Shown here: in pieces, positions 1 through 64,000 of the stretch
Position numbering within the stretch: the stretch's first letter is position 1
Layout: every line of letters begins with the position of its first letter
Origin: an uncultured Lachnospiraceae bacterium
Lineage (GTDB): Bacteria; Bacillota; Clostridia; Lachnospirales; Lachnospiraceae
Reading direction: 5' to 3'
Length of the DNA stretch: 64,000 bases
Assembly (NCBI GenBank): GCA_951800685.1
Contig: CATOJY010000004.1
Location: forward strand, 62,001-126,000
Translations under genes and position numbers: made by a program
Notes under the pieces: generated by a model
Database searches by the model: none
Told to the model about the DNA's origin: nothing
Seen by the model: the letters and a program-made list of their open reading frames with translations, nothing else

Positions 1-707
1 AGTGCTACATTATGGTGGATGGGGATGACACGTATCCTATGGAGTATGCCAGTGAGATGGTGGACAGGGTGCTTTGCCGCAATGCAGATATGGTAGTGGG
101 GGACAGGCTCTCTTCCACCTATTTTACAGAGAACAAGAGACCCTTTCACAACTTCGGTAATACGATTGTGCGCAGCAGCATCAACAGACTGTTTAACTGC
201 GAGATTAAGGATATTATGACTGGCTACCGGGCATTCAGCTATGGGTTTGTGAAGACATTCCCCGTGTTGTCTACAGGGTTTGAGATTGAGACGGAGATGA
301 CTATCCACGCAGTGTATAATAACATGCAGATTGAAAATGTGATTGTAGATTACCGGGACAGGCCGGAAGGCAGTGAATCTAAGCTCAATACCTTTTCGGA
401 TGGATTTAAGGTGATCCGGACAATCCTGAAACTGTACAGAGACTACAAGCCGCTCGGATTCTTCGGAATGTGTGCAGCGATCCTCACGGTGATTGCGGTG
501 CTTATGTTTATTCCGATCCTGATCGCCTATGTCGAGACGGGGCTGGTACTCCGGTTTCCGACGCTGTTTGTCTGTGGATTTATCGGTCTGGCGGCGCTGC
601 AGTCGTTGTTTGCTGGTTTAATGCTGTCAAATATGGCACTGAAGAATCGCAGGGACTTTGAGTACAGGCTGACGCTGGTGACGCGCAGAGTGAGGCATGA
701 AGACTAG
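1..707 (+). CDS. Family 2 glycosyltransferase, GtrB/DPM1-like (5' end missing)
   Basis: This is the C-terminal part of a GT2 enzyme. The frame is open to the left edge (first full codon at base 3), so the start lies outside the window. The first residues contain the nucleotide-sugar and metal-binding motif MVDGDDTYP. Later segments (ITGYRAF-like, GFEIETEM, YRDRPEGSESKLN) are typical of enzymes that move a sugar from a nucleotide donor to polyprenyl phosphate on the cytoplasmic face. Two hydrophobic segments follow near the C-terminus, as in GtrB-type proteins. Members of this family supply lipid-linked sugar to a GtrA-like flippase and a GT-C transferase, and candidates for both lie downstream. 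Donor sugar unknown. Confidence 0.85.
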   Translation, partial: CYIMVDGDDTYPMEYASEMVDRVLCRNADMVVGDRLSSTYFTENKRPFHNFGNTIVRSSINRLFNCEIKDIMTGYRAFSYGFVKTFPVLSTGFEIETEMTIHAVYNNMQIENVIVDYRDRPEGSESKLNTFSDGFKVIRTILKLYRDYKPLGFFGMCAAILTVIAVLMFIPILIAYVETGLVLRFPTLFVCGFIGLAALQSLFAGLMLSNMALKNRRDFEYRLTLVTRRVRHED

Positions 708-808
708 GCGGGGGAAGTGTGCCGTACTCTGGCCGCAGGGCAGTCTTGCATAGTGTGTGGCGACTTTTGGAGACTGTTATCACAACATTGATGGGAAAAG
801 GATTCAAT

Positions 809-2755
809 ATGGAAAGAAAAAAGGATTTCTATCAAAATCATAACAGTAGAACACAGCAGATCATAACTGCTGTTTCACTGTTTGTGGCAGCATTGGCCGC
901 AGGGCGTGTTATATTCGTCTGCCATAGCGTTGGCGTGCTTTATACTTTCGGGATCTTTTATCTTGCGGTTCTGATTGGTGGAGTTTGCATTTTACAAAAG
1001 GCCTTTTTTTTACAGGAGGTCTTTTTTACTGTCTGGACAAGGATCCTGCTGGCCGTGTTCTTTACGGGATTCCAGGTACTGGGGCTGTATTACAGTATTC
1101 CTGGCCTAGAGGAAAAGGCAGGAGGCTGGGAACTCCTTCTGTGGATTTTGTGCTTTACGCCGCTGACATTCGGCGCACAGAATATGCTGTTTGCCTGGGT
1201 GCGGGGAGGGTGTCACAAAGCAGCTGAAAAAGAAGGGGATTCTTTGAAGGAGAAGGTTGGCTTTTCCCCCTGGAGGAGTTTCTGGATTGCCTATGCGGTG
1301 ATTCTGGTTGGGTTTTTGATCCCATTTGCGGCCTATTATCCGGCTATTATGGCCTATGACGTGATTCCGCAGTTAGACCAGATTAAGATCAGCGGATATA
1401 CAACACATCATCCGCTCATTCATACGCTGATGCTGGCGGGCAGCCTGAAAGCCGGGGAGGCGCTTCCTATGGTACACAATGTGGATCGTGCTGGACTGGC
1501 AGTGTACACAGTGCTGCAGATGCTGATTGCTGCTGGATGTTTTGCCTATGTATCTGTCTATCTGCGCAGAAGGGGAGTCCATAAATACATCTGTTATCTC
1601 TTTGTACTTTGTGCGGCGTTTTATCCGACACATGGTATGCTGGCGGTGTCGATCACGAAAGATACAGTCTATGCGGCACTTGTGATGCTGTTTACAGTGT
1701 ATGCATGGGAATTGGTCACAACAACAGGAAGGGAAGAAGAAAGGAAGAGCGGCACAGGGCTGCACAATGGCAGACAGCGCAGCGGGCAGAGTGTATGGAT
1801 GGTGTCCTATTGCATCCTGACAGTGCTGCTTCTCCTGTTTCGGAACAACAGTATTTATGCGTGGATCTTATATCTGCTTGCAGTGAGCATTGTATTGTAT
1901 AGGAAAGCCTATAAGGCGTCCGCAAAGATAAAGAAGTTCGCAAACAAGATCAGCCTGACGCATGTGACAGCATTGCTTTTGTATCTGGCGCTGAATGCGG
2001 CAATGACAGCGGCGGTGCACGCGACCAGCGCCACCTATGCGCGGGAGATGCTCAGTGTGCCAGCCCAGCAGATTGCAAGAGCAGCGGCATACCATGAAGA
2101 AGCACTTACGGAAGAAGACAGAGAACGTCTGGCTGTTGTATGGGGAGAGGATGTCCTGCCCGAATATGTGCCTGCGATCGCTGACCGGAGCAAGAGGGAT
2201 ATAGACGGAAGCAGTGAGGTGTTAAGCGCACTGCTGTCAGAATGGATCAGTCTGGGGGCACGCTATCCGGGTGAATATATAGAAGCATTTTTGTTAAAGA
2301 ACAAAGGAATGTGGTATTTGGAAGACAGTTCTTATTTGTACGATATCTATTCCTACGCCAAAGGATATCTGCAAATTACGTATCCGAGTGACCAGCAGGA
2401 ATATGTGCAGGCACTTGTACCTGGATATGCAAGACACCAGAGATTGCAGTTTCTGCAGGCGGTCTACCGTTACTTTGCAGGAGGGGACGCTGTATGGAGG
2501 TATTTGCCGCCATTGGCGCTCGTCATGCAGCCTGCTTTCTACTGTTGGCTTCTGTTCTATTATATTGTCTGCTGTATCGGACTAAAGAAGGGAAGATACC
2601 TGATTCCGGCGGTTTATCTTGCTGCCCTGGCAGGAACGCTTCTGTTGGGTCCCTGTGTGCTGGTGCGGTACGTATATCCGCTCATGCTCGCGGTAACAGT
2701 GCTGGTACTGCTTGGGGCGGCCGCTATGCGGCTGGATCCGCACAGGAGCTGTTAG
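809..2755 (+). CDS. Polytopic membrane protein, GT-C-like (DUF6020-type)
   Basis: Large integral membrane protein of about 648 residues with roughly ten or more hydrophobic segments. After the first helices there is a conserved-looking extracytoplasmic stretch (AYYPAIMAYDVIPQLDQI, then THHPLIHTL). Acidic and histidine residues in the first large loop are a hallmark of GT-C-fold transferases that use polyprenyl-phosphate sugars; the resemblance to DUF6020 is from memory. I prefer ATG 809 because AAAAGGA precedes it with good spacing and the protein then begins MERKKDFY. The GTG at 719 would add a poorly hydrophobic leader. It follows the GtrB-like gene with a short gap, so co-transcription is likely. 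Substrate unknown. Confidence 0.7.
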   Translation: MERKKDFYQNHNSRTQQIITAVSLFVAALAAGRVIFVCHSVGVLYTFGIFYLAVLIGGVCILQKAFFLQEVFFTVWTRILLAVFFTGFQVLGLYYSIPGLEEKAGGWELLLWILCFTPLTFGAQNMLFAWVRGGCHKAAEKEGDSLKEKVGFSPWRSFWIAYAVILVGFLIPFAAYYPAIMAYDVIPQLDQIKISGYTTHHPLIHTLMLAGSLKAGEALPMVHNVDRAGLAVYTVLQMLIAAGCFAYVSVYLRRRGVHKYICYLFVLCAAFYPTHGMLAVSITKDTVYAALVMLFTVYAWELVTTTGREEERKSGTGLHNGRQRSGQSVWMVSYCILTVLLLLFRNNSIYAWILYLLAVSIVLYRKAYKASAKIKKFANKISLTHVTALLLYLALNAAMTAAVHATSATYAREMLSVPAQQIARAAAYHEEALTEEDRERLAVVWGEDVLPEYVPAIADRSKRDIDGSSEVLSALLSEWISLGARYPGEYIEAFLLKNKGMWYLEDSSYLYDIYSYAKGYLQITYPSDQQEYVQALVPGYARHQRLQFLQAVYRYFAGGDAVWRYLPPLALVMQPAFYCWLLFYYIVCCIGLKKGRYLIPAVYLAALAGTLLLGPCVLVRYVYPLMLAVTVLVLLGAAAMRLDPHRSC

Positions 2756-2776
2756 GTTCAGCGTGTCCGTCTCAGG

Positions 2777-4600
2777 CTATTTCTGTTCTAAACGGTACAC
2801 CATATACACTGTGTTTCCGGCAGTGAAGGTGTCTTCTACTTCGCATGTCATATTGTAAGTGTGACGGTAGTACATGATAACAGGATGTTCTTCATTATAG
2901 GGAGCATCCTGCAGGAGGAAGTAAACATTGTCATTGGAAGCCAGGCTCTTTCCGAAATCTTCGATACCGTGTTTTTTTAACTTTGTCATTGTATTGGGAT
3001 TTAAGACAACGCCCCAATTCGTATACACAAAATTATTATAAGTATCCAATGTCATATCAAACGGCGATTCGCAGTAATGTTCCAGAGTTCCCGAATTATA
3101 AGTCCATATGTAAAGGTTGTCTTTATGGGAATGGCAGTACTCTTTTAACTGCTCCCAGGTCTCTTGGTGCGCATGATAGTTGGCATCCACATTACGCTTT
3201 GTTATGATCACTGATGCAATGCAGAAAGCGGCCACAACCGGAAGAATGAGAAAGTAACGTCGGGGCTTCTCCAACCGGATCAGATTAAAGGCCAGAAGGA
3301 TGCCAAACAGGATGGCATAGTCTACAGTGATCAAGGGTTGTATGATGCGTTTAGGAAAACGTCCCTCATAGAGTACATACCCCCAACTGACTGTGCGCCC
3401 GGCAAGATAGAACAGGTAGACGAAGAGAGCGCTGTGATTGCGCCGCAGCAGGATCAGGAAGAGGGTCAGGATAAGGAGCAGGCCGGCCAGCAGATTGGCA
3501 GGCTGCATGCCGTCTTCATAGAGAAATACAAGGAGGCCCCCTGTAACGATATTCCTTATACGGTCAGTGAGGGTAGTGCGTTTCAGATAGCACTCTCTGG
3601 CGATATCGTGCATTTGCTTCCAGTCTTCAACTGACATTCCATAGCCGATATGAGGCGCACCATTACGGCGGTATTGATATTCTTCCTTTGTGACGCCAAG
3701 TTCTTCCAAATCCTCTGCACACTCTTCATATTCCGGCCAGGTATAGAAATCGCCAACCCGCTCTCTGTAATGGTTAATCTGACGGAAATCGGACCATTGT
3801 GGTTCGTGATAGGCGGCGGCATTGATCCCATATAAGATTCCCATCCCAGCAAACAGTAAACCGGCAAAACCAAAGAGTTTAACAGCAATCTGGCCAGAAC
3901 CGTTCCTGTAGGCGTGGAGCCATTTGGCAAGCCAAAGCATCCCTGCGATAGGCAGCATCAGGTAGAGGATATTCTGCCGCATACTGTAGGCAGTAAAAGC
4001 GAAGAAGAAGGTTGGAAGATTTCCTAACAGAAAGGAAGAGATTCTACCGTCACTTCTCGTGGTTGCAAAACAGAAAAGTGCTGTTGCAGCCGCCAGTCCG
4101 GCAGTGGTAGTATACTGTGCCTGAGTGAGTACGTTGAGGTTTACAATAAAAATAAGGACACAGGAAATTGTCAATGCTGGTTTCCAGAAAGAATCTGTAC
4201 TGTTATGACGCTGCCACAGCAGCATACTGCGGTCATAGAGAGTATAAAGGCAGACAATCTGTACAAGATGCATGAATAATCCGTACCATGGAACAAAGCT
4301 GCACAACAGATACAATCTGGAGAGGAGAAAAGAGAGCGGATATAGAAAAAAGAGTACATGCGCTTCCGGGTATCCGAGGTAAGCGCCGGATAGAGTACTG
4401 TACATACCCCAGTCGTCGTTGATTCCGTCCACTGGTCCGATCCAAAGTATTTCGAGGCAATAAAAGGCTGTCAGAAAGATCAGAAAGAAAATCCGCCATT
4501 GCCAGGGAGAGGAGGAATTGGTCTGATTTCTGCGGGCATGGCCGCTGACGAGTATGGTGGTTGACTCGGTTGGTTGGGAACCCTGGACGATAAATGACAT
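2777..4600 (-). CDS. Polytopic membrane protein, probable GT-C-type glycosyltransferase
   Basis: A 607-residue protein with many hydrophobic helices. Just after the first helix lies an acidic motif (INDDWGMYSTLSGAYLG), a layout common in GT-C enzymes where Asp residues in the first external loop are catalytic. The C-terminus is a soluble domain (about residues 470-607). The start at 4600 has AGAAAGGA upstream with good spacing. It is convergent with the preceding gene (21-bp gap) and divergent from the SGNH gene at 4869, so it is its own unit. Function is inferred only from topology and context. Confidence 0.65.
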   Translation of the reverse strand: MSFIVQGSQPTESTTILVSGHARRNQTNSSSPWQWRIFFLIFLTAFYCLEILWIGPVDGINDDWGMYSTLSGAYLGYPEAHVLFFLYPLSFLLSRLYLLCSFVPWYGLFMHLVQIVCLYTLYDRSMLLWQRHNSTDSFWKPALTISCVLIFIVNLNVLTQAQYTTTAGLAAATALFCFATTRSDGRISSFLLGNLPTFFFAFTAYSMRQNILYLMLPIAGMLWLAKWLHAYRNGSGQIAVKLFGFAGLLFAGMGILYGINAAAYHEPQWSDFRQINHYRERVGDFYTWPEYEECAEDLEELGVTKEEYQYRRNGAPHIGYGMSVEDWKQMHDIARECYLKRTTLTDRIRNIVTGGLLVFLYEDGMQPANLLAGLLLILTLFLILLRRNHSALFVYLFYLAGRTVSWGYVLYEGRFPKRIIQPLITVDYAILFGILLAFNLIRLEKPRRYFLILPVVAAFCIASVIITKRNVDANYHAHQETWEQLKEYCHSHKDNLYIWTYNSGTLEHYCESPFDMTLDTYNNFVYTNWGVVLNPNTMTKLKKHGIEDFGKSLASNDNVYFLLQDAPYNEEHPVIMYYRHTYNMTCEVEDTFTAGNTVYMVYRLEQK

Positions 4601-4682
4601 GGCAGAATCCTTTCTTTTGTAATGGAGAGGTTAATTTTCATGACTTTGCAGTCTGGAGTAACGTGAATATTTCCAATTTTTT

Positions 4683-4712
4683 ATTATATACTATAATAAG
4701 GGACAGTTACAA
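4683..4712 (-). promoter_or_regulatory. Candidate sigma-A promoter for the gene ending at 2777
   Basis: On the minus strand, TTGTAA (4712-4707) is followed after 18 bases by TATAAT (4688-4683). It lies about 80 bases upstream of the start at 4600, in an AT-rich divergent intergenic region (4601-4868). A separate TATAAT at 4805-4810 faces the plus-strand gene at 4869 but lacks a clear -35 element. Confidence 0.4.
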
Positions 4713-4868
4713 ATAGAAAAACAATCCAATTCTTAAAATTTATGGAAGGATTTTTTAATAAATAAAAAGAAAACTACTCAAAAAAATGAAAAAGTGATAT
4801 GGTATATAATGGGTTGTAAAAAGGGGATGCCCCGTATGGATCTATGGGAAAGGACAGGATAAGAAAGG

Positions 4869-6002
4869 ATGAGTAGTAGAGAAAATATGAGAAAAGGAAG
4901 ACAAAACGGGAATCTGCTGCTTCTAGTAATGATCGGTTTCTGCATTCTTGCGATCATTGAAATCATATATGGACAGGCGCAGATCAGGATGCAGAAAGAA
5001 AGGCTGGCTTTGGAGCAGGATAACCACCAGGCAGTGCAGGAACTGAAGGCGGAGTGGGATCAACTGAAAGGCGATCCAAGCGTAGGCACGCAAGAGCCTG
5101 TGGAGGCAGGTGAGAAGCAGGAGGAAAGCAGCGAGCCTGAGAAGACACTGACCAACGTAGAGCAGGCAGAGGAAGGGACAGAGTCAGAAGAGTCCGATGA
5201 GGAAAGCAACGCAGAGCAGGCTGCAGCGCAGGAGGATGATAGGGAGTACGATATGCAGATCGTCTTTCTGGGAGACAGTATTCTTGACAATGAGCGGGAG
5301 GATCATGGTGTAGCTGCTCTGATCTCGGATGCCTGTAACGCTAAGGTTTACAATATGTCGATGGGTGGAACAACAGCGGCGCTTCTGCCCAACGAGCAGT
5401 ATAACTTTGCCACCTGGGAATCCAGATGCCTGCTGGGTGTGGTGAATGCGATCTTAGGAAATATCAACCCTGATATTTTTAAAGACTACACCGCTGGAGA
5501 GATTTTGAAACAATGTGATTTCAGTAAGACGGATTATTTTGTAATCGAATATGGGATCAATGATTTCTTGAGCCGGCAGATTCCGCAGAGCAGGTATCTG
5601 GAGAATGGGGAAACATTAGGAGTAGATGATGTGCATACTTATTCCGGGGCATTGATGACGGCAGTGACTTTGCTGCAGAATGCATTCCCGGATGCCAAGA
5701 TTTTGTTGATCGCCCCGCATTTCTGCCAGATGTATAATGGGCAGGCGTTTGTGGGAGATGCCTACAGTCTGAATTATGGGTATGGTACGCTGGTGGAGTT
5801 CTCCAGATGTACGGGATATGTATATGAGCAGAACAAAGAAAAGAACGTTATGCTCTATAATGCGATGGAGGAGAGCGGAATAGACGCTTACACTGCCGAT
5901 AAGTATCTGGAGGATGGAATTCATTTGACTACCGAAGGACGAGAAGTATATGCGGATTATGCGATCCGCCTGATCATGTCAGACTTCTATCCGGAAGAAT
6001 AG
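4869..6002 (+). CDS. Membrane-anchored SGNH-family hydrolase/esterase
   Basis: A 377-residue protein with one N-terminal hydrophobic segment (about residues 16-34), then a Glu/Gln-rich linker (about 40-130), then an SGNH fold outside the cell. Visible motifs are FLGDSILDN with nucleophile Ser137, a glycine block (MSMGGTTAA), YGIND, and the C-terminal DGIHLTTEG with Asp349 and His352. SGNH proteins in glycan clusters commonly add or remove acyl groups on carbohydrate. It sits between two minus-strand GT-C-like genes and ends at a shared terminator. It resembles the gene at 27275 in architecture but keeps the catalytic Ser. Confidence 0.82.
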   Translation: MSSRENMRKGRQNGNLLLLVMIGFCILAIIEIIYGQAQIRMQKERLALEQDNHQAVQELKAEWDQLKGDPSVGTQEPVEAGEKQEESSEPEKTLTNVEQAEEGTESEESDEESNAEQAAAQEDDREYDMQIVFLGDSILDNEREDHGVAALISDACNAKVYNMSMGGTTAALLPNEQYNFATWESRCLLGVVNAILGNINPDIFKDYTAGEILKQCDFSKTDYFVIEYGINDFLSRQIPQSRYLENGETLGVDDVHTYSGALMTAVTLLQNAFPDAKILLIAPHFCQMYNGQAFVGDAYSLNYGYGTLVEFSRCTGYVYEQNKEKNVMLYNAMEESGIDAYTADKYLEDGIHLTTEGREVYADYAIRLIMSDFYPEE

Positions 6003-6066
6003 AACAGAATATTAGGAGGGCCTGCAAGGAGTGCGGCAGGCCAATGTGACAGGGTATAGGTATAAG

Positions 6067-6102
6067 AATCAGGGCTGCCGTTTACGGTAAGCCCTGATTT
6101 CA
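6067..6102. terminator. Bidirectional terminator between convergent genes
   Basis: AATCAGGGCT (6067-6076) pairs with AGCCCTGATT (6090-6099); the inner part (GCCG TTTA CGGT) extends the stem. TTTC follows on the plus strand and TTCTTAT on the minus strand. The stop codon of the minus-strand gene lies inside the stem. A second GC-rich hairpin without a T-run (GGCCTGC 6019-6025 with GCAGGCC 6036-6042) precedes it on the plus strand. Confidence 0.7.
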
Positions 6103-8369
6103 TATAGAATCCAGAGAAACAGGAACGCAAGTGAGACAATGGAGCAGACTTTCCAAACAAAAGGTTCCCTGAAAGATACTTGTATATGTGTCAGTGTGCC
6201 TGCAGGCGTGATACGCAGCAGACCTTCTGGAGAAGCGCTGAAAGACAACGGCTGCTGATTCTGGTCTGTAATACGATAATCCGGATAATAGAAGAGCGGG
6301 ATGTCAATAAAGGCATCTGTGACAGCGCTGCTGATGGCAAGATCAGCTTCCAGGCTGGCATATTCCTTGCGGTAATTGCTGACCTGCATGTCTAAGCCAT
6401 CGGAACCGTGGAGCAGTCCATCATAGGAGATAGCAGATAGATTCACTTCGCGGAGCAGATACATACCATCCCCGGCATCCATTACCTCACAGTATTCCTT
6501 GGAGATGCCCTCCTGGTCAAGACAGGAGTCTATGGAATAGAAAGAGCAGAAGATGGCGACAGACACTAATGCAAGGAGGCAGAAACGGTTTCTGCGGCCT
6601 GTGACTGCGTATATTGCATGCTGCATGCCGATGGCTGTCACAGGGCTTAAAAACAGGCTGGCAATGGGCAGGAGGCGGCAGAGAAACTGAATACTGAAAC
6701 GCTCTCCCAGACTGGTTGCAATAATGGGATTCCAGGGGAAATAGATAGAAGACGCAAAAAGTGCTATGATACCGGCGATAAGGCAGTAAATGCCTTTTTT
6801 GCGTAATTGTCTTGCATATTTTCTGGAAACAAAAGCATAGCTGACAAAGAGGATCATGCCGATCAGGACGATTGTGCCGACGCTTAGAGGCATTTCCTGT
6901 GCAGTGGTGCCGGTCTCATACAGTGAGGTGCCGTTGGACACAAAGGAAGAGAACATCTGTGAGACATAGACACCGGTATAGTGCAGTCTGGAGGAAGGCC
7001 GGTTCGCCGACAGGTCCAGATTCATATACTGTAGAAAAGGCACAATAAACCATAAGTTGGCAAGCAGTGTAGCAGTAGCAGCAGTACAAAGAGACAAGAG
7101 TCTTCTCCGGTTATGGTATAGTCCCCGCAAAGCAAAAAATAATGCCAGGCAACCGCATACGGCGGCGATCAGAACAGTGATGATGTGGCTCTGTATAATG
7201 CCGCTGAAGCCAAGAAAGGCATACTGCCAGCGTCTGTAGTTGCCGTAGAAGATTTCATACATGCCGTAAAACAGCAGCGGCAAAAAGACCATGGCCAGAA
7301 ATTCCCCCAGGGCACCGCGGGTATAGATGGAAGCAAGACGGTAAATATTGAGCACATAGAGTGCCGCACTTAGGATACCGATCTGTTTGCTGTGAAATAT
7401 GCGCGTGTAAGAAAAGCAGGCGATATAGGCAGCTGCGCAATTGGCCAGAAAGATTAATAGTTTGTAGGAAAGCATCATGGAACAGCCCATCAGCCGCAGC
7501 AGTGCAGAGATATATAAGAACAGCTGGGGGTACATAATGGGGGTAATATAACCATATCCGTTGTGTTCTGCCATAGAAATCCGCATGGTGGAGTAATCAA
7601 AAGTCAGATTGCGCAGCCAGTCTGTAATGCCGTTGATGCGGGAGTAATGGAAGAGAAGGTCGTGGGCAGAAACCTGAAAATCATTCAGGATGGGGATCGT
7701 GGCGATCAAAGCCACGATGGTCAGCAAAACAAAGTTCCACACGGGCATAAAGCTCTTACCGGCAGTACGGCATCGCCAGATAAGGCAAAAGACAGCCAGC
7801 TCAAAAAGGCAAAAGAGAAAGAATATTAGGAAAGCGTCGGAAAAGTTCTGGCTGCCCTGGTTCTCGATAGCGTGAATCTGCAGTTCGCCTCCCTGATAGT
7901 AGAATTTAAATTCCGCATTGCGGAGCATTCTGTCAACGGTGTAATGTATCGTGCAGGAGTCGCTTCCGGCAGGCAGTGTTGCTGAAGCAAGGACAGCTCC
8001 GGCAGAATTGTTTTCCTGGATCAGGGAGCTGCTGTAAACTTCACATACTGCGTCAGCGCCAGAGGTCTGATAGGAAATGCGAAGATCGTATTCTCCAGGT
8101 GCGATCGAAATATAAGGGCCGACTAAGACAAGCCCCTGATAGGCACTGCCGCCTTCTTCTCCAATGGTGATACTGTCATAGGGAGCTTCTGCATCCGGTA
8201 TGGACGTAATTGCTTCTGCGCCGGGATAAGGCTGCAGATCGGATAAGGAAATGATGCGCAGATTTGTATCCTGCTTATAATTGCTCCATGCGACCAGAAA
8301 AAGAATGAGATTGACAAGGAGGATGGATATGATATGTCGTAAGTGAGTTCTGTCTGATAAGATTAACAT
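6069..8369 (-). CDS. Large polytopic membrane protein, YfhO/GT-C-like
   Basis: About 766 residues. An N-terminal helix is followed by a soluble beta-rich region (about residues 35-190), then many hydrophobic helices up to about residue 650, a soluble stretch, and one last helix before a basic tail. The layout resembles YfhO-like and related (PTPS-related) membrane proteins thought to transfer sugars from lipid carriers. The start at 8369 is preferred because GAAAGGAAG lies upstream. An in-frame ATG at 8396 has no ribosome site, and the farther upstream frame reads as non-coding. It is divergent from the FkbH-like gene. No substrate can be assigned. Confidence 0.65.
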   Translation of the reverse strand: MLILSDRTHLRHIISILLVNLILFLVAWSNYKQDTNLRIISLSDLQPYPGAEAITSIPDAEAPYDSITIGEEGGSAYQGLVLVGPYISIAPGEYDLRISYQTSGADAVCEVYSSSLIQENNSAGAVLASATLPAGSDSCTIHYTVDRMLRNAEFKFYYQGGELQIHAIENQGSQNFSDAFLIFFLFCLFELAVFCLIWRCRTAGKSFMPVWNFVLLTIVALIATIPILNDFQVSAHDLLFHYSRINGITDWLRNLTFDYSTMRISMAEHNGYGYITPIMYPQLFLYISALLRLMGCSMMLSYKLLIFLANCAAAYIACFSYTRIFHSKQIGILSAALYVLNIYRLASIYTRGALGEFLAMVFLPLLFYGMYEIFYGNYRRWQYAFLGFSGIIQSHIITVLIAAVCGCLALFFALRGLYHNRRRLLSLCTAATATLLANLWFIVPFLQYMNLDLSANRPSSRLHYTGVYVSQMFSSFVSNGTSLYETGTTAQEMPLSVGTIVLIGMILFVSYAFVSRKYARQLRKKGIYCLIAGIIALFASSIYFPWNPIIATSLGERFSIQFLCRLLPIASLFLSPVTAIGMQHAIYAVTGRRNRFCLLALVSVAIFCSFYSIDSCLDQEGISKEYCEVMDAGDGMYLLREVNLSAISYDGLLHGSDGLDMQVSNYRKEYASLEADLAISSAVTDAFIDIPLFYYPDYRITDQNQQPLSFSASPEGLLRITPAGTLTHIQVSFREPFVWKVCSIVSLAFLFLWILYEIRAYRKRQP

Positions 8370-8645
8370 GTTGGGGTCAGGCTTCCTTTCTATCATAATT
8401 ATCGTATAAATTAAATGGGATTGTGACGAAAGCAGTTGCGGTGTCCTCGTTCCAGTTACAGATATCCGTTCAATCTGAATAGGATCGGCGGTTACGGCCA
8501 TCCATATTCTAGCATTATGGATATGGAAAAACAAGGATATAATATGATAAGATAAACGGGAGAGAAGCAGTAGGAGATGCCTGGGCAGCAAAGAATGCCG
8601 CCTAAGAATATAAGGTGCCGGCTAAGCGGCATCAGGGAGGTTTAC

Positions 8646-10433
8646 ATGAAAGAGTTGGAGTATCCCTTTGACAGTGAATATATTTTGAAGAAATCAAAGA
8701 AGATTAAGCGGCAGTTATTGGAGAGCAGGACGGATTTCCTTACGAAAAGGATTGCGGTGCTGGGAGGCAGTACGACACATGATATCATCAGGGTTCTGGA
8801 GATCTTTCTCTTGAATCAGGGAATTATGCCGCAGTTTTATGAGTCGGAATACGCACAGTACTGGCAGGATGTGATGTTTGATCATGAGGAATTGACAGCA
8901 TTTGCCCCGGATCTGATCTATATTCATACATCGAACCGGAATGTCACATCTTACCCGGCGGTGACAGACCAGGCGGGGCAGATTGAAGCGTTGCTGGAGG
9001 AACAGTATGCGCATTTCCAGGTAATGTGGGAGAAGATTGCGGACAAGTACCATTGTCCAGTGATACAGAATAACTTTGAGCATCCATTCTACCGGGTGTT
9101 TGGAAACCAGGAAGCAGTCTATGTGCAGGGGCGGATCAGTTTCCTGAACAGGTTGAACGAAAAGTTTTATCAGTATGCGAGGGAACATACGGGTTTCTAC
9201 ATTCACGATATCAATTATCAGGCAGCAGCATACGGACTGGACAGATGGGCAGATCCTTTTTACTGGCATATGTATAAGTACGCCTTGTGTATGCAGGCGA
9301 TTCCAGCGTTTGCCTATAGTCTGTCCAATATCATCAAAGCTGTTTTTGGCAAGAATAAGAAATCCCTGGTGCTGGATCTGGACAATACACTTTGGGGCGG
9401 TATCGTGGGAGACGATGGCGTAGAGAATCTGGAAATTGGACAGGAAACTTCCATGGGGCAGGTCTATGCAGAATTTCAAAGCTATCTCAAAACACACAAA
9501 GAGATCGGCGTGATGCTCAACGTCAATTCCAAAAATGAATATGAGAATGCCATCGCCGGGCTGGAGCATCCGGAAGGGGTACTGAGACCAGACGATTTTA
9601 TTCTGATCAAGGCAAACTGGGAGCCAAAGAGCAAAAACATTGTGGAGATCGCCAATGAGATGAACGTTTTGCCGGACAGTCTGGTATTCGTGGATGACAA
9701 TCCGGCAGAGAGGGAGATTGTGGCGGCGCAGGTGCCAGGAGTGGCGGTACCTGCGATGGGCAGGCCGGAGCAGTATATCCGTATATTGGATCATGCAGGA
9801 TTTTTTGAAGTGACACAACTGTCAGAAGATGACAGGAAACGCAATGAAATGTATAAGGCAAATCTGGATAGGCAGAAACAACAGCAAAACTTCGGTGATT
9901 ATAGAGAATATCTGCGTTCGCTTGAGATGAAAGGGACAATCAGGCCGTTTGAGCCCATGTACATGGCGCGGATTGCCCAACTGACGAACAAGAGCAATCA
10001 GTTTAATCTGACTACGAAGCGCTGCACACAGAGCCAGATCGAGCAGTTTGCAGTAACCGATGCCTATATTACACGGTATGGAAAACTGGAGGATAAGTTT
10101 GGTGACAATGGTGTCGTTTCTGTTGTGATCGGAAGGAAAGATGAGGTGGAAAGCGTACTGCACTTAGAGCTATGGCTGATGAGCTGCCGGGTATTGAAGC
10201 GGGATATGGAATATGCCATGATGGACAGTGTGGTGGAAGCCTGCCAGAAATGTGGGATTCGTACGATCCTGGGATATTATTATCCCACAGCGAAAAATGG
10301 AATGGTGAAAGAGTTCTATGGAGTGATGGGATTTGTGAAGACTCATGAGGACGAGGAGGGAAACAGCTGCTGGAAATTTGAGATTGGGGATAATTATGGG
10401 AAGAAGAATACGGTGATCACGGTGGAAGGATAG
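8646..10433 (+). CDS. FkbH-like HAD-IIIC family protein
   Basis: About 595 residues in three parts. An N-terminal SGNH-like region begins near residue 36 with VLGGSTTHDI. A HAD-IIIC domain follows, with DLDNTLWGG (Asp244, Asp246) and the later FVDDNPAERE. The C-terminal part is GNAT-like (about 430-595). FkbH-family enzymes take 1,3-bisphosphoglycerate, remove phosphate and load a glyceryl group on an acyl carrier protein; polyketide loci then use glyceryl-ACP. Here the next gene is an acyl carrier protein but no synthase is present, so another acceptor such as a glycan is plausible. ATG 8646 is chosen for its AGGGAGG site; upstream codons in the same frame lack one. Confidence 0.85.
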   Translation: MKELEYPFDSEYILKKSKKIKRQLLESRTDFLTKRIAVLGGSTTHDIIRVLEIFLLNQGIMPQFYESEYAQYWQDVMFDHEELTAFAPDLIYIHTSNRNVTSYPAVTDQAGQIEALLEEQYAHFQVMWEKIADKYHCPVIQNNFEHPFYRVFGNQEAVYVQGRISFLNRLNEKFYQYAREHTGFYIHDINYQAAAYGLDRWADPFYWHMYKYALCMQAIPAFAYSLSNIIKAVFGKNKKSLVLDLDNTLWGGIVGDDGVENLEIGQETSMGQVYAEFQSYLKTHKEIGVMLNVNSKNEYENAIAGLEHPEGVLRPDDFILIKANWEPKSKNIVEIANEMNVLPDSLVFVDDNPAEREIVAAQVPGVAVPAMGRPEQYIRILDHAGFFEVTQLSEDDRKRNEMYKANLDRQKQQQNFGDYREYLRSLEMKGTIRPFEPMYMARIAQLTNKSNQFNLTTKRCTQSQIEQFAVTDAYITRYGKLEDKFGDNGVVSVVIGRKDEVESVLHLELWLMSCRVLKRDMEYAMMDSVVEACQKCGIRTILGYYYPTAKNGMVKEFYGVMGFVKTHEDEEGNSCWKFEIGDNYGKKNTVITVEG

Positions 10434-10486
10434 ATGGCTGGTTTATCTGAACAAGAGGATGGATTATCCTGCATAGAAGGCAATAG

Positions 10487-10515
10487 TTGCCAAACGACCG
10501 AAAAAAGATTATAGT
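10487..10515 (+). promoter_or_regulatory. Candidate sigma-A promoter upstream of the acyl carrier protein gene
   Basis: TTGCCA (10487-10492) is followed after 17 bases by TATAGT (10510-10515), in the 145-base gap between the FkbH-like gene and the acyl carrier protein gene. It would give an extra start for the carrier protein and the following membrane gene. Confidence 0.4.
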
Positions 10516-10578
10516 ATTGTGGAACGGCCTGTGGAGACGAGCTAGATCACCAGGCAGAAAAGAAAATGGAGAAAAGTG

Positions 10579-10821
10579 ATGAGCAGAGAAGAAGTATTTG
10601 AAAAGTTAAACGAAGTATTCAGGGATGTATTTGATGATGAGGAGATCACGGTAGCGGATGCGACAACGGCAGACGATATTGAGGAGTGGGATTCTCTGGA
10701 GCATATCAATCTTTTGGCAGCGGTAGAGCAGGAGTTCGGTATGAAATTTAGCATGGGACAGGTGGTCTCCATGAAGAATGTGGGTGAGATGGCGGATATC
10801 ATTCTTAGCCAGATCAGTTAA
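10579..10821 (+). CDS. Acyl carrier protein
   Basis: An 80-residue acidic protein with the four-helix carrier layout and the phosphopantetheine attachment motif EWDSLEHINL (Ser39). It needs a phosphopantetheinyl transferase encoded elsewhere. Its place directly after the FkbH-like gene marks it as the likely partner that carries the loaded acyl group. The ATG at 10579 follows GGAGAAAAG; a GTG one codon earlier is also possible. It is distinct from the housekeeping fatty-acid carrier by context, although sequence alone cannot prove its cargo. Confidence 0.9.
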   Translation: MSREEVFEKLNEVFRDVFDDEEITVADATTADDIEEWDSLEHINLLAAVEQEFGMKFSMGQVVSMKNVGEMADIILSQIS

Positions 10822-10888
10822 GGCGGCCCTGGGATTTTGCAGGACAGGATCGTGCAGTTAGGATAAAGGGAAAGTTGGTAAAGGCGGG

Positions 10889-12433
10889 ATGGCGGATCGG
10901 ATCATCAACAGAGTAGAGGAATTCTATCATTGGTTGGAGAAACTTGGCAGAAAGAAAGAAGCAGCGCTTGCATGGAGTTTTTTTGCCGTGCTTGTGTTCG
11001 GTGTTGTGATGTTTATGGGAACGCTGACGTCGGGGTTTCATCTGGTGGACGATTGGGAATTCGCCAAATATGTGGATTGGATGACGCTGGAAGGAAGAAG
11101 CCTTTGGGATTGTCTGAAAGAAGCAGTAGGATACGACCTGACCATGCGGTTCCGGCCTCTGTATTATATCAACCGCGTGCTGATGGCAGCGGTATTCGGC
11201 ATTAATCTGACAGCAATGTCGGTTATTAAGGCGGCAGAGATCGTGGCAGCGCTTGTGCTTCTTTATTATTGTGCCAGGCAGATGAAATGTAACATGGTCT
11301 ATGCGGCACTCTTTGCTTTGACTGTGCTTGTGGGTTACCAGTCTGCGGTCTGGTGGAAGTTAGGGCCGCAGGAATCTTATGATATTATGATGTTTGCGCT
11401 GGGGTTTTATCTTTTGCTCAAATGGCTCAGGACAGGGCGCAGATGGTATTCTTTTGGCAGTATAGGTGCCTTTTTCCTGATGTCGGTTTATAAGGAGCCA
11501 TTTATTCTGACCCTGCCTTTTGTGGGTCTGTATGTGCTGTATGAGGAAATGCAGGGCAGGAAAGTGACATTCCTGCATCTCTGGGAGGCGGTGAAGTGCA
11601 GACTGCCGTATCTTCTTGCACTGGGACTTATTTTTGTAGTGGAAATGTTTCTGATCGTGTTTGTGATCGGTACGAACAATTATTCCTATGTGGGGCTGGA
11701 TGAGAGTGTCACCATGGAGCAGTACGTGCAGGCGTGGAGTCTGGCGGCGCATACAGATCTGAAATGGTATGTGAGATTCGGAGTTGTGCTGGGGTTGATC
11801 TTCCTGACTTATTGGGAGCAGTTTAAGAAACTTGGCTGGGAGATTCTGCTGGCGCTTGCGGTAATCGTCCCGCAGTGTGTCAGTTACAGTAAGACTTCCA
11901 TGACAGAACGGTATCTGTTGCCTTGTGTTCTGGGATTTGCCTTTTTCTTTGTGATCGTGGGATGCAATTTCAGGCCATTAAGCGGAAAGAGAAGAATCGT
12001 CTATGTACTATGTCTGTTTCTGATGCTGGCGGCACATGGAAGGGTTGTGCTGCGGGAAGCGGCGTATTTTACTTACCGGGGAGAGAGCATTAAAACGATG
12101 ATGGAGTCTACGCTGGAGCTGGTGCAGGGGACAGATCGAAAAGTGCTGTCGTGCTTTGCGCCAAATCTGGAAGGAAACAGGACCATGTATTACTGGTTCC
12201 GGCTCCATGGATATGATGAAGTTTTCTATTGGGAAGAGGAAGAGAATAAGATAAACCGCTCATTTGGTCCAAGGGAAGACGAACAGGCAGCGTTTGAGGA
12301 GATCGACGTTGTGGTGATGTACAACCAGGAAGACCGGCACTGGTGCTATGAGCCGAGTCTTGACCTGCATGGTTTCAAAGAAATAAACTGTGGCACGATC
12401 ACCATGTATGTCAGGGAAGAAATAGCGCCGTGA
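10889..12433 (+). CDS. Polytopic membrane protein, probable GT-C-type transferase
   Basis: A 514-residue protein with about ten hydrophobic helices. After the first helix comes the acidic motif FHLVDDWEFAKYVDWM, in the position of the catalytic Asp motif of GT-C glycosyltransferases. A small soluble domain follows the last helix (about residues 390-514). It lies 67 bases after the acyl carrier gene and shares its direction. It may transfer a lipid-linked sugar, or take part in the use of the ACP-bound group. The latter is inference only. Confidence 0.65.
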   Translation: MADRIINRVEEFYHWLEKLGRKKEAALAWSFFAVLVFGVVMFMGTLTSGFHLVDDWEFAKYVDWMTLEGRSLWDCLKEAVGYDLTMRFRPLYYINRVLMAAVFGINLTAMSVIKAAEIVAALVLLYYCARQMKCNMVYAALFALTVLVGYQSAVWWKLGPQESYDIMMFALGFYLLLKWLRTGRRWYSFGSIGAFFLMSVYKEPFILTLPFVGLYVLYEEMQGRKVTFLHLWEAVKCRLPYLLALGLIFVVEMFLIVFVIGTNNYSYVGLDESVTMEQYVQAWSLAAHTDLKWYVRFGVVLGLIFLTYWEQFKKLGWEILLALAVIVPQCVSYSKTSMTERYLLPCVLGFAFFFVIVGCNFRPLSGKRRIVYVLCLFLMLAAHGRVVLREAAYFTYRGESIKTMMESTLELVQGTDRKVLSCFAPNLEGNRTMYYWFRLHGYDEVFYWEEEENKINRSFGPREDEQAAFEEIDVVVMYNQEDRHWCYEPSLDLHGFKEINCGTITMYVREEIAP

Positions 12434-12466
12434 GAGGCGCGGCGGCCGTAGCGGACGCAGATTCGT

Positions 12467-12877
12467 CTAGGAGGAGAGATCCTTTTCGAGCAGTTCGATC
12501 ATGCCGGCGGAGGCGCTTGTCAGGAAGACAACACGGCGGCCGCCTAATGCCGGGGCCGGGGTGGGCGTGTCAATGGCAAGGAAACCGTCTGCGGTCAGCT
12601 CTGCAGCGGAAGCGTCAAGATCAACGGTTTCGTAGCAGATATGATAGGGACTGTTCTTATATTTTTTCATGAGACCTGAGACAACGGAGTCCGTTGAAAC
12701 GGGGGAAATCAGTTCGATGCGGTAGCCGTCTTTTATCAGAAAACAGATCTTGACATTGCGGAGATCGTCCAGAACGGTGTCCTGTTCGATACGGTAACCG
12801 AGGGCGAGGAAAGCCTGTTTGGCTTTTTCTATCTTTTTGACTAAATAGCCGATATGGTGTACGTCTAAAGACGGCAT
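12467..12877 (-). CDS. VOC family protein (glyoxalase/epimerase fold)
   Basis: A 136-residue single-domain vicinal-oxygen-chelate protein. Candidate metal ligands are His in VHHIGY (residues 6-11), Glu in YRIELIS, His in YHICYETVD and Glu in MIELLEK, the set used by methylmalonyl-CoA epimerase-like members. The start at 12877 is set by AAGGAG six bases upstream; longer in-frame starts lack a site. It faces the FkbH-like/ACP genes from the opposite strand. A role in handling an acyl thioester or hydroxyacid is plausible from fold and position but unproven. Confidence 0.8.
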   Translation of the reverse strand: MPSLDVHHIGYLVKKIEKAKQAFLALGYRIEQDTVLDDLRNVKICFLIKDGYRIELISPVSTDSVVSGLMKKYKNSPYHICYETVDLDASAAELTADGFLAIDTPTPAPALGGRRVVFLTSASAGMIELLEKDLSS

Positions 12878-13047
12878 GGGCAACTCCTTATCTGTCTGCG
12901 GCATCCGCTGTCTGTAGAGGCAGGACACCTTATTCTATCCATTATTATAAGGGGATCCATAGGGAAATGTAAATAGGAACAATAGACTTGTTACAGGGAA
13001 GCTGAAGGCTGAATTGCTGCGGCTGGGAGAAAGGCATGGTCTGAACA

Positions 13048-13482
13048 ATGAAAACGCTGTTTATGAAATACAAGGATTTTATCATGGAAGTGATCCATTT
13101 TGGCATGGTAGGCGTGATTAATACTTTCATGGGGTGGGTTATTATGGCAGTGCTCTATAACCTGATCCATATGAATTACTGGCTGTCCAGCGGAATCTCT
13201 TACTTTATCGGGAGTGTTTTTTCCTATTACGCAAACAGCAAGGTGACTTTTAAGGTAGAGCATAAGGATAAGTGGCTGCCCTGGCGCTTTGCGTTAAACA
13301 TTATCGTATGTTATCTGGCGGCGTTTGGTGTGGCGCAGCCACTTGTGGAAAAGGTACTTGCAGCGCAGCCGAAGGTGATCGTGGACAATGTAGCGATGAT
13401 CCTTGGGATGGGTATCTTTATTGTCATGAATTTCTTTGGCCAGAAATTGTTTGTATTCCGGAAAAGAAAACAGCAGGCATAG
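13048..13482 (+). CDS. GtrA-like family membrane protein
   Basis: A 144-residue protein with four hydrophobic helices and the family pattern FGMVGVINTFMGW near the N-terminus and FVFRKRK at the end. GtrA proteins are thought to flip polyprenyl-phosphate-linked sugars made by a GtrB-type GT2. The start at 13048 is the first in-frame ATG; the ribosome site (AAAGG) is distant, and the ATG at 13063 is an alternative. The next gene starts 30 bases downstream, suggesting one transcript with the GT-C-like protein that may consume the flipped sugar. Confidence 0.85.
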   Translation: MKTLFMKYKDFIMEVIHFGMVGVINTFMGWVIMAVLYNLIHMNYWLSSGISYFIGSVFSYYANSKVTFKVEHKDKWLPWRFALNIIVCYLAAFGVAQPLVEKVLAAQPKVIVDNVAMILGMGIFIVMNFFGQKLFVFRKRKQQA

Positions 13483-13512
13483 AGAAAAGCAGAGGGAAAG
13501 GGCAGAGCGTCC

Positions 13513-15279
13513 ATGAGAAAATTGACGGAACAAAGATGGTTCCTTTGGACAACAAAATATTGGTTTCTCTTTCCAATTGGCGGCTTTCTGCTTCTGACAG
13601 CAGGAGTCCTCTTCGGATATGGGGAACACAGCTACATTGCTGTACATGATAATATGGATCTGTTTCTTGCGCAGTTCCAGATGTTGAAGAATACGGACAG
13701 TTTCTTACGACATGGCGTGGAGATTCCCTTTTTGGGTGGGATTGACAGGGATAATCTTCCCTCGGAACTTTCTCTTTACAGCATGTTATATATGCTTTTC
13801 CCTACGTATACTGCGTATGTGGCAGGCATTCTGGGTAAAATATTGTTGGGGATGTTTTCTTTCCGTCTGTTATCGGGAGAACTTTTTCCTGACAAGTGTG
13901 TCGTTTACAGGCCTGTCATTTATATGACGGGATTTGCATATGGCATCATCTGGTTCTTTCCGGCGTTTGGATTCGCATTTGCCTCGATCCCGTTGTGTAT
14001 CTATCTGTTAGTCAAGATTTACAGGCATGGGGGGAAGGGATGGTATCTGGCGCTGTTTATGTATCCCCTGGTGTCTTATTTTTCTTATCACGGAATTTTT
14101 ATACTGGGTTACCTGGTCATTGCGATCCTGTGGCTGTCTATCCGGGACAAAAAGCCGGCGTGGACGCTTATAGTGGCTTTGGTGGTGCTCTCGTTTGGCT
14201 ATGTGGGATGTGAGTACAGGCTGTTTGGGCAGATGCTTCTGGGGGAGGAGGAGACAATCCGGTCCTCCATCGTCAATGCAGACTTAACGGTGACGGAAAT
14301 CCTGCAGGAGATTTACACGGTCTGGAAAGAAGGGATTTTCCATGCAGACGGCGTGCATGGGAAGGTAGCGCTCCCGGTCTGTATGGTCTATTTTGTGATT
14401 CTCAATGGCAGCTATCTGTATGAGAGACAGTGGAAGAAGATTTTTCGTGACCCGTTTAATTTCCTGATGGCATTTCTTGTGTTTAACAGTATTATTTATG
14501 GACTGTATGATTTTGGCCCCCTCAGGAGGTTGGTGGAGATGCTGATCCCGCCGCTGGAGGGGTGGCAGTTTAACCGGACGATCTTTTTCAATCCTTTTCT
14601 CTGGTATGCAGCGCTGTTTCTTGTACTGATCCGGCTTTATGACAGAGGGATCTGGGCGATGTGGGCGGCGAATGTCATTATCTGTATTGCAGTCCTGGCG
14701 GTGATTCTGACGCCCAACCGCTATAACGACCTGTATTTTACATGTTATAACAGGGCTTATGAATATTTTCATGGAAGTGAAGTGGACGAACTGGATTATG
14801 AACAGTTCTACGCCCAGGAACTTTTTGCCAGGATCAAGGAAGAAATCGGGTATCAAGGGGAATGGTCAGCAGCCTATGGCATGCATCCCGCGGTCTTAGA
14901 ATATAATGGCATCGCCACATTGGATGGTTACCTGGGGTTTTATCCGCAGCAATATAAAGAGGATTTCCGCAAAATCATCGCACCGGCCTTAGAGCGGGTA
15001 GAACAGACGCGGATATATTATGACGACTGGGGCGCCAGGGCTTATCTGTATTCGGGGACGGATTTAAGCATTGTCAGCGCGACGAAAACGGTGTATGCTA
15101 CGGATAATGATATTTATATTGATGGAAACGCTTTCCAGGAGCTGGGAGGGGTCTATATTTTCTCCCGGATTGCGTTGACCAATGCCGGGGAGGCTGGATT
15201 GAAGCTGCTGATGAGCGAGACGGCGGAGGATGGCAGCTGTACGGTCTATGTGTACAAGGCTGCCGGACTGGAGAACTGA
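13513..15279 (+). CDS. Polytopic membrane protein, DUF6044/GT-C-like
   Basis: A 588-residue integral membrane protein. After the first helix it reads YGEHSYIAVHDNMDLFLAQF, an acidic external motif seen in a family I recall as DUF6044, near GT-C enzymes. About ten helices are followed by a C-terminal soluble region of about 160 residues. It immediately follows the GtrA-like gene. A three-part system (GtrB-type synthase, GtrA-type flippase, polytopic transferase) would explain the grouping. Acceptor and donor are unknown. Confidence 0.68.
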   Translation: MRKLTEQRWFLWTTKYWFLFPIGGFLLLTAGVLFGYGEHSYIAVHDNMDLFLAQFQMLKNTDSFLRHGVEIPFLGGIDRDNLPSELSLYSMLYMLFPTYTAYVAGILGKILLGMFSFRLLSGELFPDKCVVYRPVIYMTGFAYGIIWFFPAFGFAFASIPLCIYLLVKIYRHGGKGWYLALFMYPLVSYFSYHGIFILGYLVIAILWLSIRDKKPAWTLIVALVVLSFGYVGCEYRLFGQMLLGEEETIRSSIVNADLTVTEILQEIYTVWKEGIFHADGVHGKVALPVCMVYFVILNGSYLYERQWKKIFRDPFNFLMAFLVFNSIIYGLYDFGPLRRLVEMLIPPLEGWQFNRTIFFNPFLWYAALFLVLIRLYDRGIWAMWAANVIICIAVLAVILTPNRYNDLYFTCYNRAYEYFHGSEVDELDYEQFYAQELFARIKEEIGYQGEWSAAYGMHPAVLEYNGIATLDGYLGFYPQQYKEDFRKIIAPALERVEQTRIYYDDWGARAYLYSGTDLSIVSATKTVYATDNDIYIDGNAFQELGGVYIFSRIALTNAGEAGLKLLMSETAEDGSCTVYVYKAAGLEN

Positions 15280-15419
15280 CCAGTCCAGAAAGGGAACGGC
15301 CGAGGAAAAGCAGAATCCAGAGGGGCAGACGGAGGTCTGCGTTGCTGATACAAAAACAGGAAAGTGATTTATCCCTGTGGCCCCAAACCGCAGGGAAAGA
15401 GAAAGGCATGGTGATCTAT

Positions 15420-16400
15420 ATGTCAATAAGAGTACACAATTTTGCAGGCGTGCTGGGTTGGAATGCCAGAAAATTTCTTCCCAGACTGTCGAGCGAGAGC
15501 TATTTAAAACTGCAGTTTATCTCCAGGAGGAGGCAGCAGCGCAAGTATATTGATTATTTTTACAGCCAGAAGGAGACGCCCCATCCGGTGGTGGTGAATC
15601 TGGAGACGGTCAACCGCTGTAACAGCACATGCGAGTTCTGTACGGCCAATATCAATGCGGAGAAGCGTCCCTACAAGAAGATTGACGAGAACCTGTACTA
15701 TTCCGTGATCGACCAGCTTCGTGATTGGGGATATAAGGGACATCTGACACTGTACGGCAACAATGAGCCGTGGCTGGACAACCGTATTGTGGAGTTCCAC
15801 AAGTATGCCAGGGAGCAGCTTCCAGAGGCTTTCATCTTCGTATCGACCAACGGATTACTGTTGAATGTGGATAAAGTGAAGGAAATCGTACCCTATGTGA
15901 ATCAGCTGATCATCAATAACTATGGCATGAGTATGAAGATGCATGACAATGTACAGGTGATATACGAATATGTGAAAGCGCATCCGGAGGAGTTTAAGGA
16001 TGTGGATATTCTGATCCAGATCCGTTATCTGAAGGAAGTATTGACAAATAGGGCGGGCAGCGCGCCGAATAAGCAGTCTGCAGGTAAGGTGATCAAGGAG
16101 ACTTGTCTGATGCCTTATACGGATATGTGGATCATGCCCAACGGTAAGATGGGCATCTGCTGCTGTGACAATTTCGAGACAACAGAGCTGGCGGATCTGA
16201 ACAAAGTTTCCTTAAAGGAAGGATGGAGCAGCGCCAAATACCGGGAGCTGCGGGATGCGGTGCGGGATGGCAGACAGAATTATCCTTTCTGTAAATACTG
16301 TGACTTCATCGACGCCGGACTGCGTATGGATGCGGTGAATGACGTGCTCAAGCATCATGATCAGATGCATGGCGCCAGACAGTCGGTATTCAGAAAGTAA
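15420..16400 (+). CDS. Radical SAM/SPASM domain protein
   Basis: About 326 residues. The radical SAM cluster motif CNSTCEFC gives Cys67, Cys71 and Cys74. Gly-rich and strand-end motifs follow (LTLYGNNEPWLD). The C-terminal SPASM-like region has Cys residues in ETCLMPYTDMWIMPNGK, ICCCDNF and FCKYCDF, enough for an auxiliary iron-sulfur cluster. Such enzymes modify peptides, sugars or cofactors by radical chemistry. In this glycan locus a sugar or lipid-linked substrate is possible. The start may be ATG 15420 (GGTGAT upstream) or ATG 15408; both are weak. Small peptide substrates were looked for nearby and not seen. Confidence 0.85.
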   Translation: MSIRVHNFAGVLGWNARKFLPRLSSESYLKLQFISRRRQQRKYIDYFYSQKETPHPVVVNLETVNRCNSTCEFCTANINAEKRPYKKIDENLYYSVIDQLRDWGYKGHLTLYGNNEPWLDNRIVEFHKYAREQLPEAFIFVSTNGLLLNVDKVKEIVPYVNQLIINNYGMSMKMHDNVQVIYEYVKAHPEEFKDVDILIQIRYLKEVLTNRAGSAPNKQSAGKVIKETCLMPYTDMWIMPNGKMGICCCDNFETTELADLNKVSLKEGWSSAKYRELRDAVRDGRQNYPFCKYCDFIDAGLRMDAVNDVLKHHDQMHGARQSVFRK

Positions 16401-16462
16401 GGAAGCGCCTTGTTTAGGGAATTTTCCAGTGTGAGAGAAGCAAAGAAAGTGTGAAGAGACAG

Positions 16463-17323
16463 ATGAAAAGAAAGAGATGGATGTGTGTGCCGTTTTGCCT
16501 GGCGGCGATGTTGTTGTCATCCTGTGCCTTCTTACAGGAAGCGGGAGACAATAGGGAGGCGGAGGAAGAGAACGAAAGGGAGGATAGCGCTGTACCAGGA
16601 GAGTTGTCAGGAACGGATCCGGTCAGACTTTCTATTCTGGGAGACAGCATTTCCACCTTCGAGGGGTGGATCCCGGAGGGAAACAGCGTTTTCTATCCAC
16701 ACAATGGCGCGGTAGAAGATGTGTCACAGACTTGGTGGAAGATTGTGCTGGAAGAAGCAGAAATCACCTTGTGTGCGAATGGCTCCAGTTCCGGCAGTAC
16801 CTGTTTCGGAGATTCCAGGGTGCAAGACCCCATGATTGGCAGCAGTGACCACAGGATTTCCCAGTTGGCCGGGCCAGAAGGAGAAGAGCCGGATATTATT
16901 CTTGTATATATGGGTTCCAACGATGTGGTGCAGAGTGCGCCGGTGGGAGACAACGATGGTCTTCAGGCAGTGGAAGAAGGGCGCGTGGAACAATTCAGCG
17001 ATGCATACACGCTGATTCTTGATAAGCTGGGGCAGGAATATCCTTCGTCACAGATTTACTGCTGTACCTTGCTGCCCCTTGGAGATTGGGGAACGGAGGA
17101 GCAACCTTTTGTACCCTTTGTCAACGGACAGAATCTGACATCGGAGGAGTATTCTGACCGGATCCGGGAGATCGCGTCAAACAGAGGGATACCGGTGATT
17201 GATCTGTACCACTGTGGGATTACGTTTGAGAATATGCCGGAAATGACATCTGACGGCATACATCCGACGCCGGAGGGAATGAATAAGATCGCAGATACAG
17301 TGTTGGAGCGTATCGTGAAATAG
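16463..17323 (+). CDS. SGNH-family lipoprotein esterase
   Basis: About 286 residues. A lipoprotein signal ends in LLSSC with Cys21 as the lipid-modified residue, followed by an acidic linker. The SGNH fold shows ILGDSIST (Ser62), the glycine/asparagine blocks NGSSSGST and MGSNDVV, and SDGIHPTPEG (Asp264, His267). It would act outside the membrane, probably on O-acylated carbohydrate. The start could also be GTG 16451; neither has a strong ribosome site. It is the last gene before a double terminator. Confidence 0.85.
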   Translation: MKRKRWMCVPFCLAAMLLSSCAFLQEAGDNREAEEENEREDSAVPGELSGTDPVRLSILGDSISTFEGWIPEGNSVFYPHNGAVEDVSQTWWKIVLEEAEITLCANGSSSGSTCFGDSRVQDPMIGSSDHRISQLAGPEGEEPDIILVYMGSNDVVQSAPVGDNDGLQAVEEGRVEQFSDAYTLILDKLGQEYPSSQIYCCTLLPLGDWGTEEQPFVPFVNGQNLTSEEYSDRIREIASNRGIPVIDLYHCGITFENMPEMTSDGIHPTPEGMNKIADTVLERIVK

Positions 17324-17351
17324 AAGACGGAAAGAAGCGGTGTATGATCAG

Positions 17352-17418
17352 CTCTGACGTATTTCCAGAAGAACTTTTGCAAGAAAGAAAACTTCTGGGA
17401 ATCCGTCAGAGTTTTTTT
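17352..17418 (+). terminator. Rho-independent terminator after the SGNH lipoprotein gene
   Basis: CTCTGACG (17352-17359) pairs with CGTCAGAG (17404-17411). Inside, CCAGAAG (17365-17371) pairs with CTTCTGG (17392-17398). Seven T follow directly. Confidence 0.85.
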
Positions 17419-17442
17419 ATGGTATAGGAAATTTCTACGCTT

Positions 17443-17491
17443 ATTCGAGTTCGCGAAGCGAATCTCGTAAACGAGCTATGCTCGTTTTTTT
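17443..17491 (+). terminator. Tandem hairpins ending in a second terminator
   Basis: A hairpin with stem CGAGTTCGC / GCGAA(T)CTCG (17446-17467) is followed by a perfect 8-bp stem AAACGAGC (17469-17476) with GCTCGTTT (17480-17487) and more T. The CTCG arm of the first hairpin can also pair with the CGAG of the second. This sits in the 361-base gap 17324-17684. The rest of the gap is AT-rich, includes a weak AAAAACTT/AAGTTTTT inverted pair, and shows no gene. Confidence 0.6.
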
Positions 17492-17684
17492 ATTGGAGAG
17501 GTGTAGTTTGGTTTTTAAGACAATAGAAAGCTTTTTTAAGAATATCTTAATAAAAACTTGAAGAAAACTGGAAGTTTTTATCGTTATGATAAATAGAAAG
17601 AACGAGGAACAAGGACACAACAGCAACAAAAAGGTCATAATGCGCATATGATAACTCACAAAAATAGAATTTGGAGGTATAACC

Positions 17685-18725
17685 ATGAAATACATAACAT
17701 TTACAGTTCCCTGCTATAATTCACAGGATTATATGAAGCGCTGTATTGATTCGCTTCTGCCTGGAGGAGATGAGGTTGAGATTATTATCGTGGATGACGG
17801 TTCTACGGATGGCACAGGTGCGATCGCAGACGAGTATGAGAAGCATTATCCAGGCATTGTGAAGGCGGTGCATAAGAAGAACGGCGGCCATGGTTCCGGT
17901 GTCAATACGGGGCTTGCACTGGCGGCAGGGGTTTATTTCAAGGTAGTGGATTCTGACGACTGGCTGGAGGAAGACGCATATTTCAGATTGCTGAACAGGA
18001 TTAAGGGATTCTATGTCAAGAGGCAGGCATGTCTGATCAGTGAAATCCCGGATCTGTTTGTGTGCAACTATGTCTATGACCATCTGGATGATGGCACGAG
18101 CCGGGTTATGCAGTACAGTAATGTGTTTCCGATCGAGGAAATGTGCGGCTGGAATGACATTGGAAGATTCCATGCCTCCCAATATCTGATCATGCATGCG
18201 CTTATTTTCCGGACGCAGGTGCTGCGTCAGGTTGGGGTTGTCCTGCCAGAGCACACTTTCTACGTAGATAATATTTTTGCCTATCAGCCGCTGCCTGCTG
18301 TCAATCATATATATTATATGAGTATTGATCTATACCATTACTATATTGGAAGAGCGGACCAGTCCGTCAATGAAAAGGTGCTGATGAGCCGGATTGACCA
18401 GCAGATCATGGTAACACAGATTGTTTCGAAATGTGTGGACCTGCATGAAGTGAGAGAGATCTATCCGAAACTGGCAGAGTATATGTGCCGTAACATATCG
18501 ATTATGATGGCAATTTCCTCGATTCATCTTCTGCTGATTAATTCCCAGGAAGCATACAGCAAGAGGAAGCAGCTTTGGAGAGGAATTAAGGAAGAGAACG
18601 CACGACTGTATTACCGGTTAAGATGTACGACGCTGAGCGGCTTTACGTATCTGCCAGGAAGATTAGGCGGCATGCTGACCAAGAGCGGCTACCGGGCGGC
18701 GAGGAAGATCTACCAGTTCCAATAA
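17685..18725 (+). CDS. Family 2 glycosyltransferase
   Basis: A 346-residue GT-A-fold enzyme. The N-terminus reads ITFTVPCYNSQDYMKRCIDS, then IIIVDDGSTDGTGAIADEY, then VDSDDWL, the metal and nucleotide-sugar motifs of GT2. The remainder is an alpha-helical C-terminal part without clear membrane segments, so it is likely cytoplasmic. The start has a clear GGAGG site. It follows two terminators, so it probably begins a new unit that continues into the NlpC/P60-like and flippase-like genes. Sugar specificity cannot be read. Confidence 0.9.
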   Translation: MKYITFTVPCYNSQDYMKRCIDSLLPGGDEVEIIIVDDGSTDGTGAIADEYEKHYPGIVKAVHKKNGGHGSGVNTGLALAAGVYFKVVDSDDWLEEDAYFRLLNRIKGFYVKRQACLISEIPDLFVCNYVYDHLDDGTSRVMQYSNVFPIEEMCGWNDIGRFHASQYLIMHALIFRTQVLRQVGVVLPEHTFYVDNIFAYQPLPAVNHIYYMSIDLYHYYIGRADQSVNEKVLMSRIDQQIMVTQIVSKCVDLHEVREIYPKLAEYMCRNISIMMAISSIHLLLINSQEAYSKRKQLWRGIKEENARLYYRLRCTTLSGFTYLPGRLGGMLTKSGYRAARKIYQFQ

Positions 18726-18818
18726 AGAGGGAGTTATACTGTGGCAGGAGGCATACATTCTTCCAAGGCGGAAGGGATAGATGAGGCATATTGAGAAGTT
18801 TGGAAAGGGGTTGCTTTC

Positions 18819-19541
18819 ATGGAGCATATTTATATAGCGATGGTGGATACGCCAGGGATCTTTGCGGCGGTGATCAGGAGATTTCTGGGACAGAGATATA
18901 TTCATGTGGTGATTGGATTGGACGCAGGACTTGAGGAGGCGTACAGTTTCGGAAGGAGAAATCCCAGGGTGCCTTGGTTTGCCGGATTTGAGAGGGAAGA
19001 TAAGGAGAAGATTCTGCGGGCCTTTCCGACAGCAGTGTATAAGATTTGTGAGCTGGAATGCACGAAAGCGCAGAAGGCCGGCATCCAGAGAAGACTGCGG
19101 CAGGATTACAAGAAGCGGTATCATTACCATTATGCAGTGCCTGGACTGCCGTTTATCGCACTCGGACGTCCTTTCTATCTCAAAGGCCAGTACACCTGCT
19201 CTTCTTATATTGCGCGGCTTTTGGAGGAGTACCAGATCAGCATCTGTGGAAAGCACTTTTCGTTGGTGACGCCGAAAGATTTCTGCCAATATGCTTATAA
19301 CAGGGTGATTTATGAAGGAAGTCTGGCCAGGTTTGTGTGGGCTGTACCGGAGAAGGCAGAGGTGGCTGCGGCAGCAAGTGTGCAGTTGGCACAGACCGTT
19401 GTGACAACAGAGGAAATAGGAAAGTACAGGCTGCCGGGAATACAGGGTGGCAGCAAGCGAAATGATAAGGATAGGGAACGAACACAGCCAGGGCTGTATG
19501 GTGCGGGGGCGTCGGAAAGGGTGGTGGCATATGGAAGTTAG
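18819..19541 (+). CDS. Permuted NlpC/P60 (YiiX-like) cysteine hydrolase-like protein
   Basis: A 240-residue protein with a probable circularly permuted papain-like core: His29 in QRYIHVVIGL near the N-terminus and Cys127 in QYTCSSYIARLL. This order (His first, Cys later) is typical of YiiX/LRAT-type members of the superfamily. There is no signal peptide or membrane segment, so it is predicted cytoplasmic. About 60 C-terminal residues look disordered. The next gene starts 11 bases before this one ends, which suggests translational coupling. The substrate could be an amide or acyl ester; its presence in a glycan locus is unexplained. Confidence 0.6.
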   Translation: MEHIYIAMVDTPGIFAAVIRRFLGQRYIHVVIGLDAGLEEAYSFGRRNPRVPWFAGFEREDKEKILRAFPTAVYKICELECTKAQKAGIQRRLRQDYKKRYHYHYAVPGLPFIALGRPFYLKGQYTCSSYIARLLEEYQISICGKHFSLVTPKDFCQYAYNRVIYEGSLARFVWAVPEKAEVAAAASVQLAQTVVTTEEIGKYRLPGIQGGSKRNDKDRERTQPGLYGAGASERVVAYGS

Positions 19542-20589
19542 CCAGAACCGGGTAAAAGGAATAGTGGTCGATCGGAAAAGGATTCTGGAAGGAATCTTTT
19601 TCCTGGCCGTGATGGCCCTGTCGTTCTACACGATCTTTCGTGGACAGGATATGGGGCGGATCCGTCAAGCGCTTGGCAGGTTATCGCCGTTTTCTTTGTG
19701 TGCAGCGCTTGGGGTGGCTCTGTTTTTTGTCAGTGCAGAAGGTATCATGATCTTTTACCTGCTGCGATCTTTAAATGGGCGAAGCCGTCTGGGCAGATGT
19801 ATCTGTTATTCGTTCATTGGGTTTTTCTATTCAGGGATTACGCCGTCTGCAACGGGAGGACAGCCCATGCAGCTTTATTATATGAGTAAGGACCGCAACA
19901 GCCTGTCGGAATCGTCAGTCGTTTTGATGACGGTGGCCCTGATCTATAAGCTGGTGCTTGTCGTGATCGGCATTGGTACGCTGGTGTTCTGGCATCGGCC
20001 GCTGCGAGGCTATCTGGAAGAATATTTTCCGCTGTTTCTGCTGGGCCTTGCGCTGAATGCGCTTTTGGTCGCGCTTCTCCTGGCCGTGATGCTGGCGCCG
20101 GAGAGCATGAAAAGAATCATTTTCTGGATGGAAAAGCAGCTTGTACGCGCAGGGCTGTTGAAGCGGTCTGAAACGCGGCGGGACAAGATCATTCAGTTTG
20201 TGGATGGGTATCAGGGGGCGGTGCATTTCCTGCTGGCGCATAAGGGCAAAGTACTGGCTGTGTGTTTCTTTACGTTTCTGCAAAGAATGAGTGTTTTTGT
20301 ATTGACCTGGATCATATATTGTGGATTTTCTCTGGAAGGAGTGGATGCACTGACTGTCATGCTGCTGCAGGCGACGGTCTATATTGCTGTGGATATGCTA
20401 CCTGTGCCGGGGGCCCAGGGGATTACGGAGATTATGTATAGAAATGTATTCAGCGGTATTTTCACAGGAGAATATCTGATGCCTTCCCTGTATGTGACGA
20501 GAGGGATCAATTTCTATTTTGTGCTGATAGTCAGCCTGGGGGTGGTGGCGGTGAACTGCTTGTATGTGCGGCGCAGAAAATACAAGTAA
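19531..20589 (+). CDS. Flippase-like membrane protein (lysylphosphatidylglycerol synthase TM/UPF0104 family)
   Basis: About 352 residues with roughly eight hydrophobic helices. Motifs IGFFYSGITPSATGGQPMQLYYM and PVPGAQGITEIMY are characteristic of the UPF0104/AglD-like family, whose members are linked to lipid flipping or sit in glycan loci. ATG 19531 is chosen because GGGTGGTGG precedes it and the protein then starts cleanly. The longer frame from 19447 lies inside the previous gene. A role in moving a lipid-linked intermediate across the membrane is inferred. Confidence 0.82.
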   Translation: MEVSQNRVKGIVVDRKRILEGIFFLAVMALSFYTIFRGQDMGRIRQALGRLSPFSLCAALGVALFFVSAEGIMIFYLLRSLNGRSRLGRCICYSFIGFFYSGITPSATGGQPMQLYYMSKDRNSLSESSVVLMTVALIYKLVLVVIGIGTLVFWHRPLRGYLEEYFPLFLLGLALNALLVALLLAVMLAPESMKRIIFWMEKQLVRAGLLKRSETRRDKIIQFVDGYQGAVHFLLAHKGKVLAVCFFTFLQRMSVFVLTWIIYCGFSLEGVDALTVMLLQATVYIAVDMLPVPGAQGITEIMYRNVFSGIFTGEYLMPSLYVTRGINFYFVLIVSLGVVAVNCLYVRRRKYK

Positions 20590-20668
20590 GCAGTTAGTGT
20601 TAAGGCCGCTGATGGAAAGCAGGTGATTATATGCCGGGTAGTACAAAAACAAGGAAGGATATAGAAAT

Positions 20669-20719
20669 ACCCCCTTACGAGAAGAAAGCCATAGCAGCGG
20701 TTTCTTCCTGCAAGGGGGT
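20669..20719 (-). terminator. Terminator for the FAD oxidoreductase gene
   Basis: ACCCCCTT (20669-20676) pairs with AAGGGGGT (20712-20719), with a further GAAGAAA/TTTCTTC pairing inside. Read on the minus strand, the stem is followed by ATTTCTATAT. It lies between convergent genes and may serve both. Confidence 0.65.
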
Positions 20720-20732
20720 AAAGACGGTTCTT

Positions 20733-22289
20733 CTATGATTTTGTTTCGTGGTACACTTTTTCGGTATTGACATTCCAAATATTGTCTTTGTTTTTGATTC
20801 CGTGAAGGATATTCTTTACAGTCTCGAAAGAAGTGACCATGGAATGGTCTATATTGTTGTAACGGTGCTGGCCATTACGGCCTACGCAGTAGAGGTTATC
20901 GATGGTTTTCAGGTAATCGACGAGGGTATCGATATCCTTATAGGTATCAAAATAGGCAGGATATGCCTTCTTGACGCGTTCCACATGGGAATCCATCACA
21001 TCTTCTGGCGAGTTAATCAGTCCCATGCGGACAATTTCTTCCACGGCAAATCTGGTAAAGTCTTCGTCCGACATACACCAATACTTGTCTCCTTCAAAAC
21101 AGAAGTATTCCAGACCAATCCATACGGTGTGCTCCAGATCTTTGATCATGTAGGGAGACCAGTTGTTGTAGATCTGGAAGCGGCCGAGCTGTACATCGCG
21201 GTCATGGACGTAAACCCAGCAGTCAGGAACGATATTGCCAATTGTCTTAAGCTTCGTTTTATTTTTCAGGTTAAGCTTCGGCAGCAGAAGTCCTACAGTC
21301 ATGTAATCGCGATAGGGAAGTCCAGCGGCAATTTCAGCTGGTTTCTTTGGTACATCGTTCATACCGGCGACTAAGTCTTTGACAGGCATGGAAGAGATAA
21401 AGATGTCCCCATCTACAGTAATGGATTTTCCATCATGAAGATAAGTAAGGGAGGTAATCCGGTTATCTGCATCCTTGTGAAGCTTGGTTACAAGACATCC
21501 TGTGAGGATGGTGCCGCCCATTTTGCGGATTTCATCCGCAGTCACATCCCATAACTGGCCAGGGCCAAGTTTGGGGTAGCTGAATTCTTCAATCAGGGAA
21601 GTTTCCACGGCCTGATTCTTCCTGCCAGGGATCATCTTGGAGAAAACATCCTTGATAATGGCGGCTATGGACAGGCCTTTCGCACGCTGGGCGCCCCAGT
21701 CAGGTGCAATCTCACTGGGATGACGGCCCCAAAGGTTTTCGGTATAGTACTCAAAAAACATGGAATAAAGTTTGCGTCCAAAACGGTTGATATAGAAATC
21801 TTCCAGGGAATTTTCTTTCCGCTTATGGATTACAGAGGCAAGGTAGCTGCACCCTGCCTGGACTGTGTTGACCAGTCCCATATTCATAAAGGTCTCCGGT
21901 TTAAAAGAGATAGGATAATCAAAAAATTTCTGTTTAAAATAAATACGGGATACTCGGTGGCGGCGTAACATGACCCGGTCTTCCTTCTCAGGATCAGGAC
22001 CGCCAGGCGTCAGCGTCATCTGGCGGTGAAGTACGATATCGTCATAAGTGGGCGCACCCTGTAAGGGCAGCATATTATTCCACCATTCATTTACTTCCGG
22101 AACTTTGGAGAAGAAGCGGTGGCCCCCCATATCCATGCGATTGCCTTTATAATTGACGGTTTTGGAGATGCCGCCCATAGCATCGCTTTCTTCCAGGACG
22201 GTGACATCGTATGCATCGCTTTGCTTTAATAATTCGTAAGCGGCGGTCAGTCCTGCAGGACCAGCGCCGATAACGTATACTTTCTTCAT
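20733..22289 (-). CDS. FAD-dependent oxidoreductase, UDP-galactopyranose mutase/protoporphyrinogen oxidase-like
   Basis: A 518-residue protein with an N-terminal Rossmann FAD site ([17 protein letters not shown], then VLEES) and MGGHRFF, where UDP-galactopyranose mutases have their conserved flavin-contact segment. The C-terminus has a second FAD-contact region ([19 protein letters not shown]). Related proteins are common in glycan loci and are annotated as amine oxidase or mutase-like. It is longer than classical Glf (about 370-390 residues), so a UDP-Galf-forming role is not certain. The start at 22289 has TGAGG upstream; the longer frame has none. It is transcribed away from the gene at 22523. 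Confidence 0.75.
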
Positions 22290-22364
22290 GGGATACCTCA
22301 CATTCTGCCTCTGTGGACAACAAATCCAGTTTACCATATTCAGGTATGATTGTACAGGGACATC

Positions 22365-22393
22365 TTGCCGCATTTCTATTGTAATGATATACT
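22365..22393 (+). promoter_or_regulatory. Candidate sigma-A promoter for the gene at 22523
   Basis: TTGCCG (22365-22370), then 17 bases, then TATACT (22388-22393), in the divergent region 22290-22522. It would give a leader of about 120 bases. Confidence 0.45.
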
Positions 22394-22522
22394 GGGATAA
22401 TGTACATGGGATATTCCGAAACGGCATGCTGATATCTGCCGGCAGATCTCCACAGGGTCGTTATGCAGGCAGAGGGGCACATTCGCTGTGCGGACTGTAT
22501 TTATAGAGTAGAGAGGTACTAA

Positions 22523-23722
22523 ATGATTCAAACAGCAGGTTTATTTTTCTGGCTTGTGATCATACCGTTTTGCATTGGTCTGATTCCGGCTCATTTTACA
22601 GCGGAAGCAAGAAAAAGGCCCGGTTTTATTTTTCTTGCGGGTTATTTTACGATGTGGGCGCTGTATGGGATCGAGACGATTCCAGTGGTATTGTTTGTCA
22701 AATATGATAATTTTATTTTGGCTTCCAATTTGTTTCTGCTTTCCAGCATATTATGTGCTGCTGCCGGAATAGCGATTACCTGGCGAGGCAGGAGAAGGGC
22801 GGTATCCGGGCAGGAGGATTCTTTGGGAAGCCGGGAGAGAAATGGAGGAAGGACTGCAGGTGGTATAGCTTCTATAACGGGCGGCATCCGCAGGATGTCC
22901 TGGGCGGAGCGGATCGAGTGGCTGCTGTTTTTGGTTTTGCTCGCTTTTCAGCTTTACAGAGCGGCGGCTTATGCTTCCATGGATGGAGACGATGCTTACT
23001 ATGTAGTAGAATCCCTGATCGCACAGCAGGCCGACACGATGTACAGTATTCTGCCGTATACAGGGCGGCATACGGGGTTGGATATCCGGCATGCACTCGC
23101 GGTATTTCCGATGTGGATCGCTTTTGTAGCGCAGAAGAGTCAAGTCCATGCGACAGTGTTATCCCATACGATCATGCCGTTTGTCTTGATCCCTCTGACC
23201 TATCTTGTATATTTGGAGATCGGCAGACAGCTGTTTGATCGGCAGGAGGATTGGGAGGACAGAAAGAGAGGAGCAACGGCGGAGAGGCTGCCGCTTTTCA
23301 TGATCCTTATGGCTGTACTTCAGATTTTCGGGAATGTATCGATCTATACCAATGAGACCTTTTTCCTGACCAGAACCTGGCAGGGCAAGGCTGTGGCGGG
23401 CAGTCTGGTCATTCCGGCGCTGCTATGGCTGTTTGTTTTGCTTTACAGGGGCAGGAAGAAGTATGTTTCTGATGGTCAGCCCAAAGCAGACGTGCAAAGG
23501 ACAGGTATATGGATGCTGCTTGTCTGTGTCAATATCACAGCAGGTATATGCAGTTCCATAGCGGTATTTCTGGTATCGATTCTGATGGCGGTGACGGCAT
23601 TGTGTCTGGCGTTTGTGGAGCGGGATTATAAAGTGGTGTTTAAGATGGGGGCAGTCTGTATTCCCAATGTGATCTATGTGCTGTCCTATCTGATCATGGG
23701 GTATAGCTATCTGATGCGGTAA
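22523..23722 (+). CDS. Polytopic membrane protein, DUF6077-like
   Basis: A 399-residue membrane protein with about eight helices. An acidic external motif (YASMDGDDAYYVVESLIA, about residues 151-168) resembles the catalytic-loop region of GT-C transferases, and the family resembles DUF6077. It ends abruptly after a helix (IMGYSYLMR). The next gene, 75 bases later in the same direction, supplies more helices and a soluble domain. The two together have the size and layout of one GT-C protein. The next gene has its own ribosome site, so they may be separate subunits. Confidence 0.65.
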   Translation: MIQTAGLFFWLVIIPFCIGLIPAHFTAEARKRPGFIFLAGYFTMWALYGIETIPVVLFVKYDNFILASNLFLLSSILCAAAGIAITWRGRRRAVSGQEDSLGSRERNGGRTAGGIASITGGIRRMSWAERIEWLLFLVLLAFQLYRAAAYASMDGDDAYYVVESLIAQQADTMYSILPYTGRHTGLDIRHALAVFPMWIAFVAQKSQVHATVLSHTIMPFVLIPLTYLVYLEIGRQLFDRQEDWEDRKRGATAERLPLFMILMAVLQIFGNVSIYTNETFFLTRTWQGKAVAGSLVIPALLWLFVLLYRGRKKYVSDGQPKADVQRTGIWMLLVCVNITAGICSSIAVFLVSILMAVTALCLAFVERDYKVVFKMGAVCIPNVIYVLSYLIMGYSYLMR

Positions 23723-23797
23723 CAGCATGTCAATGACATAAGTGCGGTCAGGTAATACCGGCGCATGGGAGTTGATTGGAAAGTGTAGGAATAAGAT

Positions 23798-24565
23798 ATG
23801 TGGGGTATCTTTTTAGAAAGTGTTGTTATTTTCAAAAATTACATGGGGTTCCACCAGAATCATTACCTGGCGTTTCTCTACCTTGGTATGTTGCTGTATT
23901 TATGGTTTACGGAGAAAGACAGGCATAAACGGGCGGTTTTTGTCTATGTGCCCACACTGCTTCTGGCAATGTTTTTCTGTCCCCTGTTTCGGAAAGTGTT
24001 TGTAAGGCTTTTGCAGGATTCGGAAACCTATTACAGGCTCCTGTGGCTTCTGCAGATGAGTCTGGTCAGCGCCTACGGGACGCTTAAATTATTCGCGAAG
24101 CATTGCAGGATTGGTGTTGCAGTTATGTGCGCACTGATCGTTTTGGGCGGCGACTATGTTTATGACAGCGAACATATTGTGAAAGCGGAGAATGCCTATC
24201 ATCTTCCGCAGGAGGCGATAGATCTTGTGGATCTGATCGAACCGGAGGAAGGACGGATCACAGTGCTTGTGCCGGCGGATCTGCTCACATATGTGAGACA
24301 GTACAGCACGAATATTGAGCTGCCCTATGGACGGGAAATGCTGATCTCCAGGTGGGATTACTATCATGCCATGTATGAGGCGATGGAACAGGCAGAGGTG
24401 ATCGAGACGAAGACTTTTGTGGAACTGGCGAGAGAGTACCCTTGTGCCTATATTGTGCTGAAAGAGGACAGGGAGATCACAGAACCTCTGACGAAGCATG
24501 GCTTTGAAGTGTATGGGCAGGTGGGAGAGTTTGTGATCTACCGGGATATGGAAACCGGGAATTGA
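23798..24565 (+). CDS. Small membrane protein with C-terminal soluble domain, companion of the DUF6077-like gene
   Basis: A 255-residue protein with four to five hydrophobic segments (to about residue 125) and a C-terminal soluble region like the outer domain found at the end of GT-C-type proteins. AGGAA precedes ATG 23798 with good spacing. I recall similar stand-alone proteins in Lachnospiraceae but cannot name the family. It ends 7 bases before the MBOAT gene, so one operon is likely. Function unknown. Confidence 0.65.
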   Translation: MWGIFLESVVIFKNYMGFHQNHYLAFLYLGMLLYLWFTEKDRHKRAVFVYVPTLLLAMFFCPLFRKVFVRLLQDSETYYRLLWLLQMSLVSAYGTLKLFAKHCRIGVAVMCALIVLGGDYVYDSEHIVKAENAYHLPQEAIDLVDLIEPEEGRITVLVPADLLTYVRQYSTNIELPYGREMLISRWDYYHAMYEAMEQAEVIETKTFVELAREYPCAYIVLKEDREITEPLTKHGFEVYGQVGEFVIYRDMETGN

Positions 24566-24572
24566 GGTAGAA

Positions 24573-26075
24573 ATGTTATTTAATTCATATATTTTTATAT
24601 TTCTGTTTTTCCCCATATGTGTGCTTGGTTATTATAGTTTTCTGCATCTGCGCAGGGACTGGCTGGCCAGAGTGTTTTTGGTAGGGATGTCCTTCTGGTT
24701 CTATGGCTATTTCAATCTTTCTTATCTGCTGATCATGGTGTGTAGTATCGCTGGAAATTATGTATTTCACAGGATTTTGTCGCGCAGACAGGACAAAAAG
24801 CTGATGATAGCAGCCGTGGCGGCGAATCTTGGCGTGTTGTTTTATTTCAAGTATTTTGACTTTTTTCTGTCTACTGTGAATTCTGTGTTTGGCAGTTCCA
24901 TTTCCATGCGAAATATTTTGCTGCCTCTTGGAATCAGTTTCTTTACGTTCCAGCAGATCTCTTTTGTGGTGGATACCTACCGGGGCGAGGTGAGGGACTG
25001 TTCTCTTCTTAACTATGCCTTGTTTGTGGCTTTTTTCCCGCAGTTGATTGCGGGTCCGATCGTCAACCATAACGAAATGATTCCCCAGTTTGAGAAGATT
25101 GGCAGAGAACGTGTGCAGTGGGAGATGATTGCAGAAGGATGCGGCCTTTTTGTCCTGGGGCTTGCGAAGAAAGTACTGTTAGCCGATACGTTTGGGGCGG
25201 CAGTGGATTATGGGTACGCCAATATAGAGGTTCTTGGCAGGGCGGATGCGGTTCTTGTCGCGCTGTTTTATATTTTGCAGCTTTATTTTGATTTCAGTGG
25301 ATATTGTGATATGGCCAGGGGGATTGGCAAGATGCTGGGTATGGAGATCCCCGCTAATTTCCGTTCGCCTTATAAGGCAGTGAATATTGTGGATTTTTGG
25401 AAAAGATGGCATATCACGTTGAGCCGGTTCTTTACGAAATATGTGTACATACCGTTAGGCGGAAACCGAAAAGGCAAGGCCAGGATGTATCTGAATCTGA
25501 TGGTGGTATTTCTGCTCAGCGGCTTGTGGCATGGGGCCGGCTGGCATTATCTGGTATGGGCTGTGACACAGGGAGCGCTCTATGTCATCACAAGATTCTG
25601 GCAAAGGTGCAGAGAGGATCGCAGCGTCTGTAGGAGCGGATCCGCATCTGACAGAAGCAGCTTGCGTTATAGAATTATGACAATCGTGTCACATGTGTTG
25701 CTGATAGCCTATGTGGCAGCAGCAGAGGTGTACTTCCGGGCGGAGAGCGTCGCGCAGGCGAACCAGATGCTTCTGACTGCCATAAAGGGACCGGTACAGA
25801 AGATCTCCACGGAGTTAGCGGATTGTTTCCGGTTGGATGAATTCTGGTATGTGTTGAAAGTACTCCGCCTGGACAATATGGCATGGAGCAGGTCGATCCT
25901 GATGTGGCTGATGCTGGCGGCAGGGATCTATCTGACGATGATTGGGCCGGATGCGGCGGAGCGGATGAAGCGGATGAAGTACCGCGCGGGCTCTGTTGTC
26001 GTTTTTGCGGTGCTGGCAGTATGGTGTGTGCTCACTTTCTCTGAGGTGAGTATATTCCTGTATTATAACTTCTGA
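24573..26075 (+). CDS. MBOAT family O-acyltransferase (AlgI/DltB-like)
   Basis: A 500-residue membrane protein with about ten helices. The family signature runs through LLPLGISFFTFQQISFVVD, the central VDFWKRWHITLSRFF, and the active-site region LLSGLWHGAGWHYLVW with candidate catalytic His320 and His325. MBOATs of this group move an acyl group through the membrane on to carbohydrate or teichoic acid. A partner SGNH/DltD-like protein is usual, and the next gene fits. The acyl donor is often a thioester on a carrier protein; the ACP gene at 10579 is a candidate but is distant. Confidence 0.92.
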   Translation: MLFNSYIFIFLFFPICVLGYYSFLHLRRDWLARVFLVGMSFWFYGYFNLSYLLIMVCSIAGNYVFHRILSRRQDKKLMIAAVAANLGVLFYFKYFDFFLSTVNSVFGSSISMRNILLPLGISFFTFQQISFVVDTYRGEVRDCSLLNYALFVAFFPQLIAGPIVNHNEMIPQFEKIGRERVQWEMIAEGCGLFVLGLAKKVLLADTFGAAVDYGYANIEVLGRADAVLVALFYILQLYFDFSGYCDMARGIGKMLGMEIPANFRSPYKAVNIVDFWKRWHITLSRFFTKYVYIPLGGNRKGKARMYLNLMVVFLLSGLWHGAGWHYLVWAVTQGALYVITRFWQRCREDRSVCRSGSASDRSSLRYRIMTIVSHVLLIAYVAAAEVYFRAESVAQANQMLLTAIKGPVQKISTELADCFRLDEFWYVLKVLRLDNMAWSRSILMWLMLAAGIYLTMIGPDAAERMKRMKYRAGSVVVFAVLAVWCVLTFSEVSIFLYYNF

Positions 26076-26113
26076 CGAGTGTGTCATATTTTAAGAAAGG
26101 CTCTGTTTTCAAG

Positions 26114-27169
26114 ATGAATCGATTCAAAAAATGGCTCCTATCCATAGTATGTGTCACGGTTTTATTTTTTGCCATGACAGCGGCGCTGGTGATCTATGTA
26201 GATCCTTTTTTTCAGTATCATGCGCCTCTTGAGAATTTTCCTTATCTGGTGGATAACCAGCTCAGCCAGAATCCTGGTATGGCCAAGCATATGGAGTATG
26301 ACAGTGTGATCCTGGGTTCTTCCATGACGGTTAACTTTAATACCACCTGGTTTGAACAGTTAATGGGCTTGCATACAATTAAGCTCAATTACAGTGGTGC
26401 CTATCCAAAGGACCAGTCGAATATCATGGAGCTGATTTTTGACAGTGGTAATCAGGTCAGTACGGTCTTTCTTGGTGTGGATGTGGCGGCTTATACCGGC
26501 GGAGTGGAGGAGACGAAATATCCAGTTCCGTATTATCTGTATGATGATGAGCTGGTCAATGATGTGCAGTATCTCTTTAATAAAGATGTGCTTCTCAACT
26601 ATATTCTGCGGCCAATGGCGGATCCGGATAAGACGGATCTGGCTACGGTCTATCAGAGCTGGTGGACAGATGAATATTATAACATCCAATGGGTTATGCA
26701 CAATTATGAGCAGCCAGAAGCGGTGGAAGAGGAGACACTGGTGGACGCTTATCTTGAGAATACCGGCAGGAATCTGGATGTCAATCTTTGTCCATATATC
26801 GAGCAGAATCCAGAAACGGTCTTCTATGTTTTCTTTCCACCAGGCAGTATTCTGTACTGGAATGACATTATGAGAGAGAACCACCTGGAGGCAACGATGG
26901 AACAGTATCAATATATTGCCGACAGGATGCTGGCATATGATAATGTGAGGGTGTTTTTCTTTCCGAATCAGGAATGGATCGTGACAGACTTGAACAATTA
27001 TGCTGATGAGATCCATTATCACAGCAGAATTAATCATTATATGACGGAGTGCTTTGCAAATGGGGATTGTGAGGTGGAAAACAGTGCGCAGATGGCGGAA
27101 GAGCTGGAGAAGATGAGAGACGTGATTGGACGGTTTGATTTTGAGGAACTTTTTTCTGTAGAATATTGA
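26114..27169 (+). CDS. Membrane-anchored SGNH/DltD-AlgJ-like accessory protein
   Basis: About 351 residues, with one N-terminal membrane segment and then an extracytoplasmic domain. It contains YDSVILGSSMTVNF, the GSSM variant of the SGNH nucleophile motif seen in DltD- and AlgJ-type partners of MBOAT enzymes, and a possible C-terminal DEIHYHSRINHYM with Asp and His. Its position straight after the MBOAT gene supports a joint acylation role outside the cell. The start may be ATG 26114 (AAAGG upstream, long spacing) or GTG 26081. It ends at a convergent terminator. Confidence 0.75.
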   Translation: MNRFKKWLLSIVCVTVLFFAMTAALVIYVDPFFQYHAPLENFPYLVDNQLSQNPGMAKHMEYDSVILGSSMTVNFNTTWFEQLMGLHTIKLNYSGAYPKDQSNIMELIFDSGNQVSTVFLGVDVAAYTGGVEETKYPVPYYLYDDELVNDVQYLFNKDVLLNYILRPMADPDKTDLATVYQSWWTDEYYNIQWVMHNYEQPEAVEEETLVDAYLENTGRNLDVNLCPYIEQNPETVFYVFFPPGSILYWNDIMRENHLEATMEQYQYIADRMLAYDNVRVFFFPNQEWIVTDLNNYADEIHYHSRINHYMTECFANGDCEVENSAQMAEELEKMRDVIGRFDFEELFSVEY

Positions 27170-27206
27170 CGTTGAATTTTAGGTAAGAGAATGTTTCAGC
27201 CAGTAA

Positions 27207-27237
27207 ACAGGGGGCCTGCAGTCAGCAGACCCCCTGT
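27207..27237. terminator. Bidirectional hairpin between convergent genes
   Basis: ACAGGGGG (27207-27214) pairs with CCCCCTGT (27230-27237), and CTGC pairs with GCAG inside. There is no long T-run on either side; the minus strand continues with TTTACT. It lies between the genes ending at 27169 and 27275. Confidence 0.6.
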
Positions 27238-27274
27238 GAAATAATCTGTTATACAGTTCATGGCAAAGGATTAC

Positions 27275-28300
27275 TTACTCAGGTGCGTTCAGTTTCGGAA
27301 AGATACATTGCACGAAGCGGCTTGCCACCAGCTCCCGGCCGGCATCATTTAAGTGGATGTAATCCGTCATATAATCCAGATAATTATCCTCATTGATAGA
27401 ACCATAGAAATTATCGATAAAGGAAACGCCGCATTCGCTTGTAGCATCCAGTTCTTTCTGCAGGTAGTGGCTTAAGGTACCATGTCCCAAATCGACCCGG
27501 TCGCCGTTCTCAAAATTGCCCTCTTCATTGATGTTATGGCAGAAAGTATGAGACATCACGACGATGCGGATGTGTGGATAGGCTTCCTGGATAGCGGTAA
27601 TACCGGCTCTTAAGGCGCCTGTATAAGTGATGATAGCATAGGGATCGTTAGGATCGTCACAGGGTCTCTTGTTGATATAATCGCTGGCATCGTACATGAT
27701 GCAGAGCATGTCCACGGTATTCATGTCTAAGGATTCGAGCATGGCTGTATTTTCCGCGAAGGATTCGTCGTAACTGTAGGTGGCGGCAGTCTTCATCAGG
27801 TCGAAGTTGCCGGAAGCCAGACTCTGGGCGACATAGGAAAAGGAGAATGCGTCCAGGATATAGCCATCATTGTAGTCTTCAAACTGCGCTGCTATGGTGG
27901 TGCCTGTAAAGGAGCCGTTGTAAACAGACGCGCCCGTCTTAGCCGCAATCTGTTCAGACAATCCACCCTCTCCCCGTTCCAGGGAAAAAGGATCATCACC
28001 GAGACACAGGATTGTGGTCACACCATCGTCCTCATGTCCTTCCAGCTTGTCCGGGGCCAAGGGAATAATATTGTCCATCGCTTCCGTGTCAAAATCTGTG
28101 GTTTGGTAGTCCGGGTCATAATCAGAAGGCACGCCCTTGTTCCATTTATACAGGCGGTAACCAGAGAAACCCACGATCAATGCGATAGCGGCCAGGAGGA
28201 TCAGGTGTATATTTATCTGGAATTTTTGGGGTTCTTTATGGGGGGTGTGTTTGGCGGACAAAACATTGTTCCGTGCTTCTTGCTGTTTGTTCTGCTTCAT
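27275..28300 (-). CDS. Membrane-anchored SGNH-like protein with altered nucleophile
   Basis: A 341-residue protein with one membrane segment (about residues 30-48) and an extracytoplasmic SGNH-like domain. The expected GDS motif reads LCLGDDPFS, so Asp103 stands where the catalytic Ser would be. The asparagine block is also changed (MYDASDYIN for GxND). The C-terminal Asp/His motif is kept (DYIHLNDAG: Asp313, His316). It looks like a paralogue of the protein at 4869. It may bind rather than cleave, or use another nucleophile. AGAGGT precedes the start. It is a single-gene unit. Confidence 0.72.
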   Translation of the reverse strand: MKQNKQQEARNNVLSAKHTPHKEPQKFQINIHLILLAAIALIVGFSGYRLYKWNKGVPSDYDPDYQTTDFDTEAMDNIIPLAPDKLEGHEDDGVTTILCLGDDPFSLERGEGGLSEQIAAKTGASVYNGSFTGTTIAAQFEDYNDGYILDAFSFSYVAQSLASGNFDLMKTAATYSYDESFAENTAMLESLDMNTVDMLCIMYDASDYINKRPCDDPNDPYAIITYTGALRAGITAIQEAYPHIRIVVMSHTFCHNINEEGNFENGDRVDLGHGTLSHYLQKELDATSECGVSFIDNFYGSINEDNYLDYMTDYIHLNDAGRELVASRFVQCIFPKLNAPE

Positions 28301-28420
28301 AATGGTCTACCTCTTTAATATAATCATAATGCAAAGCTTTCTACCAATCAGTTTACTATGAAATACTATAAAAATCCATGCTTTTGCATTTTTTTAATAA
28401 AATCTTATGTTTTCCATGTA

Positions 28421-28458
28421 AAAAAAAGCGCTACAAAAAAGTTGATTTTTGTAACGCT
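28421..28458 (-). terminator. Rho-independent terminator for the zinc-ribbon gene
   Basis: On the minus strand a 13-bp stem with one mismatch (28458-28446 with 28439-28427, 6-base loop) is followed by seven T (28427-28421). It lies about 100 bases downstream of the zinc-ribbon stop. The rest of 28301-28558 is AT-rich with no gene seen. Confidence 0.8.
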
Positions 28459-28558
28459 CTTCTAAATGGTCGCTGGGGGAATATTGCTTTTGCACTGGTC
28501 TTGCCGCATGGAATGGCAGTAGCTGCCTTACAAGACCGTGCATGTTTGTGTTGAGATA

Positions 28559-28885
28559 TCATGGCAGTATTGTTATCTTTTTATCCCGCGTAGAATTGTC
28601 GGTTAGTGGGTAAGTAAGTATCGTGGTCTGGGGCAGTTGGGTCTGCAATTCCTTATACCATTTACTATACTTATACATACGATATGTAGTGCTTAGCATT
28701 TGTAGTTGTTCATCATCTGCACAACAGTTGCAGAACTGTTGTCTTGCTTCCTGATTCATAGTGACATAATCCATGTAAGAAATTTTTAATTCGCGGATTC
28801 CTTTGTGGCATTTCGGACATTTTTGCTTATGTCCATTAAGCATATAAACTCGTTGGCAACTATTGCAGTAATGCATATACATCAT
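28559..28885 (-). CDS. Small zinc-ribbon protein of unknown function
   Basis: About 108 residues. Two CxxC knuckles (HYCNSCQRVYM and QKCPKCHKG) form a zinc ribbon at the N-terminus, and a further CNCC lies near residue 53. The middle reads TTYRMYKYSKWYKELQ. I recall this as a widespread but unnamed protein in Lachnospiraceae. The start is ATG 28885 (or 28882) after GAGGAAGGG; the longer form would begin with a TTG inside the ribosome site. It is cytoplasmic, with nucleic acid or protein binding possible. It is separated from the glycan genes by terminators on both sides. Confidence 0.7.
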   Translation of the reverse strand: MMYMHYCNSCQRVYMLNGHKQKCPKCHKGIRELKISYMDYVTMNQEARQQFCNCCADDEQLQMLSTTYRMYKYSKWYKELQTQLPQTTILTYPLTDNSTRDKKITILP

Positions 28886-28959
28886 GATAAGACATCCCTT
28901 CCTCAATATGAAACGTTGAAAACAAGTGACTGGTGTTGAAATTGTAAGCTTGTTCTTGT

Positions 28960-28988
28960 ATTGTGTCAGTTATGGTTGATAAAGTCAA
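28960..28988 (-). promoter_or_regulatory. Candidate promoter for the zinc-ribbon gene
   Basis: On the minus strand, TTGACT (28988-28983), 17 bases, then CACAAT (28965-28960). It lies about 75 bases before the start. The 448-base region 28886-29333 otherwise holds the plus-strand promoter at 29100 and a long leader, with no gene seen. Confidence 0.4.
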
Positions 28989-29099
28989 GCGATTCTGACG
29001 TAAAATAGCATATTTGGCGGTGTAAACCATCGCGAAATGTACTGATATTATGTAAATCTCTCCAAAATAAGTGCAAAAAGGACACAAAGCCAAAAAATC

Positions 29100-29128
29100 T
29101 TGAATGTAATGCGGTTCTATGCTATAAT
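29100..29128 (+). promoter_or_regulatory. Sigma-A promoter of the rml/lysozyme unit
   Basis: TTGAAT (29100-29105), 17 bases, then TATAAT (29123-29128). Transcription would start near 29135, leaving a leader of about 200 bases before the GTG start at 29334. No known riboswitch was recognised in the leader. Confidence 0.65.
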
Positions 29129-29333
29129 GTTACAGATTTGTTAAGTTGAAAGTTTACATAAGACACAATTCACAGGCAGGATAAAGTGCACTTGAAATCA
29201 GGTGGATATTCGACGGTATGGCGATAAGAGGATGTTGTAGAGTAACAGTATGGAGATTGACGGAAGAATGTTTAAAAACATACATTTTCCGTTTTATCCT
29301 GAGATGCCGATTAGGTGACATATGGAGGTTAGC

Positions 29334-32300
29334 GTGCAGAGTAAGAATAGAAAAGGAAATGGAACGAAAAGAGTACACAGGCAAAAAAGCAGAGAAGATG
29401 CAGTGATAGAGGAGTTCTTTGCAGGAGAGGATGGCGGTTTCGACGAGGAAGATGAGGACTATGTGACGGATGATACGTTGGAATTCTTAAGTCTTGATGA
29501 TGAGATGATTGAGAATTATAATCGGGAGCAGAGCGCGGCAACAACAAGAAAGCCCTCTGCAGGCAGAAAACCAGTCAGAGCAGCCTATAAAGAAGAGGAG
29601 TATGAAGACGACGAATACGAGGAAGATGAAGTATACGAGTATGATGAATACGAAGACGAGGAGTACGAGGAAGATGAAGTATATGAGTATGATGAATACG
29701 AAGACGAGGAGTACGAGGAAGATGAAGTATATGAGTATGATGAATACGAAGACGAGGAATATGAGGACGACGAATACGAAGAAGATGAGGAATACGAGTA
29801 TGACGAATATGGATATGATGAGGATGATGGCGTCATAGAACGTGTAAAATATTTTCTGACGCATATGAGTACGCTTGATATGATGGTAGCCATGCTCGGC
29901 ATTGTTGTCCTGGCAGGTGTTTTTCTGGCAGGTGGTCTCTATGTGAACGCGAAATCTGTTGAGAAACAGGTGGATGCTTTTGCAGCGTTGGGAACAGAGA
30001 TGGAAGGGATTACTGTGATCGGGGAGAGCGGCCTGATTGCAGTGTCAGAATCGGCGAAGCTGTCGGGGATGATTGATCTTGAAGAGGAGGAAGAGCAGGA
30101 AGAGACAGAACAGAAGTCCGATGAAGATGAGAAGGGAGCAACCGAGGTGGTGTTGAATCTCACCACGATCAAATCTGACTTAAAAATCAAATTTGTCAAT
30201 AAGTCTACTGGCAAATTGATTGGCGGTGTGCCTTTCGAGGTTGAAGTCGTAAGCAGTAAGAAGACCTTTGAACTGAAAGATGAGGACAAGGACGGCGTTA
30301 TCTATCAGACTGGAGTTGCTGCTGGGGATTACAGCGTAAAGATTAAGCCCTTTGCAGATGAGAAATATGCAGATTACAAACTACCTTCTTCTGCAAGCAG
30401 TGTTAAAGTTACAGATACGATGACATACAAGAAAGTAGATGTTGCAGATGAAGTAAAGACTGAGGCAGAAGTAAACGCTGCAGCGGAGGATACGGCGAAG
30501 CCAACAGAAGTAGAATCTGTTCTGAAAGACACAGTGGAATGGGTGGAATCCACCAAAACGCCAATAGGGGAAGGGAAAGACAAATATACAGAAGTTGACA
30601 AGAAGAATATTCCTGATCCTTGGACCGTCAGCAGTGCCTTCAGAAAACTTGTGGAAGAAAGGACGGAAGAAACAGAACCCGAAGGAGAAACAGAAGAAGA
30701 GTTTGCGATTTCTCTGGACCAGAGCAGTGTTACTCTGAAACAGGGAGAAAGCGTCACTGTCAATATGTATGTCAGTGGCAGCAGCGCTTCTCCAAATGTT
30801 GCCTGGACGAGTAATGCGCCCAGTGTTGCGTCAGTAGATGGAAGCGGTAATGTTACTGGTATCAGCGAGGGAGAGACGACGGTCACTGTGGAGGCAACGA
30901 TCAATGGGGTGACGAAGAGGGCCTCCTGCAGTGTGAAGGTCACAGCATCGGCAGTAAATCCAGGAGAGAGCCCGGAAAAGCCGGAGAACCCGGATGAGAC
31001 GGAGCAGCCCGATCAGACAGAGAAAACGAAAGTTGCGTTAAACCATAAGAGCCTGACGTTGAAAAAGGGAGAGAAAGCGTCTCTGATGGTACAAGTAACG
31101 GCTGGTGAAGTACAGTCGGTAGATTGGAGCAGCAGTAATAAGTCGGTTGCAACGGTGGATGGCGGCAGCGTTACCGCAGCGGGTACAGGGAAAGCGGTGA
31201 TTACGGCCAAAGTAAAGGCTGCCGATGGAAGCAAAGAATTGACCTGTGATGTGACCGTACAGGATACCTATTCGAAGATCAGTATAAGTGGTGACAAGGA
31301 AGTGGCCGTCGGCAAGACAATTACATTGACGGCGCAGACGGAACCCAAAGACGGTAAGGTGACGTGGAGCAGCAGTAAGAAAGAGATTGCCACTGTAGAT
31401 GAAAAGGGTGTCGTTACTGGTGTGGCGGAAGGCACTGTAGAGATCAAGGCGGTCTGTACGGATGCGGAGAAGGTTTCTGCAACGCATACGGTAACGGTCA
31501 AGAAGAGCACGGCAGTGGACGGCAAAGCGAAATTGAAGGACAAAGATGGCAATCAGATGTATTATTTGGATGCTTCCGGTTCCTACCATGAAGCGGTCTA
31601 CGATGATTACAAAAAATACGATAAGTTTTACAAAAAATCGACAGAGGCATCAGCATACCGGTATACGGGATGGCAGACGATCGATGGCAGCGTATATTTC
31701 TACGATAAAAACGGAAATTATGTAACAGGGGAACAGGTTATTCAGGGAGCCAAGTACAGCTTCGGCAGCGATGGCAGGATGTCGTCTAATTCTGGCAGCA
31801 TGGGAATTGATGTATCGAAATGGAATGGTAGCATTGATTGGAATGCGGTGAAGAATTCAGGAGTCTCTTATGTGATCATCCGTTGTGGTTACAGGGGTTC
31901 TTCTACCGGTGCGCTGATTGAGGATCCGAAATTCAGGAGTAACATCAAGGGGGCGAAAGCGGCAGGCTTGAAGGTAGGGGTTTACTTTTTCAGCCAGGCG
32001 GTTAATGAAGTTGAAGCTGTAGAAGAAGCCTCCATGGCGCTCAATCTGGTGAACGGCTATGGGTTGAACTATCCGATCTTTCTGGATGTGGAGCCAAGCG
32101 GCGGTCGTGGGGACGGCGTGAGCAGAGATGTCAGAACTGCAGTATGTAAGGCTTTCTGTGCGACAGTACAGAATTCTGGCTATTCTGCAGGCATTTATGC
32201 GAACAAGACGTGGCTCAATGAGAAGATCAATACCGGAAGTCTGACAGGATATAAGATTTGGCTGGCGCAGTACGCCAGTGCGCCGACTTATACAGCCACG

Positions 32301-32390
32301 AGATATGATATGTGGCAGTACTCTTCCAAGGGAAAAGTCAGCGGGATCAGCGGTGATGTGGATATGAATATCAGCTATCTGCATTATTAA
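29334..32390 (+). CDS. Membrane-anchored GH25 lysozyme with acidic repeat head, Cna-B-like and Big_2 domains
   Basis: About 1018 residues. Residues 1-175 are a very acidic Glu/Asp/Tyr region with tandem 16-residue repeats and no signal peptide. One membrane helix follows (about 185-206), so the acidic head is predicted cytoplasmic and the rest external. Outside come a Cna-B/SpaA-like domain (about 285-370), three Big_2 Ig-like domains (about 460-730), a choline-binding-like repeat (about 775-815) and a C-terminal GH25 muramidase with Asp826, Asp918 and Glu920. GTG 29334 is chosen since GGAGG sits five bases before it; ATG 29322 is the alternative. It probably cuts peptidoglycan near the sites where the polymer is attached. 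Confidence 0.88.
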   Translation: MQSKNRKGNGTKRVHRQKSREDAVIEEFFAGEDGGFDEEDEDYVTDDTLEFLSLDDEMIENYNREQSAATTRKPSAGRKPVRAAYKEEEYEDDEYEEDEVYEYDEYEDEEYEEDEVYEYDEYEDEEYEEDEVYEYDEYEDEEYEDDEYEEDEEYEYDEYGYDEDDGVIERVKYFLTHMSTLDMMVAMLGIVVLAGVFLAGGLYVNAKSVEKQVDAFAALGTEMEGITVIGESGLIAVSESAKLSGMIDLEEEEEQEETEQKSDEDEKGATEVVLNLTTIKSDLKIKFVNKSTGKLIGGVPFEVEVVSSKKTFELKDEDKDGVIYQTGVAAGDYSVKIKPFADEKYADYKLPSSASSVKVTDTMTYKKVDVADEVKTEAEVNAAAEDTAKPTEVESVLKDTVEWVESTKTPIGEGKDKYTEVDKKNIPDPWTVSSAFRKLVEERTEETEPEGETEEEFAISLDQSSVTLKQGESVTVNMYVSGSSASPNVAWTSNAPSVASVDGSGNVTGISEGETTVTVEATINGVTKRASCSVKVTASAVNPGESPEKPENPDETEQPDQTEKTKVALNHKSLTLKKGEKASLMVQVTAGEVQSVDWSSSNKSVATVDGGSVTAAGTGKAVITAKVKAADGSKELTCDVTVQDTYSKISISGDKEVAVGKTITLTAQTEPKDGKVTWSSSKKEIATVDEKGVVTGVAEGTVEIKAVCTDAEKVSATHTVTVKKSTAVDGKAKLKDKDGNQMYYLDASGSYHEAVYDDYKKYDKFYKKSTEASAYRYTGWQTIDGSVYFYDKNGNYVTGEQVIQGAKYSFGSDGRMSSNSGSMGIDVSKWNGSIDWNAVKNSGVSYVIIRCGYRGSSTGALIEDPKFRSNIKGAKAAGLKVGVYFFSQAVNEVEAVEEASMALNLVNGYGLNYPIFLDVEPSGGRGDGVSRDVRTAVCKAFCATVQNSGYSAGIYANKTWLNEKINTGSLTGYKIWLAQYASAPTYTATRYDMWQYSSKGKVSGISGDVDMNISYLHY
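29619..29762 (+). repeat. Three 48-bp in-frame tandem repeats
   Basis: Units begin at 29619, 29667 and 29715, each coding for a 16-residue block EEDEVYEYDEYEDEEY. Units 1 and 2 differ at a synonymous base; the third ends with a variant. Degenerate copies flank the array on both sides. The repeat number may vary between strains by slippage. Confidence 0.9.
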
Positions 32391-32473
32391 GGGTTGAATT
32401 TAGGGGAATGTGGCAGTATCATTACTATTAGGTTACTGTATCGATTTATAATCAACAAAATTTGGAGGAAACT

Positions 32474-33553
32474 ATGAGAACCTATCTAGTGACAGGGGGA
32501 GCCGGTTTTATCGGATCCAATTATATTCATTATATGTTTCATAAGTATGGAAATAAGATTCGGATCATTAATGTAGATGCGTTGACGTATGCGGGCAATC
32601 TGGAGAACTTGAAAGAATTTGAGAGCTGGGAGAACTATACCTTTCTGAAAGCAGATATCTGTGACAAGGAGGCAATCTCAGCGATATTTAAGGAGAACGA
32701 GATTGACAGAGTAGTACATTTTGCGGCTGAGAGCCATGTGGACAGGAGTATTCGGAATCCTGAGATTTTCGTGCAGACCAATGTGCTTGGCACGGCGGTT
32801 ATGCTGAATTGTGCGAAAGCGGCATGGGAACTGCCTGACGGCAGTTTTAAAGAAGGGAAAAGATTCCTGCATGTTTCTACGGATGAAGTGTATGGTTCTT
32901 TGGAGGAAGAAGGCGGCTATTTCTATGAGACAACGCCCTATGCGCCGAGAAGTCCCTATTCGGCCAGCAAGGCAAGTTCGGACATGCTGGTAAAAGCTTA
33001 TATGGACACTTACCATTTTCCAGCCAATATTACCAACTGTTCCAACAATTACGGACCGTATCAGTTTCCAGAGAAACTGATTCCCTTGATTATTAATAAT
33101 GCGCTCCAGGGAAAGAAGCTGCCTGTTTATGGAGATGGCAGAAATGTGCGCGATTGGCTGTATGTGGAGGATCATGCCAAAGCGATCGATATGGTACAGG
33201 AACAAGGAAGGCTGTTTGAGACTTATAATGTAGGCGGCCACAATGAGAAGCAGAATATTGAAATTGTAAAGATCATTATCAGAACGCTGCAGGAAATGCT
33301 TCCTGCAAGCGACCCGCGCAGGGCGCTTGTTAGTGAAGACTTGATCACGTATGTGGAAGACCGTAAAGGACATGACAGAAGATATGCCATTGCGCCGGAT
33401 AAGATCAAGAAAGAGATCGGCTGGGAGCCGGAAACAATGTTTGAAGAGGGGATTCGCCGTACAATCCAGTGGTTTTTTGAGAATGAAGAGTGGATGAAGA
33501 ACGTTACAAGTGGTGATTACCAGAAGTATTATGCGGAGATGTACAAAGACTAA
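32474..33553 (+). CDS. rmlB: dTDP-glucose 4,6-dehydratase
   Basis: A 359-residue short-chain dehydrogenase-type enzyme that converts dTDP-glucose to dTDP-4-keto-6-deoxyglucose. The NAD site is TGGAGFIGSNY at the N-terminus, the catalytic segment is HVSTDEVYGSL, and the Tyr/Lys pair is in YSASKASSD. GGAGG places the start at ATG 32474; a TTG 12 bases earlier overlaps the ribosome site. It is followed by rmlA and, after a lysozyme gene, rmlC. Confidence 0.96.
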   Translation: MRTYLVTGGAGFIGSNYIHYMFHKYGNKIRIINVDALTYAGNLENLKEFESWENYTFLKADICDKEAISAIFKENEIDRVVHFAAESHVDRSIRNPEIFVQTNVLGTAVMLNCAKAAWELPDGSFKEGKRFLHVSTDEVYGSLEEEGGYFYETTPYAPRSPYSASKASSDMLVKAYMDTYHFPANITNCSNNYGPYQFPEKLIPLIINNALQGKKLPVYGDGRNVRDWLYVEDHAKAIDMVQEQGRLFETYNVGGHNEKQNIEIVKIIIRTLQEMLPASDPRRALVSEDLITYVEDRKGHDRRYAIAPDKIKKEIGWEPETMFEEGIRRTIQWFFENEEWMKNVTSGDYQKYYAEMYKD

Positions 33554-33687
33554 TGTAGGAAGGACCTCTGAGGCGTATGCCTGCGGGCATTTTGTCAGGA
33601 AGTATTAGGGTCTTGTATTGGCAAATGCCAAAGAACCGGGTGTTCTCCATATAGATCTGAGATTTTGTAAGAAGGAAGGTAACTTCA

Positions 33688-34557
33688 ATGAAGGGAATTA
33701 TTCTGGCAGGAGGTTCGGGTACAAGGTTGTATCCGCTGACAAAGGCAGTCTCTAAGCAGATTATGCCAATTTATGATAAACCGATGATTTATTATCCGCT
33801 TTCTACGCTTATGCTGGCGGGAATCAGGGAGATCCTGATTATATCAACTCCGCGGGATCTGCCTTCTTTCCAGGAGTTGTTCGGCACGGGAGAGCAGCTT
33901 GGTTTGCGGATGGAATATGCGGTACAGGAATACCCAAGGGGATTGGCAGATGCTTTTATCATTGGCGCTGATTTTATTGGAGATGACAGAGTGGCGCTGG
34001 TGCTGGGAGATAATATTTTCTATGGACAGAGCTTTTCCAGTGTGCTGCGGAGGGTGGCGTCCAGAGAGAGCGGAGCAACAATCTTCGGGTATTACGTCAG
34101 AGATCCGAGGGAGTATGGGGTAGTTGAGTTTGACGAGGACGGCAAGGCGCTCTCAATTGAGGAGAAGCCGGAACATCCCAGAAGCAATTATGCTGTGCCG
34201 GGCCTATATTTCTATGACAATGACGTGGTAGAGATCGCGGCGAATGTGCAGCCATCTGCCAGAGGTGAGATTGAGATTACAAGTGTCAACAATGAATATC
34301 TGCGCAGAGGGGATCTGCGCGTGGAGACTTTGGGACGAGGCTTTGCATGGCTGGATACAGGCAATCATGATTCTCTGTTGGATGCGGCTGATTTTGTTGC
34401 AGCTTTTCAGAAAAGACAGGGGTTGTATATTTCCTGTATTGAAGAGATTGCCTATAAGAGAGGCTTTATTTCGAAAGAACAGTTATTAAAGCTGGCAGAA
34501 CCATTGATGAAGACAAACTATGGCCAGTATATGATAGAGGTTGCAAATGGGCTCTAA
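33688..34557 (+). CDS. rmlA: Glucose-1-phosphate thymidylyltransferase
   Basis: A 289-residue nucleotidyltransferase making dTDP-glucose from glucose-1-phosphate and dTTP. The N-terminus [16 protein letters not shown] is the nucleotide-binding signature; [18 protein letters not shown] and LGDNIFYG follow. Full length for the short RmlA class. Its end overlaps the start of the next lysozyme gene by 11 bases. Substrate supply may come from the phosphoglucomutase at 45857. Confidence 0.97.
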
Positions 34558-35899
34558 GAGAATCAAAAGACTGCTGTTTTTTATCATATTTCTGTTTGTG
34601 GCGCTGGTGGGTGTGATTGCAGCAGCCAATCTGGATCTGGTAAAACGCAAGCTGGGGATTTCGACGGATGAACTGGTGCAGGAGACAGCGGCATTGGAAG
34701 AGGCAGGAGATGGGGGACAGAGAGGAAATGATCTGTCTGCTTTCTTGCGCGACGAGACTTTTTTTGATCCGGAAGTTAAATTTAAGAGTGTTGAGACATA
34801 TTCTGGAAGAAGTGTGTCTCTTATGATGAGTTCTGTGGCGAAGGACTTAAGGATTATGATTGTGGACAGCGTTGGCAGATTGGTGACAGGAACGCCATTT
34901 GTTGTCGAAGTGCGCGGTGCAGGCGAATATACAGATACAGATGAAGACGGTATTATCTATATTGATGGTCTGCGGGCAGGTGAATACAGTGTGTCACTTA
35001 AGGAGGCAGAAGGGTTCCTTATACCTAATACCCTTACGTCAATCCAGGTGAAGCAGGAAATTGAATATCGTACGCTGGATGACATCGAGTATCTGATTAT
35101 GACAGAGGACGATATTGATGTGGAGGAAGAGGATAAGGAAGTAAAAGGAGCTGAAGAGGCAGCAGATGGCAGTGAAAATACACAACTGCAGTTTGCCAAT
35201 GGCAGTGCAAAACTGGGGATTGATGTTTCCAAATGGAATAAGACGATCGACTGGGATGAGGTAAAGGATGCGGGGATAGAGTTTGCCATTATACGATGCG
35301 GTTATCGGGGAGCATCCAGCGGTGCGTTGGTTCTGGATCCTATGTATGAGCAAAATATTAAGGGAGCGATTGAAGCGGAGATTCCTGTAGGGGTGTATTT
35401 CTTCACCCAGGCGGTGGACGAAGTGGAAGCCCTGGAGGAAGCCAGCATGGTGATCAGTCTGATCGAGAACTATGATGTAGATTATCCTGTATTTCTTGAT
35501 AGTGAGAGTGCGGGAGGTACAGGAAGGGCAGACGGACTGGAGGTTGACGAGAGGACGAAGATCCATAAAGCATTCCTGGAAACGATTGCTGCCGCTGGTT
35601 ATGAGACAGGTATCTACGGTTCCAGAAATTGGCTGAACGATCAGGTGGAGATGAAAGAACTGTCTGCATACAAGACATGGCTTGCGGAGTACGCAGACAT
35701 TCCTTCCTATGATGAATATTATCATATGTGGCAGTATACTTCCAAGGGAGTTGTAGATGGTATTGATACGCCGGTAGATCTGAATCTGTGTTATATGAAT
35801 ATCGATACATCGATTAACCATGCAAAGGGTGCGGCGGCTTATTCTGGAGTAATTGACGGTGACAGCGGCAATGTACCTGTTGTGGAGGAAGAGGATTGA
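34547..35899 (+). CDS. Membrane-anchored GH25 lysozyme
   Basis: A 450-residue protein. A short basic N-terminus precedes one membrane helix (about residues 8-27), then a linker, a Cna-B-like domain (about 95-180), an acidic linker and a GH25 domain (about 222-425) with Asp226, Asp318 and Glu320 (in FLDSESAG). It is a shorter paralogue of the lysozyme at 29334 and lacks the acidic head and Ig-like domains. The start overlaps rmlA by 11 bases with AGAGG upstream, so translation is likely coupled. A muramidase made together with dTDP-sugar enzymes suggests wall remodelling coupled to polymer attachment. Confidence 0.88.
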
Positions 35900-35993
35900 T
35901 CGAAGAAGGGATCTATAGGACAAAATAGCGCCAGAATAAAAATTTGATATAAAAATATGCAGAAAACACAAGGATAGAGAGGAGATAGGTACA

Positions 35994-36560
35994 ATGGGCA
36001 AGATAACAGTAGAGACATGTGAGATTGAGGGATTGAAGGTGATCGTACCGACTGTGTTCGGTGATTCCAGAGGTTATTTTATAGAGACTTATAACTACAA
36101 TGATTTCAAGGAGGCCGGTATAGACCAGGTCTTCGTGCAGGATAACCAGTCCGCTTCGACGAAGCATGTACTTCGAGGCCTTCATTTCCAGATCCAGTAT
36201 CCGCAGGATAAGCTGGTCCGCGTTTTGAGCGGTGAGGTCTTTGATGTGGCGGTGGATTTAAGGCCAGGCTCTGCAACTTATGGCAAGTGGCATGGTGTGG
36301 TGCTTTCTGCGGAGAATAAGAAACAGTTCTTTGTTCCTAAGAATTTTGCACATGGCTTCCTTGTGTTATCAGATTATGCGGAATTTGCTTATAAGTGCAC
36401 AGACTTCTATCATCCGAACGATGAGGGTGGTATTCTGTGGAACGATCCTGACATTGGGGTTGAGTGGCCGATTCCGGAAGGAGTTTCGCCTGTTATGTTA
36501 GACAGGGACATGAAATGGGACGGTATTGCGGAGTATACAGAGAAGTATTGCAAAGGATGA
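35994..36560 (+). CDS. rmlC: dTDP-4-dehydrorhamnose 3,5-epimerase
   Basis: A 188-residue cupin epimerase. Motifs GDSRGYFIETYN, QDNQSASTKHVLRGLHFQ (with the catalytic His) and KNFAHGFLVLSD match RmlC. It turns dTDP-4-keto-6-deoxyglucose into dTDP-4-keto-rhamnose. The reductase RmlD, which finishes dTDP-L-rhamnose, is not in this window and must be elsewhere if rhamnose is the product. ATG 35994 has GAGGAG upstream. Confidence 0.95.
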   Translation: MGKITVETCEIEGLKVIVPTVFGDSRGYFIETYNYNDFKEAGIDQVFVQDNQSASTKHVLRGLHFQIQYPQDKLVRVLSGEVFDVAVDLRPGSATYGKWHGVVLSAENKKQFFVPKNFAHGFLVLSDYAEFAYKCTDFYHPNDEGGILWNDPDIGVEWPIPEGVSPVMLDRDMKWDGIAEYTEKYCKG

Positions 36561-36641
36561 GATGGTATAAGCTGTTTGATAGGATGAAATTTTCAGTGAG
36601 GCAGCATTGCAGGAAGAAGTGCAGTGTACACAGGTATAGCG

Positions 36642-37679
36642 ATGAAGTTGGAAAAGACGGAGTATATCAATCAATCTGACAAGAAAATAAAGACACCCAA
36701 AAAGTCCGCAGGAATCGCTACATTCTGGGGACTTGGTCTGATTCTGGCGTTGGTGCTCGTGCATCATCACAATCCGCTGGCAGACCAGGTGACAGAGCAG
36801 ATGAAGAAAGTCAGCGGCTGTGTTTTGATTACATTCACCTGCATTATTTTTACGATTTATTATGAGAGAATTCTGACCATTCCGGTGGAGCTTTTCCAGA
36901 GTAGGAAATTGATCTGGAAACTCGCAAAGAATGATTTTAAGAACCGGTACGCAGGTTCTTATCTAGGGATCATCTGGGCGACAGCGCAGCCTATTGTTAC
37001 GGTGGTCATGTACTGGATTGTCTTCGATAAGGTGTTTGACACCAGGAGCCAGATGGTGGCAAGTGGCTTAGAAGTGCCTTATGTTCTGTATTTGACAGCG
37101 GGGCTGGTTCCCTGGTTCTACTTTTCGGAGGCGATCACGCAGGGAACGATGGCTTTACTGGAATACAATTATCTAGTCAAAAAGGTAGTTTTCAACATTA
37201 GCATTCTGCCGATCATCAAAGTGATTTCTGCTACCTTTATCCATATATTTTTTGTTGTGGTACTGTTAGCCGTATCGGTCGGATATGGCTATTATCCTAA
37301 TATTTATACACTCCAACTGGTCTATTATAGTATGTGTCTGTTCCTGCTTGTGCTTGGTATGAGCTATCTAACCTGCGCGGTAGTAGTTTTTATCAGGGAT
37401 TTGCAGCAAATCATTGCGATTGCACTGCAGATCGGTATGTGGGCTACGCCGATTCTGTGGAATATTACAATGTTGAAGACAGACAATATGAAAATGCTTT
37501 TCAAGTTGAATCCTCTCGTTTATATCGTTAACGGTTATCGGAGTGCGATCTATGAGGAAGTGTGGTTTTGGGAGCATTTTTATTCCTCTACTTATTTCTG
37601 GATCTTTACGATCAGCCTGTTCTGTATTGGTACATTGATCTTTAGAAGAATGCGGGTGCATTTTGCAGACGTGTTATAA
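36642..37679 (+). CDS. wzm: ABC-2 type polysaccharide exporter permease (Wzm-like)
   Basis: About 345 residues. The core ABC-2 domain starts near residue 85 (LIWKLAKNDFKNRYAGSYLG) and has six helices, with NPLVYIVNGYRSAIYEE near the end. Before it are two extra N-terminal hydrophobic segments (about 22-68) not present in standard Wzm/TagG proteins. Members export undecaprenyl-diphosphate-linked O-antigen or teichoic acid chains. ATG 36642 is preferred; GTG 36624 is possible. The ATPase partner is next. Confidence 0.88.
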   Translation: MKLEKTEYINQSDKKIKTPKKSAGIATFWGLGLILALVLVHHHNPLADQVTEQMKKVSGCVLITFTCIIFTIYYERILTIPVELFQSRKLIWKLAKNDFKNRYAGSYLGIIWATAQPIVTVVMYWIVFDKVFDTRSQMVASGLEVPYVLYLTAGLVPWFYFSEAITQGTMALLEYNYLVKKVVFNISILPIIKVISATFIHIFFVVVLLAVSVGYGYYPNIYTLQLVYYSMCLFLLVLGMSYLTCAVVVFIRDLQQIIAIALQIGMWATPILWNITMLKTDNMKMLFKLNPLVYIVNGYRSAIYEEVWFWEHFYSSTYFWIFTISLFCIGTLIFRRMRVHFADVL

Positions 37680-37714
37680 AATAGCCGAATGATTACGGGG
37701 AATCAGGATAGATT

Positions 37715-39061
37715 ATGGATAATATTGCAATTCAGGTGACAGATGTTGAAAAAGTTTATAAATTATATGATAAGCCTTCGGACCGGTTGAGAGAGGCGCT
37801 TGGGATCGGACGTGGCAAGCATCACACGGAGCATCGTGCCCTGAAAGGGGTTAATCTGACGATCAGGCAGGGAGAATGCGTAGGAATCATTGGGACGAAT
37901 GGTTCCGGGAAGTCTACGATCCTGAAGATTATAACCGGTGTTTTGAATCCAACGAGGGGAAGCGTGACGGTCAATGGACGTATCTCCGCTCTGTTAGAGC
38001 TGGGCGCTGGTTTTAACAACGAATACAATGGAATTGAAAATATCTATCTGAATGGAACCATGATCGGTTTTACAGAGAAGGAGATTGATGAAAAACTGGA
38101 TTCTATTCTGGAATTTGCAGATATTGGGGAATATGTCTATCAGCCGGTAAAAACTTATTCCAGTGGTATGTTTGTGCGTCTTGCTTTTGCGGTAGCGATC
38201 AATATCAATCCGGAGATTCTGATTGTGGATGAGGCGTTGTCTGTGGGAGACGTTTTCTTCCAGGCGAAATGTTATCATAAGTTTGAAGAGTTTAAGGAAA
38301 TGGGCAAGACGATTGTCTTTGTAAGTCATGATCTTAGCAGTATCAGTAAGTATTGTGACAGGGTTGTGCTCTTAAACCAGGGAAGCAAACTTGGAGAGGG
38401 TTCGGCGAAGGAGATGATTGATACCTACAAGCAGGTACTGGTTGGACAGTATGCTGCGCCAGAACCCGAACATGAGCGGCTGTTGGATGATGAACAGCTT
38501 CGGAATGCAGCCAAAGGAGCGAAAGATAAGGGAGTGCAGACGACAGTATCTTCTGCGGCGGAGCAGTCAGAGCCGGCGGAAGGAGCGGCGGCCGGCGGCA
38601 TTGCTGAGAATCCGGAACTGTTGGAATATGGTTCCAAGAAGGCTGTAATCAAAGAATATTATATTACAGATGACAAGGGTGTCATAACCTCAGCAATCAT
38701 AAAAGGAAACCTGTTTACGATTCACATGAGGGTGCAGATGGCGGAGGATCTGCAGGCTCCCATTTTTGCGTTTACGATTAAGAACGTGCGTGGAACAGAG
38801 ATCACGGGAACCAATACGATGTTTGAGAAGGCTTTTTTGGAACCAGTGGCGGCAGGGGAAACGTATGAGGTGAATTTTACACAGGAAATGAATCTACAGG
38901 GTGGGGAATATCTACTATCCCTGGGGGTGACCGGATACGAGGAGGATGATTTCACGGTATATCACAGATTGTACGATGTATTGAACCTGACAGTGATATC
39001 AGATAAAAATACGGTCGGCTTCTATGACATGAATTCCAAAATAGAAGTACAGAAGAAATAG
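37715..39061 (+). CDS. wzt: ABC polysaccharide exporter ATPase with C-terminal cargo domain (Wzt-like)
   Basis: A 448-residue protein. The N-terminal ABC domain has Walker A GTNGSGKST (from Gly60), signature SSGMFVRLAFA and Walker B ILIVDEAL. After a low-complexity Ala/Glu linker (about 250-300) comes a beta-rich Wzt_C-type domain (about 310-445). In E. coli O9a the same domain binds the capped end of the finished chain and licenses export. The next gene encodes a candidate capping enzyme, which supports that mechanism here. Confidence 0.92.
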   Translation: MDNIAIQVTDVEKVYKLYDKPSDRLREALGIGRGKHHTEHRALKGVNLTIRQGECVGIIGTNGSGKSTILKIITGVLNPTRGSVTVNGRISALLELGAGFNNEYNGIENIYLNGTMIGFTEKEIDEKLDSILEFADIGEYVYQPVKTYSSGMFVRLAFAVAININPEILIVDEALSVGDVFFQAKCYHKFEEFKEMGKTIVFVSHDLSSISKYCDRVVLLNQGSKLGEGSAKEMIDTYKQVLVGQYAAPEPEHERLLDDEQLRNAAKGAKDKGVQTTVSSAAEQSEPAEGAAAGGIAENPELLEYGSKKAVIKEYYITDDKGVITSAIIKGNLFTIHMRVQMAEDLQAPIFAFTIKNVRGTEITGTNTMFEKAFLEPVAAGETYEVNFTQEMNLQGGEYLLSLGVTGYEEDDFTVYHRLYDVLNLTVISDKNTVGFYDMNSKIEVQKK

Positions 39062-39128
39062 GGCAAGGGCTTTGCGGCCAGTCTGCATGACGGGAGCGGG
39101 AAGCGTGAAGGATGGCAGATAGAAAGGT

Positions 39129-41225
39129 ATGGATGTCAGGATGGCAGAGAATAGGATGGAGAAGATCGGAAAAGTGAAACTGGATCTGACACATTACCCA
39201 GGGGAGGATTATTACTGCGATGGGGAGGTGGAAGATGAACTGTTAGAGATCGCACGCAATTATTCCACGGTAGAGTACCAGCGGATTATTGAGGAGCGGG
39301 GAAGCTGGCCAATTCTCTATCATTTGTCTTCTCTGCGGGAGAACATTGTTGAATGGCTGCCAATTTCAAAGGATATGAAAGTATTGGAAGTCGGGGCAGG
39401 ATGCGGGGCAATCACAGGAGCGCTGGCACAGAAGGCGGCGGAAGTGACCAGCATTGATCTGTCAGGCAAGCGCAGCAGGATCAATGCATATCGGCATATG
39501 GATGCGGATAATGTGACGATCCACGTAGGAAACTTTCAGGAGATTGAGCCAGACCTGCCCTGTGATTATGATTATATCTGCCTGATTGGGGTATTCGAGT
39601 ACGCACAGGCGTATATCCAGTCTGACAGGCCCTACGAGCGTTTTCTGGAGATTTTGCGCAGACATGTGAAAGCGTCAGGGCATATCGCGATTGCCATTGA
39701 GAATAAGTTTGGCCTGAAATATTGGGCGGGATGCAGGGAAGACCATCTGGGAACCTTTTTCTCCGGACTGGAGAATTATCCGGAAGGTGGTGTAGTGCGG
39801 ACTTTTACAAGAGAGGGACTGCTTAAGATCGCAGAAAACTGTGGATTTACGCAGACACAGATGTATTATCCCTACCCGGACTACAAGTTTATGACCAGCC
39901 TATTTTCAGATGAAAGATTGCCGCAAGTAGGGGAGTTATCTGCGAATTTGCGTAATTTTGACAGGGATAGGCTGCAGTTGTTCGATGAGAAGAAAGTATT
40001 TGATGCGATTATAGAGGAAGAGAAGTTTCCGCTGTTCTCGAATTCTTATATGCTGCTGTTAGGGCCGGCGTTAGAGGAAGAATATGTGAAATATTCGAAT
40101 GACAGGAGAGCGGAATTTGCAATCAAGACAGTACAGCGCAGGACGCCGCAGGGAAAAATTATAGAAAAGCACCCGTTATCAAAACAGGCATGGGAACATA
40201 TCGCAAAGACGGCAAAGATGGCTGGCCGGCTGGCAGAGCGGTTTGCTGACAGCGGGTTGACAGTCAACCAGTGTACACCGAGAGAGACGGCGGACGGCAC
40301 GCCTTATCTGGAGTTGGAATATATCGAGGGTGTCAGATTAGAGGAGCTTCTTGACGGATGTCTGGAACGGAATGATGTGGAAGGGTTCCAGAAACTGTTT
40401 GACGAATATGTGCGCAGGATTTCTTGTGGGGAAGAGATGCCTGTGGCAGATTATGATCTGATTTTTGCCAATCTGATCCTTTCCGAGGGTGTTGAACGGG
40501 AATGGCATGTGATCGATTATGAGTGGAGTTTTGAGAAATGTATTGAGACGAAAGAGATCGCTTTTCGTGCAATCTATTGTTATTTATTGGAGAATGAGAA
40601 GAGAAATTCATTAAATCTTGGTTTAGTGATGGATAAATTGGGGATTACGCAGTCTGATGCGGAACAATACCGGAGACAGGAGATGGCCTTTCAGCAGTAT
40701 GTGACCGGGAAACACATGTCTATGGCGCAGATCCGCGAGGCGATCGGGCATCCGGTGTATACCGTGGAGGATTTCTGTAAGGGACAGGAGAGAGCGGGAC
40801 AAAGAGACCGGATCCAGATCTATGAGGATACTGGAAAAGGATTTCAGGAAGAACAGTCGTTTTTTATTGACGAAACCATGGATGAGCAGGTACAGATCAC
40901 ACCGGAAGGCATGACGGAGTTGGAAGTGATGATCGCCAGGGGCAGGAGCGCACTGCGGATCGATCCATGCAACGATTGTTGCCTGATCTACCTGCAGAAG
41001 ATCCGCTGGAATGGAGTGGAGATACCTGTCAAAGGAAGACAGATCCAGATGAATGGATTTAGAGTCGGTGAAAATACTTATGTATTTCCGACAAAAGATC
41101 CCAATATTACGTTTTCTTTGGCCGGAATGCAGGGGGAGGAGCACAACCTGCTGCAGATTGGCATGGCAGTGACAAAGCTGCCGGAAGAGACAGTGAAACA
41201 TATGCAGAAAAGAGGATTGTTTTAG
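39129..41225 (+). CDS. Methyltransferase-kinase fusion, WbdD-like candidate chain terminator
   Basis: A 698-residue protein. An N-terminal class I SAM methyltransferase has motif I VLEVGAGCGAITG from residue 85. A kinase-like domain follows: Lys333 (FAIKTV), a hinge-like LELEYIEG, DYDLIFANLIL with Asp443 and Asn448 at the exact HxDxxxxN spacing, and WHVIDYEW with Asp463 in the DFG position. A beta-rich domain ends it (about 575-690). WbdD of E. coli O9a has the same methyltransferase-kinase order and caps the polymer with methyl phosphate. The position between Wzt and chain-building transferases fits. The start could be a few codons later; ribosome sites are unclear. Confidence 0.75.
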   Translation: MDVRMAENRMEKIGKVKLDLTHYPGEDYYCDGEVEDELLEIARNYSTVEYQRIIEERGSWPILYHLSSLRENIVEWLPISKDMKVLEVGAGCGAITGALAQKAAEVTSIDLSGKRSRINAYRHMDADNVTIHVGNFQEIEPDLPCDYDYICLIGVFEYAQAYIQSDRPYERFLEILRRHVKASGHIAIAIENKFGLKYWAGCREDHLGTFFSGLENYPEGGVVRTFTREGLLKIAENCGFTQTQMYYPYPDYKFMTSLFSDERLPQVGELSANLRNFDRDRLQLFDEKKVFDAIIEEEKFPLFSNSYMLLLGPALEEEYVKYSNDRRAEFAIKTVQRRTPQGKIIEKHPLSKQAWEHIAKTAKMAGRLAERFADSGLTVNQCTPRETADGTPYLELEYIEGVRLEELLDGCLERNDVEGFQKLFDEYVRRISCGEEMPVADYDLIFANLILSEGVEREWHVIDYEWSFEKCIETKEIAFRAIYCYLLENEKRNSLNLGLVMDKLGITQSDAEQYRRQEMAFQQYVTGKHMSMAQIREAIGHPVYTVEDFCKGQERAGQRDRIQIYEDTGKGFQEEQSFFIDETMDEQVQITPEGMTELEVMIARGRSALRIDPCNDCCLIYLQKIRWNGVEIPVKGRQIQMNGFRVGENTYVFPTKDPNITFSLAGMQGEEHNLLQIGMAVTKLPEETVKHMQKRGLF

Positions 41226-41228
41226 CGT

Positions 41229-43661
41229 ATGAACAGAGGGGCGAATCAGTATGATTGGGCTGCATATTATGCAGCAGCTTATGAGAAAGAGCGGAAACAA
41301 AATATAGTGCTGGCGGAGAGGATTGCTGATGCGGAGAGAAGACAGGCGGATCTTAGAGATAATCTGGATCGTATCTGTGCTACGCCTTTCTGGAAGATGA
41401 CGGTGCCGTTTCGCAGGCTGGCGGAGAGGATCAGGCAGCGACGGGAGCAAAATCAGGATCTGGACAGGTGTTCTAAGCAGAACGCCTGTCTTGTGCGTTA
41501 TATGAGAGAGGTACAGCGGCAGAAACAGCCTTACCAGGAATGGCTGCGGGAATATAATAGCGAATGTTATGAAAAAGCGGCTCCGCTGGCGGAAATGACA
41601 GAGAATGAGAAGGTGTTGTCTGTCGCTGGATGGGAAGCCGTCAGGGTGCCAGAGTCTGATATTATGCTGCTGACGTATGGCGGCGGTGTACTTGCAGAAA
41701 ATATATTTTCAGAAATTAAATCTTATTTTAATAATAAAAAATCATGTGTTATAGCCTATGCTGATGAGGATTTCTATTGGGAGGATCTTTCGCAGCGTAT
41801 GGAGCCATGGTTTAAGCCCTGTTATTCACCAGACACACTGTTATCTTATAATTATTGGGGACATCTTGTGGCGGTGAGAGAGAGTCTGTTGATGGATGTC
41901 TTAAAAGAGGAAGTGGTGCGTAGTTTTCTGGACGAGAATAGTGACGAGCCGGAAAGCGTGAGACAAGCTGTGAGATTTTATCATCTTTGCCTGTATTTGG
42001 AAGAGTCAGTGATAAGAGAGTGCCAGTTTTGTGGCAGATCTGTTTCTGCTTGTATCTGCCATATCCCGTTAGTGCTTTTTCATCGGCCGTATCAGCCAGA
42101 TGATAAGGTAAGGGAGACGATTGGGGAATGCCAGACCAAAGAGGAGAAGTATATCAAAGCACAGCAGTGTCTTGTACAGGAACTGGAAGCAGGAGAACAT
42201 CTGACTGGAGCCGGCGCAGAGTATGTGGCTGTGCGTGAAGCGGCGTTATACAGGAGGGGAAGCAGGGCAAGCCTGCAGTGTGGATCGGAGCGTGATGTGT
42301 ATCATGTGGTTTATGATACGGCGATATCGGGGAGAGAGCGGTGCGCCCGTGCACAACGTACAGGCAGGAATATCCATCCTCATCCATTGGTGTCAGTGGT
42401 AATTCCCTCCAAAGATCATCCGGAAGTATTGGAACAGTGTCTGCAGTCTTTCCGAAAAAAAACACTGTACGATTGCTATGAGTGGATTGTGGTGGACAAC
42501 GGAAGCAGCACAGAGAACCGCAGCAGAATAGAAGCATTACAGAAAGAATATGGATTTTGCTATCTGTATGAGGAAATGCCCTTTAATTTTTCGAAAATGT
42601 GTAATAGAGGAGTAGCGAAGGCGCAAGGGGATCTGATCCTGCTTCTAAATGATGACATCGAAATCATAGAGAAGAACTGGCTTGGCCGGATGGTAGGACA
42701 AGCGCTCCAGCCACATGTGGGTGCAGTGGGGGCTAAATTATGGTATGCGGGTACCAGGCAGATCCAGCATGCAGGCATTACTAATCTGCGGATCGGGCCA
42801 TCCCATAAACTGGTAACTTTTCAGGATGACAGAGACTATTATTATGGACGCAACCGTGTGACCTACGATATGGCGGGGGTGACGGCAGCTTGTCTGATGG
42901 TAACGAAGGCGAAATACGAAGAGGTAGGCGGTCTGGATGAGACGATGGCAGTTTCCTATAATGATGTGGAGTTCTGTTTTAAACTGTTGGAGGCTGGATA
43001 TTATAATGTACTGCGCAACGATGTAGTGTTGTATCATCATGAGTCGTTGAGCAGGGGGTTGGATGAACAGGATGAGGGTAAATGGGAAAGGCTTCTTTTC
43101 GAGAAAAAAAATCTATATGCGAAACATCCGCAGATGGATGGCTGGGACGATTTCTATCACGAAAATCTGATCGATAACGCCTCAGATTACCGCTGCAATT
43201 ACAAGTTTGCCTATGAAGATCCACTGCATACGGCAGAAGTTCTGCCGCTGCAGGAGGAAGATACAGTGCGGTCGAAAGAAGAAGGCCTAAAACTGATCGT
43301 GGACAGAGCGGAGGTACAGCATAAGATCCATGAGGAAGAGCCGGATATTATCTGGATCATGGGCTGGTGTTATGTGACGGAAGAAGATAACGCTTTGTAT
43401 GATAAGAAAATATTGCTGCAGCGTGCAGATGGATCTGGCTATAGTGCAGTACCGGCAGATTGGAACCGCAAAGATGTGGAGGAGAGTCTGCGGGGGGAAA
43501 TGCATATTGGATTGGCAGGATTCGTCCTGCGCATATTGGAGCAGGATTTGGATGCCGGAATCTATCAGATTGGAATGCAGTGTACGGATCAGGTGAGCGG
43601 TGAAAAGAAGCTTGCGTGGAGTGATAAAGGAATAACGGTTGATATTCATGAGGTAGGATGA
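41229..43661 (+). CDS. Multidomain family 2 glycosyltransferase
   Basis: An 810-residue protein. An N-terminal coiled coil (about 15-85) leads to the motif FWKMTVPFRRL, then a region with little similarity (about 100-380). A GT2 domain follows (about 388-640), with PLVSVVIPSKD, WIVVDNGSS, ILLLNDDIEI and a helical part ending YHHESLSRGLD. A beta-rich C-terminal domain of about 140 residues ends the protein. It starts three bases after the previous stop, so the two are translationally linked. Predicted cytoplasmic and involved in chain extension; sugar unknown. Confidence 0.85.
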   Translation: MNRGANQYDWAAYYAAAYEKERKQNIVLAERIADAERRQADLRDNLDRICATPFWKMTVPFRRLAERIRQRREQNQDLDRCSKQNACLVRYMREVQRQKQPYQEWLREYNSECYEKAAPLAEMTENEKVLSVAGWEAVRVPESDIMLLTYGGGVLAENIFSEIKSYFNNKKSCVIAYADEDFYWEDLSQRMEPWFKPCYSPDTLLSYNYWGHLVAVRESLLMDVLKEEVVRSFLDENSDEPESVRQAVRFYHLCLYLEESVIRECQFCGRSVSACICHIPLVLFHRPYQPDDKVRETIGECQTKEEKYIKAQQCLVQELEAGEHLTGAGAEYVAVREAALYRRGSRASLQCGSERDVYHVVYDTAISGRERCARAQRTGRNIHPHPLVSVVIPSKDHPEVLEQCLQSFRKKTLYDCYEWIVVDNGSSTENRSRIEALQKEYGFCYLYEEMPFNFSKMCNRGVAKAQGDLILLLNDDIEIIEKNWLGRMVGQALQPHVGAVGAKLWYAGTRQIQHAGITNLRIGPSHKLVTFQDDRDYYYGRNRVTYDMAGVTAACLMVTKAKYEEVGGLDETMAVSYNDVEFCFKLLEAGYYNVLRNDVVLYHHESLSRGLDEQDEGKWERLLFEKKNLYAKHPQMDGWDDFYHENLIDNASDYRCNYKFAYEDPLHTAEVLPLQEEDTVRSKEEGLKLIVDRAEVQHKIHEEEPDIIWIMGWCYVTEEDNALYDKKILLQRADGSGYSAVPADWNRKDVEESLRGEMHIGLAGFVLRILEQDLDAGIYQIGMQCTDQVSGEKKLAWSDKGITVDIHEVG

Positions 43662-43726
43662 CTGGCCGGGGGCCAGTCTGTCAATGTGTAGGACAGGAAG
43701 CAGCGATCAGAAAGGAATCATGCTAT

Positions 43727-45721
43727 ATGGAGCAAAGAGAGACAAGCCAAAGGACCGAAGAAGAGGCTCTGCATTTTTACAGGGATGCCTATGAACGGGA
43801 GAGGAAGAAGGCCCGGTTTCTGGCAGTTCGGCTTTCGGATGAGGAGTATAGGAACCTTGAATTGGAAAAGAAACTTGCCGTGATCAAAGGAAGCTTTCTG
43901 TGGCGTGTGTCCAAGCCGCTGCGCAGCCTTGTGCACTGGGTTCACCGCACGAAAGAGCGGGTCAACCGTTATGGTGACCTGAAAGGGATCTTGCGTAAAT
44001 TAAATGCAAAAGGCATTGAGCGCAAAGCGCGGATCCAGCATGGAACTGCCAGTTTTCCTGATGTAGAGGAGGCAAAAAGGCAGCGTGGGACGAAGTTTGA
44101 CAGGAATATCAAATTCAGCATTTTGGTGCCGCTTTACAATACACCAGAGAAGTTTTTGCGGCAGGCAGTGGAATCGGTAACAGCCCAGACTTACGAAAAC
44201 TGGGAATTGTGCCTTGCAGATGGTTCCGATGCAGAACATGTTGAGGTTGGCAGGATCTGCAGGGAATATATGGTAAAAGATGGCCGCATACGATATCGGA
44301 AACTGGCTAAAAATGAAGGGATCTCCGGGAATACCAATGCCTGTCTTGATATGGCTACGGGAGAATACATTGCGCTGTTTGACCACGATGATGTGCTGCA
44401 TCCAAGTGTGCTATACGAATATATGAAAGTGATCTGTGGGAAAGGTGCTGATTACATTTATTGTGACGAAGCTACTTTTCAGGGAAATAAGACAATCGAC
44501 GATATGATCACCCTGCATTTTAAGCCGGATTATGCTCCGGATAATTTGCGTGCCAACAATTATATCTGCCATTTCAGTGCTTTTGACAGGAAACTACTGG
44601 AATGTATGCCGCTGTTCCGTTCCCAGTTTGACGGTAGTCAGGATCATGATATGATCCTGCGTCTGACGAACAGGGCTAACTGTGTGGTACATGTACCTAA
44701 ACTGCTCTACTACTGGAGGTCGCACGCAGGAAGCGTGGCTTCTGATATCAATGCTAAGAGCTACGCCATTGAGGCAGCGAAAGGAGCTGTAGCAGCCAGC
44801 CTAAGACAACAAGGGTTCAATGATTTTGAGATCACGTCAACAAAGGCTTTTGAGACGATCTTTCGGATTAAGTATGAGATACAGGCAAACCCTCTCGTGA
44901 GCATCATTATTCCGAATAAAGACCATGTGGAAGATCTGCAGCGTTGTATTCTTTCGATCCTTGAGAAGAGCACCTACGATCATTACGAGATTATTGTGGT
45001 AGAAAACAACAGTACTACTGATGAGATCTTTGAGTACTACAAGAAGATACAGCAGAACGCGAATATCCGCGTGATCAATTACGAAGGTGAGTTTAATTAT
45101 TCCAGGATCAACAATCTGGGAGCAGAGCAGGCGAAGGGGGAGTATATCCTGCTTCTCAACAATGATACGAAGGTGATCAGCCTGGATTGGATTGAGGAGA
45201 TGCTCATGTATGCCCAGCGCAGTGATGTGGGTGCAGTGGGTGCGAAGCTTTATTATGAGGATAGGACGATCCAGCATGCCGGCGTGGTGTTGGGATTAGG
45301 GCAGCACAGGACGGCTGGGCACAGCCATTACCGTGTCAGCAGCAATAATCTTGGATATATGGGAAGACTTTGCTATGCACAGAATGTCATGGCAGTGACA
45401 GGTGCGTGTCTGATGATGAAGAAAGCGCTGTTTATGGAGTTGGGCGGATTGGATGAAGAATTTGCTGTTTCTTTAAATGATGTAGATTTGTGCGTGCGTG
45501 CATGGAAAGCCGGGTATGTCAATGTATTTACGCCGTTTGCGGAGTTATTCCACTTTGAGTCTATTTCACGCGGCTTGGATGATACAGGGGAGAAGGCGAA
45601 GCGGTATGACAGGGAATCAGAAGTTTTCCGGACCAAATGGAAGGATCTGCTGGCCAAAGGAGATCCCTACTATAATCCCAATTTCTCGCTGGACCGGAGC
45701 GATTTTGCGTTGAAAATCTAG
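43727..45721 (+). CDS. Family 2 glycosyltransferase with two catalytic domains
   Basis: About 664 residues. A coiled-coil start and the motif FLWRVSKPLRSL precede two GT2 domains. The first has FSILVPLYNTPEKFLRQ, NEGISGNTNACL and FDHDDVLHP. The second has PLVSIIIPNKDHVEDLQ, VVENNSTT and LLLNNDTKVI and ends HFESISRGLDD. Two-domain GT2 proteins often make alternating linkages in rhamnan-type and similar polymers. AAAGGA precedes ATG 43727; the in-frame ATG at 43658 overlaps the previous gene and has no site. Confidence 0.9.
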   Translation: MEQRETSQRTEEEALHFYRDAYERERKKARFLAVRLSDEEYRNLELEKKLAVIKGSFLWRVSKPLRSLVHWVHRTKERVNRYGDLKGILRKLNAKGIERKARIQHGTASFPDVEEAKRQRGTKFDRNIKFSILVPLYNTPEKFLRQAVESVTAQTYENWELCLADGSDAEHVEVGRICREYMVKDGRIRYRKLAKNEGISGNTNACLDMATGEYIALFDHDDVLHPSVLYEYMKVICGKGADYIYCDEATFQGNKTIDDMITLHFKPDYAPDNLRANNYICHFSAFDRKLLECMPLFRSQFDGSQDHDMILRLTNRANCVVHVPKLLYYWRSHAGSVASDINAKSYAIEAAKGAVAASLRQQGFNDFEITSTKAFETIFRIKYEIQANPLVSIIIPNKDHVEDLQRCILSILEKSTYDHYEIIVVENNSTTDEIFEYYKKIQQNANIRVINYEGEFNYSRINNLGAEQAKGEYILLLNNDTKVISLDWIEEMLMYAQRSDVGAVGAKLYYEDRTIQHAGVVLGLGQHRTAGHSHYRVSSNNLGYMGRLCYAQNVMAVTGACLMMKKALFMELGGLDEEFAVSLNDVDLCVRAWKAGYVNVFTPFAELFHFESISRGLDDTGEKAKRYDRESEVFRTKWKDLLAKGDPYYNPNFSLDRSDFALKI

Positions 45722-45754
45722 GCAGACTTAAAAGGGAAGAATTGTGAAAAGAGG

Positions 45755-45784
45755 TTTACGCACAGAATGGCGATGTGGTAAAAT
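45755..45784 (+). promoter_or_regulatory. Candidate promoter for the phosphoglucomutase gene
   Basis: TTTACG (45755-45760), 18 bases, then TAAAAT (45779-45784), with TGG just before the -10 giving an extended element. The leader would be about 65 bases. Confidence 0.5.
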
Positions 45785-45856
45785 AAGGATGTTGATTTAT
45801 TTATGTAGGAGCGTGAAAGGAGTCTGAAAGGGAGCGCTTCGGAAATGGAGGAAAAG

Positions 45857-47578
45857 ATGGGATATCAGGAACAATTTAATTTCTGGGTGGAGGATTCATA
45901 TTTTGATGATGCGACCAAGCAGGAACTGCTGGCAATCAGAAATGATGAGAAAGAAATCGAAGAGCGTTTTTATAAAGAGCTTGAGTTTGGTACTGGCGGT
46001 CTGCGAGGAGTGATCGGGGCTGGCACGAACCGTATGAATATTTACACGGTGCGCAAGGCGACACAGGGTCTTGCTAACTACATAAAGAAACAAGGCGGCG
46101 AGGAGAAGGGCGTGGCAATCGCTTATGATTCCAGAAGGATGTCTCCTGAATTTGCGGACGAAGCGGCACTCTGCCTGGCGGCTAACGGCATCAAGGCTTA
46201 TGTGTTTGATGCATTGCGGCCTACTCCAGAACTGTCTTTTGCCCTGCGTGAGCTTGGATGTATTTCTGGTATTGTTATCACAGCAAGCCATAATCCACCA
46301 GAGTACAATGGATACAAGTGCTATTGGGAGGACGGCGCACAGGTGGCGTCTCCCAGAGATAAGGAGATCATCACAGAAGTTAATAATGTAACGGATTATC
46401 ATGCAGTCAAGACGATGGATAAGGAAGAGGCGAAGAAAGCGGGCCTCTATGTTGTGATCGGCAAGGAAATCGACGACAAGTATATGGTAGAATTAAAGAA
46501 ACAGATCATTCATCCTGAGATCATCCAGGAAATGGCAGAGGATATGAAGATCGTGTACTCTCCTTTCAATGGTACAGGAAATGTGCCGGTAAGAAGGATT
46601 CTGTCGGAGCTGGGCTTTAAGAATGTCTATGTCGTTCCGGAACAGGAGATGCCGGATCCTGACTTTACCACACTGGATTATCCGAACCCAGAAGATCCTA
46701 AGGCATTCACGCTGGCGTTAAAACTGGCGAAGGAGAAACAGGCAGATATTGTTCTTGCGACAGATCCGGATGCAGATAGACTGGGGATCTATGCACTGGA
46801 CACGAAGTCAGGCGAATATGTTCCTTTTACGGGCAATATGTCCGGTATGCTGATCGCAGAGTATATTCTGCGTGAGAGAACAGCCACTGGCAAGATGCCG
46901 GAGAATCCGGCGTTAGTGACTACGATTGTTACCACGAATATGACGCGTGCCATTGCGGAAGACTATAAAGTAAAGTTTATTGAAGTGCTGACAGGATTTA
47001 AGTATATCGGCGAACAGATTAAGCTGTTTGAGCAGAGTGGTTCAAACAATTATGTATTTGGACTGGAAGAGAGTTATGGCTGCCTTGCAGGTACACATGC
47101 AAGAGACAAAGACGCTATTGTTGCGGTGATGTGTCTGTGTGAGATGGCGGCATGGTGTAAGAAGAATGGAAAGACTGTATGGGATCAGATGATCACACTG
47201 TATGAGAAATACGGTTACTACAAGGAAAGCCAGTATGCGATCACTATGAAGGGTATCGACGGTGCGAAACAGATCGCGGAGATCATGGACAAACTTAGAA
47301 ACGATCCGCCGAAGAATTTTGGAGATCTGAAGGTGAAAGAATTCAGGGATTATAATACGGGCAAAACAAGGAACCTGGAGACTGGTGAAGATGGTGTGAC
47401 AGGACTGCCGCAGTCGAATGTACTGTATTTTGACTTGACCAATGATTCCTGGTGCTGTGCCCGTCCGTCCGGTACGGAACCTAAGATTAAGTTCTATATG
47501 GGCGTGAAGGGAACAAGTCTGGAAGATGCACAGGAGAGGCTTGATAAGCTGACAGAGGATCTAAAAGCATATCTTTGA
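45857..47578 (+). CDS. pgm: Phosphoglucomutase/phosphomannomutase family protein
   Basis: A 573-residue alpha-D-phosphohexomutase. The phosphoserine loop VITASHNPPEYNG places the phospho-acceptor at Ser144. The metal site is ATDPDADRLG, the sugar-binding segment GLEESYG and the C-terminal phosphate site CCARPSGTEPKIKFY. It interconverts glucose-6-phosphate and glucose-1-phosphate and so would feed RmlA. GGAGG sits five bases before ATG 45857, which is preferred over ATG 45845. A strong terminator follows. Confidence 0.93.
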   Translation: MGYQEQFNFWVEDSYFDDATKQELLAIRNDEKEIEERFYKELEFGTGGLRGVIGAGTNRMNIYTVRKATQGLANYIKKQGGEEKGVAIAYDSRRMSPEFADEAALCLAANGIKAYVFDALRPTPELSFALRELGCISGIVITASHNPPEYNGYKCYWEDGAQVASPRDKEIITEVNNVTDYHAVKTMDKEEAKKAGLYVVIGKEIDDKYMVELKKQIIHPEIIQEMAEDMKIVYSPFNGTGNVPVRRILSELGFKNVYVVPEQEMPDPDFTTLDYPNPEDPKAFTLALKLAKEKQADIVLATDPDADRLGIYALDTKSGEYVPFTGNMSGMLIAEYILRERTATGKMPENPALVTTIVTTNMTRAIAEDYKVKFIEVLTGFKYIGEQIKLFEQSGSNNYVFGLEESYGCLAGTHARDKDAIVAVMCLCEMAAWCKKNGKTVWDQMITLYEKYGYYKESQYAITMKGIDGAKQIAEIMDKLRNDPPKNFGDLKVKEFRDYNTGKTRNLETGEDGVTGLPQSNVLYFDLTNDSWCCARPSGTEPKIKFYMGVKGTSLEDAQERLDKLTEDLKAYL

Positions 47579-47634
47579 TCGAAGATTGAGTGGTACGAAG
47601 AAGAATCATGCAGAACAGATAGACGAATTGGAAT

Positions 47635-47670
47635 GTCGCCCTGCAAAGGATGCAGGGCGACGCCTGTTTT
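47635..47670 (+). terminator. Rho-independent terminator after the phosphoglucomutase gene
   Basis: A perfect stem GTCGCCCTGC (47635-47644) with GCAGGGCGAC (47652-47661), then GCCTGTTTT. Confidence 0.8.
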
Positions 47671-47766
47671 ACTGTATAGGAAAGTATGCCTGGTTTTTTG
47701 ATCCGCGCAGCAAAGCAAGCAAATCCCATGAAAGGGATGTGCTCGTTTTTTATAGGTGGCAGGGAG

Positions 47767-49209
47767 ATGGGAAATAGGATAATTAACTGGAACAATTTAA
47801 ATAAAACCATGCGTTATTTAAAGAAAAATGGAATCCGGCATGCCTATTATGCAGCAAGAGAGCGGATAGAGGAGGAACGGAAAGAGGATTACTGCTACCG
47901 GCCGCCATCTGAGGAAGCTTTGGGCAGGCAGCGGCGTGAGACAGCGGATCTGCCGTATCTGTTCAGTATCGTAGTGCCGGTATATGAGACGAGAGAAGAA
48001 TTTCTGAGAGCTATGATAGATTCTGTAAGGCAGCAGAGCTATGGCGGATGGGAACTGCTTTTAGTAGATGCCAGCAGCAGCGACGCGGTGGAGAAGATTG
48101 TCAGGGAAATCGTGGAAGAACAGCAGGACGACCGTATGAAATATTGGCATTTCAGAGAGAATAAGGGTATCTCCGGGAATACCAATGTGGGAATTGAGAG
48201 GGCGTCAGGAGACTATATCGCACTGTTAGACCACGATGATCTGCTTGCACCGGATGCCTTGTACCATATGGTCAAGGCATTGCAGACGGCAAAACAGCGG
48301 GGAAGAAATCCGGTGTTGCTTTATTCCGATGAGGACAAGCTTGAAAGCAGTGCCTCAGGGCAGTTATACTATGGTTCGCCACATTGGAAAGAGGAATTTA
48401 ATCTGGATTTGATTTTATCCAACAACTATATCTGTCATTTTACGGCTGTAGAGGCAGAGGTGATGAAAAGCTTACAGCTGCGCGGGGAATACGATGGTGC
48501 ACAGGATTATGACCTGGTGCTTCGGGTGATAGGAAAGCTATATGAGACAGGACCAGTGCAGGATTTCATGCATGATATTGTGCACGTGCCGGGGATCCTT
48601 TATCACTGGCGGTGTCATGCCGATTCTACTGCCGCAAACACGGCCAGTAAATCGTATGCTTATGATGCGGGAGCTGCGGCGCTGCAGGATTTCTGCGACA
48701 GACGCGGATGGAAGGGGAAGGTTGGACACAGCCTTCATCTGGGGTTCTATCAGATCCACTATCTGCCCGACATTCTGACAGCAAGACAGGATGTAGGAAT
48801 TGTAGGCGGCAGGATCTTAGACAGAGGTAACCGGATCTGCGCAGGTGCATACCAGGAAGACGGGAAATGCATGTATGAGGGGCTGCACAGGGAGTACAGC
48901 GGCGGCAGTACGCACCGCGCTGCGTTGAAGCAGGATGTCTATGCGGTGGACATTAGATGTATGCAGGTACGGCCGGAACTGCGGGAAGTGTTTGCCCAGA
49001 TCACAGGGGCAGCCTATCGGGAGAGGCGGATTAGCTGTAGAACAGAAGGTGGCAGCAGAGAGAGACAGATCGCGGATGTATCAGGGCTATGCTGTGATGA
49101 AGCAGGGTACCGTAAGCTTAGCCTGGAGATCGGCAGGGCGGCGGCGCAGAGGGGATATTTGGTCTTGTGGGATCCGGGACTAACCTGCAATACCCGTGTT
49201 AATCTTTAA
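47767..49209 (+). CDS. Family 2 glycosyltransferase with shortened second domain
   Basis: About 480 residues. One complete GT2 domain has LFSIVVPVYETREEF, NKGISGNTNVGI, LLDHDDLLAPD and the helical YICHFTAVEAEVM part. It is followed by a stretch (about 345-430) that resembles only the second half of the second GT2 domain of the protein at 43727 (VGIVGGRILDRG against VGAVGAKLYYED). The N-terminal half of that domain, with IIIPNKD, is absent. The start at 47767 has AGGTGGCAGGG upstream, and upstream codons form a non-coding-looking leader. Probably active with the first domain only. Confidence 0.82.
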   Translation: MGNRIINWNNLNKTMRYLKKNGIRHAYYAARERIEEERKEDYCYRPPSEEALGRQRRETADLPYLFSIVVPVYETREEFLRAMIDSVRQQSYGGWELLLVDASSSDAVEKIVREIVEEQQDDRMKYWHFRENKGISGNTNVGIERASGDYIALLDHDDLLAPDALYHMVKALQTAKQRGRNPVLLYSDEDKLESSASGQLYYGSPHWKEEFNLDLILSNNYICHFTAVEAEVMKSLQLRGEYDGAQDYDLVLRVIGKLYETGPVQDFMHDIVHVPGILYHWRCHADSTAANTASKSYAYDAGAAALQDFCDRRGWKGKVGHSLHLGFYQIHYLPDILTARQDVGIVGGRILDRGNRICAGAYQEDGKCMYEGLHREYSGGSTHRAALKQDVYAVDIRCMQVRPELREVFAQITGAAYRERRISCRTEGGSRERQIADVSGLCCDEAGYRKLSLEIGRAAAQRGYLVLWDPGLTCNTRVNL

Positions 49210-49292
49210 ATAGACCGTTTATAACAGCTGGACGCGAGTATATGACGTTGGCGTGCTGCAGAGCAGAAAAGAGAAGAGAGTAAGGCTGGCAT

Positions 49293-50261
49293 ATGAACAG
49301 AGAGATAAAGTCGACAGTCATTATTCCCAATTTTAACGGGATACAGTATATTGAAAACTGCCTGCATACATTGGCAGAAGAACCAGCACACTTGATTGTG
49401 GTGGATAATGGTTCCGTGGATGGAAGCAGGGAGCTGGTCAGGGATAAGTTCCCGTCAGTGAAATTGGAGTGTTTAGACCGCAATTATGGGTTTTGCAGGG
49501 CGGTAAATGTGGGAATACAATGCAGCAAAACACCATACGTTATTTTGCTAAATAATGATACGGAAGTCGAAGCTGGTTTTGTGAGAGCGCTGGAGAGGCC
49601 GCTGGAACAGCACAGGGATATTTTCTCAGGAGCAGCGCAGATGCGCAGCCTGCGGCAGCCAAAGCTGATCGATGATGCGGGCGATTATTACTGTGCGCTG
49701 GGTTGGGCATTTGCCTGTGGGAAGGATAAGCCAATAGACGGATATCAGAGAGGGCGTGAGATCTTTGCTGCCTGTGGAGGGGCGGCGATCTTTCGCAAGA
49801 GAGCGCTGGACCAGATTGGCTTGCTGGATGAGAACCACTTTGCTTATCTGGAAGATATTGATCTGGGATACCGCGCAAGAATCTATGGCTACCGTAACAT
49901 CTATATTCCAGAGGCAGTGGTATATCATGCAGGAAGCGGTGCATCAGGTTCAAGGTATAATAAGTTTAAGGTAGACATGTCTTCCAAAAACAGTATTTAT
50001 CTGATCTATAAAAATATGCCGTTTTTCCAGATTGTGTTGAATCTGCCGTTCCTATTTGTTGGTTTTACCGTAAAAGCATTGTTTTTCCTGAGAAAAGGGC
50101 TGGGCATTGCGTATCTGAAAGGGTTGGGCAGAGGATTTCGGCTGTGTGTCTCTAAGGAGGGCAGGAGACATAAAGTACGGTTTCAGAGAGAGAATTTACA
50201 CTGCTATGTCATGATCCAGTTAGAATTGTGGCGTAACATATGGTACCGGATCTGCAAATGA
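49293..50261 (+). CDS. Family 2 glycosyltransferase, rhamnosyltransferase-like
   Basis: A 322-residue GT2 enzyme with STVIIPNFNGIQYIENC, LIVVDNGSVDGS, VILLNNDTEVE, DDAGDYYCALGWAF, FAYLEDIDLGYR and AVVYHAGSGASG. These are typical of WbbL/RfbN-type rhamnosyltransferases. A hydrophobic patch (about 245-265) may attach it to the membrane. A dTDP-sugar made by the rml enzymes is a plausible donor. It is 83 bases after the previous gene. Confidence 0.88.
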   Translation: MNREIKSTVIIPNFNGIQYIENCLHTLAEEPAHLIVVDNGSVDGSRELVRDKFPSVKLECLDRNYGFCRAVNVGIQCSKTPYVILLNNDTEVEAGFVRALERPLEQHRDIFSGAAQMRSLRQPKLIDDAGDYYCALGWAFACGKDKPIDGYQRGREIFAACGGAAIFRKRALDQIGLLDENHFAYLEDIDLGYRARIYGYRNIYIPEAVVYHAGSGASGSRYNKFKVDMSSKNSIYLIYKNMPFFQIVLNLPFLFVGFTVKALFFLRKGLGIAYLKGLGRGFRLCVSKEGRRHKVRFQRENLHCYVMIQLELWRNIWYRICK

Positions 50262-50441
50262 GAGATGACTGGTTGTGTTTTATGCTGAAATATTGTAAGA
50301 TGAAGTAGCGGTCTGGTCTGCGCACGGACTACTGCGCTTTCTATGCCATAGAGTTGAGCAGGGAATGTTCCATTACAAAGATAAAGTCTAAACCGATCAG
50401 ATGTTTTAGTTGAATGATATGTGGTATGTACAGGGATTGGT

Positions 50442-51851
50442 ATGATCAAAGATAATCAGAAATATTTTAATAGATTGCACGTAGTGCTGGATGCCCTAGT
50501 GGTGGCGGCGTCCTATATGCTGGCATGGTATTTGAAGTTTGCCGGTCCTTTTTCGAACAGCGATCCAAATGTCGGTGCTCTTTCTATGGGCACTTATTTT
50601 GAGATGCTGATTTTGATTGTGCCAGGATGTCTGATTCTCTATTATACTTTTAATCTTTATACGGCGAAACGTGCGACGGTCCATAAGTATGAGATTCTTA
50701 ATATTTTCCAGGCCAATACGGTAGGCTTGATCATTCTTATGGCTGGCTGGTATATGGTTTCGCAGATTCATTTCTCCCGTCTTATGATGGGGTATTTCTA
50801 TATTATCAATATTACTCTGACAGCGCTTGTACGCTCTCTGATCAGGGTTCTCCTGCAGTATTTCCGTGAAAAAGGCTATAATCTCAAGTATATTCTGTTG
50901 GTTGGTTATTCGCGTGCAGCGGAGGAATATATAGGCCGTATCAATTCCAATCCACAGTGGGGGTACGTCGTGAGAGGCATTCTGGATGACAGTGTGCCAA
51001 GCGGGACGGTGTATAAAGGAGTCAAGGTACTGGGGCGGATCGATAATCTGCATTACATTCTGCCGCAGAACAAGTTGGATGAGATTGCAATTACGCTCTC
51101 CCTGAAAGACTATGACCATTTAGAGCGGATCGTGGATATGTGTGAGAAATCCGGGGTCCATACGAAGTTTATCCCAGACTATAACAGTCTGTTTCCGAGC
51201 AGACCGTACACGGAAGATTTGATGGGACTTCCTGTGATCAACATACGTTATGTACCGTTATCCAATACACTAAACTGGATCTCCAAACGTATTGTGGATA
51301 TTGCGACGGCACTGGCAGGGCTGGTGGTGTCCGCCCCGGTTATGCTGGGAGCCGCCATTGCAGTAGGATGTACATCGAGAGGCCCTATTATTTTCAAACA
51401 GGAGAGAATCGGTCTGCATAACAAGCCCTTTAAAATGTACAAATTCCGTACAATGGAAGTACAGAAACCCTCTAAAGAAGCACAGGGATGGACGACGAAA
51501 GATGATCCCAGGGTGACCAAAGTCGGTAAGTTCTTAAGAAGGACAAGTATTGACGAGCTGCCGCAGCTTTTTAATATTCTGAAAGGAAATATGAGCGTGG
51601 TGGGACCAAGGCCGGAACGGCCGCAGTTTGTGGAAAAATTTAAAGAGGAGATTCCCCGCTACATGGTGAAGCATCAAGTAAGGCCTGGATTGACCGGATG
51701 GGCGCAGATCAATGGCTATCGGGGAGATACATCGATAAAACGCAGAATAGAGTATGATATTTTTTATATCGAAAACTGGACGATGTCTTTTGACATTAAG
51801 ATTATGTTCCTGACAATTTTCAAAGGCTTTATTAATAAAAATGCCTATTAG
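50442..51851 (+). CDS. Undecaprenyl-phosphate sugar-1-phosphate transferase (priming enzyme, WbaP/WcaJ-like)
   Basis: About 469 residues. Four to five N-terminal helices precede a Rossmann-like CoA-binding-type domain (YILLVGYSRAAEEYIG). The bacterial sugar transferase catalytic domain at the C-terminus contains FKQERIGLHNKPFKMYKFRTM, DELPQLFNILKGNMSVVGPRPE and RPGLTGWAQINGYRG. It moves hexose-1-phosphate from a UDP-sugar to undecaprenyl phosphate and so starts the repeat unit or chain. ATG 50442 has AGGGATTGG upstream. A 180-base gap precedes it with no gene. Confidence 0.94.
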   Translation: MIKDNQKYFNRLHVVLDALVVAASYMLAWYLKFAGPFSNSDPNVGALSMGTYFEMLILIVPGCLILYYTFNLYTAKRATVHKYEILNIFQANTVGLIILMAGWYMVSQIHFSRLMMGYFYIINITLTALVRSLIRVLLQYFREKGYNLKYILLVGYSRAAEEYIGRINSNPQWGYVVRGILDDSVPSGTVYKGVKVLGRIDNLHYILPQNKLDEIAITLSLKDYDHLERIVDMCEKSGVHTKFIPDYNSLFPSRPYTEDLMGLPVINIRYVPLSNTLNWISKRIVDIATALAGLVVSAPVMLGAAIAVGCTSRGPIIFKQERIGLHNKPFKMYKFRTMEVQKPSKEAQGWTTKDDPRVTKVGKFLRRTSIDELPQLFNILKGNMSVVGPRPERPQFVEKFKEEIPRYMVKHQVRPGLTGWAQINGYRGDTSIKRRIEYDIFYIENWTMSFDIKIMFLTIFKGFINKNAY

Positions 51852-51904
51852 TGAAATAATAATCTGAGAAATTCTTAAGATTTATGGAATTTCTATGTAT
51901 TTTG

Positions 51905-51932
51905 TTGCAAATATATCAGAATGCCGTATAAT
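51905..51932 (+). promoter_or_regulatory. Candidate promoter for the LCP gene
   Basis: TTGCAA (51905-51910), 16 bases, then TATAAT (51927-51932). About 100 bases of leader precede the ATG at 52040. Confidence 0.55.
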
Positions 51933-52039
51933 AATAGACATGCATACGCTATGACTTGCTTTTTGGCGCAGTTTATGAGAAAATATTTGTTGGAATTTTT
52001 TTGCAACAGAAAAACCGTTTGTTTTAAGGAGTACATTAT

Positions 52040-53263
52040 ATGGCTAAATACAGGGATGAGGCATACGAAGAAGAAGAGTGGGAAGCGCCGAGAAAGAAGT
52101 CTTCCGGAAATAAGAGCAGTGGCAAGAGTGGAAGTGGAAAGAAATCTTCCGGTCATTCATCAGGACACAAAGGAGCAGGCAGGAAACCTTCTGGCAAGAA
52201 GAAGAGCAGTAAGAAAGCACAAGCTAAGAAGCAGAGGAGAAGGATCATTCTCTTTATCATAGAGATCATCATACTGGTACTGGCTGTGTTTGTGTTGTAC
52301 AGTGTATTGTCTGGTACGAAGAGTGGAAAGCTTGATCTTGATGAGAGTGAGATCATCATCAATGAGCAGGTAAAGGAAGCGCAGGAGACAACGATGAAGG
52401 GTTATCGTAATATAGCCTTGTTTGGTGTTGATTCCACAACGGGTGCGCTGACGAAGAATACGAGAAGTGATACGATCATGATCGCTTCGATCAACCAGGA
52501 CACAGGAGAGTGTAAGCTTGTGTCGGTTTACAGGGACACTTATCTGAATCTGAGCAATGATTCTTACAATAAATGTAATGCAGCATATGCGAAGGGCGGC
52601 CCTGAGATGGCAATCAATATGCTGAATATGAATCTGGATTTGAATATCACGGATTTTGTCACGGTTGGTTTTGCAGGTCTGACGGATACGATCGACGCGC
52701 TGGGTGGTGTTTATATTGAAGTGGACGATTCGGAGATCAGTCATTTGAATAATTACCAGCTGTGTATTGCAGAAGATCTGAAGCGCACTTATACACCAGT
52801 GTCCAGTACTGGGTATCAGCTGCTGGATGGGTTACAGGCAACAGGATACTGCCGAATCCGTTATACAGCTGGAGACGACTTCAAACGTGCAGAAAGACAG
52901 AGGGAAGTATTGTCTGCAGTGGCTGACCAGGCCAAGAAGGCGTCACTGCCGCAGTTGACAGACACAGCCAACGCAGTATTTGATAAGGTATATACTTCGC
53001 TGGATTTGTCTGAGATTGTAGATATGTTAGGAAATGTGACGAATTACTACATTTCAGATACGGCAGGATTCCCGCAGGAGTCTAACCGTACCACCGGAAC
53101 GATCGGTTCAAAGGGGTCATGTGTTATCCCGGTGAATCTGGAGGATAATGTAAAATGGCTGCATCAGTTCCTGTTCGAGGATTACGATTATGAACCTTCA
53201 GCAACTGTCAAGGAATGCAGTGAACGGATCTACAATGAAACAAATGGATATTTAAAGAAATAA
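52040..53263 (+). CDS. LytR-CpsA-Psr (LCP) family glycopolymer ligase
   Basis: A 407-residue protein. About 70 N-terminal residues are Lys/Ser/Gly-rich and predicted cytoplasmic and disordered. One membrane helix follows (about 72-92), then the LCP domain: FGVDSTTGALTKNTRSDTIM and VSVYRDTYLNL carry the Asp and Arg residues that bind lipid pyrophosphate, with GGVYIEVD and YCRIRYTAGDDFKRAERQ later. LCP enzymes move undecaprenyl-diphosphate-linked polymers on to peptidoglycan. This one is the obvious candidate for attaching the product of this locus. AAGGAG precedes ATG 52040. Confidence 0.94.
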   Translation: MAKYRDEAYEEEEWEAPRKKSSGNKSSGKSGSGKKSSGHSSGHKGAGRKPSGKKKSSKKAQAKKQRRRIILFIIEIIILVLAVFVLYSVLSGTKSGKLDLDESEIIINEQVKEAQETTMKGYRNIALFGVDSTTGALTKNTRSDTIMIASINQDTGECKLVSVYRDTYLNLSNDSYNKCNAAYAKGGPEMAINMLNMNLDLNITDFVTVGFAGLTDTIDALGGVYIEVDDSEISHLNNYQLCIAEDLKRTYTPVSSTGYQLLDGLQATGYCRIRYTAGDDFKRAERQREVLSAVADQAKKASLPQLTDTANAVFDKVYTSLDLSEIVDMLGNVTNYYISDTAGFPQESNRTTGTIGSKGSCVIPVNLEDNVKWLHQFLFEDYDYEPSATVKECSERIYNETNGYLKK

Positions 53264-53270
53264 GCAGAGC

Positions 53271-53305
53271 AAAGGGGCCGGTCTTATATAGAATCGGTCC
53301 CTTTT
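53271..53305 (+). terminator. Rho-independent terminator after the LCP gene
   Basis: AAAGGGGCCG (53271-53280) pairs with CGGTCCCTTT (53295-53304) with one G-T pair, then T and AG. Confidence 0.7.
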
Positions 53306-53323
53306 AGTGATGATAGGGAATTT

Positions 53324-54271
53324 ATGGCAACGGAGGATAACAGTGTGGAAAAGGTCGATATTATTATCCCTGTCTATAAGCCGGACGCACGGTTCTTGAC
53401 TTTGCTTGAAAAGATAGGACAGCAGAGTGTCCCTGTGAATCGGATTATTATTATGAATACGGAGCAGAAGTATTTTGATCGTATGACTTATGGGACGTCC
53501 TTTCAGAAAGATCACAGGGATATGATCGTAAGGCACCTTTCTAAGAGAGAATTCGATCATGGCAGGACCAGGAATCGTGGTGTACGGTATTCGGACACGG
53601 CTTATTTTATCATGATGACGCAGGATGCCATTCCAGCAGATAACTATTTGGTAGAGGAACTGATTGGACAGCTGCAGAAAGAAGAAGCAGCTGTCGCCTA
53701 TGCCAGGCAACTGGCACCTGAAAACAGCAGTGAGATAGAGAAATATACAAGAAAGTTTAATTACCCGGAACAGTCAGTGGTCAAGACCCAGGCAGATTTG
53801 GAGCGGCTTGGGATTAAGACATTCTTCTGTTCCAATGTCTGCGCGGCTTATGACCGGAAGATATTCGATGAATTGGGTGGATTTATCAAACATACAATTT
53901 TTAATGAGGATATGATTTATGCGGCGAAGGCGATCGAAGCGGGATACAGGATTGCCTATACTGCTGAGGCAAAAGTTTATCATTCCCATAATTATACGAA
54001 CAGGGAACAATTCCACAGGAATTTTGATTTAGGAGTATCCCAGGCGGAACACCCGGAAATTTTTGCAGCATATCCGTCTGAATCGGAAGGAATCAGATTT
54101 GTCAGGCAGATGATAAAGCATCTTAAGGCAGAGGGGTTAAAAAGACAGATCCCACATGTAGTAGTACAGAGCGGATTTAAGTATCTGGGTTATCTGGCAG
54201 GAAAGCACTACCGGAACCTGCCTAGAAAGCTGGTGGTGAAATTGTCTGGCAATAGGGAGTATTGGGGGTAA
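53324..54271 (+). CDS. Family 2 glycosyltransferase
   Basis: A 315-residue GT2 enzyme with VDIIIPVYKPDARFL, IIIMNTEQK, FDHGRTRNRGVRYS, IMMTQDAIPAD (the metal motif position) and FNEDMIYAAKAIEAGYRI. The pattern resembles rhamnosyltransferases of the RgpA/B-adjacent type in Gram-positive rhamnan loci. It is probably cytoplasmic. It follows the terminator of the LCP gene closely and precedes glmS by 75 bases. Confidence 0.87.
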   Translation: MATEDNSVEKVDIIIPVYKPDARFLTLLEKIGQQSVPVNRIIIMNTEQKYFDRMTYGTSFQKDHRDMIVRHLSKREFDHGRTRNRGVRYSDTAYFIMMTQDAIPADNYLVEELIGQLQKEEAAVAYARQLAPENSSEIEKYTRKFNYPEQSVVKTQADLERLGIKTFFCSNVCAAYDRKIFDELGGFIKHTIFNEDMIYAAKAIEAGYRIAYTAEAKVYHSHNYTNREQFHRNFDLGVSQAEHPEIFAAYPSESEGIRFVRQMIKHLKAEGLKRQIPHVVVQSGFKYLGYLAGKHYRNLPRKLVVKLSGNREYWG

Positions 54272-54346
54272 TGGGTATTCTCTGCGTGCATTGGAGCTGG
54301 ATAAGGAAAGTCAGAGTGTCTGCGCGGCAGACAGATGGAGGGAACT

Positions 54347-56173
54347 ATGTGTGGAATTGTAGGTTATATCGGAACAAAGCAGGCGGCGCCTATTATTCTG
54401 GATGGATTGGCTAAGCTGGAGTATCGTGGTTATGACTCGGCGGGAATGGCGATCTATGATGGCGAGAAGATCAATATTACCAAGTCTGTGGGAAGATTAA
54501 AGATCCTAGAGAATCTGACACATGGAGGGGAGACGATGTCCGGTGTCTGCGGGATCGGCCATACTAGATGGGCTACCCATGGTGTGCCGAGCAATGTCAA
54601 TGCGCATCCACACTTTAATATGGATGGAACGATCACGGTTGTACATAATGGCATCATCGAGAACTATATCCAGCTTCGCCAGATGTTGACGGACAAGGGA
54701 TACCGGTTTGTTTCGGAGACGGACACGGAGGTACTGGCCCATCTGCTCGACTATTATTACAAAGATAATCCGATGGAGACTGTGACAAAAGTACTGCACA
54801 GGGTGGAAGGCTCATATGCATTGGGCATTCTGTTTGCGGATTGTCCAGATCAGATCTTTGCGGCAAGAAAAGATTCACCATTGGTGGTCGGACAGAACAA
54901 GGATGGCTGTTTTATCGCTTCCGATGTACCGGCTATCCTCCGGTATACGAGAAAAGTATATTATGTAGATAATCAGGAGATCGTCCGTCTGCGTGCCGAT
55001 CACATGCATTTCTACACTGTGGATGAGGAGGAGATCCACAAGGAACCTGTCACCATTGAATGGGATGCAAATGCGGCGGAGAAGGCCGGCTATGAGCATT
55101 TTATGTTAAAAGAGATGTATGAGCAGCCCAAGACTGTGACAGACACCCTTTTGCCCAGGATCAAAGATAATGACATTGAGATTGAAGAATTGAATATGAC
55201 ACAGGAGGAGCTTCGGGCGATCAGGAAGATCCATATCGTAGCCTGCGGTTCAGCCTATCATGCCGGGATGACGGGGAAGTATGTTATCGAGGGATTGGCG
55301 CGGATTCCTGTGGAGGTAGATCTTGCATCGGAGTTTCGCTACCGCAATCCAATTCTGGAAGAAGGAGGAATGGTCGTGGTGATCAGCCAGTCCGGAGAAA
55401 CTGCCGATACGCTTGCGGCACTTCGGGAAGCCAAAGCGCGCGGGTTTAAGGTACTGGGGATTGTCAATGTGGTGGGCAGCTCTATTGCCAGGGAAGCAGA
55501 TAATGTGATGTATACCTGGGCAGGACCGGAGATTGCAGTGGCGACCACCAAAGCATACAGTGCGCAGCTCGTCGCGTTATATCTGCTGGCGATGAAACTG
55601 GGTAAGGTTAGGGGACAGATCAACAACAAAGAGTTTGCTGCTATGCTGGGAGACTTGAGATGTCTGCCGGATCAGATAGAACTTCTGCTGAACAATAAGT
55701 TAAAGATACAGAAGTTTGCGAACCGTTATATTGGTGCAAAGGATGTTTTCTTCATTGGCAGAGGGATCGATTATGCGATTTCTCTGGAAGGATCCCTGAA
55801 ATTAAAGGAAATTTCTTATATTCACTCAGAAGCTTATGCGGCTGGGGAGTTGAAGCACGGAACAATTTCCCTGATTGAGGAGGGAACGCTGGTGGCAGCC
55901 GTGTCAACCCAGCCGGATTTATACGCGAAGACCATCAGCAATATGGTGGAAGTGAAAGCCAGAGGCGCCTTTGTTCTGGCGGTTACCTGCGAGGAAAACA
56001 AGGAAATTGAGAAAGCGGCAGACTATGTGATCTATATTCCAGAGACCAATCCGTTCTTTGCAAATTCCCTGGCAATCATACCGTTACAGTTATTCGGATA
56101 TTATGTGGCGGTTGGTAAGGGATGTGACGTAGATAAACCGAGAAATCTGGCTAAATCAGTGACTGTTGAATAG
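54347..56173 (+). CDS. glmS: Glutamine-fructose-6-phosphate aminotransferase (isomerizing)
   Basis: A 608-residue enzyme making glucosamine-6-phosphate for UDP-GlcNAc. The class II glutaminase domain begins MCGIVGYIG, where Cys2 becomes the N-terminal nucleophile after Met removal. This fixes the start at 54347 (GGAGGGA upstream), not 54335. Two SIS isomerase domains follow (CGSAYHAG; ISQSGETADTLAALR; FIGRGIDYAISLEGSLKLKE) and the conserved end is DKPRNLAKSVTVE. Full length. A glmS-responsive ribozyme was looked for in the short upstream gap and not recognised. Confidence 0.97.
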   Translation: MCGIVGYIGTKQAAPIILDGLAKLEYRGYDSAGMAIYDGEKINITKSVGRLKILENLTHGGETMSGVCGIGHTRWATHGVPSNVNAHPHFNMDGTITVVHNGIIENYIQLRQMLTDKGYRFVSETDTEVLAHLLDYYYKDNPMETVTKVLHRVEGSYALGILFADCPDQIFAARKDSPLVVGQNKDGCFIASDVPAILRYTRKVYYVDNQEIVRLRADHMHFYTVDEEEIHKEPVTIEWDANAAEKAGYEHFMLKEMYEQPKTVTDTLLPRIKDNDIEIEELNMTQEELRAIRKIHIVACGSAYHAGMTGKYVIEGLARIPVEVDLASEFRYRNPILEEGGMVVVISQSGETADTLAALREAKARGFKVLGIVNVVGSSIAREADNVMYTWAGPEIAVATTKAYSAQLVALYLLAMKLGKVRGQINNKEFAAMLGDLRCLPDQIELLLNNKLKIQKFANRYIGAKDVFFIGRGIDYAISLEGSLKLKEISYIHSEAYAAGELKHGTISLIEEGTLVAAVSTQPDLYAKTISNMVEVKARGAFVLAVTCEENKEIEKAADYVIYIPETNPFFANSLAIIPLQLFGYYVAVGKGCDVDKPRNLAKSVTVE

Positions 56174-56295
56174 GAGACAGAACACAGTTTTTATAAAATT
56201 TTGTCACAGTTTGGACACAAATAAGAGATATACTGTCCTCAGAGTCAAAGAAAACAAGAAGGTATAGATATAAGATCAGGAAAGGGGCAGGAATT

Positions 56296-57930
56296 ATGTA
56301 CGACAATAATTATCCAAACAACGACAGATTACCGCAGGATAATCTTTCAGAACAGAAGCAGGATACGCCAGTACACAGCCAGTCGCTGCAGAGCCAGCCA
56401 ACACAGAATCAGGGCGGGTATGGTGGATATGACAGGAACCAGTATGGCAGGAATCCCTATGGCAGTCAAAACTATGGACAGAATCTGGCGCATAATCCTT
56501 ATGGAAATCACCAGGGATATTATAGAGGCCAGAATACAGCAGGCACTTCCGGAAGCGCAGAGAACGGGAATAGAACAGAAGCCGGTACAGGAAGTTACCA
56601 CTATGGCAACACCTATCCCAATTATGTGCAGATGGATGCAGACAGACATAAGAAAAAGAAAGAAAAAAGACAGCGTGGCAAAGGCACTCTGAAAAAAGTG
56701 GCTCTGTGCATGGCACTGGGACTTATGTTTGGACTCTGTGCTGGCGTTGGCGTATATGTAGTACAGACTGTGACAGGCGTTGTGATCGGCAGGTCAACGG
56801 CTGAACTCACGCAAGAGGACAAGGTGCTTGAGGCAGGAGAAGAGGCGGTAGAGGCAGCACAGGCTATGGCAGATGCAATCGAACAGGCTGATACAGAGAA
56901 GACAGACGGCGGAATCCATGTGACAGAGAGCATCAATACAGTCGTAGCAGATGTATCTGAGGTGGTCAAAGAAGTTATGCCGGCTATTGTGTCGATCAAT
57001 AATCATTATACTGAGAAGATGTCGTATTTCGGACAGACTATGACCAGTGAGGCAGATGCCAGCGGGTCAGGTATTATTGTAGGACAGAATGATACAGAAT
57101 TATTGATTGTCTCCAATTATCATGTCATCGCAGAGGCAGATGAATTGACAGTTCAGTTTGTGGAAGGCAGCGAGGCGAAGGCGTCAGTCAAGGGAACAGA
57201 CGCGGATATGGATCTGGCGGTAATTGCAGTGCCGATTGCTGATGTTGACAAGGCTACGCTGCAGGAGATCGCGGTGGCTACGTTGGGAGATTCTGATTCC
57301 CTGACGGTGGGTGAACCTGCGATTGCGATTGGGAACTCTTTGGGGTATGGACAGTCTGTGACTACCGGTGTGATCAGTGCATTGAACAGGAGTATTCAGC
57401 TTTCAGATGGTACAGATGGTACTTTTATACAGACAGACGCAGCAATCAATCCAGGCAATTCTGGAGGCGCGCTCTTAAATATCAAGGGAGAGGTAGTCGG
57501 CATCAACTCTAATAAGATTGGCGGAAGCGCAGTAGAGGGCATGGGTTATGCGATTCCGATCTCAGCGGCAAGCCCGATTATAGCAGAGCTGATGTTAAAA
57601 GAGACCAAGAATAAAGTAGCTGAGGAGGAGAGAGGGTATTTGGGAATCTCTGGGATCAGCGTTACCCAGGAGGTATCGGAAGCATACGGAATGCCGGAAG
57701 GCGTATATATCTCACAAGTATATGAAAGCACGGCGGCAGCGGCAGCAGGACTGCGCAAGGGGGATATTATCGTAGAGTTTGATGGAGATAAGATTTCCTC
57801 TATGGACGCGCTGCAAAAGGAGCTTGAATTCTATGCCAAAGGCGATACCGTGGAAATTACTGTCATGTCGCCAGGTGTAGGAGGCTATGAGAGCAGAACG
57901 GTCAGATTGACGCTGGGGAATAAAGCATAG
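56296..57930 (+). CDS. HtrA/DegP-like membrane-anchored serine protease
   Basis: A 544-residue S1C protease. About 130 N-terminal residues are Asn/Gln/Gly/Tyr-rich and disordered in the cytoplasm. A membrane helix follows (about 135-165), then the trypsin-like domain with His276 (SNYHVIAE), Asp306 (DMDLAVIA) and Ser389 (NPGNSGGAL), and one PDZ domain (about 440-540). These proteases remove misfolded proteins at the membrane-wall interface. AAAGGGGCAGG lies upstream of the start. The 120-base upstream gap contains GGACA and TGTCC 16 bases apart (56213-56238), a weak operator candidate. Confidence 0.95.
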   Translation: MYDNNYPNNDRLPQDNLSEQKQDTPVHSQSLQSQPTQNQGGYGGYDRNQYGRNPYGSQNYGQNLAHNPYGNHQGYYRGQNTAGTSGSAENGNRTEAGTGSYHYGNTYPNYVQMDADRHKKKKEKRQRGKGTLKKVALCMALGLMFGLCAGVGVYVVQTVTGVVIGRSTAELTQEDKVLEAGEEAVEAAQAMADAIEQADTEKTDGGIHVTESINTVVADVSEVVKEVMPAIVSINNHYTEKMSYFGQTMTSEADASGSGIIVGQNDTELLIVSNYHVIAEADELTVQFVEGSEAKASVKGTDADMDLAVIAVPIADVDKATLQEIAVATLGDSDSLTVGEPAIAIGNSLGYGQSVTTGVISALNRSIQLSDGTDGTFIQTDAAINPGNSGGALLNIKGEVVGINSNKIGGSAVEGMGYAIPISAASPIIAELMLKETKNKVAEEERGYLGISGISVTQEVSEAYGMPEGVYISQVYESTAAAAAGLRKGDIIVEFDGDKISSMDALQKELEFYAKGDTVEITVMSPGVGGYESRTVRLTLGNKA

Positions 57931-57989
57931 ATGACAGTTTATGCCGGTACAATGATAAAATAACATTGGGAAGAAAAAGAGATCAGGAG

Positions 57990-58016
57990 AAAGGCAGTTG
58001 TAAAACGGCCTTTTTT
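57990..58016 (+). terminator. Terminator after the HtrA-like gene
   Basis: AAAGGC (57990-57995) pairs with GCCTTT (58008-58013), followed by TTT. Loop of 12 bases. Confidence 0.7.
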
Positions 58017-58035
58017 CTGTTTAGAAATTGTTTAC

Positions 58036-58064
58036 TTGTGGGGGAAAGGGTTTTGTACTATGAT
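58036..58064 (+). promoter_or_regulatory. Candidate promoter for the ClpX-like gene
   Basis: TTGTGG (58036-58041), 17 bases, then TATGAT (58059-58064). A further TATAAT near 58071 has no clear -35. The region 57931-58170 otherwise holds only the terminator. Confidence 0.4.
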
Positions 58065-58170
58065 AAAAGAGTATAATTACAAACAGATCTATTCCATATG
58101 GAGAAGAGCAAGGTTACAGAAGGGATCGGACCGATCATTAGAATGATAGAAAGAATAGACAGGAGCGGTT

Positions 58171-59886
58171 ATGAAAGACGACAGATTTGATGAGAAGGAT
58201 GGACAGGAGAAGTCACAGTCATGGGATTTCCGGGAACTGGAAGATGGTGAAGAGCAGCGGGAATGTCTGAGAAAGCAGAGAAATGAACGCATGCAGGAAC
58301 AGGCTGTGGTGATGGAGCCGGTGGACCTGCAGGGAGAAAAAGAAGAGACAGAAAAGACTGCAAACATGCAGAAGCATGATAATCTGGAAGAGGATCAGGA
58401 AGCGGATGAGACCAGGAAAGACAAGGAAGAAGAATTTGCAGTGAGTAGTGCAGCCGACCGTAAAGCGCAGGAGAATGGGGAGGATGATCCCAACAAAGAG
58501 TATGAGGACGTCTGCTTTATCTGCCGCAGGCCGGAAAGTAAGACAGGGAAGATGTTCCGGCTGCCGAATCATATCTGCGTCTGCAACGACTGTATGCACA
58601 GGACGATGGATACAGTGAGCCAGTTTGACTATCAGGGGATGCTGAATCCACCTAATATGTCGGATATAAACAGCGGCAAGGGATTTCCGAAGATCAGTTT
58701 CGTGAATCTGGCGGATCTGCAGGGGGATGGCGGCATTCCAAATAAGCAGAAGCTTAAGAAAAAGAAAAAGGATGCGAAGCCGGAGATTGATATCAGGAAT
58801 ATCATGCCGCCCCATAAGATCAAGGCGAAATTAGACGAGTATGTAGTAGGGCAGGAGCATGCCAAGAAAGTGGTATCTGTGGCGGTCTACAATCACTATA
58901 AGCGGGTGGCGACGGGAACGATGGATGAGATTGAGATCGAGAAGTCCAATATGCTGATGATCGGGCCGACGGGATGCGGCAAGACATATCTTGTCAAAAC
59001 GCTGGCAAGACTGCTAGATGTGCCGCTTGCGATCACAGATGCCACTTCCCTGACAGAGGCAGGATATATTGGTGATGATATTGAGAGTGTGGTATCTAAA
59101 CTTCTGGCAGCGGCCGAGAATGATGTGGAGAGAGCGGAGCAAGGTATTATTTTCATTGATGAGATCGATAAGATCGCGAAGAAGAAGAACACCAATTCCC
59201 GTGACGTCAGTGGGGAATCTGTGCAGCAAGGTATGTTGAAACTGTTAGAGGGCGCTGAGGTAGAGGTGCCAGTCGGGGCGAACTCCAAGAACGCTATGGT
59301 GCCGCTGGCTACCGTCAATACAAGAAACATTCTTTTTATCTGCGGCGGTGCTTTTCCAGATCTGGAGGAAATTATTAAGCAGAGGCTGAATAAGAAGACA
59401 TCGATCGGATATGGTGCCGAACTGCGTGACAAGTATGATAAAGAGAAGAATATCTTAAGCAGAGTTACGGTGGAAGATATTAAGAAATTTGGCATGATTC
59501 CAGAATTTATTGGCCGTCTTCCGGTGATTTTTACCCTGGAGGGCCTGGGGAAGGAGATGTTAGTCAAAATTCTGGGAGAGCCAAGAAATGCGATCTTAAA
59601 GCAGTATCAGAAACTGCTTGAGCTGGATGAGGTGAAGCTGGAGTTTGAACAGGGTGCACTGGAGGCGATCGCGGAGAAAGCAATGGAAAAAGACACTGGC
59701 GCCAGGGCACTGCGTGCAATCATTGAGGAATTTATGTTGGATATTATGTATGAAGTGCCGAAGGACGATAATATCGGCCGGGTGACCATAACCAGGGAGT
59801 ATATTGAGGGTACAGGCGGCCCAGTCATCGATATCCGCAGCAATTCTCTGGAGCACCCTGATAGGCTGAACGTGGTAGAGGGATGA
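58171..59886 (+). CDS. Divergent ClpX-like AAA+ ATPase with acidic N-terminal extension
   Basis: A 571-residue protein, about 150 longer than standard ClpX. Residues 1-110 are acidic and probably disordered. A C4 zinc-binding domain follows (Cys115, Cys118, Cys138, Cys141). The AAA+ module has Walker A GPTGCGKT from Gly265 (Cys for Ser), pore loop GYIGDDIE in place of GYVGEDVE, and Walker B FIDEID (Asp330, Glu331). The IGF loop that docks ClpP reads IGYG (412-415), and the RKH loop region reads ANSKNAMVPL. It probably unfolds proteins; whether it docks ClpP is open. A regular clpX would be expected elsewhere. Confidence 0.88.
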   Translation: MKDDRFDEKDGQEKSQSWDFRELEDGEEQRECLRKQRNERMQEQAVVMEPVDLQGEKEETEKTANMQKHDNLEEDQEADETRKDKEEEFAVSSAADRKAQENGEDDPNKEYEDVCFICRRPESKTGKMFRLPNHICVCNDCMHRTMDTVSQFDYQGMLNPPNMSDINSGKGFPKISFVNLADLQGDGGIPNKQKLKKKKKDAKPEIDIRNIMPPHKIKAKLDEYVVGQEHAKKVVSVAVYNHYKRVATGTMDEIEIEKSNMLMIGPTGCGKTYLVKTLARLLDVPLAITDATSLTEAGYIGDDIESVVSKLLAAAENDVERAEQGIIFIDEIDKIAKKKNTNSRDVSGESVQQGMLKLLEGAEVEVPVGANSKNAMVPLATVNTRNILFICGGAFPDLEEIIKQRLNKKTSIGYGAELRDKYDKEKNILSRVTVEDIKKFGMIPEFIGRLPVIFTLEGLGKEMLVKILGEPRNAILKQYQKLLELDEVKLEFEQGALEAIAEKAMEKDTGARALRAIIEEFMLDIMYEVPKDDNIGRVTITREYIEGTGGPVIDIRSNSLEHPDRLNVVEG

Positions 59887-60002
59887 GATTTGGCTTAAGG
59901 GGGATCATAGAAGAGAAGGTAACAGGAACGGGGAGGCAGCGGCGGCACGGGACAGCCGCAACAGACATAAGATGGTAAGAAAGAAGATAAGAGATTTAGG
60001 AA

Positions 60003-61670
60003 ATGACTTGTAAAGAAAAGATCTTATCGAACGACTATGCTGACCTGATCACGGATTATGTGGTGGCGGAAGAACTGGCAGGGACTTCTCCTATTGATTT
60101 TTGCTTCCATGGGATTGATGATGGCTATGGGGTGGCGAATGTCAACCGCAGTATGTTTCCGCCTATGTCCATTGGGTATTATGGTTACTCTGCGATTCCG
60201 GCTTTGTATGGTCTGATGCAGAGTGCAGAAGTTGTGTTTGCTCCGGAGAATCTGGCACAGACAGGCAGTATCCGGGTACAGGATCCACCTTTATCCCTGC
60301 AGGGTGCAGGTGTGGTATTGGGTTTTATCGATACCGGCATCCGTTATGAGCTGGATGTGTTCCGCAGGGAGGATGGGAGCAGCCGTATTAGATCGATCTG
60401 GGATCAGACGATCCAGGATGGAGAGCCGCCAGAGGGATTTCTATATGGCACGGAATATACCCAGGCAGACATTGACCAGGCGCTGAGGACAGAAAACCCG
60501 GCACGACTTGTCCCCACTACCGATACTGATGGACATGGCACACAGATGGCTTCTGTGGCGGCAGGAAGTATTATTGATCAGGGGCTGACTTTTCGGGGAG
60601 CAGCGCCGCAGGCGGATATTGCGGTGGTGAAGTTAAAGGAGGCCAAACAATATCTGAGAGAGTACTATCTGGTGGCTGATGGTGCAGCAGCCTATCAGGA
60701 AAATGATATTATGGAAGCGGTCAGGTATTTGGAACAGATGGCGATCGCACTGCACAGGCCGGTGGTGATCGTGCTGGGGATTGGCACCAATCTGGGAAGC
60801 CATAATGGCACTTCTCCTTTGGCATCCTATCTGAACAGCGTGGCAAGGCGCAGAAGCCGGGCAATAGTCGTATGCGGCGGTAATGAAGGTGACAAAGAAC
60901 ACCATTATGAACATACTGTGCCGGATACAGTAGAGATCCGTGTGCCGGAGAATACGAAAGGATTCTGTATGGAACTGTGGGGGACGCTCCCGGATATCTA
61001 TGCCATCAGGCTGCGTTCACCGGGCGGTGAGACCTCTCCAGAGATTGATTTCAGGAGCAGAGAAGACAGAGTGATTGACTTTATCTTTGAGAGAACCGTT
61101 ATCACGGCAAGCAATCTGATTGTGGAGCGGGATGCGGGAGAGCAGCTTGTCTTTTTCCGGTTTGAGGATCCTACACCGGGAATTTGGAATCTGCAGGTCT
61201 ATCCGATGGAAGGGCAGAAAGGAATGGGGATCTTTCATATATGGCTTCCCATTACGGAGTTTATGGAGCAAAATGTGACTTTTCTGGAGCCAAGCCCGGA
61301 TGTGACTTTGACGGAGCCGTCCAACGCGGAACGTATTATTACGATATCTGCTTACAATGGGCTTAACGGCAGCTGGTTCACGGAATCTGGAAGAGGATAT
61401 ACAAAGAGTGGCTTGATCAAACCGGATTTGGCGGCACCTGGTGTACAGGTTCCCACGGTTTTAGGGCCGGCTACGGGTTCCAGTATGGCGGCGGCACTGA
61501 CCGCTGGATGTGTGGCGCAATTTATGGAGTGGGCAGTTGTGGACGGTAACACACCGACAGTGGAGAGCCGGGGAATCAAGAGCTTTCTTATTCGTGGCGC
61601 TGACCGGTCAGAGAATATCGTGTACCCGGATAACCGGTGGGGGGCGTATGGTAATATAGTGTCAAGTTAG
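60003..61670 (+). CDS. S8 family serine protease (Csp-like), 3' end altered by an insertion
   Basis: A 555-residue subtilisin-like protein with all three catalytic residues: Asp110 (GFIDTGI), His178 (TDGHGTQMA) and Ser494 (GSSMAAALTAG). About 150 residues lie between the His and Ser regions as an inserted beta domain, as in clostridial Csp proteases. No signal peptide is seen. The C-terminus ends NRWGAYGNIVSS; the last four residues and stop are encoded by an inserted element (61659-61798). Without it the frame would run AYGNIPQSRVVL and stop. Probably still active, since the change is beyond the catalytic core. Confidence 0.87.
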   Translation: MTCKEKILSNDYADLITDYVVAEELAGTSPIDFCFHGIDDGYGVANVNRSMFPPMSIGYYGYSAIPALYGLMQSAEVVFAPENLAQTGSIRVQDPPLSLQGAGVVLGFIDTGIRYELDVFRREDGSSRIRSIWDQTIQDGEPPEGFLYGTEYTQADIDQALRTENPARLVPTTDTDGHGTQMASVAAGSIIDQGLTFRGAAPQADIAVVKLKEAKQYLREYYLVADGAAAYQENDIMEAVRYLEQMAIALHRPVVIVLGIGTNLGSHNGTSPLASYLNSVARRRSRAIVVCGGNEGDKEHHYEHTVPDTVEIRVPENTKGFCMELWGTLPDIYAIRLRSPGGETSPEIDFRSREDRVIDFIFERTVITASNLIVERDAGEQLVFFRFEDPTPGIWNLQVYPMEGQKGMGIFHIWLPITEFMEQNVTFLEPSPDVTLTEPSNAERIITISAYNGLNGSWFTESGRGYTKSGLIKPDLAAPGVQVPTVLGPATGSSMAAALTAGCVAQFMEWAVVDGNTPTVESRGIKSFLIRGADRSENIVYPDNRWGAYGNIVSS

Positions 61671-61805
61671 CAAGGAGCCAGTAAAATCAAGGGCTTCCGC
61701 TGATTTAGTCCTATGAAAAAACTGCTGCGAAAACAGCAAAATTGGATAAGGACGGGCCTGTTTTTAACCAGAAAACCGAAAATCAAGCAACTTGACACTA
61801 ATATA
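61652..61805. mobile_element. 140-bp MITE-like insertion with 7-bp flanking repeats
   Basis: The element spans 61659-61798. It has 10-bp perfect terminal inverted repeats GTGTCAAGTT (61659-61668) and AACTTGACAC (61789-61798). It is flanked by TAATATA on both sides (61652-61658 and 61799-61805), as a target duplication would give. It has no coding capacity, so any transposase must act in trans. It also carries one copy of the 16-base motif found again at 61922. An attachment-site origin is an alternative explanation. Confidence 0.55.
61699..61714 (+). repeat. 16-bp direct repeat, copy 1
   Basis: GCTGATTTAGTCCTAT, identical to 61922-61937; an inverted near-copy lies at 61876-61890. Confidence 0.8.
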
Positions 61806-61875
61806 CCACAAAGCCGAGTGGTGTTGTAAAAAGTGTGCCTAAAAGGGGTGATAACTGAATATTTTTGAGTTTAGG

Positions 61876-61937
61876 TAGGACTAAATTAGCTTTTCATGCG
61901 GACAAGTATCGTGTCTGCGCGGCTGATTTAGTCCTAT
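61876..61937 (+). promoter_or_regulatory. Long hairpin in the leader of the SymE-like gene
   Basis: TAGGACTAAATTAGC (61876-61890) pairs along 15 positions, one of them G-U, with GCTGATTTAGTCCTA (61922-61936). Inside, GCGGACA pairs with TGTCTGC. TTTCTTATT follows, and the AGGAGG of the next gene is 24 bases downstream. The left arm can pair equally with copy 1 at 61699. It may be an attenuator, a terminator or a protein-binding site of the element. The stretch 61806-61875 shows nothing else clear. Confidence 0.5.
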
Positions 61938-61969
61938 TTCTTATTGCATCATTTTAACAGGAGGTACGA

Positions 61970-62212
61970 ATGAAATCAAGAGAAATGACGGTTTACAGAG
62001 CGAGGGGGAACGGTAAAGACTTTACGGTTCCAATGATTATGATGCAGGGGAAGTGGCTGCGCGATATGGGTTTTACCGTTGGCGACAGGATATCCGTAAC
62101 CTTGCAGGATGGAAAACTTGTGGTAGAGAGGACAGGCCGGATGTGGTCTGACCCGAAAGGGATTGCGGCTGTGAAAGAAAGAGCCGGAATGTGTGATGGA
62201 AAGGCGGTGTAA
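61970..62212 (+). CDS. SymE-like AbrB-fold small protein
   Basis: An 80-residue protein with a predicted swapped-hairpin AbrB fold. The core MIMMQGKWLRDMGFTVGDRISVTLQDGKLVVE matches the SymE family pattern. SymE of E. coli is a toxin-like RNA- or DNA-acting protein, but homologues on mobile elements are often just annotated as SymE-type. GGAGG precedes the ATG. It starts the accessory segment and is two bases from the next gene. No antisense RNA could be identified. Confidence 0.75.
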   Translation: MKSREMTVYRARGNGKDFTVPMIMMQGKWLRDMGFTVGDRISVTLQDGKLVVERTGRMWSDPKGIAAVKERAGMCDGKAV

Positions 62213-62214
62213 AT

Positions 62215-62661
62215 ATGGCAGATTTAAACATGGTATTAAAGGAGTCCCAAAAATTGAATGGGAACATCAGGAGCCTGCTGAGGCTGTCTACATATGACGA
62301 TTATGATGATCTGAGCGGGCTGCATATAGACTATGAGGACGGGCAGCAGCTTTTCCTCCAGTCTGAACTCCGGGAGGTCATGGAAAAACTTTCGGATGTG
62401 GCGGACAGGATTGCATATCTTTCCCGCCCGGTTATGGAAACAAGCCGCCTGCATAAGAACCGGAGCGGAAGGTATGAGACAAAAGGCGGTCATTATTATA
62501 CCAGTGGGAGCGGCATTGAGGCGCTGATAAAAGACGATTATCAGGAAGTGCCCTATTGGGTGTGGACAAGCGTGGAGCATGACGGAAAAGACTACTATCT
62601 GGTAGGACATAAAAATGTACGTCTGGACGGGCTGACTGTCCGGGTGAGAAAGGCGGTGTGA
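62215..62661 (+). CDS. DUF5348-like element protein
   Basis: A 148-residue protein. The N-terminal half is helical. The C-terminal half contains RYETKGGHYYTSGSGIEALI, VPYWVWTSVEHDGKDYYLVGHKNV and LDGLTVRVR, which I recognise as the pattern of DUF5348, common next to ParA on Firmicutes conjugative elements. No enzymatic motif is seen. It sits in a tight run with the SymE-like gene before it and parA after it. Function unknown. Confidence 0.75.
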   Translation: MADLNMVLKESQKLNGNIRSLLRLSTYDDYDDLSGLHIDYEDGQQLFLQSELREVMEKLSDVADRIAYLSRPVMETSRLHKNRSGRYETKGGHYYTSGSGIEALIKDDYQEVPYWVWTSVEHDGKDYYLVGHKNVRLDGLTVRVRKAV

Positions 62662-62663
62662 GT

Positions 62664-63446
62664 ATGGGGGCGACAATCTATTGCTTATGTAACCAGAAAG
62701 GGGGCTGTGCCAAAACGGTAAGCTCCATCAGTATCGGTGTCGGCCTTGCCCGTGAGGGCAGGCGCGTCCTTCTGGTGGACGTGGATTCGCAGGGTTCCAT
62801 GACCGCCAGCCTGGGATACCAGCAGCCCGACCAGATGGAGACCACGCTTGCGACTATCCTGGGCGGGATCATCATGGACGAGCCACTCCCGCCCGGAAGC
62901 GGGATTCTCCACCATGCGGAGGGTGTAGACCTGCTCCCCGCGAACATTGAGCTTTCCGGCATGGAGGTTACGCTGGTCAATACCATGAGCCGGGAGACCA
63001 TCCTGCGGCAGTACCTGAATACGGTGCGTGGGGAATACGATGCGATTATCCTGGACTGTATGCCTTCTCTTGGTATGCTGACCATCAACGCGCTTGCGGC
63101 GGCGGATCAGGTGATTATCCCCGTCCAGGCACAGTACCTGTCCATAAAGGGGCTGGAGCAGCTTATCCGCACGATTGCGAAAGTAAGGCGGCAGATCAAC
63201 CCGCACCTTTCCATATCGGGGATACTTATCACAATGGCGGACATGCGTACCAACTATGCAAGGGATATTGTGGAACTCCTGCACATCAATTATGACGGGA
63301 AACTGCGGATATTCGAGAGCATTATTCCCCTTTCCGTGCGGGCTGCGGAGACCAGCGCGGAGGGAAAGAGCATCTATCTCCATGACCCCGCAGGTAAAGT
63401 ATCGGCTGCCTATGCCGCACTGACGAAAGAGGTGATGGAGGGATGA
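62664..63446 (+). CDS. parA: ParA/Soj-family partition ATPase
   Basis: About 260 residues. The deviant Walker A reads CNQKGGCAKTVSS, Walker A' LLVDVDSQGS and Walker B AIILDCMPSLGML. ParA proteins dimerise with ATP, bind DNA non-specifically and move ParB-bound DNA. Canonical members have KGGVGKT; here it is KGGCAKT, with the signature lysines retained. ATG 62664 lies after AAAGGCGGTG; GTG 62658 overlaps the previous stop. Codon choice is richer in C and G than in the chromosomal genes to the left, consistent with transfer. Confidence 0.93.
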   Translation: MGATIYCLCNQKGGCAKTVSSISIGVGLAREGRRVLLVDVDSQGSMTASLGYQQPDQMETTLATILGGIIMDEPLPPGSGILHHAEGVDLLPANIELSGMEVTLVNTMSRETILRQYLNTVRGEYDAIILDCMPSLGMLTINALAAADQVIIPVQAQYLSIKGLEQLIRTIAKVRRQINPHLSISGILITMADMRTNYARDIVELLHINYDGKLRIFESIIPLSVRAAETSAEGKSIYLHDPAGKVSAAYAALTKEVMEG

Positions 63447-64000
63447 AAAGCAGCGCAAAGAATATTCAGATGACTTCCTATGAAGAACTGCTTTCCGGCG
63501 GGCCGCCGCTGGAAGCAGGGGGGAAGGGGAACGTGCAGGAAATCCCGCTCTCCGAACTGTTCCCCTTTAAAGGCCACCCGTTTAAGGTGCTGGATGATGA
63601 AACCATGCAGGACACGGTGGAAAGCATAAAAGCATACGGCGTCCTTGTCCCCGGCATTGTAAGGCCGCGCGCAGAGGGAGGCTATGAACTGATTGCCGGG
63701 CACAGGCGCAGGCACGCCTCGGAACTGGCGGGGAAAGCCACTATGCCGGTGATCGTGCGGGAACTGGATGATGACGAAGCCACGCTTGTCATGGTGGACA
63801 GCAACATCCAGCGGGAAAACCTGTTCCCCAGCGAAAAGGCATGGGCGTATAAGATGAAGCTGGATGCATTGAAGCATCAGGGCGTAAAGGACACTTCTCG
63901 ACAACTTGGCGAGAAGTACAGCGTGGATGCGCTGAGTGAAAATTCCAATGACAGCGCCCGGAACATCCACCGTTTTATCCGGCTGACAGAACTTCTCCCG
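63443..64000 (+). CDS. parB: ParB/Spo0J-family partition protein (3' end cut by window)
   Basis: Open from ATG 63443 to the right edge, 186 codons. Its start overlaps the parA stop as ATGA. It shows the ParB N-terminal domain: IPLSELFPFKGHPFKV, IKAYGVLVPGIVRPR, the nucleotide-binding ELIAGHRRRHASELAG and DSNIQRENLFPSEKAWAYK. A helix-turn-helix would begin near GVKDTSRQLGEKY. With parA it would segregate a plasmid or stabilise an excised element. The right part and any centromere site lie outside the window. Confidence 0.93.
   Translation, partial: MKSSAKNIQMTSYEELLSGGPPLEAGGKGNVQEIPLSELFPFKGHPFKVLDDETMQDTVESIKAYGVLVPGIVRPRAEGGYELIAGHRRRHASELAGKATMPVIVRELDDDEATLVMVDSNIQRENLFPSEKAWAYKMKLDALKHQGVKDTSRQLGEKYSVDALSENSNDSARNIHRFIRLTELLP

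What the first reader, a model, noticed from the sequence alone, without database searches (positions are those of the whole stretch)
36642..41225. A WbdD-like methyltransferase-kinase beside Wzm/Wzt in a Gram-positive glycan locus
The sequence shows an ABC exporter ATPase with a C-terminal cargo domain, followed by a protein with a SAM methyltransferase and then a kinase-like domain. The kinase part has Lys333, Asp443, Asn448 (HxDxxxxN spacing) and Asp463. In E. coli O9a, WbdD caps the chain with methyl and phosphate and Wzt recognises the cap. A matching set in a likely Lachnospiraceae would imply O-antigen-like length control of a wall polymer. The His of HxD is Asp441 here, so catalysis is uncertain.
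Basis: partly seen in the sequence, partly recalled or inferred. Interest (0 to 1): 0.75.

Follow-up and report, generated by a model that had tools for sequence, protein, structure and literature searches.

The report
Gram-positive methyl-phosphate glycan-cap enzyme
A gut Lachnospiraceae bacterium carries, next to a sugar-chain exporter, an enzyme that probably stops a growing wall sugar chain by putting a methylated phosphate on its end, a mechanism worked out in Gram-negative bacteria, where such a cap is the ticket for export.

Summary
The genes are as described: Wzm, Wzt with a C-terminal carbohydrate-binding domain (CBD), then a 698-aa methyltransferase (MT)-kinase. The kinase is confirmed: the predicted fold of residues 313-528 matches KEOPS/Bud32-type kinases, aminoglycoside kinases and WaaP, and D443, N448 and D463 are invariant in 49 of 49 loci. 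Corrections: the conserved lysine is K347, not K333, and residue 441 is never His. It is not a WbdD relative by sequence. The closest characterised enzyme is the Klebsiella pneumoniae O7 terminator ORF6, an MT-kinase that adds methyl-phosphate (compared through printed residue numbers and a Pseudomonas proxy). That Pseudomonas protein fuses the MT-kinase to the two-domain glycosyltransferase encoded nearby here. Of 342 genomes, 92 have the MT-kinase; 88 of these have a Wzt CBD, 74 within 700 bp. In 20 further genomes CBD type tracks the kinase (9 of 10 versus 0 of 10). Most likely: a Gram-positive polymerase-terminator pathway for a rhamnose-containing wall glycan. New here: Gram-positive host, no coiled coil on the terminator, and relatives that keep the kinase while the MT decays. 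The cap is inferred, not measured.

The parts
36642..37679 (+). Wzm: ABC-2 type exporter permease (longer GTG start at 36624)
   Evidence: Pfam ABC2_membrane 4.7e-16; similar to Citrobacter (34%) and Pseudomonas (27%) Wzm beside homologous MT-kinases
37715..39061 (+). Wzt: ATPase (about aa 5-242) plus C-terminal carbohydrate-binding domain (aa 304-439, 38624-39031)
   Evidence: ABC_tran 4.4e-23, Wzt_C 2.2e-42; 37% identical to E. coli HS O9 Wzt over 446 columns; best solved match of the CBD is 2r5o, the O9 Wzt C-terminal domain, 9.6e-8, followed by 8dku 1.7e-6
39129..41225 (+). MT-kinase terminator, 698 aa: MT about 10-285, kinase 313-528, Ig/CBM-like tail about 561-698
39387..39407 (+). MT motif I (E87-V-G89-A-G91-C-G93), SAM-binding
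   Evidence: G89/G91 align with Pseudomonas G91/G93; the same residue numbers are reported as SAM-binding for K. pneumoniae O7 ORF6 (PMC11231755)
40065..40712 (+). kinase domain, residues 313-528
40167..40169 (+). K347, conserved lysine on the strand before the C-helix (replaces the K333 named in the finding)
   Evidence: 49 of 49 loci K; K333 is K in 13 of 49; strand 342-349 in the model
40455..40472 (+). catalytic loop D443-x4-N448
   Evidence: 49 of 49 loci, also Citrobacter and Pseudomonas; taken as the equivalent of O7 D441, whose mutation to Ala removed kinase activity (PMC11231755)
40515..40526 (+). D463-x-E465-W466, probable metal-binding Asp motif
   Evidence: 49 of 49 loci; Citrobacter has E in place of D
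40809..41222 (+). C-terminal beta-rich tail (residues 561-698), homologous in its first part to the tail of the Pseudomonas fused protein
   Evidence: BLASTP runs to residue 626; mostly strands in the model; the O7 paper reports an Ig-like CBM at this place in ORF6
41229..43661 (+). glycosyltransferase, 810 aa, N-terminal helical stretch with FWKMTVPFRR motif, then a GT2 domain
   Evidence: Pfam Glycos_transf_2 1.2e-16; motif at residue 51
43658..45721 (+). two-domain GT2 glycosyltransferase, 687 aa, N-terminal coil-like stretch plus LWRVSKPLR motif; probable polymerase
   Evidence: Glycos_transf_2 2.2e-48, 2 stretches; residues 28-685 align with residues 755-1449 of the Pseudomonas protein, 35%, 2e-126; motif at residue 79
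32462..33553 (+). RmlB (dTDP-glucose 4,6-dehydratase)
   Evidence: TIGR01181 487.6 bits, cut-off 365.1
33688..34557 (+). RmlA (glucose-1-phosphate thymidylyltransferase)
   Evidence: TIGR01207 489.9 bits, cut-off 360.65
35994..36560 (+). RmlC (dTDP-4-dehydrorhamnose 3,5-epimerase); RmlD lies elsewhere in the genome
   Evidence: TIGR01221 245 bits, cut-off 155.75; RmlD at G000:C25 and C91 over cut-off
47686..50261 (+). two further GT2 glycosyltransferases (47686-49209 and 49293-50261)
   Evidence: Pfam Glycos_transf_2 2.3e-27 and 2.8e-21
50421..51851 (+). undecaprenyl-phosphate glucose phosphotransferase (WcaJ type), probable chain initiation
   Evidence: TIGR03023 499.3 bits, cut-off 410.75
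52040..53263 (+). LytR-CpsA-Psr glycopolymer transferase, probable ligation to peptidoglycan
   Evidence: PF03816 4.6e-34; TIGR00350 93.9 bits, cut-off 62.3

Best explanation
The locus encodes a polymerase-terminator, ABC-transporter-dependent pathway for a rhamnose-containing wall glycan. WcaJ starts the chain on undecaprenyl phosphate and GT2 enzymes (chiefly the two-domain 687-aa enzyme) extend it. The 698-aa MT-kinase stops growth by phosphorylating the sugar at the non-reducing end (kinase) and methylating that phosphate (MT). The CBD of Wzt binds the capped end, so that Wzm/Wzt exports finished chains, and an LCP enzyme attaches them to peptidoglycan. Shown by sequence or model: the genes, their order, the kinase fold, the conserved active-site residues, homology to Gram-negative MT-kinases beside Wzm/Wzt, the fusion with the polymerase in Pseudomonas, co-occurrence with the CBD and coupling to CBD subtype. 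Inferred: the cap chemistry, its place at the chain end, the sugar, CBD recognition, and any length control.
For: Kinase fold for 313-528. K347, D443, N448, D463, E465, W466 invariant in 49 of 49 loci. Citrobacter and Pseudomonas plasmid homologues align over MT and kinase (28%, 5e-44; 26%, 2e-42) and lie directly after Wzm-Wzt. The Pseudomonas protein has Y28, Y66, G91, G93, E112, Y158, the same letters and numbers that PMC11231755 gives for O7 ORF6; the window has Y29, Y64, G89, G91, D110, Y158. That paper shows phosphorylation and methylation by ORF6 in vitro, and no reaction with D441A. Pseudomonas residues 755-1449 align with the window's 687-aa GT (35%, 2e-126). In 36 of 40 diverse loci the MT lies within 150 nt downstream of the CBD-bearing Wzt. 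Of 342 genomes, 88 of 92 with the MT-kinase have Wzt_C, at least 74 within 700 bp. In 20 (of 49) Wzt_C genomes without the MT-kinase hit, 9 of 10 with a window-like CBD have a divergent kinase, 0 of 10 with another CBD type do (Fisher p 1.2e-4). The CBD's best solved match is O9 Wzt, and the O9 CBD scores 90-122 against these nine kinase-linked CBDs and 50-83 against the other eleven.
Against: No cap, substrate or activity has been measured. The Gram-negative homologues lack part of the C-helix stretch; at K347 Pseudomonas has H, and Citrobacter K or R depending on the alignment; Citrobacter has E for D463. The terminator shows no coiled coil (a crude score), unlike the terminators described in PMC11231755. 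The O9 CBD match is only a little ahead of an Aquifex-type CBD (35.3 against 31.3 bits; that 8dku is from Aquifex is recalled), and over the 38 CBDs of the first set the O9 scores run 83-162, touching the other class. Related genomes are not independent, so the p-values overstate. One window-like CBD (L155) has no kinase in the 11 kb read. The model was shallow: mean pLDDT 60.7, MT part poorly modelled.
Confidence: 0.7

Rival explanations
1. The enzyme decorates the glycan along its length (phospho-methyl side groups) rather than capping the end, and the Wzt CBD reads something else.
For: No end-group data; the protein shows no coiled-coil ruler, and several GT2 enzymes are encoded nearby.
Against: CBD subtype tracks the kinase, 9 of 10 versus 0 of 10; MT-kinase directly after Wzt in 36 of 40 loci; the characterised relative, O7 ORF6, is a terminator (PMC11231755).
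Confidence: 0.13
2. The kinase is a pseudokinase with a structural role, and the cap is a methyl group alone, as proposed for Geobacillus WsaE.
For: The HxD His is missing; WsaE is a Gram-positive precedent for a 2-O-methyl-rhamnose cap beside Wzm/Wzt (PMC2943079, passages seen).
Against: K347, D443, N448 and D463 are invariant in 49 of 49 loci while MT motif I is lost in 5 and altered in 4 of them: the kinase is the better conserved half. O7 ORF6 is an active kinase (paper), and the Citrobacter and Pseudomonas homologues here also lack the His (Y and F).
Confidence: 0.08
3. It is a true WbdD orthologue.
For: Same gene order wzm-wzt-MT-kinase-GT as in E. coli HS O9; Wzt 37% identical to O9 Wzt.
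Against: No BLASTP match (best E 1.1); profile comparison finds only 80 and 94 columns of the MT Rossmann core; another MT-kinase type matches at 2e-42 and 5e-44.
Confidence: 0.02

Closest known systems
K. pneumoniae O7 terminator ORF6 (N-terminal MT-kinase), PMC11231755
   Same: MT then kinase then an Ig-like domain; same six SAM-contact positions (one E to D here) and catalytic Asp; kinase of aminoglycoside-kinase type; ABC-transporter pathway; rhamnose-containing glycan (inferred here)
   Different: Here a Gram-positive (Lachnospiraceae) host; MT-kinase and GT2 polymerase on separate genes; no coiled coil seen on the terminator; ORF6 sequence itself not compared
E. coli O9a WbdD, PMC3482155
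   Same: MT plus kinase in one chain, wzm-wzt-terminator-GT gene order; related Wzt CBD
   Different: No sequence relation detected beyond part of the MT core; WbdD has an HxD kinase motif, a coiled coil and a polymerase-recruiting C-terminus
Legionella Lcin_0519 kinase-MTase family, PMC9758233
   Same: MT plus kinase family next to Wzt/Wzm/GT genes, published as a bioinformatic survey; said to lack a C-helix, as the Citrobacter and Pseudomonas homologues here seem to
   Different: Orders named in the text seen are Pseudomonadota; not studied experimentally according to its authors; not compared with the window by sequence here; the window protein has a predicted C-helix (353-371)
Geobacillus stearothermophilus WsaE, PMC2943079
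   Same: Gram-positive, Wzm/Wzt, rhamnan, N-terminal MT that makes a 2-O-methyl cap proposed to be read by Wzt
   Different: Described there with MT and two GT domains, no kinase; glycan goes to S-layer protein; sequence not compared here

Membership tests
WbdD (E. coli O9a) | MT and kinase in one chain, next to wzm-wzt | tested here: met
   the E. coli HS protein used as WbdD has 708 aa and the paper's residues N34, Q35, H197, Y230, R270, E274, D351, W355
WbdD (E. coli O9a) | sequence homology to the WbdD kinase | tested here: not met
   BLASTP best E 1.1; hhalign aligned only part of the MT core
WbdD (E. coli O9a) | C-terminal coiled coil and membrane helix on the same protein | tested here: not met
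   crude heptad score 0.13 against 0.97 for WbdD; W[KR] motif at residue 592 of WbdD, none in the window protein
WbdD (E. coli O9a) | kinase fold closest to WbdD | tested here: inconclusive
   WbdD is not named in the 50 rows shown; absence there proves nothing
O7 ORF6-type MT-kinase terminator | SAM-contact residues Y28, Y66, G91, G93, E112, Y158 | tested here: met
   Y29, Y64, G89, G91, D110 (E to D), Y158 by alignment through Pseudomonas, which has the exact letters and numbers
O7 ORF6-type MT-kinase terminator | catalytic Asp of the kinase (O7 D441) | tested here: met
   D443 here and in Pseudomonas, invariant in 49 of 49 loci; mapping to O7 D441 is by family position, not by aligned O7 sequence
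O7 ORF6-type MT-kinase terminator | homology to the ORF6 sequence itself | not tested
   ORF6 sequence not at hand; only the Pseudomonas and Citrobacter proxies were aligned
O7 ORF6-type MT-kinase terminator | coiled coil between terminator and polymerase in one chain | tested here: not met
   terminator ends in the beta-rich tail; coil-like stretch plus W[KR] motif is on the two large GT genes
O7 ORF6-type MT-kinase terminator | adds phosphate and methyl to the chain end | not testable with these tools
   needs biochemistry
Wzt with carbohydrate-binding domain | ABC ATPase plus Wzt_C domain | tested here: met
   2r5o best solved match
Protein-kinase-like fold (APH/Bud32/WaaP side) | predicted fold and K-D-N-D residues | tested here: met
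WsaE (Geobacillus) | sequence homology of the MT | not tested
   WsaE sequence was not fetched

The most novel reading that the evidence does not exclude
In Lachnospiraceae the phosphate, not the methyl group, is the essential export signal. The kinase is kept intact in 49 of 49 loci, while in some lineages the MT has lost or altered its SAM motif, giving phosphate-only caps. The ruler has moved from terminator to polymerase or is gone, so cap timing follows a rule different from the coiled-coil ruler of WbdD and WbbB.
Probability: 0.35. Interest if true: 0.75.

Novelty: new variant of a known kind. Interest (0 to 1): 0.6.

Why it matters
It takes the cap-then-export quality control worked out for O antigens to wall glycans of Gram-positive gut bacteria. 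It also gives an MT-kinase family with a conserved partner CBD on which cap recognition can be tested directly. Natural splits, fusions and MT-decayed versions offer a ready series for asking which part of the cap the exporter reads and whether a coiled-coil ruler is needed at all. If caps exist, the wall-glycan ends of these gut bacteria carry a defined phosphate epitope.

Tried and rejected
WbdD orthology: rejected on sequence. K333 as the catalytic lysine: rejected (13 of 49). A Wzt-MT-kinase fused ORF seen in L013 (1170 aa) was not used: it runs through many unknown residues (X) and may be an assembly error. PDB profile search with the family alignment gave only weak MT hits and weak GCN2 kinase hits (E 0.017 and worse). 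DNA search of the Citrobacter gene in E. coli genomes: no match. WbdD is not among the 50 rows; no conclusion drawn. Literature: eight searches; none of the rows listed was, by title and start of abstract, about an MT-kinase terminator in a Gram-positive. Some lists were cut (8 of 11; 12 of 35; 12 of 63), and the library lacks most subscription journals. PMC13168486 (passages) describes an MT cap in E. coli O101, without a kinase.
Full report
Observation. Pfam gives ABC2_membrane for the first, ABC_tran plus Wzt_C (2.2e-42) for the second, and methyltransferase families over about residues 70-242 of the third, with nothing in the kinase region at E up to 1. The window's assembly has one Wzt_C and one MT-kinase match. 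Of 21 related genome loci, 19 are titled Lachnospiraceae, one Clostridia, one 'bacterium'.

Not WbdD by sequence. WbdD and Wzt of E. coli HS O9 were taken from the record. The record calls the gene a class I SAM-dependent methyltransferase; its 708 aa and eight residues named in PMC3482155 identify it as WbdD. BLASTP finds no MT-kinase similarity (best E 1.1). Profile comparison finds only part of the MT core, with 22 rows and with a more diverse set of 17. Gene order is the same as in O9.

What it is related to. tblastn against 72,556 plasmid records found two homologues at E up to 0.01: a 649-aa protein of Citrobacter braakii and a 1457-aa protein of Pseudomonas asturiensis. Each follows an ABC permease and ATPase; the Citrobacter set comes after rffG-rfbA-rfbC-rfbD and a transposase. 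Both align over MT and kinase (28%, 5e-44; 26%, 2e-42). K. pneumoniae O7 ORF6 (PMC11231755; passages and the first part of the Discussion seen) has MT, a 223-aa kinase, an Ig-like CBM, a coiled coil and two GT2 modules. It phosphorylates and methylates an acceptor in vitro, and D441A does not react. The paper names Y28, Y66, G91, G93, E112, Y158 at the SAM site. The Pseudomonas protein has exactly these letters at these numbers; the window has Y29, Y64, G89, G91, D110, Y158. The ORF6 sequence itself was not available.

Fusion evidence. Pseudomonas residues 28-622 align with the window MT-kinase 29-626, and residues 755-1449 with the window's 687-aa GT2 protein (35%, 2e-126). One Gram-negative polypeptide therefore corresponds to two separate genes of this locus.

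Neighbourhoods. In the 40 diverse loci the MT lies within 150 nt downstream of a CBD-bearing Wzt in 36; L115 and L119 have 4.0 and 3.2 kb between; L120 and L121 show no CBD-Wzt in the piece read. MT and kinase are separate adjacent ORFs in nine: eight by the script, plus L113 read from the table. Over 342 order-level genomes, 92 have the MT-kinase at 1e-20, 137 have Wzt_C, 88 have both, 74 of these within 700 bp (a lower bound, as one search did not list every place); 4 have the MT-kinase only and 49 Wzt_C only. Over 398 phylum-level genomes, the window's own included, 16 have a match. Relatedness inflates the significance.

CBD subtype test. I read 20 of the 49 genomes with Wzt_C but no MT-kinase hit; the choice was by hand, not random. 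Ten had a window-like CBD (scores 368-444): nine of these carry a divergent kinase, one (L155) does not. Ten had another CBD type (50-115): none has the kinase (Fisher p 1.2e-4). Each group holds two same-genus pairs, so true independence is lower. The best solved match of the window CBD is 2r5o (9.6e-8), followed by 8dku (1.7e-6); 2r5o is identical over 170 residues to the E. coli HS O9 Wzt. The O9 CBD scores 90-122 against the nine kinase-linked CBDs and 50-83 against the other eleven; against the 38 CBDs of the first set it scores 83-162. By the same scoring the window CBD is as close to the Pseudomonas CBD (125) as to that of O9 (122); Citrobacter gives 106.

MT decay. All 40 first-set loci keep an MT motif I (in L089 with D for the middle G). 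In the nine divergent ones, five have no recognisable motif (L147, L148, L152, L153, L154) and four have LQ[IL]G[SA]D-type versions (L146, L149, L150, L151), with the kinase residues intact. This suggests that phosphate is the core of the cap; it is an inference.

Ruler. In PMC11231755 the terminator sits at the far end of a coiled coil in all cases described. The window MT-kinase has no such stretch (crude heptad score 0.13; WbdD 0.97; Pseudomonas 0.59). A coil followed by a W[KR]-type motif is at or near the end of the kinase part in 6 of 9 separate kinase ORFs and near the N-terminus of 10 of 63 large GT ORFs (an eleventh GT hit is internal); of 40 MT-bearing ORFs 3 match, two of them at the C-terminus. 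Reversed controls gave 0 of 9, 0 of 63 and 0 of 40; among 683 other ORFs 7 match, against 6 reversed. In the window the motif is in the 810-aa GT (residue 51) and the 687-aa GT (residue 79), not in the MT-kinase; WbdD has it at 592; the Pseudomonas and Citrobacter proteins do not match the pattern.

Locus. RmlA, B, C are in the window and RmlD elsewhere. A WcaJ-type enzyme, four further GT2 genes and an LCP transferase fit a rhamnose-containing glycan attached to peptidoglycan; the sugar is inferred.

Prior art. WbdD: PMC3482155 (passages). A survey describes a kinase-MTase family, Lcin_0519, near Wzt/Wzm, with Pseudomonadota orders named (PMC9758233, one section and passages). Geobacillus WsaE is a Gram-positive precedent for a methyl cap beside Wzm/Wzt (PMC2943079, passages). 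PMC11231755 already calls chain termination widespread. The novelty here is the Gram-positive MT-kinase, its module layout and its CBD coupling, not the principle.

Noticed in passing
L147, L148, L152, L153, L154 (and L146, L149, L150, L151): Relatives keep all kinase residues while MT motif I is lost (five) or altered (four), as if the cap were phosphate only.
   Followed up: partly
29322-32390 and 34541-35899: Two GH25 lysozyme-like proteins lie on either side of rmlB and rmlA; the first has a repetitive acidic Glu/Asp/Tyr N-terminus, Big_2 domains and a choline-binding repeat.
   Followed up: no
24573-28300: MBOAT acyltransferase with DltB similarity (160.7 bits, under the equivalog cut-off) and a weak GDSL hit nearby, suggesting acylation of a surface polymer.
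   Followed up: no
58171-59886: ClpX-like AAA protein of 571 aa with the zinc finger at 114-149, so an N-terminal extension of about 110 residues.
   Followed up: no
phage records MT839147.1, MT836085.1, MT836982.1: Three unannotated 'Bacteriophage sp.' records from human faeces encode MT-kinase relatives (52%, 39%, 37% identity); bacterial contamination or carriage not resolved.
   Followed up: no
L155: Window-like Wzt CBD with no MT-kinase in the 11 kb read; its CBD is the least O9-like of the ten.
   Followed up: partly
39129-41225 versus L124, L125: The C-helix stretch (353-371 here) is mostly missing in the Citrobacter and Pseudomonas homologues, as reported for Lcin_0519.
   Followed up: partly
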